DNA of 21,320 nucleotides from a virus. The translations under genes were made by a program, and so were the position numbers. The DNA lies in IMG/VR virus record IMGVR_UViG_3300023179_000585, positions 1 through 21,320 of that record, one strand, 5' to 3'. Of the stretch, positions 1-21,320 are shown in pieces; position 1 is the stretch's first letter; the number at the start of each line of letters is the position of its first letter. The notes beneath the pieces are model-generated. The model was not told where the DNA came from. It worked only from the letters and a program-made list of their open reading frames with translations, and made no database searches.

Positions 1-222
1 TGCTGTATTAGCGTTACTAGTATTTACTGCATATGATGCAGAAGTAGCAATTGATGCTGTTGCTGCGTACGAAGCACTAACTGTAGGATCGCCTATGAAT
101 ACTACTGAATTAACAAAATTAGCATTAAAATCTCTTAATATTGCAGGCGTAATTTGTCCTGAATTATTATTAGGAAAATCTGATGTGTTTTGATTTAATA
201 TATCACTGCGACTGTACGGCAT
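1..222 (-). CDS. Tail fibre protein, N-terminal part (runs off the left edge)
   Basis: This reading frame starts at an ATG at 220-222 and is open to base 1, so only the first 74 residues are seen. The protein begins MPYSRSDILNQNTSDF, followed by a segment rich in N, F and V and then an alanine/serine/threonine repeat (TVSASYAATASIATSASYAV). The A-S-Y-A type repeat is the same kind as in the fibre gene at 13605-14567, and such repeats are common in the shafts of phage tail fibres. From this I infer a tail fibre or receptor-binding protein anchored by its N-terminus. It follows the two small Cys-rich genes by 11 bases and probably shares their transcript. The C-terminal receptor-binding part is outside the window, so host range cannot be judged. 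Confidence 0.7.
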   Translation of the reverse strand, partial: MPYSRSDILNQNTSDFPNNNSGQITPAILRDFNANFVNSVVFIGDPTVSASYAATASIATSASYAVNTSNANTA

Positions 223-233
223 ACTTTAGTTTA

Positions 234-479
234 TTAAGAGAATCCATCACTAAATCCTTCACTGAATGCTCTTCCAGGATAAGGATATGGTGAGATAATG
301 TTTCCAATTGTTTGATTAAATAAGTAACCCTTGCAACATTCTTTACTATACGTTTTTCTATTTGCACACAAGCATGCTAATTGTGAACCAGCTCTAACAC
401 CTGATTTGCCATATGAGAAATCGGGTGCATCTCTGCTTGCGTTTGGATTTGTTACTTTATTACTAAAATACTTTTTCAT
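234..479 (-). CDS. Small Cys-rich protein, paralogue A of a tandem pair
   Basis: An 81-residue protein whose core, ACLCANRKTYSKECCKGYLF followed by NQTIGNI (about residues 35-61), is nearly the same as in the gene directly upstream in transcription. Four cysteines in the pattern CxC-x8-CC suggest a metal site or disulphides. The N-terminus MKKYFS is shared as well. The C-terminus differs, with a P/Y and F/S-rich tail (ISPYPYPGRAFSEGFSDGFS). There is no signal peptide or membrane segment. Its ATG overlaps the stop of the upstream paralogue by one base (TAATG), so translation is probably coupled. I do not recognise a named family. Position between the 237-aa gene and a fibre gene makes a virion or tail-associated role plausible but unproven. 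Confidence 0.7.
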   Translation of the reverse strand: MKKYFSNKVTNPNASRDAPDFSYGKSGVRAGSQLACLCANRKTYSKECCKGYLFNQTIGNIISPYPYPGRAFSEGFSDGFS

Positions 480-697
480 TATATACTACCTGAATATGGC
501 CCCATGATGTTACCTATGCCTTGGTTAAACAAATAACCCTTGCAACATTTCTTGCTATAAGTTAAGTTGTCTTTATCAGCGCATAAACATGCTTGGAAAG
601 CGGGTGAACCAGGAACAGATAAGCCATACGAAAATTTCGGTAACGGTTTATCTTCGAGTGCATATCGAGTGTCGCGGCTTGAAAAGTATTTCTTCAT
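479..697 (-). CDS. Small Cys-rich protein, paralogue B of a tandem pair
   Basis: A 72-residue protein starting MKKYFSSRDTRY. Its core (about residues 36-64: QACLCADKDN, then TYSKKCCKGYLFNQGIGNI) aligns closely with the next gene, including all four cysteines and the glycine-containing NQGIGNI end. The FSYG motif near residues 22-25 is also shared. The two genes are clear tandem duplicates that have diverged in the linker and at the C-terminus. This is the first gene after the 698-844 gap, so it is probably the first gene of a short transcript. No enzyme motif is visible. A small structural protein with a Cys cluster is my best guess. Confidence 0.7.
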   Translation of the reverse strand: MKKYFSSRDTRYALEDKPLPKFSYGLSVPGSPAFQACLCADKDNLTYSKKCCKGYLFNQGIGNIMGPYSGSI

Positions 698-733
698 TCC
701 ACGTTATAACCAATAGGAACGATTTCATTTCAT

Positions 734-766
734 AAAAAATACGTCCTTTACTTTGCCCAATCCAAA
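734..766 (-). promoter_or_regulatory. Candidate Bacteroidota-type promoter for the Cys-rich pair and fibre
   Basis: Read on the minus strand, TTTG (766-763) is followed after 21 bases by TATTTTTT (741-734). The primary-sigma promoter of Bacteroidota is TTTG, 17-23 bases, then TAnnTTTG. This matches both elements except the final G. Transcription would start about 30 bases before the ATG at 697. It lies in one of only two gene-free gaps longer than 100 bases in the window. In DNA this AT-rich, chance matches are common, so this is a weak call. Confidence 0.3.
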
Positions 767-844
767 TTTATCTATTAAATTGTTGTTGTTGTTTAGATAG
801 TTCAATTTGAACCGCTTCATAATCTTTATGATATGATAGATATG

Positions 845-1558
845 TTAAACATTGGTGAATGGGGAGCTCCGTAATGCTGTCAAATTTGAGGAGATCATTT
901 CCTGCAAGTACTGCAATTGTATGGTATCCACTCCATTTTGAACTAAAGCCGTCTGTAGAGGAGATCCTTTTTTCCCCACTTTCTTCAACATCTCCTGTAA
1001 ATAGATCTGGGTACCTATCAGTAAGTCTCTCTGTAAATCCAAAAAAAAACTAATCGCTCCAAATACACAATCCATTGTCAGATATAAGTTAAATAACTCA
1101 ACTCTATCTTCATTAGTACCATTGTATTTCTCTATTGCGTACGTTGATCCTGATTCGCTTATTACTGGACGATACATCATTGCCATTATAGTTGGCATTT
1201 TATCCCACATGTTTTTCTTTGTGTATTCAACTAAATCTAGATATTCACCGTATGCCATATCATCAAGTGAAGGTATAAAACCATATTTTACTCCATCTAT
1301 AGTAACTGATTTAGGTAAGAAATTAGTATAGGTAGTGTTTAATAATTTTGCTATTTGTACTTTTAAATCAGTAATATCTTTTTCAGGCATATTCAAATAC
1401 TCATCTTCAGTGATGTTAGTGAAATTGAATATACCATGTAATATTGCTTTATCAGCATATTCTTCTGTTTCAAGATAAGGTTTAACTGATTTATACCATC
1501 TTAGGTATTGGTATAAGTTAACGTCAGCCCATGATTGTGGTGCAGTGATTGTTTTCAT
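845..1558 (-). CDS. Conserved phage protein of unknown role (possible tail-assembly protein)
   Basis: A 237-residue soluble, mostly helical protein starting MKTITAPQSWADVNLYQYLR. The middle holds ITDLKVQIAKLL, then a short strand-rich part (TIDGVKYGFIP, about residues 86-96) and the segment GEYLDLVEYTKKN followed by IMAMMYRPV (104-132). This layout (a W-x-D-V start, a GEYxDL block, a membrane-free hydrophobic MMYRP block) resembles proteins I associate with Bacteroidota phage structural or tail-assembly modules, but I cannot name a family. Its ATG overlaps the terminase stop (ATGA, 1555-1558), so it is translated with the packaging genes. The gene ends 147 bases before the Cys-rich pair. Confidence 0.75.
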   Translation of the reverse strand: MKTITAPQSWADVNLYQYLRWYKSVKPYLETEEYADKAILHGIFNFTNITEDEYLNMPEKDITDLKVQIAKLLNTTYTNFLPKSVTIDGVKYGFIPSLDDMAYGEYLDLVEYTKKNMWDKMPTIMAMMYRPVISESGSTYAIEKYNGTNEDRVELFNLYLTMDCVFGAISFFLDLQRDLLIGTQIYLQEMLKKVGKKGSPLQTALVQNGVDTIQLQYLQEMISSNLTALRSSPFTNV

Positions 1559-2802
1559 CGTATTGCGTATGTTGTTTTTAAATTTTGTTGTCCTGTAACT
1601 GCTCTAGATAATTCACCATCTCTACCTACAATACTAATATTGTAAACGCCAGTATTACCTTGTTTCATTTTATTTAATGCAACGTAGCGTACGGCGTCTA
1701 AAGCGTGGTTAAACATATCAACGGGTTTATTTAATTTATTTCCGTTTTTATCTGTTATCCACTTATAATTGTTTAATTCCTTAATTAGATTAGTTGATTG
1801 TTTTGTAACGAATAATCTATTACGTTTAAGTATATCAATACCGTTTTTAATGCTGTCAGGACCTTTAATTGCTGGTTTAATATTGAATCCATAGCGTCTT
1901 AGTTCTTCAATTGATTTAGGTTCAGCTGAATCAGCTATTATTTCAATTGTTCTATCTACACCGTATTCACTCATTAAATCACCAATATCACTATTCGTTA
2001 GTCCAGTTTGATAAATTAATTCGTTTAAATAGATGTTGTCGCCTTGTCTCCATACTTCAACTAATGTAGTTGGATCGTTTGTGTAGCCAAAGTCTAATCC
2101 TAATGCTACCAATTTAGCACCACGATCGACAGGTATATCATCCAAAGGAGTATAAGAGTAAATACGATCAATGGCACCCGCAAACTCACCCAATGCGTAA
2201 ATTTGGTAATACTGAAGGTCAGTGTGTTGTAGACGTTCGATTTCTTTGATCTGGTCGTCATTAAGGTATGGATTGTCTTTATATGTCGAATGAATGATTG
2301 TAATATCATCTCTAGTTTGGATTTGATCATTGTACCAAAATGTTTCTGATGGGTTAAAGTCAAAAAATACTTGTGTTGTTGTTCTGATGTTTAATTGAAA
2401 GAAGTCCTCATATGTGATTTCATTTGCCTCATTTACAAATAGTATATCACGCTTAGTACCCCTACGTTTCTGCGCGTCATCAATACTAAAAAACTCAATT
2501 AACGAATTATTTAATTGGTATGTGTTCTCAGTTTTATTGTGCAGTTCTTCGTTGTATAAATCGAGTTGCTTTAGTATGTTAAAGAAATCCCTCATCACGC
2601 TAATACGGAGTGATGGTAGGGACTTCCTGACAATTGAGATAACTAATGGTTCAGTACTCTCTAATGCTTTAACAATCAATAGTTGAAGTATTGAGTATGT
2701 TTTAGTGGAACGAGAACCACCTATGTTTATTACAAAACGAGTTGTTGCATCCCAGTTACGCTGAAATACTGTCGTCGCTTGTATTTTGAGTTCCTTTGCC
2801 AT
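1555..2802 (-). CDS. terL: Terminase large subunit (ATPase and nuclease)
   Basis: This is the DNA-packaging motor: it hydrolyses ATP at the portal to pump DNA into the procapsid and cuts the concatemer. The 415-residue length fits the PBSX/Terminase_3-like group. Visible motifs are a variant Walker A GGSRSTKTY (residues 28-36), Walker B RDILFVNEANE (118-128) with catalytic Glu125, and a coupling-type segment DFNPSETFWY (148-157). The RNase H-like nuclease domain shows Asp237 in ALGLDFGYTNDP, Asp291 in IIADSAEP, and H367/D369 in MFNHALDAVRY. It overlaps the small subunit by 47 bases and the next gene by four (ATGA). The only oddity is its distance from the portal, about 17 kb upstream in the transcription direction. 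Confidence 0.96.
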   Translation of the reverse strand: MAKELKIQATTVFQRNWDATTRFVINIGGSRSTKTYSILQLLIVKALESTEPLVISIVRKSLPSLRISVMRDFFNILKQLDLYNEELHNKTENTYQLNNSLIEFFSIDDAQKRRGTKRDILFVNEANEITYEDFFQLNIRTTTQVFFDFNPSETFWYNDQIQTRDDITIIHSTYKDNPYLNDDQIKEIERLQHTDLQYYQIYALGEFAGAIDRIYSYTPLDDIPVDRGAKLVALGLDFGYTNDPTTLVEVWRQGDNIYLNELIYQTGLTNSDIGDLMSEYGVDRTIEIIADSAEPKSIEELRRYGFNIKPAIKGPDSIKNGIDILKRNRLFVTKQSTNLIKELNNYKWITDKNGNKLNKPVDMFNHALDAVRYVALNKMKQGNTGVYNISIVGRDGELSRAVTGQQNLKTTYAIR

Positions 2803-3073
2803 TAGCTATTTCAACGGTTATTTTTTGAATTAATGAATCACTTAAATCAATGTTATTGTCGATTGACCTAAGTTTAGGCATTGTGTATTCTAGTAAGCGC
2901 AAGTATAATTCAACAAATTTAGCTGGATTGGTTGTTCTAATTTCATCAAAACATTCATTTAAACTTGTTATACCGCCTTCAGTGATTGCTGTTATTGCTT
3001 CACGAACGCGTTTAGTATCTTTACCTTCGCTTCCTTTAGGTCTACCTGTTACTTCTCCTGTTGTGAATGGCAT
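2756..3073 (-). CDS. terS: Probable terminase small subunit
   Basis: A 105-residue protein directly before the large terminase gene and overlapping it by 47 bases, the usual position for the DNA-recognition subunit. It begins with a basic GRPKGSEGKDTKRVREAI segment (about residues 10-27), typical of small DNA-binding phage proteins. A helical region follows (GGITSLNECFDEIRTTNPAKFVELYLRLLEYTMPKL), ending in an acidic tail (NTSDDSISA). The P-A-K-F-V-E-L-x-L-x-L-L-E-Y-x-x-P-K-L pattern is known from proteins next to terminases in many phages. No clear helix-turn-helix can be read by eye, so the assignment rests on position, size and the basic N-terminus. Confidence 0.75.
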   Translation of the reverse strand: MPFTTGEVTGRPKGSEGKDTKRVREAITAITEGGITSLNECFDEIRTTNPAKFVELYLRLLEYTMPKLRSIDNNIDLSDSLIQKITVEIANGKGTQNTSDDSISA

Positions 3074-3100
3074 ATTACGTTTATTTACGTTGTCTACGTG

Positions 3101-3376
3101 TTATAACACCTCCTCCACATCTTCATTTGCTGCATCAAAATCCTCCTGTGTTGGTTGTGGTGGATAGATAGGATTATTTCTGTCTAGTAAATGCGCTATC
3201 ATATTAATGCGTGGATGATTACCTACGAAATTAAATCCAAGCGCAGCAAATATTGCTTTAATGTCATCTACCTTTTTTATCTTATCTAGATCTAATAAGT
3301 AAAATGCATTTGGATCTAATGCGGGTTCATCTACTTTGCCAATTATGGCATCAAATCGTGTTGTTTCTGTCTTCAT
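3101..3376 (-). CDS. Hypothetical acidic protein before terminase
   Basis: A 91-residue acidic protein starting MKTETTRFDAIIGKVDEPAL. The middle (LLDLDKIKKVDDIKAIFAAL, residues 27-46) looks like a short helical or winged-helix-like segment, followed by GFNFVGNHPRINMIAHLLD and a proline-rich linker (YPPQPTQ) before an acidic end (ANEDVEEVL). I do not recognise the family. It overlaps the preceding GIY-YIG gene by 26 bases and lies 27 bases before the small terminase gene, so it belongs to the packaging transcript. The compact size and acidity would suit a DNA-mimic or adaptor-type protein, but nothing in the sequence proves this. Confidence 0.7.
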   Translation of the reverse strand: MKTETTRFDAIIGKVDEPALDPNAFYLLDLDKIKKVDDIKAIFAALGFNFVGNHPRINMIAHLLDRNNPIYPPQPTQEDFDAANEDVEEVL

Positions 3377-3686
3377 CTGTATGTTTAAGTTTTGATTTAA
3401 AATAACGGCCGCTCATATTTTGATTGTAACATTTATCATTTAGCCAATTGTGTCGTACCATCTGATCTATTTCATGATACGATAATTCGTAGCTGGAATC
3501 ACATATTTTTAATATTTCTTTAGTAAAGTGTTCTTTACCCATCATCTTCATATCCGCTATTAAATCCTTACTACTACCCCAATATTTTTCCCATTTTACC
3601 CCTTTATTTAAACACTTCTTACCAATATAATATTTCTGATTTGTTGTGTTCGTTATTTTGTAAATCAACCCGTATTTGTCTAGCAT
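3351..3686 (-). CDS. GIY-YIG nuclease domain protein (probably the C-terminal half of a split gene)
   Basis: A 111-residue protein with the GIY-YIG nuclease signature: GLIYKI (residues 6-11) and KYYIGKK (18-24), then KYWGSSKDL, a central helical part, and YELSYHEIDQ with a candidate metal-binding Glu72, ending near CYNQNMSGRYF. This order is typical of free-standing phage homing endonucleases, which cut DNA at one site and spread with it. The first ATG gives a domain that starts almost at once, with no DNA-binding part. The zinc-finger frame at 3619-3858 lies directly upstream in another frame and overlaps by 68 bases. The related gene at 5246-5779 carries both parts fused, so this pair is probably a frameshifted version. 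Alternatively it is a coupled two-gene form. Confidence 0.85.
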   Translation of the reverse strand: MLDKYGLIYKITNTTNQKYYIGKKCLNKGVKWEKYWGSSKDLIADMKMMGKEHFTKEILKICDSSYELSYHEIDQMVRHNWLNDKCYNQNMSGRYFKSKLKHTDEDRNNTI

Positions 3687-3858
3687 GTCGTTTTTCTGAT
3701 TGTTTAATTGCAGTACGTTTCCAGTATGCTTTGTAGTTAGCGTTAGTACAAATTTTACATTGTCTAGCTACACCATCGTCTTTACTTTGACTACGTTTGT
3801 AATATTCAGTTAATGGTTTTGTTTCCTTACATTTACTACATTGTCTACATTGTTCCAT
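3619..3858 (-). CDS. CxxC-CxxC zinc-finger protein (probably the N-terminal half of a split GIY-YIG gene)
   Basis: A 79-residue protein starting MEQCRQCSKC. Cys7, Cys10, Cys34 and Cys37 (CSKC and CKIC) form a zinc-finger pattern like that at the N-terminus of many phage homing nucleases, with KPLTEYYKRSQSKDDG between them and a basic NYKAYWKRTAIKQSEKR segment after. Such fingers are thought to bind DNA. The last 20 or so residues (QIRVDLQNNEHNKSEILYW) are read from DNA that encodes the GIY motif in the +1 frame, so this C-terminus is probably not ancestral. It overlaps the next gene upstream by 14 bases. The two similar fingers at 5246-5779 and 6250-6621 suggest spread of one module within this operon. 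Confidence 0.8.
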   Translation of the reverse strand: MEQCRQCSKCKETKPLTEYYKRSQSKDDGVARQCKICTNANYKAYWKRTAIKQSEKRHARQIRVDLQNNEHNKSEILYW

Positions 3859-4075
3859 TTTGGTACTGTCTTATTATTTCTGTTAATTGTAAAACCTTCA
3901 TTTCTAATTGTGATACTTTACTACGTGCAATATCACGTTGTGTTTTATAAATGGCTGACCATTCTTTAAAATATTCAATGTTATTTTCTAATCCGTCAAC
4001 ATATTCCTTAACGGCTTCTTGTTCACTAACGTCCTTGTTGTCTGTAAGGCTTAGTTGGTTTTGATTTTGGTCCAT
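3845..4075 (-). CDS. Small coiled-coil protein
   Basis: A 76-residue acidic and glutamine-rich protein when started at the ATG at 4073-4075 (MDQNQNQLSLTDNKDVSEQE). A longer reading exists from a TTG at 4109-4111, adding 12 residues, but that start has no supporting leader and lies inside the gene at 4026-4148, so I prefer the ATG. Residues 22-70 (DGLENNIEYFKEWSAIYKTQ, then RDIARSKVSQLEMKVLQLTE) have heptad-like spacing and should form a coiled coil. No enzyme motif is seen. It lies between the small basic gene and the zinc-finger gene, overlapping both. Function is unknown. A scaffold, adaptor or regulatory role would fit the shape. Confidence 0.65.
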   Translation of the reverse strand: MDQNQNQLSLTDNKDVSEQEAVKEYVDGLENNIEYFKEWSAIYKTQRDIARSKVSQLEMKVLQLTEIIRQYQNGTM

Positions 4076-4148
4076 CGAATTTTTTTGGTTTACCACCTTT
4101 GCGTTTGCCAAAGGTTACTTTGTTACTATTATTTACTTTCTTAGCCAT
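4026..4148 (-). CDS. Very small basic protein (40 aa)
   Basis: The frame starts at ATG 4146-4148 and stops at TAG 4026-4028. The product begins MAKKVNNSNKVTFGKRKGGK and goes on PKKFDGPKSKPTKPYRQQGR. It is 40 residues, about one third Lys or Arg, and low in hydrophobics, so probably disordered and nucleic-acid binding. I recall similar tiny K/G/P-rich proteins ending in a basic YRGQGR-like tail from Bacteroidota phage genomes, but cannot search to confirm this. Its start overlaps the 3' end of the 129-aa gene (8 bases), and its 3' half overlaps the coiled-coil gene in another frame. The purposeful composition and good overlaps at both ends argue against chance. Confidence 0.6.
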   Translation of the reverse strand: MAKKVNNSNKVTFGKRKGGKPKKFDGPKSKPTKPYRQQGR

Positions 4149-4530
4149 TATTTAACTCGTGTATTAATTGTTCTTGTTTACGTTCCCATTGTTTTTTACC
4201 CATTACTTCATTTGTCCCACCTGGTTTTCTACCAGCATGTCCTATTCTTATACGTAATCTAGGATGCATTGTTACTTCACCTGTTGTTACCATTTTATCT
4301 ATTTCAGCTATACGTTTAATTGCATCAGCATCAATTTGCCATTCGCGATAAGGACCTATTTTATATAATTTATTTAGTCGATCTCTTTCCTCAGCAGGCA
4401 TTGGATTTGTTTTACATAATTCTATCGCATCAAGAAATTGCTGTAGTTCTCTTTTTCCTACCACGTTTGGATTTACTATAGGTTTCTTCTTCTTGTATGG
4501 TTTTCTGTTGCTGATTTTCTGATATTTCAT
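4141..4530 (-). CDS. Hypothetical basic protein
   Basis: A 129-residue basic protein. The N-terminus is lysine-rich (MKYQKISNRKPYKKKKPIVN); the middle (RELQQFLDAIELCK, then AEERDRLNKLYKIGPYREW) is helical; the C-terminal part has HPRLRIRIGHAGRKPGGTNE (about residues 93-112), a basic loop likely to touch nucleic acid. I do not recognise the family. The chosen ATG makes it overlap the upstream gene by 101 bases, which is large. An internal ATG (MPAEERDR, about residue 44) would remove the overlap and give an 86-aa protein, so the start is uncertain. No catalytic motif is visible. Confidence 0.65.
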   Translation of the reverse strand: MKYQKISNRKPYKKKKPIVNPNVVGKRELQQFLDAIELCKTNPMPAEERDRLNKLYKIGPYREWQIDADAIKRIAEIDKMVTTGEVTMHPRLRIRIGHAGRKPGGTNEVMGKKQWERKQEQLIHELNNG

Positions 4531-4735
4531 AACTTGCTAGTGTAGCTTCTACTTTATTGCGTAACTCAATTAACATTCTGTTCCAATCTTTAGGACTACA
4601 TGTACAAGGTTTACCAGCATTTGGATCAATGTAACTTTTATAGTAATGAAATATTCTGTCAACATGTGTTGCTGGAATACTATCGTGTATTGTTACTAAA
4701 ATTGCTTTAACATCTAATGCTTCTTCCTTATTCAT
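4430..4735 (-). CDS. Small protein, longer paralogue of a tandem pair
   Basis: A 101-residue protein. Residues 24-63 (VDRIFHYYKSYIDPNAGKPC, then TCSPKDWNRMLIELRNKVEA) align well with the next gene upstream: IDRxFxxYxxxIDPxA, then W-N-x-M and E-L-x-x-K. This copy has a CTC motif that the other copy lacks. The tail (residues 72-101) is low-complexity and basic (SKSKRGRKKRTTAIS) and overlaps the start of the 129-aa gene. The pattern suggests a compact helical domain with a possible metal site, followed by a nucleic-acid-binding tail. Function is unknown. It is separated from its paralogue by a single base, consistent with local duplication. Confidence 0.7.
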   Translation of the reverse strand: MNKEEALDVKAILVTIHDSIPATHVDRIFHYYKSYIDPNAGKPCTCSPKDWNRMLIELRNKVEATLASYEISENQQQKTIQEEETYSKSKRGRKKRTTAIS

Positions 4736-4736
4736 A

Positions 4737-4922
4737 TTATTTTGTTTTTGTTTCCTTTGGTGTTGCTTTTGCTTTTAATTCATTTACCATACTATTCCAT
4801 TCTTCATTAGTATCTGGTCTTTGAGCTTTAGGATCAATAAATGTTTGGTAATGATAAAATGTTCTATCTATCCATCCGTTTTCAATTGCTTCTAATACTG
4901 AAGCTGATTCTTGCTTAGTCAT
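4737..4922 (-). CDS. Small protein, shorter paralogue of a tandem pair
   Basis: A 61-residue protein starting MTKQESASVLEAIENGW. Its core IDRTFYHYQTFIDPKAQRPD followed by TNEEWNSMVNELKAK (about residues 18-52) matches the gene at 4430-4735, but it has lost the Cys-x-Cys and the long basic tail, ending in KETKTK. It is one base from its paralogue and one base from the membrane protein gene upstream (4924-5100). The conserved aromatic and Asp-Pro positions suggest that both copies keep the same fold. No known family is recognised. Confidence 0.7.
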   Translation of the reverse strand: MTKQESASVLEAIENGWIDRTFYHYQTFIDPKAQRPDTNEEWNSMVNELKAKATPKETKTK

Positions 4923-4923
4923 G

Positions 4924-5100
4924 TTATTTTGTATTTATTTTATTTGATGCGGTTAATATTTTGTCATTTATCCATCTAAATGGTAACATACATTTTTCAA
5001 AAAATATACTTATAATTCCAAATGCTAATTCAAATATACCAAAGAATAGAAACGGAATCAAATATAATATTAATATAGATGCTTTACTTATTTTATTCAT
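4924..5100 (-). CDS. Very small membrane protein (58 aa)
   Basis: The frame starts at ATG 5098-5100 and ends at TAA 4924-4926. The protein begins MNKISKASILILYLIPFLFF and continues with GIFELAFGIISIFFEK, giving one long or two short hydrophobic segments (about residues 8-35), then a basic, amphipathic C-terminus (MLPFRWINDKILTASNKINTK). The N-terminal positive charges fit an inner-membrane protein. Its ATG overlaps the stop of the upstream gene (ATGA), and its stop lies one base before the next start, so it is packed like a real operon gene. Small membrane proteins in phages can be holins, exclusion proteins or accessory factors. The sequence does not decide between these. Confidence 0.6.
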   Translation of the reverse strand: MNKISKASILILYLIPFLFFGIFELAFGIISIFFEKCMLPFRWINDKILTASNKINTK

Positions 5101-5270
5101 AATTTTATGTCTTTTTTGTTAAATAATGTATTGAGCCACTCTTTACGAGTTTCACAACCACACGATTTATAACCCATTTTGTTTGCCACATATTGTGCAA
5201 TTCGATGTCCATATCCTAACGTAATAATTGCTATTAATTTTTCTACTATGCTACCCAGTTTGATTTGCAT
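5097..5270 (-). CDS. Small conserved-looking protein with a CGC motif (57 aa)
   Basis: The frame starts at ATG 5268-5270 and ends at TGA 5097-5099. The protein reads MQIKLGSIVEKLIAIITLGY, then GHRIAQYVANKMGYKSCGCE and TRKEWLNTLFNKKDIKL. The A-x-K-x-G-Y-K-S-C-G-C-E-x-R-K-x-W-L-N block is highly patterned, and I recall similar short proteins from Bacteroidota phages. The CGC followed by ERKEWLN-like residues may be a metal site or membrane-peripheral motif. The N-terminal half is mildly hydrophobic. It overlaps the 3' end of the zinc-finger/GIY-YIG gene by 25 bases and the next small membrane gene by four (ATGA), so coupling to that gene is likely. Confidence 0.65.
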   Translation of the reverse strand: MQIKLGSIVEKLIAIITLGYGHRIAQYVANKMGYKSCGCETRKEWLNTLFNKKDIKL

Positions 5271-5779
5271 CTTGTATTATATTGAGGTTGATAATGTTGT
5301 ATCCATTTACGTTCACATTCGTGCTTATTTTCTTTAGTTGTATATTCAATCACACCAAATATAAATGCACGTTTACTATATATATGTATATCTTCTGCTA
5401 ACTCATATGAGCTACAAAATTCAATATCTAAATCATGATATGATAAATGTTGTTTAATACGAACATAAGGTGCTTTAGATGTACCAATATACGTTTTACC
5501 ATTCATTAAATTTTTAATCATATAAACGGCTGGATTTATACTTTCATGTTTTAATTTAACTAATTTGTCTACTTGTTGTTTATTATCGTAATAGTATTTT
5601 TTATCATTTACTAATTTACGAGTATGATTTTTTTCTTTCCATGCTGTTGTTTTAATTAAGTCACATGATTTACATCTACTCATTAATCCGTCTTTAGATG
5701 CTTTACGTTTACTAAATGATGTTTCTGGTTTTTCTATATTACAAATACTACATGTTTTTTTTAATATATTCTCTGACAT
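5246..5779 (-). CDS. Zinc-finger plus GIY-YIG endonuclease (probable homing enzyme)
   Basis: A 177-residue two-domain protein. Residues 10-39 carry a CxxC-x22-CxxC zinc finger (C10, C13, C36, C39; KTCSIC and SRCKSC) of the type placed before phage homing-nuclease domains. A basic linker follows (about 45-80). The GIY-YIG nuclease domain spans about 83-170: AVYMI (84-88), KTYIGTS (95-101), Arg107 in YVRIKQH, and Glu156 in ECERKWIQHYQPQYN. All expected catalytic residues appear present, so it is probably active, cutting DNA at a specific site. It sits between the sigma-like gene (32-base overlap) and a run of small genes. It is the intact counterpart of the split pair at 3351-3858. Confidence 0.85.
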   Translation of the reverse strand: MSENILKKTCSICNIEKPETSFSKRKASKDGLMSRCKSCDLIKTTAWKEKNHTRKLVNDKKYYYDNKQQVDKLVKLKHESINPAVYMIKNLMNGKTYIGTSKAPYVRIKQHLSYHDLDIEFCSSYELAEDIHIYSKRAFIFGVIEYTTKENKHECERKWIQHYQPQYNTRCKSNWVA

Positions 5780-6257
5780 ATTTTTTTGTTTTTTGTTGTG
5801 ATGACCAAATTGTTGATGCTGATATTGTTGTTGCTTTGTGTAATGATTGTATTGAATGTCCTTCGTCTAAATAAACACGTAATAAATGACTATCAAACCA
5901 GTTAAATTCATCTAATGCTTGATTTGTTAACTGAACCATTGTTTCAAACGCACTATCTGCTGCATAATCATATGAATCTGCTGGTAGTTCGTATAAATCA
6001 TCATCTAATGGTAGACTTGGTTTTGAGCGTTTTAAACCGTTTAAGTAAATTGACCTTAACATTTTATATAGGTAAAATAAATTAACATCTTCTTTAAACA
6101 TTATCTTATTTATGTCTTTTAATTCCATCATTTTAAGATATAATTCTTGAACCAATTCTTCAGCGTTATCTTTGTTATTAGTAAAATTATAGCTGACTTG
6201 AGATAACCAGGTATTATGTTTGCGATATGTGTGTTCTACTAATTCGGAATTAGTCAT
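5748..6257 (-). CDS. Sigma-70-like transcription factor
   Basis: A 169-residue protein with the layout of a small sigma factor. Residues 8-75 resemble region 2: HTYRKHNTWLSQVSYNF, NAEELVQELYLKMMEL (the D/E-A-E-E-L-V-Q-E-x-x-L block) and FYLYKMLRSIYLNGLKR. An acidic linker (85-105) follows. Residues 120-162 (FDSHLLRVYLDEGHSIQSLH, then KATTISASTIWSSQQKTKKY) read as a region-4 helix-turn-helix that would contact the -35 element. Phages use such factors to direct host RNA polymerase to late promoters. Here it sits second in the operon, before packaging genes, after the zinc-finger gene (8-base overlap). An alternative is a sigma-derived repressor or activator. Sequence similarity to classical sigma factors is moderate. 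Confidence 0.75.
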   Translation of the reverse strand: MTNSELVEHTYRKHNTWLSQVSYNFTNNKDNAEELVQELYLKMMELKDINKIMFKEDVNLFYLYKMLRSIYLNGLKRSKPSLPLDDDLYELPADSYDYAADSAFETMVQLTNQALDEFNWFDSHLLRVYLDEGHSIQSLHKATTISASTIWSSQQKTKKYVREYIKKNM

Positions 6258-6621
6258 TAGGCTGCTGTTGTTGTTTTTCTAATTTTTTACGCAACCTATT
6301 TTGACGTGACCATTCACGAGCATATGCTTTGTAATACTCAGCATTTCTAGCTTTAGATGCTGCTACATGTGCACGTGCTTTTTCTGGATTAATTTTAACC
6401 CAATCTTTTTGCTGCTGATATAATCTTTCTTTATGTTCTGGTCTATATTTAGCTTGATATACTTTTTGGTATTCTTTCCATTTATCTCTTATAGTTAATT
6501 GGTATTCTTTTACACATGATTTACATTGAAAGGCATGACCATCAACGCTACGTTTATTTTTACAAAACTGGTTAATTGGTTTTGTTGTGTCGCATTTAGA
6601 GCAATATTTTGTTATTTCCAT
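6250..6621 (-). CDS. Orphan CxxC-CxxC zinc-finger protein with basic helical tail
   Basis: A 123-residue protein. Cys7, Cys10, Cys33 and Cys36 (CSKC and CKSC) form the same zinc finger as at 3619-3858 and 5246-5779, with KPINQFCKNKRSVDGHAFQ between the pairs. The rest is highly basic and helical with repeated K/E/Q and Y-rich turns (YQKVYQAKYRPEHKERLYQQ, then AHVAASKARNAEYYKAYARE), ending in poly-Gln (KKLEKQQQQPND). There is no GIY-YIG or HNH catalytic core, so it is either a DNA-binding remnant of a homing nuclease or a domesticated regulator. It is the first gene after the gene-free region and precedes the sigma-like gene by an 8-base overlap, which makes a regulatory role attractive but unproven. 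Confidence 0.75.
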   Translation of the reverse strand: MEITKYCSKCDTTKPINQFCKNKRSVDGHAFQCKSCVKEYQLTIRDKWKEYQKVYQAKYRPEHKERLYQQQKDWVKINPEKARAHVAASKARNAEYYKAYAREWSRQNRLRKKLEKQQQQPND

Positions 6622-6920
6622 AATATGTGTTTATATCAATAAATATACGACCTATTTATTAGACGCCCAAAGAAAAATGATTTGTTTTTTTGGTTATTTG
6701 ACATTTTTTTATTATATTTATAGCTGTCATCAGGACCACACTTCAGGTAATCACTCCTGTTGGATCAGGTAGATACATTTATGTTTATATATGCATTAGT
6801 TTTGTCAAAATCTGTTTCTAATGTACGGGAGGAAAAAACCAGTATTTGCTACATCAACACGACTATTCCCCACCTACCCTTTAAGCTGAGATAATAAGAA
6901 AATCGTGCAAATGTTAGCAT
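6622..6920. other. Gene-free region between the two operons
   Basis: About 300 bases with no convincing gene on either strand. The part nearest the zinc-finger gene (6640-6725) is extremely AT-rich. Two patches are clearly richer in GC than the surroundings: 6731-6770, with CAGG at 6731, 6744 and 6766 and one CCTG at 6756-6759 that could pair with any of them; and 6824-6895, with GGGAGG on one side and CCCCACCTACCC on the other. Between them lies a nested dyad (6794-6823). The promoter for the leftward operon must lie here or be absent, but I cannot pick one with confidence. A structured leader RNA, an operator region or a packaging site are all possible. Confidence 0.6.
6794..6823. repeat. 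Nested inverted repeat (possible operator or RNA hairpin)
   Basis: CATTAG (6794-6799) is complementary to CTAATG (6818-6823). Inside it TTTTG (6800-6804) and CAAAA (6806-6810) form a perfect short dyad around one T. Nested symmetry of this kind suits a dimeric regulator's binding site or a hairpin in the leader RNA. It is short and in AT-rich DNA, so chance is possible. Confidence 0.35.
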
Positions 6921-6946
6921 AAAAAAGCCCGTCATTGCTGACGGGC
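6921..6946 (-). terminator. Intrinsic (rho-independent) terminator
   Basis: On the minus strand GCCCGTC, loop AGCAAT and GACGGGC form a perfect 7-bp GC-rich stem, followed at once by six T. It lies 38 bases after the stop of the last gene of the right-hand block (6985-7134), so it ends the portal-to-small-membrane-protein transcript. On the plus strand the stem is preceded by the A run and has no T run after it, so it works in one direction only. Confidence 0.9.
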
Positions 6947-6984
6947 ACATAAACACACACAAGGCTCATCACAGCCAAAACGGT

Positions 6985-7134
6985 TTATTTAGCTGAATCT
7001 AATTTTTGTTCAGCTACAACTGGTGTTGATACGTCACAGTTACATTTTTTGCCAAATGCTGCATTGAATAATACAACTACAACTAACGCAACTAACGCAG
7101 TTTTACCTAATTCTTTTAACAATTCTTTGTTCAT
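6985..7134 (-). CDS. Very small single-pass membrane protein (49 aa)
   Basis: The frame starts at ATG 7132-7134 and ends at TAA 6985-6987. The protein begins MNKELLKELGKTALVALVVV and continues VLFNAAFGKKCNCDVST. One transmembrane helix spans about residues 12-28, preceded by a basic amphipathic stretch. After it come a CNC motif and a short hydrophilic tail ending QKLDSAK. The CNC directly after the helix would lie at the membrane surface. Its ATG overlaps the stop of the upstream membrane gene (ATGA), and it is the last gene before the terminator. Size, topology and pairing with another membrane gene make a lysis role (holin or spanin-like helper) possible, but no lysin gene is nearby to support it. 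Confidence 0.65.
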   Translation of the reverse strand: MNKELLKELGKTALVALVVVVLFNAAFGKKCNCDVSTPVVAEQKLDSAK

Positions 7135-7304
7135 TTTTTAACTTTTATTTTGTAATAAATTTGTGTCAACAACCAACCAATTGACGCTATGTAAAATAGT
7201 CCCGTCAATACTGGATTTAACATTTGAAACACTGAATTTAACAGGCTCAAACATGTCGTTACTGCTCCCACAGTATTAAGTTCTGATGTGTTCAATTTAT
7301 CCAT
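7131..7304 (-). CDS. Small membrane protein, holin candidate (57 aa)
   Basis: The frame starts at ATG 7302-7304 and ends at TGA 7131-7133. The product begins MDKLNTSELNTVGAVTTCLS. Residues 14-26 and 32-50 (LNPVLTGLFYIASIGWLLTQ) are hydrophobic, and the C-terminus is basic (IYYKIKVKK), a layout seen in small phage holins. It starts directly after the gp10-like gene at 7305 with no spacer and overlaps the next membrane gene by four bases (ATGA). Holins form membrane lesions that time host lysis. Without an adjacent endolysin this is an inference from size and topology only. Confidence 0.6.
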   Translation of the reverse strand: MDKLNTSELNTVGAVTTCLSLLNSVFQMLNPVLTGLFYIASIGWLLTQIYYKIKVKK

Positions 7305-7646
7305 TTATATTATTACGTCTGCATTTCCACCTAAATCAAGTAATGCTTGATTAACAGCATCATCCACAAATCCTGTTCCAGTTTCTCTATCGTAACCATT
7401 TACGTACTTAGTGTATTCAACGCCTTTAACAGCATAATCACCACCGCCATTTGGTCTTACACTAATACTGTTTTCCATTGTTCCAGTATCATTGTGTCCA
7501 AATAGTTCTGAATTATCAATGATGTTTTGTTTGATTTCGTCTGCTAAATCTTTACTATCAGCAATAACAAGCGTTTCCTTAGGCTTACGACCTAATTCAG
7601 CATACTTATTTAGTTTATCCTGATATGACTTTAATGCGTTAAACAT
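7305..7646 (-). CDS. Small structural protein, possibly gp10-like neck or tail protein
   Basis: A 113-residue protein. The N-terminal half is helical (MFNALKSYQDKLNKYAELGR). The rest holds LADEIKQNIIDNSELFGHND (about 34-53), TGTMENSISVRP (54-65) and VEYTKYVNGYDRETGTGFVD (76-95). An N-terminal helix, a T-G-x-x-x-N-S-I strand, a Y-x-x-Y-V-x-x-G-x-x turn and a final helix (DDAVNQALLDL) is the order of HK97 gp10-like neck proteins, although the usual aromatic and proline insert is missing. It is one base-overlapped (TAATG) with the HAD gene. If correct, it is the second gp10-like protein in the window, the other being at 18496-18951. The call is tentative. Confidence 0.5.
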   Translation of the reverse strand: MFNALKSYQDKLNKYAELGRKPKETLVIADSKDLADEIKQNIIDNSELFGHNDTGTMENSISVRPNGGGDYAVKGVEYTKYVNGYDRETGTGFVDDAVNQALLDLGGNADVII

Positions 7647-7999
7647 TAGAATTTTATTGCTTGTACGTTTGGTAAATATTTTTTGATCTTATCAATTTGT
7701 TCTTGATTATTATCGTAATGTCTTTTAACACCAGGTATAGTAGCTAATTTTTTATATTTGTCTTGCCCGTTTGTAAAATAGATTTTACTTACAGGAATAC
7801 CACTTTTTTTAACCTGATTTTCAATGAATGTTCTGTTATTATCATTTAATGCTGTAACAATAATAATTTCCCATCCTTCATTAATTAGTTGTAATGCTTT
7901 ACCTTTACCTTTAAACGTGCTGAAGGTATCGTTATAATCAAAACTAGCAATTGGTTTAGCTAGCTTAATCATGAATTTTTTAATACTATTACTTAACAT
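7646..7999 (-). CDS. HAD-fold protein with a changed catalytic motif
   Basis: A 117-residue protein with the HAD order. Motif I lies at FDYNDT (residues 20-25), where the usual DxDxT is D21-Y-N23-D-T25. Motif II is IIIVTA (45-50, Thr49); a Lys-rich motif III region is KIYFTNGQDKYKK (72-84); and a motif IV-like HYDNN (94-98, Asp96) follows. Many phages encode similar small HAD proteins with an IVTAR...IYFTxGxxK...HYDD pattern, thought to act on nucleotides or nucleic-acid ends. Asn in place of the second Asp should weaken classic phosphatase chemistry. Start overlaps the stop of the helical gene upstream by one base (TAATG). A later ATG (residue 10) is an alternative start. The exact substrate cannot be read from sequence. 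Confidence 0.75.
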   Translation of the reverse strand: MLSNSIKKFMIKLAKPIASFDYNDTFSTFKGKGKALQLINEGWEIIIVTALNDNNRTFIENQVKKSGIPVSKIYFTNGQDKYKKLATIPGVKRHYDNNQEQIDKIKKYLPNVQAIKF

Positions 8000-8364
8000 T
8001 ATTTTAGTGTTAATAGGTACAATGTTTCGCCTAATAATTGTGCAATCTCATCTAATTGATTTTGAATCCAGCTTTCTTGTGGTGCTGTTTTTCTTTCTTC
8101 TTGTAACCAATCATAACAATTTTTGTAATAAGCAATTGTGTCTGCTGTTGATGTCCAATCTGGTGTTTCATGTACATCATATCCTTTTAATCTACCAAAT
8201 ATACCAGCATATGATTCACTTAAACCATCTAATAATTCTAATATTTCATCATAAAAGTTATTTAATGCTTTATGTTCAGCAAGACTAGTTGTTTGGTGAT
8301 GCCATACAATAGCTTGTTGTTTTGCTGAATTAAAATAAGATACAATTTCTACTATACTTGCCAT
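7999..8364 (-). CDS. Helical DUF5856 / ferritin-like protein
   Basis: A 121-residue, all-helical protein. The block QQAIVWHHQTTSLAEHKALN followed by NFYDEILELLDGLSESYAG (about residues 16-54) matches what I remember of DUF5856, a phage family whose H-W/H-x-Q-T-x-S-x-A-x-H-K-A-L-x-x-Y-Y-D pattern resembles Dps/ferritin-like four-helix proteins. Conserved His22 and His31, Asp39 and Glu40 would suit metal binding, but this is inference. The C-terminal half (TIAYYKNCYDWLQEERKTAP and on) completes the helical bundle. It follows the prohead protease by three bases and overlaps the HAD gene by one. No enzymatic role is established. Confidence 0.7.
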   Translation of the reverse strand: MASIVEIVSYFNSAKQQAIVWHHQTTSLAEHKALNNFYDEILELLDGLSESYAGIFGRLKGYDVHETPDWTSTADTIAYYKNCYDWLQEERKTAPQESWIQNQLDEIAQLLGETLYLLTLK

Positions 8365-8367
8365 AAT

Positions 8368-9459
8368 TTATTCTTTTATTCCTAACATTGCAGGATGTAT
8401 ATAATTTTTTTCTTTCTTTTTACCATTACCAAATTGACCAGCGTATGATGAACCAACACTTACTGCTGTTTCACCATTAAATAATCCTAATTCTTTTAAT
8501 TTAGCTGCGGACCATCTATTGGCAGCGTCCCCTCCCCATAATAGGTAAGAGATAGTGCCGCATGCAGTATTGTCTTTTGGATTATAAAATTCGACAGCTC
8601 GTGAAGTGTAAGCGTACATGCGCTTGATGGTTTGTACACTAATATTTCTTCCGTTAGCCAACTGTTGTGCCCTGATCTTACCGACTTCTGTGGCACATTT
8701 ATTATTAACCTTTGCATTTAAGTCTATTCCTTTTTGTGCGTTATTTTTAACTACGTCTGGATAATCATTATATGTTTCCATTTCAACACGTTGACCTGCT
8801 TTTAGTCTATTATCTTTTTTAATAATACCTTTCATTGTAGCTAATAATTCTTCAGCATACTCGCTATCAAAAATATCAATTAAATCAGATAAAGCCACTA
8901 AATGCGCTTGCTTTGACGCTTCCACTAAATTATGTCCAAATAATCCTTCTAGGCTGAATCCTTTAACTACGCCGTTTTTAACGTAGTCTTCCCAAATTGT
9001 TGGATTATTAACTTTCATCATTACCATCCATGTTCCTTTAGGATATGATAAACCGTATGCGTTTGATTTATCATTTTTTGAGTCTACAACTAACCATGAT
9101 TCAACAACACTTAAATCATCAATTGATTCTGCATGTTCTAATGTTGTATCGTTATTATGTTGACGTTGCATATATAATTGTGCTGCTTTTTCAATTACAG
9201 CCTCATCAAATTGAATATCGTATTCTTCACCTGTTTGTTCGTCTAAACGAGGAATTAATTTATTTGGAATTAATACTGGGCCTAATAAAATGCGTTTTTC
9301 AGTATCAGCGGTAGCTAATTCAATTTTAAGTTGTTTGGATAAAGTAATCCAATTTGCCTCAATAGCTGGGCTTTCAACTAATGAAATAGCAAATACACCC
9401 GCGTCCATATCCTCTTCGTCAATGAACATTTTATATACTTTTTTCTTAATGTCTGCCAT
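8368..9459 (-). CDS. Prohead (capsid maturation) serine protease, XkdF/S78 type, with extra C-terminal domain
   Basis: A 363-residue protein. Residues 18-172 match XkdF-like Peptidase S78: AISLVESPAIEANWITL (24-40), LLGPVLIPNKLIPR (58-71), the catalytic-type His109 in TLEHAES, Ser121 in VVESWLV, and VVKGFSLEGLFG (164-175). Such proteases cut scaffold and capsid proteins as the procapsid matures. Residues 230-326 form a second domain, with NDYPDVVKNNAQKGIDLNAK, IRAQQLANGRNISVQTIKRM and ISYLLWGGDAANRWS. This R-A-x-x-x-x-N-G ... K-R-M-x-x-Y ... LWGGD pattern is one I recall fused to other phage proteases. Its role is unknown. Unusually, it lies after the tape-measure gene, not beside the portal. 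The leader is pure A/T. Confidence 0.88.
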   Translation of the reverse strand: MADIKKKVYKMFIDEEDMDAGVFAISLVESPAIEANWITLSKQLKIELATADTEKRILLGPVLIPNKLIPRLDEQTGEEYDIQFDEAVIEKAAQLYMQRQHNNDTTLEHAESIDDLSVVESWLVVDSKNDKSNAYGLSYPKGTWMVMMKVNNPTIWEDYVKNGVVKGFSLEGLFGHNLVEASKQAHLVALSDLIDIFDSEYAEELLATMKGIIKKDNRLKAGQRVEMETYNDYPDVVKNNAQKGIDLNAKVNNKCATEVGKIRAQQLANGRNISVQTIKRMYAYTSRAVEFYNPKDNTACGTISYLLWGGDAANRWSAAKLKELGLFNGETAVSVGSSYAGQFGNGKKKEKNYIHPAMLGIKE

Positions 9460-9489
9460 AATATTTTATTATATTGTTATAACACAAAA

Positions 9490-11697
9490 TTAACCTCCTA
9501 GTCGTGCCATTGTGCGTAATCTTCTTTGTAATTGCATTTCTGTTGTAATATCGTTACCTACCACGTATGCTTTAATTGGTTGCATAGTTGAATTATTAGC
9601 ATTAATAGCACCTGCTACGGTACCTGCTATTACACCTGTTTGAGCATTTGATGCACCAATTTGAGGTGCGCCTACTGATCCACCTGCTGAAAATGCTGGA
9701 GTTGATGCTCCACCACTTGCACCACTACTAGATGATTTTGCTGCTCCACTAGCTGCTTGATCAATTGCTTGAATTTGCAATGCTGTATTTGTAGCAATAA
9801 CAGCTGTTTGAGCTATTCCACCTGCTACTGTTGCAATCATACCACCTATAGCAGCAGCTTTTGCAGCACTACCTGCTGCTACCATTGCCAATCCAACAGG
9901 GGCTGTTAATGGGTTTGAAGATAATGCACCTCCTTCTATCATTGTTGCTGTTGCTACTGCAGCTGATTTAGCGTATGAAGCATATGCTGCTCTTGCTCTT
10001 AAAATAACATCAGCAAGTGCTACTGCTGATTGAATATAAACAGCAATTTTAGCTAATAATACTTGTTCTTCTGATGCATCTTTTTGTAAACCTGAAATAT
10101 AATTAAATACTGCTGATAAACCATCTCCATATTGTTTATATGAATTAAGACGAATATCTAATAATTCTTTTTCTGAAGCAGCAGCTTGATTACGTAATTC
10201 TCTTAAAGCATTTATTCTATTAATTTCATCTTGATAAGCAGTATCAAGCATTAATTTACCTTCTTCAGCAGCCGCTTTATCAATTTCACCAGATTTTTTA
10301 CGATACTCTATTTCATCTATAAGCTTTGCTTCATACTGTTTTTTAAGATCTGCTCTTTGTGATTCAAATAATATATTAGCTTCTTCATATCTTTTTGTAG
10401 CAGCATCAACTATAATTTTATTTATAGTTTGTTGATATGTTATTTCATTTACTATTTGATCTTGTTGATATGCTTCTAATAAACGTTGTATTTCTTTAGA
10501 ATCTTTACCAACAGCATTAAGAAAATCTTTACCTCCTGCTAATGCTTTATCTAATTTTTGTTTATCTGCATCACTTAATTGCTTATTAAGCATTAAAGTT
10601 GCTTCATAATCTGCTTTTCTTACAGCATCTAATTCACTATATAAATTTTTAGTTATATCTTTTTGCTTACCAGCATTAGTAGACTGAGTAGTAATGAATG
10701 TTGCTTGTAATTTAACTAAATCAGCTTCTAATTGTACCGTATCTTTACCATATTTTTTATTTAATGCTATTTTATCTTCTAAAGCTTTCTTTTGTGCATC
10801 ATATGCTATTTGGGCAAATTTAACTTCAATATCTAATTTTTCTTGTTCTGTAGTAGCTATTGCTAATGCTAATGCTTTAGCTTTTTCTATTCTAGCATCA
10901 TCTAATTTATTTAAAGCATCAGTACGTTTAACGGCTTCATCATATGCTTTATCAGCAGCTTCTTTTTGATCTTTTAAATTCTTTTTCTGAGTAGCAGTTT
11001 GTTTAGCATATCCTTTATCAAAGTTATCTGTAAATTGATTAAACGCTACTTTAGTTTTATCCCAACTACCTTTAATTTGTTCATATCCTTCATTAGCTAA
11101 TTTCCAATCAAATGTAAATAAGCCTTTTAATATTTTAGCTGCGCCAACACCTACTTCTTTAATTAATGTGAATAATGAAACAAATGCGCCAAATATATTT
11201 TTAGTTCCTGTAATAAGATAAGGTAATGCTTTTAATGCTAATTCTAAAACAATATCTAAAAATGGTTGCATTCCTTCAACAATACCACCTAATATTTTTT
11301 CAAAAGCAATTAATATTGGTTCAAGTTTTTTTAATGAACCATCGGTTTTAGCAAATGCTGTGACTAATACACCTAATAAACCAACTATTATACCAATACC
11401 AGTAGCTTTTAATGCGGCACCAAATGATTGAGTAGATACTTTTAATGTATTTAATCCTTTACCTAATGCACCTAACGGACCTGGAGCTGATGCTAATGTA
11501 TCAACAAAATCAGATGTTGCACCTTTAGCACTTTTAATAGAATCCTCCATATCACTAATCCTTCTATTAATAGGGCCAAAATTTTCAGAATCAGCAGGCA
11601 ATGTCTTTAAGAGTTTTTTTAACTCTTTTAAGTTGGCTATGGAAGGAGCCATATTATCTATGACCTTGAGGTCTACTACTACGGTTTCATCAGCCAT
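9490..11697 (-). CDS. Tail tape-measure protein
   Basis: At 735 residues this is the second-longest protein in the window. It is alanine- and lysine-rich and mostly helical, with long coiled-coil stretches (about 220-530: repeats such as AKALALAIATTEQEKLDI and YEANILFESQRADLKKQYEA). Hydrophobic segments lie at about 98-116 (TGIGIIVGLLGVLVTAFA) and 148-185, and a glycine/alanine-rich hydrophobic block at about 590-690. This mix is typical of tape-measure proteins, which set tail length and pass through the tail tube. At about 1.5 angstrom per residue the tail would be near 110 nm, an estimate only. It starts inside the 53-aa gene's end. In most siphophages the gene comes before the tail-tip genes; here it comes after the fibres. 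Confidence 0.85.
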   Translation of the reverse strand: MADETVVVDLKVIDNMAPSIANLKELKKLLKTLPADSENFGPINRRISDMEDSIKSAKGATSDFVDTLASAPGPLGALGKGLNTLKVSTQSFGAALKATGIGIIVGLLGVLVTAFAKTDGSLKKLEPILIAFEKILGGIVEGMQPFLDIVLELALKALPYLITGTKNIFGAFVSLFTLIKEVGVGAAKILKGLFTFDWKLANEGYEQIKGSWDKTKVAFNQFTDNFDKGYAKQTATQKKNLKDQKEAADKAYDEAVKRTDALNKLDDARIEKAKALALAIATTEQEKLDIEVKFAQIAYDAQKKALEDKIALNKKYGKDTVQLEADLVKLQATFITTQSTNAGKQKDITKNLYSELDAVRKADYEATLMLNKQLSDADKQKLDKALAGGKDFLNAVGKDSKEIQRLLEAYQQDQIVNEITYQQTINKIIVDAATKRYEEANILFESQRADLKKQYEAKLIDEIEYRKKSGEIDKAAAEEGKLMLDTAYQDEINRINALRELRNQAAASEKELLDIRLNSYKQYGDGLSAVFNYISGLQKDASEEQVLLAKIAVYIQSAVALADVILRARAAYASYAKSAAVATATMIEGGALSSNPLTAPVGLAMVAAGSAAKAAAIGGMIATVAGGIAQTAVIATNTALQIQAIDQAASGAAKSSSSGASGGASTPAFSAGGSVGAPQIGASNAQTGVIAGTVAGAINANNSTMQPIKAYVVGNDITTEMQLQRRLRTMARLGG

Positions 11698-11840
11698 GTC
11701 TTAAATTTTTTAATTCGTTCTGTTAATGTTGTTGGTTTTTTAAACCTACCTCTAGCAATTTCAATTACTGGAGTATTGTATTTTATTGGCAACTGTCTCA
11801 TCATTGTAACAATGCTCTCGATGTTTATGTTTTGTGTCAT
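11679..11840 (-). CDS. Very small basic protein before the tape measure (53 aa)
   Basis: The frame starts at ATG 11838-11840 and ends at TAG 11679-11681, overlapping the tape-measure start by 19 bases. The protein begins MTQNINIESIVTMMRQLPIK and continues YNTPVIEIARGRFKKPTTLT, ending ERIKKFKTWLMKP. It is basic and probably helical. Tail-assembly chaperones usually lie directly before the tape measure and often involve a frameshift. This gene holds that position but is far shorter than the usual chaperones, so I do not claim that identity. I see no slippery heptamer. Confidence 0.55.
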   Translation of the reverse strand: MTQNINIESIVTMMRQLPIKYNTPVIEIARGRFKKPTTLTERIKKFKTWLMKP

Positions 11841-11851
11841 ATGTGTTTATT

Positions 11852-12736
11852 TTATAATGCGCATGTTCCTCCACAGTTAGTACCTGCTGTTGCTGAATTA
11901 TCTAAATCAACAGTATAAGATGGACCTGTTGCAGTATCATATCTAACATAATAAGCGTATCCATCACCATTATTATAATAATATCCAGTTGTTAGCGTTA
12001 CTGAACCTGTTGTTCTTGCAACTAATCCCTCATCATATGGTGTGCAAGGAAAACAGTTATATTGATCTACAACATAATAATTATAAGAACCTGTTGGTAT
12101 TGGAGGGGCGCCTGGTGTATATGATGAAGATACTGAAATTGAATATACTGAACCCGATGTAGCTATAAATGAACTACTTACAATTGAACCTGAATTTGAT
12201 GTTGCTCCTGTAAAGAATATAGTACCATTTTTACTAGCTGTAACGTACATTGCTGAACCTGTAGGCCAAGGGAATGTTGTTGGTTGTGAATTAAATGCTG
12301 AGAATGTTACTGCTTGACTTGCCGTCATAGTAAAATTACCCATACTTGATGTAAAATATCCACTACTTGTTCCATTTACAATTAAGTTTAAATCAGTATT
12401 AACATAAACTCCACTTGAACTATATTCGCTTAAACTCCAACTTACAGATGCTGTATTTGGTACTACAGGTATTGAACCTGTAACTAAAAATACAATATCA
12501 TTATTACATAATTCACAACTACCTGATCCATTATTTAAATTAAATTGTAAAAAGGAATAGGATTGTGATGGAATTGATACAGTAGCTGTACTACCAACAT
12601 TAGGTAAATAAGCAGGAGAACCAGCTAATACTGGATAATATGTTAAACTAGATGCTGAAGCAAATGTTACTACATAATAGGGTCCACTATTAATTCCTTC
12701 TGATTGTAATGTTAATTGATATTGTATATTTGGCAT
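11852..12736 (-). CDS. Tail-associated beta-rich protein, probably part of the fibre/adhesin set
   Basis: A 294-residue protein rich in Ser, Thr, Tyr, Gly and Val with few charges, typical of extracellular phage adhesins. It begins MPNIQYQLTLQSEGINSGPY and has beta-strand-like repeats throughout (for example SVSWSLSEYSSSGVYVNTDL). Three Cys clusters stand out: CELC near residue 75, NCFPC near 228, and CGGTC at the very end. They could form disulphides or metal sites after assembly. It follows the lectin-like gene with a one-base overlap (TAATG) and is 11 bases before the 53-aa gene. The family is not recognised. Its place among fibre genes suggests a role in host contact. Confidence 0.65.
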   Translation of the reverse strand: MPNIQYQLTLQSEGINSGPYYVVTFASASSLTYYPVLAGSPAYLPNVGSTATVSIPSQSYSFLQFNLNNGSGSCELCNNDIVFLVTGSIPVVPNTASVSWSLSEYSSSGVYVNTDLNLIVNGTSSGYFTSSMGNFTMTASQAVTFSAFNSQPTTFPWPTGSAMYVTASKNGTIFFTGATSNSGSIVSSSFIATSGSVYSISVSSSYTPGAPPIPTGSYNYYVVDQYNCFPCTPYDEGLVARTTGSVTLTTGYYYNNGDGYAYYVRYDTATGPSYTVDLDNSATAGTNCGGTCAL

Positions 12737-13605
12737 TATAATTCTCTATAAATAAAATAATTAAATACATTGTTAATCTCAGTAGGTGTAAGTACTTTAT
12801 TATAAATTGCTATTGCTTGCATATCCCCTACATAAGTATGTCCTAAAAAAGTTAAACCTGATCCTGTTAATGCATTATTAGCTATAGGATATCCTGGAGG
12901 ATAAGTTCCTGTCATAGAAGAAGTTACTGTACTTGTGTATGGATTTTCTTTATAATATTGAACTACTTTGTTATTAGGTAAATAAGATGGAGAAACTGAA
13001 TAGCATTCTTTAGTATTTATAGAAATGCCCCAAGCACCTAAATTATTAAGAGCAGCAGTAGATGCTACAATATGACCACCAGTAGATCCTGTTGGATTTG
13101 TTTTTACATAATTTTGTCTTAAAAAAAGATCATATGGAGAATAACGTTGTAATGCTTCGTATTTATATATAGTATCATCTCCTATTCTTAAAGCTGTACC
13201 AATATCATCGGGTTTTGCTACAATAACAACAGTCCAATCAGTATTATTTAGATAAGATCCGCTACATAAAGGTGCTGAAGTATATCCACTTGAAATTGTT
13301 CCAAAAGCATCAGCTAAACTCCCACTTACTGTATATCTACTACTTCCACCAAATATTAATGCTGGTCTCCAAGGAGAATCATAAGATATTTGAGATAATG
13401 AATTTGTTACATAAGTTATACTACCTGTTATAGTACCATGATATCCATTACCACTTAAATCAAACCAAGTAGTTTGATTAGAAGCAGAAATTGAAGAAGT
13501 AAACCAAGCATCATAATAAGCTAATAAACTAGCTGTTGGTAACGAAATATATTGTTTCGGTATTCTTTTTTTTGCTGAATAAAAATTTACTGGTGTTGAT
13601 ATCAT
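12736..13605 (-). CDS. Lectin-like (concanavalin/LamG fold) tail protein
   Basis: A 289-residue protein. After a short N-terminal anchor (MISTPVNFYSAKKRIPKQYI) it shows the LamG/concanavalin-like order: LLAYYDAWF, TTWFDLSGNGYHGTITGS (about 44-61), RPALIFGGSSRYTVSGS, DWTVVIVAKPDD (123-134), then a later GDMQAIAIYNKVLTPTEINN (260-279). The D-x-S-G-N-x-Y-H-G-T motif and the final YNKxLTxxEI motif are both hallmarks of this fold in phage and bacterial surface proteins. The fold usually binds glycans, so host-surface recognition is the inferred role. It starts with a one-base overlap with the repeat-fibre gene and overlaps the next gene by one base. Confidence 0.8.
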   Translation of the reverse strand: MISTPVNFYSAKKRIPKQYISLPTASLLAYYDAWFTSSISASNQTTWFDLSGNGYHGTITGSITYVTNSLSQISYDSPWRPALIFGGSSRYTVSGSLADAFGTISSGYTSAPLCSGSYLNNTDWTVVIVAKPDDIGTALRIGDDTIYKYEALQRYSPYDLFLRQNYVKTNPTGSTGGHIVASTAALNNLGAWGISINTKECYSVSPSYLPNNKVVQYYKENPYTSTVTSSMTGTYPPGYPIANNALTGSGLTFLGHTYVGDMQAIAIYNKVLTPTEINNVFNYFIYREL

Positions 13606-14567
13606 TATACAATAAAATTATAGTTGGCTACTGCATTTAGTGATGTACCATTAAATGAAACAAATGAAATAACATCTACAGCGCTTGCTGAGTTAAATGG
13701 AATATATTGTGATCCACTTGGAAAAGTAATATTATTAGTAAAAGTTACATTACCTAATGCTCCTGATGTTGGTTGTTTAACTTGTAATAAACCTGTTTGT
13801 CCTCTTTGTATATTACTAATTGCTACATGGGTTGTTGTTGAATTTGATAACTGTAAACTAAATAATTGTCCTGTAGATAAATCTATAGAAGCTGTATTGC
13901 TAGGTCCTCCAGCAAAATTAGTTACTATAGTAGCTAAACTACCAGAATAAACTTGATTACCAACAAATGTATTACTACCTGTTGTAGCAAACACAGACGA
14001 TGCTGTTCCATTTAATAAAATAGAATTTGCTGCTAATGAAGCATATGATGCTGAAGTTGCATTTAATGCATAACTAGCTGAAGTAGCGTTTACTGCATAA
14101 CTAGCTGATGTAGCATTTAATGCGTAAGACGCTGATGTACTATTATTTGAATAAGATGCTGATGTGCTATTGTTTGAATAAGATGCTGATACAGCAAATG
14201 ATGCTGTTCCTAATAAACTACCAGTTGCACCCTGTTTTAATGTTAAACTACCTGATATTATTGTTGTCTGTAGAGTTGATGCACCAGCAAATTGATTAAT
14301 ATTACCACTGTATATATTTACATTACCACCACTAAAATCTAAGTCGCCTGTTTTAACTTCTAATCCATTAGTAATTGAAGTAGATCCTGTTACACCAAAA
14401 CTTCCTGTTACTTGAACAGAATTTAAACCATTTGATGATATACGCATATTATTGCCTGCTCCATCTTGAAATTGAGTCATTGTTCCAGACACAATACTTG
14501 TATTTGTTGATAAATGAATTACACCTCCGTAGCTTGAACTTATGTATAATCCTGTTAATGCTGCCAT
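13605..14567 (-). CDS. Tail fibre protein with five 9-residue repeats
   Basis: A 320-residue Ser/Thr/Asn/Ala-rich protein with almost no charge. The N-terminal part (MAALTGLYISSSYGGVIHLS) and GSLLGTASFAVSAS (about 116-129) lead into five repeats of the type YxxNxTSAS (residues 130-174: two YSNNSTSAS, then YALNATSAS, YAVNATSAS, YALNATSAS). The C-terminal part (PSGSQYIPFNSASAVDVISF) looks like a fibre tip or trimerisation domain. Low-complexity repeats of this kind probably form a beta-helical or triple-stranded shaft. The partial fibre at 1-222 has similar ASYA repeats. The gene begins 22 bases after the 875-aa tail gene and ends in a one-base overlap with the lectin-like gene. Confidence 0.8.
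   Translation of the reverse strand: MAALTGLYISSSYGGVIHLSTNTSIVSGTMTQFQDGAGNNMRISSNGLNSVQVTGSFGVTGSTSITNGLEVKTGDLDFSGGNVNIYSGNINQFAGASTLQTTIISGSLTLKQGATGSLLGTASFAVSASYSNNSTSASYSNNSTSASYALNATSASYAVNATSASYALNATSASYASLAANSILLNGTASSVFATTGSNTFVGNQVYSGSLATIVTNFAGGPSNTASIDLSTGQLFSLQLSNSTTTHVAISNIQRGQTGLLQVKQPTSGALGNVTFTNNITFPSGSQYIPFNSASAVDVISFVSFNGTSLNAVANYNFIV
14042..14180 (-). repeat. Five tandem 27-bp units inside the fibre gene
   Basis: The DNA repeats about every 27 bases (on the plus strand AGATGCTGATGTGCTATTG and near copies such as TAGCTGATGTAGCATTTAA), giving the 9-residue YxxNxTSAS units. The first two protein units are identical, the last three nearly so. Such arrays can change length by recombination or slippage. 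Confidence 0.8.
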
Positions 14568-14589
14568 ATTTTTATATTTTTATATTTTA

Positions 14590-17217
14590 TTACCCACAGT
14601 TCCATAACTGCGAAGTTGCTTCCCATTGTGTATTTGTTTGATCCCATTGAGTACATGTAACTAACGATCCAGTATAAGTAAATGCACAAGGATCACTTGA
14701 TGGTGCCCATGATCCACTTAATATACTTGATATAGTATCTGGAATAATTGGTCCTAACATTTGAATATTACATTCACCTGTAGTTAAATTATAGTCGTTA
14801 ATTGCTCTTAAGTGGTAATAGTTACCTCTAAATTCAGCTATATCGTTTAATTCTAAATCAAAATAATCAGCTAAACCAATTACGGCACTAGCATCAACTA
14901 AACGTGTTCTTGGATTATATAATAATGCTAAATAAGTAGACCAATAAGTACTTACTAATGATCCTGTTGGTGTTGTACCCCATACTGCTTGTTCATTGTT
15001 GTAAAGTAATGATTTAGAATTTAATTGTGGGTATATTGATGATGTACCATTTAGAGAGCCTGTTGAATAAACATCAAAATAAGGATATTGTGTTTGTTTG
15101 TTTGATGCTACAACAGCTTTAGTACTATCGTAATAACCTTGAATCCAATAAGGAGAAACAGTAACTAATCCATTGTAAAATAGTAAACGTGGTAATACTC
15201 TTGCTGGTTCATATTTGTCATTAGATATATAATAAGGTATCCACATTGGATTACCACTACCTGAAGCACTACCTGTTGGAGGTGTTGAACAATTACCTTG
15301 TAATGTCCAACTTATATTACTACCAGCTAATGATACTGTTCCTGTTCTAGCACAAATCCAAGCATTTGGTGCGGCTGGAGTCATACTTTGTGTAGTTGGA
15401 ACACCAGCACAACTTGTATAGTAAGCCGCTGCACCACCACTTTCACCACCAAAATTAATTTGGTAAGTTGAACAACCAGTAACTGTATTAATAGAACCTG
15501 TATAAACTGAACCTGGTACTTGACCTAATGGCCCTGATGCTAATACATCACTAACTACATCTAATGTACCTTGTGAATAAAACGAACCTGAATCATAATA
15601 ATTTGATTCTCCATACACTCTGTTATTAGTACGTTTAAATAATGTTTCAATATAATCGGTATCATCAGCATCACTAAATCTAACTTTCTTATATCCTAAT
15701 TGATTAGCTGGAGTAAATGTAATTTTATCTTTAATATTGATGTACTTATTAAAGTCTTTAACTTGTCCTTGCTTATACCAATTATTAAATGTTTCAATAA
15801 TAAACTGATTTGGATTTTGTTTACTAGGATATATTATTAGATTAAATTTCTTTTGTACACTGCGTATAAAATCCATTACTTTAATTCCAGATGTACCATT
15901 AGGCATATTACTAGGAATATCCATCACTTGCTGATCACCGGCCTGTCGTACTCTGTTTATAGATAAAGCACATAAATTATTAGCATCAGGATTTAATTGT
16001 ACTGTAAAATTATTTGTACCATAAACTTGATAAATAATATAAATTCTATAAGTACCAGCGGGTAATGTTGCTGATATAACGGGAACACCTTTTAAATTAA
16101 ATGTTTCAGTAACAGTAATTGTTCTAGAATCTCGTATTGTAGTAATATATGTGTTAATTGGTCCAGCTAATGCTTGAGTATCTTGAACTAATCCAGTAGA
16201 ATCATTTACCCATGTAATATACCAAGCGGGCATACCACTACCTGCTGCTCCAGATGCACTTACTTTAAATGCTAAATCTAAAGTCATGTCTAAAGTAGTT
16301 CTTTGATCTACAGTGTATGTAGTATAAGATGCACTAAGAGCAAATTTATTATCATTATTATAAGATAATGAATTAAATAAGAAACTTGATGATACTGCTG
16401 CTGTTAAATTAATTGGAGTTGAACCAGATACGTTTGTTACTCTACCTGCTCCATATCCTTCAATATCAGGAAAAAATACAGGTGCCTGTAAATTATTATT
16501 ACAATTTAAATAAACATCATTTAAAAATGGTTCATTCCAAAACGATCCAGTATATGTGTAACCAAATTCATTAAATATAGCATCCCATACTTTTTTAATA
16601 CGAATTGCTGGTTTATAATCTTGAACTACTAATGCACTTGTATTGTCATCAATACCTTGAAAATCAATTTGTGAATAATAGATTTGTTGTCCATATTCAG
16701 CCATTGGATAAACTATATCTCCACTAAATAAATTTCGTTGCCAACTAGCACTAATATTATCGTATGAAGCTGTATGGTTATAAGCGCTTAAAGTGCTTAA
16801 ATCTGTTAGGAAAGACGATCTTGTGTCGATACTGAAGTTAGAGATAATACCGAATAGAGTTACCTCGTATGAGTCAACGAATTTGTTTTCAATTACGTTA
16901 ACTTTATTAAGTTGTAAATAACCATTAACTAAATAAAATGAATCAAAGTCAAGATATGCTTCGTTTACCTGATTAGTATTAAATATGTCTGGTTCCCAAA
17001 CACTAATATCATAATATTGCTCAAAATAAGCATTATTTTTTTTAGTACCTGGTAAAGTAATTTGTTGTGTGTATGTGCCTGGTATTTCACCTAAATCAAA
17101 TAAATCAAGTATATTGTTAGATACCTTAATATCTTCATCAGCAAATTGGTCTAATATAGTTCCAGTTAACTTATCAACCAGTTTACCTCTATATCCTTGT
17201 GTTGTTTGAACGCCCAT
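14590..17217 (-). CDS. Large tail-tip / baseplate hub-like protein
   Basis: An 875-residue protein. The N-terminal region (ILDLFDLGEIPGTYTQQITL, then PGTKKNNAYFEQYYDI, about 36-71) and YLVNGYLQLNKVNVIENKF with DSYEVTLFGIISNF (about 95-130) match a pattern I associate with large tail-tip proteins of Bacteroidota phages: LPxTKxNN, then xGYLQLxKV, then YExxLFG. The middle is beta-rich and Ser/Thr/Gly-rich with two Cys clusters. Near the end, YWSTYLALLYNPRTRLVDAS (about 765-785) and LELNDIAEFRGNYYHLRAIN (about 796-815), then DYNLTTGECNIQML, are also typical. It starts in a one-base overlap with the 417-aa gene. Tail hub or spike-like function is inferred from order and pattern; no lysozyme or peptidase motif is visible. 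Confidence 0.75.
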   Translation of the reverse strand: MGVQTTQGYRGKLVDKLTGTILDQFADEDIKVSNNILDLFDLGEIPGTYTQQITLPGTKKNNAYFEQYYDISVWEPDIFNTNQVNEAYLDFDSFYLVNGYLQLNKVNVIENKFVDSYEVTLFGIISNFSIDTRSSFLTDLSTLSAYNHTASYDNISASWQRNLFSGDIVYPMAEYGQQIYYSQIDFQGIDDNTSALVVQDYKPAIRIKKVWDAIFNEFGYTYTGSFWNEPFLNDVYLNCNNNLQAPVFFPDIEGYGAGRVTNVSGSTPINLTAAVSSSFLFNSLSYNNDNKFALSASYTTYTVDQRTTLDMTLDLAFKVSASGAAGSGMPAWYITWVNDSTGLVQDTQALAGPINTYITTIRDSRTITVTETFNLKGVPVISATLPAGTYRIYIIYQVYGTNNFTVQLNPDANNLCALSINRVRQAGDQQVMDIPSNMPNGTSGIKVMDFIRSVQKKFNLIIYPSKQNPNQFIIETFNNWYKQGQVKDFNKYINIKDKITFTPANQLGYKKVRFSDADDTDYIETLFKRTNNRVYGESNYYDSGSFYSQGTLDVVSDVLASGPLGQVPGSVYTGSINTVTGCSTYQINFGGESGGAAAYYTSCAGVPTTQSMTPAAPNAWICARTGTVSLAGSNISWTLQGNCSTPPTGSASGSGNPMWIPYYISNDKYEPARVLPRLLFYNGLVTVSPYWIQGYYDSTKAVVASNKQTQYPYFDVYSTGSLNGTSSIYPQLNSKSLLYNNEQAVWGTTPTGSLVSTYWSTYLALLYNPRTRLVDASAVIGLADYFDLELNDIAEFRGNYYHLRAINDYNLTTGECNIQMLGPIIPDTISSILSGSWAPSSDPCAFTYTGSLVTCTQWDQTNTQWEATSQLWNCG

Positions 17218-18470
17218 TACAATAATAGTTTATATGGTTGACCAATGTCAAATGATAATGTGTATTGAATTAATTTATTATTAACGCCTGTTTTAAATTG
17301 AAGGCTATTTGTTTTAATTGTAAGTGGTTTAACTAAATAACTTGTTTGATCATATAACCAATATATTTCATCTGAAACCATTAGTTGTTTCATTATTTCA
17401 TTATATCCATCTGATAACCAGTTTGTATTAACATCTAATACTTCAGTTGCATCTACAATATAACGTTGTTGTGCTGTTTGATATTGATTATAAGATAAGG
17501 TTTGTGATTCCCAAGTACCTAATTGAGGTTGATATAAGCGTTGATCTGTATTAAATGTATTATTATGGCGTTTATAGAAATTTAACCAATCTAATTGACC
17601 AAATCTATTTTTCCAGCAAATTCTTACTGGTGTATAATATTGTTCACATACAACTTCATAATTTAAAGTGCCATATGTGATACTTCCGCTTATAAATTTA
17701 ACTTGGTAATTAGTTAAAGCACCACTACCTGATGTAGTAGGTATAATACCATCTCCTGGGGCAGTACCAAAACTATAAACCATATCACTTGATGTAACAT
17801 CAGCATATATAGTAGTATAGACGCTATTAATTTTTGATCCATTATCATAACTAGCTGAATATACAATTGTACCAACAGTATTTCCATAAGTAGGATGTTG
17901 ATCACTTATTCCATACCAAAAACCAACACCTCTTTTTTGATTAAGACTATTATCAATTCTAGTTACATCTGTAATTAAAACTGACTGAGTAACACTAGGC
18001 ATATCAGTCATAAATGGAAAATAAGTATTTGAACCAGACATTGTTGTATTAATCTGGTTAGGAAATAAATTATATCCGTCATATGCCATAAACATTACTC
18101 CACCAGCAGAACAAGTAATTTGTGTTAATCCACCTGGTTGAGATACGTAAGTACTACCTGTAGCATACTGCCATCCAACTTCAACTTTATAATATTTTAT
18201 AACACTATCATTAGTGGCAGTTAAAGTAGTTAATGTCGAATTAATCATTTTACTAAAATCAAATATACCAGAACCAGATGGGTTTGGATATTTTCTAGCT
18301 GAGTAAATGTATGAACCTGATTGAGATGGAGTACCAGTCCACACATATAAATTAGCTGTATATTGAAATTCACTAGCAGTATATGCTTGTGTTGATTCTA
18401 ATACAGAAAACACAATTGGTGATTGTGCTGGTTGTATATCTCCTGGTTTTTGTACTACTGTTATTGACAT
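17217..18470 (-). CDS. Tail structural protein, probably distal-tail or baseplate type
   Basis: A 417-residue beta-rich protein with a fibronectin/Ig-like composition. It begins MSITVVQKPGDIQPAQSPIV; residues 34-50 (SEFQYTANLYVWTGTPS) and 100-115 look like strands of beta-sandwich domains. The block CWKNRFGQLDWLNFYKRHNN (about 285-304) fits an N-R-F-G-x-x-D/E-x-x-x-F motif recurrent in Bacteroidota phage tail proteins. The C-terminus (NNKLIQYTLSFDIGQPYKLL) closes with a strand. It begins just after the gp10-like gene and is coupled (TAATG) to the 875-aa gene. I assign a tail-structural role from position and motifs, and cannot tell a distal-tail protein from a major tail protein by eye. Confidence 0.7.
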   Translation of the reverse strand: MSITVVQKPGDIQPAQSPIVFSVLESTQAYTASEFQYTANLYVWTGTPSQSGSYIYSARKYPNPSGSGIFDFSKMINSTLTTLTATNDSVIKYYKVEVGWQYATGSTYVSQPGGLTQITCSAGGVMFMAYDGYNLFPNQINTTMSGSNTYFPFMTDMPSVTQSVLITDVTRIDNSLNQKRGVGFWYGISDQHPTYGNTVGTIVYSASYDNGSKINSVYTTIYADVTSSDMVYSFGTAPGDGIIPTTSGSGALTNYQVKFISGSITYGTLNYEVVCEQYYTPVRICWKNRFGQLDWLNFYKRHNNTFNTDQRLYQPQLGTWESQTLSYNQYQTAQQRYIVDATEVLDVNTNWLSDGYNEIMKQLMVSDEIYWLYDQTSYLVKPLTIKTNSLQFKTGVNNKLIQYTLSFDIGQPYKLLL

Positions 18471-18495
18471 GTTGTTATAACATTAAAATATGATT

Positions 18496-18951
18496 TTATG
18501 ATGCGGCTTTTAATCTAGCAACTACTGATTTAGTTACAGCCTTTTTTAATTCTTTTTTTAGTTGTTCCTTGCTTTGCTTAATAGCCATACTCATAAATGG
18601 CAATGGTTTAATTCCTTTTTTAGATATTGATCTACTAATTAAATAAGTTAGTGATTTAATACCCATCGGTTCACCATTTTTTGTCTTACCCACAATACCT
18701 TTCTCTCTAATCCATTTAGTAATAGGTGCTGGCGGTGGAAAACGTGCTCCTTTGCGTCGACCGCTCTGAACATATTTACCTTCCTCAGCAAATAAAAATA
18801 TAATTTTACCTTGGGAATTAACTGTGTAACGTATAGAATTGATTAAATTACCAGTAGCGTCTTTATTACTACGTCTTAAAATGGACTTAGCGTTTGTTAC
18901 AACTAGCTGAGCCCATTTCTTTTCTGCTTCTATAATGTTTTGATCTAGCAT
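18496..18951 (-). CDS. HK97 gp10-like neck / tail-completion protein
   Basis: A 151-residue basic protein. After an N-terminal helix (AEKKWAQLVVTNAKSILRRS) it has TGNLINSIRYTV (33-44), then EEGKYVQSGRRKGARFPPPA (56-75) and PITKWIREKGI (76-86), and a long C-terminal helix rich in Lys (about 110-148). The T-G-x-L-x-x-S-I strand, the Y-V-x-x-G turn with FPPP and W-I-x-x-K-G-I are typical of gp10-like neck proteins that join head and tail. It overlaps the upstream gene by seven bases and is 25 bases from the next gene, in the expected place between connector genes and tail genes. Confidence 0.8.
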   Translation of the reverse strand: MLDQNIIEAEKKWAQLVVTNAKSILRRSNKDATGNLINSIRYTVNSQGKIIFLFAEEGKYVQSGRRKGARFPPPAPITKWIREKGIVGKTKNGEPMGIKSLTYLISRSISKKGIKPLPFMSMAIKQSKEQLKKELKKAVTKSVVARLKAAS

Positions 18952-19490
18952 GTTGCCTCATTACCTGTTGCTTCTATATCACTAATATCAATTACACACA
19001 TATCTTGAGGATTACCTACTGCTATATTCATATCAGCAGCCCAACCCCACATATAACTGTCAAAACGTTGTTCGAATGGAGTACATAATGTACTACCAAT
19101 TACGTTATATGGATATGCTTGTGGATTTCTATAAACGTAAGATAAAACATCATTAATTGTCAATAATGTAGTATTCCAAACATCCTGACTATTATCAATA
19201 CCTTTCCAATCCTTATAAAATTCATTATAACCACCAACTGAATTCTGAGCAATATCATTTACTCTATCCATTACAAATAATGTTAAGTTATAATTCATCA
19301 TACCAGAATCAATCGTAACATTGTTAACTAATAAGTTAGCATATGGAAATTGTGGTTGTTTTTTCTGATCAATTCCGTATATGTCTCCTAAAGTAAAATA
19401 CTTAATGTTAGGGTGAGCCAAACAAACGTTATTAAAAAACGTTGTAACTGAATAAAATGTTTGTAGTGATTGTACTGCTCCTGTTGCCAT
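18945..19490 (-). CDS. Probable tail-terminator / tail-completion protein
   Basis: A 181-residue protein that starts MATGAVQSLQTFYSVTTFFN. The first helix is followed by FTLGDIYGIDQKKQPQFPYA (about 32-51), which holds a P-Q-F-P-Y-A-N-L-L strand, then NYNLTLFVMDRVND (66-79) and a helical region with VWNTTLLTINDVLSYVY. A strand of the type xFPxAxLxxxxxxxxxGxxxYxxxLFVMD, followed by a short helix and an N-terminal helix, is the order of tail-terminator-like proteins. Its place between the adaptor genes and the gp10-like gene also fits. Its start directly follows the 56-aa gene's stop (TAA-ATG). Confidence is moderate, as no sequence search could be made. Confidence 0.65.
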   Translation of the reverse strand: MATGAVQSLQTFYSVTTFFNNVCLAHPNIKYFTLGDIYGIDQKKQPQFPYANLLVNNVTIDSGMMNYNLTLFVMDRVNDIAQNSVGGYNEFYKDWKGIDNSQDVWNTTLLTINDVLSYVYRNPQAYPYNVIGSTLCTPFEQRFDSYMWGWAADMNIAVGNPQDMCVIDISDIEATGNEATC

Positions 19491-19661
19491 TTAAAAACGT
19501 TTATTTTTGAGTATTTTGTTTGACGCTAAATTAGTAAATTTGTTATTTTGGGCGTTTTTAACGTCCTTAAAACCGTTTTTAGCGGCCAAATACTGCGCTA
19601 ATTTAGTAATATTATCATCCTTAGGTCTATAACCTAGATATGTTTTGTTTAGATTACCCAT
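19491..19661 (-). CDS. Very small protein between connector genes (56 aa)
   Basis: The frame starts at ATG 19659-19661 and ends at TAA 19491-19493. The protein begins MGNLNKTYLGYRPKDDNITK and continues LAQYLAAKNGFKDVKNAQNN, ending KFTNLASNKILKNKRF. It is basic and Asn/Lys-rich, without hydrophobic segments. It overlaps the end of the adaptor gene by 13 bases, and its stop touches the next start. It fills what would otherwise be the only gap of more than 150 bases in the connector block. No family is recognised. A small assembly or structural role is likely from position. Confidence 0.6.
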   Translation of the reverse strand: MGNLNKTYLGYRPKDDNITKLAQYLAAKNGFKDVKNAQNNKFTNLASNKILKNKRF

Positions 19662-20164
19662 CCGTTTCTATATTGTTGTCCTTTATCTGGATAAACGTTA
19701 TCACTGAATCCTGTAGTTGCTGTGTATTGTGGATAAGTACTATTATGTGCAATTAAATAATTAACTAAACGTTCAGCATAGAACTGAGCTGTGCCTAATT
19801 CTTTTTGTAGTAAATAATCTACATCAACTTTACTTGGTGATGCGCCTTGTTCACCGTTTAAGTTTTTAGTAATACCTGTGTTATCAATCTGGTAAGCTAA
19901 AAATGGTAATGCTTCAACAAATGTATAGTGAACTAAACAATCAGTAATATAATCATCCATTAATGTTTTATACACACCCGTTACAGTACCTGCTGCAACC
20001 TGTGTTTGTAAATAACCATATAATACAGTACCTAGAGCAATCAAAATGTATTTGTCTTGTGCTGTTTTTACAAACGGGATTAATTTATCTGAATCTATAT
20101 CTCCACCGATTGGTGTTCTTTTGACTAAGTCATTTCTTGATATAAATAAAACGTTTAAACTCAT
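19649..20164 (-). CDS. Head-tail adaptor candidate (DUF6712-like)
   Basis: A 171-residue mostly helical protein, directly after the portal gene with a 20-base gap. It starts MSLNVLFISRNDLVKRTPIG, then GDIDSDKLIPFVKTAQDKYI (21-40), LIALGTVLYGYLQTQ (41-55), MDDYITDCLVHYTFVEALPF (69-88) and YLLQKELGTAQFYAERLVNY (116-135). Helical packing with an ends-first L-I-P-x-V-x-x-A-Q-x-x-x-I-x-x-x-L-G-x-x-L-Y motif is typical of small adaptor proteins that sit on the portal, and I believe it resembles DUF6712-type proteins of Bacteroidota phages. The C-terminal YPDKGQQYRNGWVI also fits. The exact family needs a profile search, so the name is tentative. Confidence 0.7.
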   Translation of the reverse strand: MSLNVLFISRNDLVKRTPIGGDIDSDKLIPFVKTAQDKYILIALGTVLYGYLQTQVAAGTVTGVYKTLMDDYITDCLVHYTFVEALPFLAYQIDNTGITKNLNGEQGASPSKVDVDYLLQKELGTAQFYAERLVNYLIAHNSTYPQYTATTGFSDNVYPDKGQQYRNGWVI

Positions 20165-20184
20165 TATCTTCTATTTTTAATTTT

Positions 20185-21320
20185 TTATGTTCCTTGTTCA
20201 CCTGTATTTTCTGGTCCTACAACATTACCAATTTCTTCATTAGGATTTGGAGCCATTGAACCATCACCTTCTGCTGGTGTTGCAACTGCATCAGGTACGT
20301 CATTTGGACTTTCAATCATTGCTTTTGCGTTAGCTGCACCTGCGTTATCCATTAATTCAGCTAAGAATCCAAATGGAATCAATGGAGCGAAGTATAATGA
20401 TTCACCATCTACTTCATTAAATTCAATTATACCTTGAATTGTTTTAACAATTTCTTCTTGGAATGGCTGAATAACTAATGCCAACATAATTTCATATGAT
20501 GTTTTTAATTCATCAGCGTTTGAACTAAATCCGCTTGCTGTTTTAATACCGAATAGCATTTGTGAGGTAATTCTATGTGCTAACATAATTTTACGAGATG
20601 ATTCTTCAGCTATAAAATCGTATTGTTGATGTAAGTTTTCTGGACGTAACATCTCAACAGTTGTTTTATATTCTGGATTATCATTAAATGATAAAATGAA
20701 TCTACCTGCGTTTGTAGTACCTGTAAATTTGTTTGCAATGCTATTTTCAACCATTGCTTGTTCTTCAACTGCTGGTACACCACCATTAAAGTTAATGATT
20801 GTACTAGGCATGAAGTTATTTAATATATTGTTCAAATGTAGGTTTGATACTTCTTCTTCTACAGCGCAATATTGAATTGCAGAATAATAATCAGGAATAC
20901 CATAATAAAATTTACCTGGAGCGTAACGCTTCATATAAATTACCTGTACATCATCTTCATATTGATTTTGACCAAATGCAGGAATGTATTTTGGTTTAAT
21001 ATTTTTATTTGTCCAATCAGCTGAATAATAAAATCCAGGTATAACACCTTGCTCATTTACTCTTTCAGCACGAATTGTATCTGCTGGTAAGTGATAGAAA
21101 TTAATTATTCTAGTTCTGTCTGCATTGAATACACATTGTATTGCTGCGTTACCAAATAATTTATAGTCAAATACTATTTTACGAATTTCATCTTCAGTAG
21201 TTAATGTATAAAGATACTCTTCTAAATCTAATCTATCTTTTGCTTTAACACCTTTACCATAAATTAAATCTGTTGTACCATCAATACATGCTTGATTGGT
21301 TGGAGATGTTTCATAACGCT
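20185..21320 (-). CDS. Portal protein (start lies beyond the right edge)
   Basis: The frame is open from the TAA at 20185-20187 to the last base of the window, so about 377 C-terminal residues are seen and the N-terminus is missing. An internal ATG at 20934 is not the true start. The visible portion has TSPTNQACIDGTTDLIYGKG near the edge, VFDYKLFGNAAIQCVFN, HLPADTIRAERVNEQG and YGIPDYYSAIQYC. The block RITSQMLFGIKTASGFSSNA followed by DELKTSYEIML is typical of PBSX-type portals; the C-terminus is acidic and low-complexity (NEEIGNVVGPENTGEQGT). The portal forms the 12-subunit ring at the capsid vertex, through which terminase packs DNA. It is the first gene of the right-hand transcript seen here. 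Confidence 0.9.
   Translation of the reverse strand, partial: RYETSPTNQACIDGTTDLIYGKGVKAKDRLDLEEYLYTLTTEDEIRKIVFDYKLFGNAAIQCVFNADRTRIINFYHLPADTIRAERVNEQGVIPGFYYSADWTNKNIKPKYIPAFGQNQYEDDVQVIYMKRYAPGKFYYGIPDYYSAIQYCAVEEEVSNLHLNNILNNFMPSTIINFNGGVPAVEEQAMVENSIANKFTGTTNAGRFILSFNDNPEYKTTVEMLRPENLHQQYDFIAEESSRKIMLAHRITSQMLFGIKTASGFSSNADELKTSYEIMLALVIQPFQEEIVKTIQGIIEFNEVDGESLYFAPLIPFGFLAELMDNAGAANAKAMIESPNDVPDAVATPAEGDGSMAPNPNEEIGNVVGPENTGEQGT

Follow-up and report, generated by a model that had tools for sequence, protein, structure and literature searches.

A group of uncultivated phages carries its virion genes in an uncommon order, with capsid and tail tube genes ahead of the portal gene and the protease gene last, and this order is confirmed here in many records. 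The window, by which we mean the whole stretch analysed, is a 21,320-base linear metagenomic virus record (IMG/VR IMGVR_UViG_3300023179_000585, positions 1–21,320), whose source is an uncultivated relative of Nonlabens phage P12024S; the group infects Bacteroidetes-type bacteria. Very probably the window covers some three quarters of a genome of ∼28–31 kb that is circularly permuted or circularly mapped, and this high confidence covers the map jointly with the explanation of apparent oddities by the cut edges. It does not extend to expression, where, judging from sequence, RNA hairpins around the tube gene may help to make the most abundant virion proteins in excess.

Genes of the window

Megablast of the window against known phages gave no match. 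All genes concerned lie on the minus strand, so the window is transcribed from right to left (Table 1). The initial annotation had read the order along transcription as portal, adaptors, tail tip, fibres, tape measure, protease and terminase, and within the window this reading holds: profiles confirm the portal, the adaptor candidate, the neck protein, the protease and the large terminase subunit (TerL), and the tape measure protein is recognized through relatives.

Table 1. Features of the window, listed in the direction of transcription
Feature	Position	Strand	Basis or remark
Portal protein	20185..21320 (ORF 21318-20185)	-	PHROG portal 1.1e-57; 5′ start lost at right edge
DUF6712 head-tail adaptor candidate	19649..20164	-	PF20459 1.4e-19
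Tail-terminator candidate	18945..19490	-	Label by position; PHROG unknown 6.6e-5
Neck/tail-completion protein	18496..18951	-	phrog_5 1.7e-7
Tail protein, 417 aa, possible distal tail protein	17217..18470	-	P12024S gp44 homologue
Putative tail-tip protein, 875 aa	14590..17217	-	phrog_38559 2.4e-15, 'unknown function'
Three fibre-like genes (320, 289, 294 aa)	11852..14567	-	Ser/Thr-rich repeats in translation
Tape measure protein, 735 aa	9490..11697	-	Relatives match PHROG tape-measure families
XkdF-type prohead protease with extra C-terminal domain	8368..9459	-	PF14550 2.9e-15
DUF5856 protein, 117-aa protein, HK97-gp10-like protein	7305..8364	-	Profiles; last just under Pfam cut-off
Two small membrane proteins, possible lysis genes	6985..7304	-	Translation only
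Terminator-like hairpin, end of late genes	6927..6946	-	8-bp stem, 6 G-C pairs, T6
Sigma-70-region-2-like protein	5748..6257	-	PF04542 2.9e-4, under cut-off; P12024S gp33 homologue, same place
Small terminase candidate	2756..3073	-	By position, directly before TerL in window and relatives
Large terminase subunit (TerL)	1555..2802	-	Terminase_3 PF04466 8.9e-23
Conserved gene after TerL (c237)	845..1558	-	P12024S gp38 homologue
Fibre gene cut at left edge	1..222	-	Map of relatives continues here with scaffold, capsid and tube genes

The Pfam Phage_portal model also hits the window portal, at 1.4e-8, which is under its curated cut-off; a full-length homologue (in relative L002) has 435 aa. The window tape measure protein has no direct profile match itself, and tblastn with it found nothing; in an alignment with its relatives, 7 of the 18 members match one PHROG tape-measure family and others match further ones. 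A profile search with the 417-aa tail protein gave no match, nor did a Pfam search with the small terminase candidate. Searched by sequence against the PDB, neither the tail-tip candidate nor the 417-aa protein, the tail-terminator candidate or the DUF6712 protein found a convincing counterpart. Tail-sheath profiles matched none of the window proteins tested, and several tail proteins have no profile identity.

The tail-tip and fibre labels are putative ones, suggested by position, length, repeats and the fibre-like C-terminal extensions found in relatives of the tail-tip candidate, one longer relative of which has the glycine-rich domain PF21722. A weak PHROG tail-fibre match (0.022) was obtained for the first of the three fibre-like genes only.

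The extra domain of the protease (window 8500–8820) matches stretches of proteins from other phages and archaeal viruses that are annotated as capsid, protease or portal, and a stand-alone protein similar to it was seen by eye near the protease in G017 (2737–3081). Genes for GIY-YIG and endonuclease-VII-like proteins are interspersed around the sigma-like gene and ahead of the terminase (window 3351–3858, 5246–5779 and 6250–6621).

Capsid and tail tube genes of relatives

Searches for relatives used the portal (51 loci), the protease (5), the terminase (10) and the newly identified capsid (591, of which 80 were kept). The portal of the nearest ones is up to 95% identical to that of the window, and their sequence runs past the window's right edge. 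In L002 (portal 95% identical) the genes before the portal encode a 257-aa scaffold candidate and proteins of 310, 181 and 123 aa; the capsid and tube genes lie at 4091–5023 and 5099–5644, separated from the portal by one small gene. PHROGs gives both of their families as 'unknown function' (phrog_11320 and phrog_19091).

An AlphaFold2 model of the 310-aa protein, built from 22 sequences (pLDDT 64.9, with 88 of 310 residues below pLDDT 50), had 353 Foldseek matches at E ≤ 0.001, the best (2.0e-11) to the P4 procapsid, and matched a phage capsid structure with Z up to 17.0 and an rmsd of 4.8 over 256 residues. We identify this L002 protein as the major capsid protein, with a predicted HK97 fold; the identity rests on the predicted fold because a PDB sequence search with the capsid profile found nothing. 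The model of the 181-aa protein (32 sequences, pLDDT 78.4) matched a phage tail core (Z 9.4, rmsd 4.0 over 127 residues) and the lambda tube protein V (8.9), with Hcp proteins ranking just after the latter; Foldseek alone gave no match at E ≤ 0.001 (best 4.0e-3). Its predicted tube fold points to the tail tube. The structure searches proposed with the initial annotation thus found both an HK97-fold protein and a tube, as predicted models and in relatives.

The set of head and tail genes is complete in the relatives, and the window simply stops within its portal gene, short of capsid and tube; its own copies of these two genes would lie just past the right edge, outside the record. The initial statement that no capsid or tube gene is visible remains true of the window, where neither capsid nor tail-tube profiles matched any protein tested; going by the relatives, which carry both genes immediately past the position of that edge, it does not hold for the genome. 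A capsid gene at this very place had been named beforehand as the finding that would reduce the observation to a simple module shift; the relatives have it there, and for them we reject the claim of a missing capsid.

The profile-negative window could also be read as an element truly without a capsid gene, such as a satellite, a tailocin or a gene-transfer remnant that uses the heads of another phage. We consider this extremely improbable, as portal, terminase and protease are all in the window and a complete head set with an HK97-fold protein adjoins the portal in relatives. Portal and large terminase are thus found in the window itself and the HK97-fold capsid in L002 only; as for the marks of a long-tailed phage, the tail-tube protein is found in relatives, as a predicted model, and the tape measure protein by way of relatives.

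Five of the six matches to the capsid in genome collections are contigs of Bacteroidota metagenome-assembled genomes. The sixth, a partial capsid gene next to a scaffold gene of the same family, is in a Woesearchaeota chromosome record (L134, 9342–11263), which we treat as a likely misjoin because the capsid gene runs into a stretch of N and archaeal-type genes follow; alternatively, the N stretch may be masking. The only cultured relatives of the capsid family found are the Nonlabens phages P12024S and P12024L (genus Inhavirus), whose capsid is annotated 'hypothetical protein'. The family belongs to a widespread uncultivated phage group, and naming it would improve annotation in one viral collection for at least 591 stretches that match it.

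Circular map and position of the terminase

Two relatives have overlapping ends: G004 (28,882 bp) by 275 bp at 97.5% identity, inside the terminase gene, and G013 (31,608 bp) by 161 bp at 99.4%. These overlaps give closed maps of ∼28.6 and ∼31.4 kb, and contigs with different break points yield the same circle. Its order is small terminase candidate, TerL, c237, fibres, scaffold candidate, major capsid protein, tail tube, small protein and portal, followed by adaptor, tail-terminator and neck candidates, two tail proteins, fibres, tape measure and protease; small genes and the sigma-like gene then lead back to the terminase, as seen in the window and relatives. A further relative of 30.3 kb, G018 (L155/L156), has ends that overlap by 102 bp.

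On the circle the terminase stands upstream of the head genes, as usual. That the terminase comes 'only later' was accordingly an artefact of the cut: terminase, c237, fibres, scaffold and capsid follow in succession on the circle, and the terminase looks late in the window because a circular map is read there from an arbitrary cut. We therefore reject its position as an oddity.

Gene order that remains unusual

Capsid and then tube stand upstream of the portal in all 57 records with 3.5 kb or more of sequence ahead of the portal; in all 93 records that contain both genes, the tube comes immediately after the capsid. The gene for the putative tail tip stands ahead of that for the tape measure in 33 of 33 records. 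The protease is the next gene after the tape measure in 30 of 31, where hits to the adjacent 'had' profile, itself overlapping with the protease family, also count as protease; the sole exception is the P12024S record, a linear one that starts with the protease. Many of the counted records were found via capsid or portal, by which the presence of genes, not their order, is partly selected, and the counts are not independent, since most records are fragments and some are near-identical. The claim of an unusual module order thus survives in part: capsid and tube before portal, putative tip before tape measure and protease last are genuine, while two of the three initial surprises came from the cut of the record.

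Typing of arrangements covered 114 records or loci, a set without L001 (part of the window), L134 (the likely misjoin), L084 and L038 (contigs already represented) and any locus superseded by its full record. Of the 114, 63 have the window type, 23 are P12024S-like, one (G018) is mixed and 27 have no assignable type. As the window is a single linear metagenomic record, its order might have arisen by an assembly error joining pieces of different phages. Its repetition in these separately assembled records makes such an error most unlikely, and we reject a chimeric assembly.

The P12024S-like order is terminase-c237-tail-tape measure-protease-scaffold-capsid-tube-portal-adaptor, so that the two types differ by the exchange of a tail-plus-protease block and a scaffold-capsid-tube-portal-adaptor block. 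Compared with P12024S, these two blocks have changed places, which leaves the protease stranded behind the tape measure. On a capsid tree of 66 rows (those of the 114 that were typed and have a capsid of at least 230 aa), the three arrangement states need two changes, the minimum possible, against 18.7 with shuffled labels, a contrast that near-identical rows favour. One rearrangement may explain the difference between the two types; the branch gathering the P12024S-like rows is weak (56/14), which makes a single rearrangement possible rather than proven. The order in G018 is intermediate, with the tail-terminator candidate near the adaptor, and tail, protease and capsid as in the P12024S-like order.

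Hairpins around the tube gene

Hairpins flanking the tube gene are a new observation here. Strict terminator-like hairpins were found in 28 of 46 gaps from the tube to the 123-aa gene, 20 of 22 from tube to portal and 17 of 66 from capsid to tube. One of 10 neck-to-tail gaps has such a hairpin, and the other listed classes of late-gene gaps have none (for example, 0/32 from adaptor to terminator candidate, 0/15 from tip to tape measure). Duplicate gap sequences and gaps outside 40–600 bases were left out, and shuffled gap sequences, in which base composition only is kept, gave at most 0.2 strict hairpins per class. With one mismatch allowed, a hairpin and U-tract follow the tube in 57 of 73 testable gaps, all in relatives and outside the window. 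In the nearest relatives G001, L051, L003 and L005 the hairpin after the tube is kept and the U-tract is missing, which counts against reading it as a terminator.

Folding-energy z-scores (from dinucleotide shuffles, with gaps containing N and classes of fewer than five members also left out) average −3.98 for capsid-tube gaps (64 gaps) and −3.72 after the tube (66 gaps). The other classes range from −2.1 to 0.0, and there are moderately structured gaps among them too: neck-to-tail (−2.09), u74-to-scaffold (−1.94) and adaptor (−1.83). In a MAFFT alignment of 19 near relatives, the after-tube hairpin has two-sided changes at 8 of 10 consensus pairs, a count made without a shuffled control. RNAalifold found no consensus for the capsid-tube gap, though single sequences fold strongly.

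The hairpin at the end of the late genes of the window comes from a scan that expects 0.8 such sites per shuffled region by chance. At the equivalent place G001 has a different perfect stem, and strict searches of this place in several other relatives found no hairpin.

We propose that the late genes would be read as one unit ending at the terminator-like hairpin at 6946–6927, in which scaffold, capsid and tube would form a high-copy cassette transcribed ahead of the low-copy genes. A hairpin or terminator behind the tube gene would reduce transcription of the genes that follow (portal, connectors, tip, tape measure and protease), whose products are needed in few copies. Late-gene order would then follow copy number, with mRNA levels dropping in steps from capsid to tube at the capsid-tube hairpin and from tube to portal and tail at the terminator behind the tube, and the rearranged, protease-last order would have been tolerated as the cassette stayed intact. 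We hold this proposal tentatively, at somewhat less than an even chance; if true, one promoter could give the required stoichiometry.

The same map could instead carry an order without function, the modules of a circular genome having been swapped by recombination and drifted, in which case the expression part falls. This is a serious contender, of a probability a little under one half. It agrees with there being only two main arrangements, few changes apart on the tree, and with the occurrence of hairpins in both, by which the hairpins do not explain the difference between them; it fits less well with capsid, tube and portal staying together in both arrangements and with the concentration of hairpins around the tube. 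The paired arrangements and the tube hairpins make the group well suited to a comparative study of whether virion-protein stoichiometry is set by gene order and terminators.

Comparison with known phages

In HK97- and lambda-like siphophages the usual order is portal-protease-capsid-connectors-tube-tape measure-tip, with the terminase before the head genes. The window group has the same parts (terminase, portal, protease, predicted HK97-fold capsid, tube, tape measure and tip) but arranges them as capsid-tube-portal-connectors-tip-tape measure-protease. Phage T7 has a terminator directly behind its major capsid gene 10; by analogy, the hairpin behind the tube in relatives of the window may act as a terminator directly behind the most abundant virion genes. 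Unlike in T7, the cassette would include the tail tube, and capsid and tube are separated by another hairpin. In phage T4, which has a contractile tail, the tail-tube gene 19 is directly upstream of the portal gene 20 and the capsid gene comes after the portal; the window group is similar in having the tube upstream of the portal and differs in that the capsid precedes it.

P12024S and P12024L are homologous to the window group in portal (33%), protease (37%) and capsid (31%), and also in tube, TerL and tape measure, and share with it the capsid-tube-portal run and the sigma-like gene before TerL. Unlike in the window group, their tail block comes after TerL and before protease and capsid, so the window does not have the Inhavirus gene order.

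Uncultivated marine genomes of Flavobacteriaceae EVG group 1 have been grouped with Persicivirga phages (PMC5332604). Uncultivated P12024 relatives are already known as a large group, with average lengths of ∼31–33 kb and conserved replication genes reported for a sub-clade (PMC7198788), and P12024-like viruses have also been reported elsewhere (PMC12893351 and PMC11515562). Such replication genes were not found in the window group. The portions of the literature covered, including PMC5332604, PMC7198788, PMC12893351, PMC11515562, PMC8776804 and PMC4362835, hold no discussion of this gene order that we could find.

Replication genes and other observations

The P12024S genome (35.7 kb) has primase, helicase and recombination genes. 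Eleven of its replication, recombination, lysis and neighbouring proteins had no significant match in the 28–31 kb window-arrangement records, and matches to them were found in G009, a P12024S-like record. Neither the ∼28.6- and ∼31.4-kb maps (G004 = L065/L066; G013 = L149/L150) nor window positions 1–8364 have recognizable replication enzymes. A scan of small proteins (84 of 189 listed) found three with DUF6291, one weakly matching Lin1244_N, and homing-type nucleases; the small DUF6291 gene of some relatives may be a replication initiator. One methyltransferase-domain match also appeared among the 84. Between the sigma-like gene and the terminase, glycosyltransferase- or acetyltransferase-like genes were seen by eye in G003 (L063 15747–18213) and G005 (L067 2726–4574).
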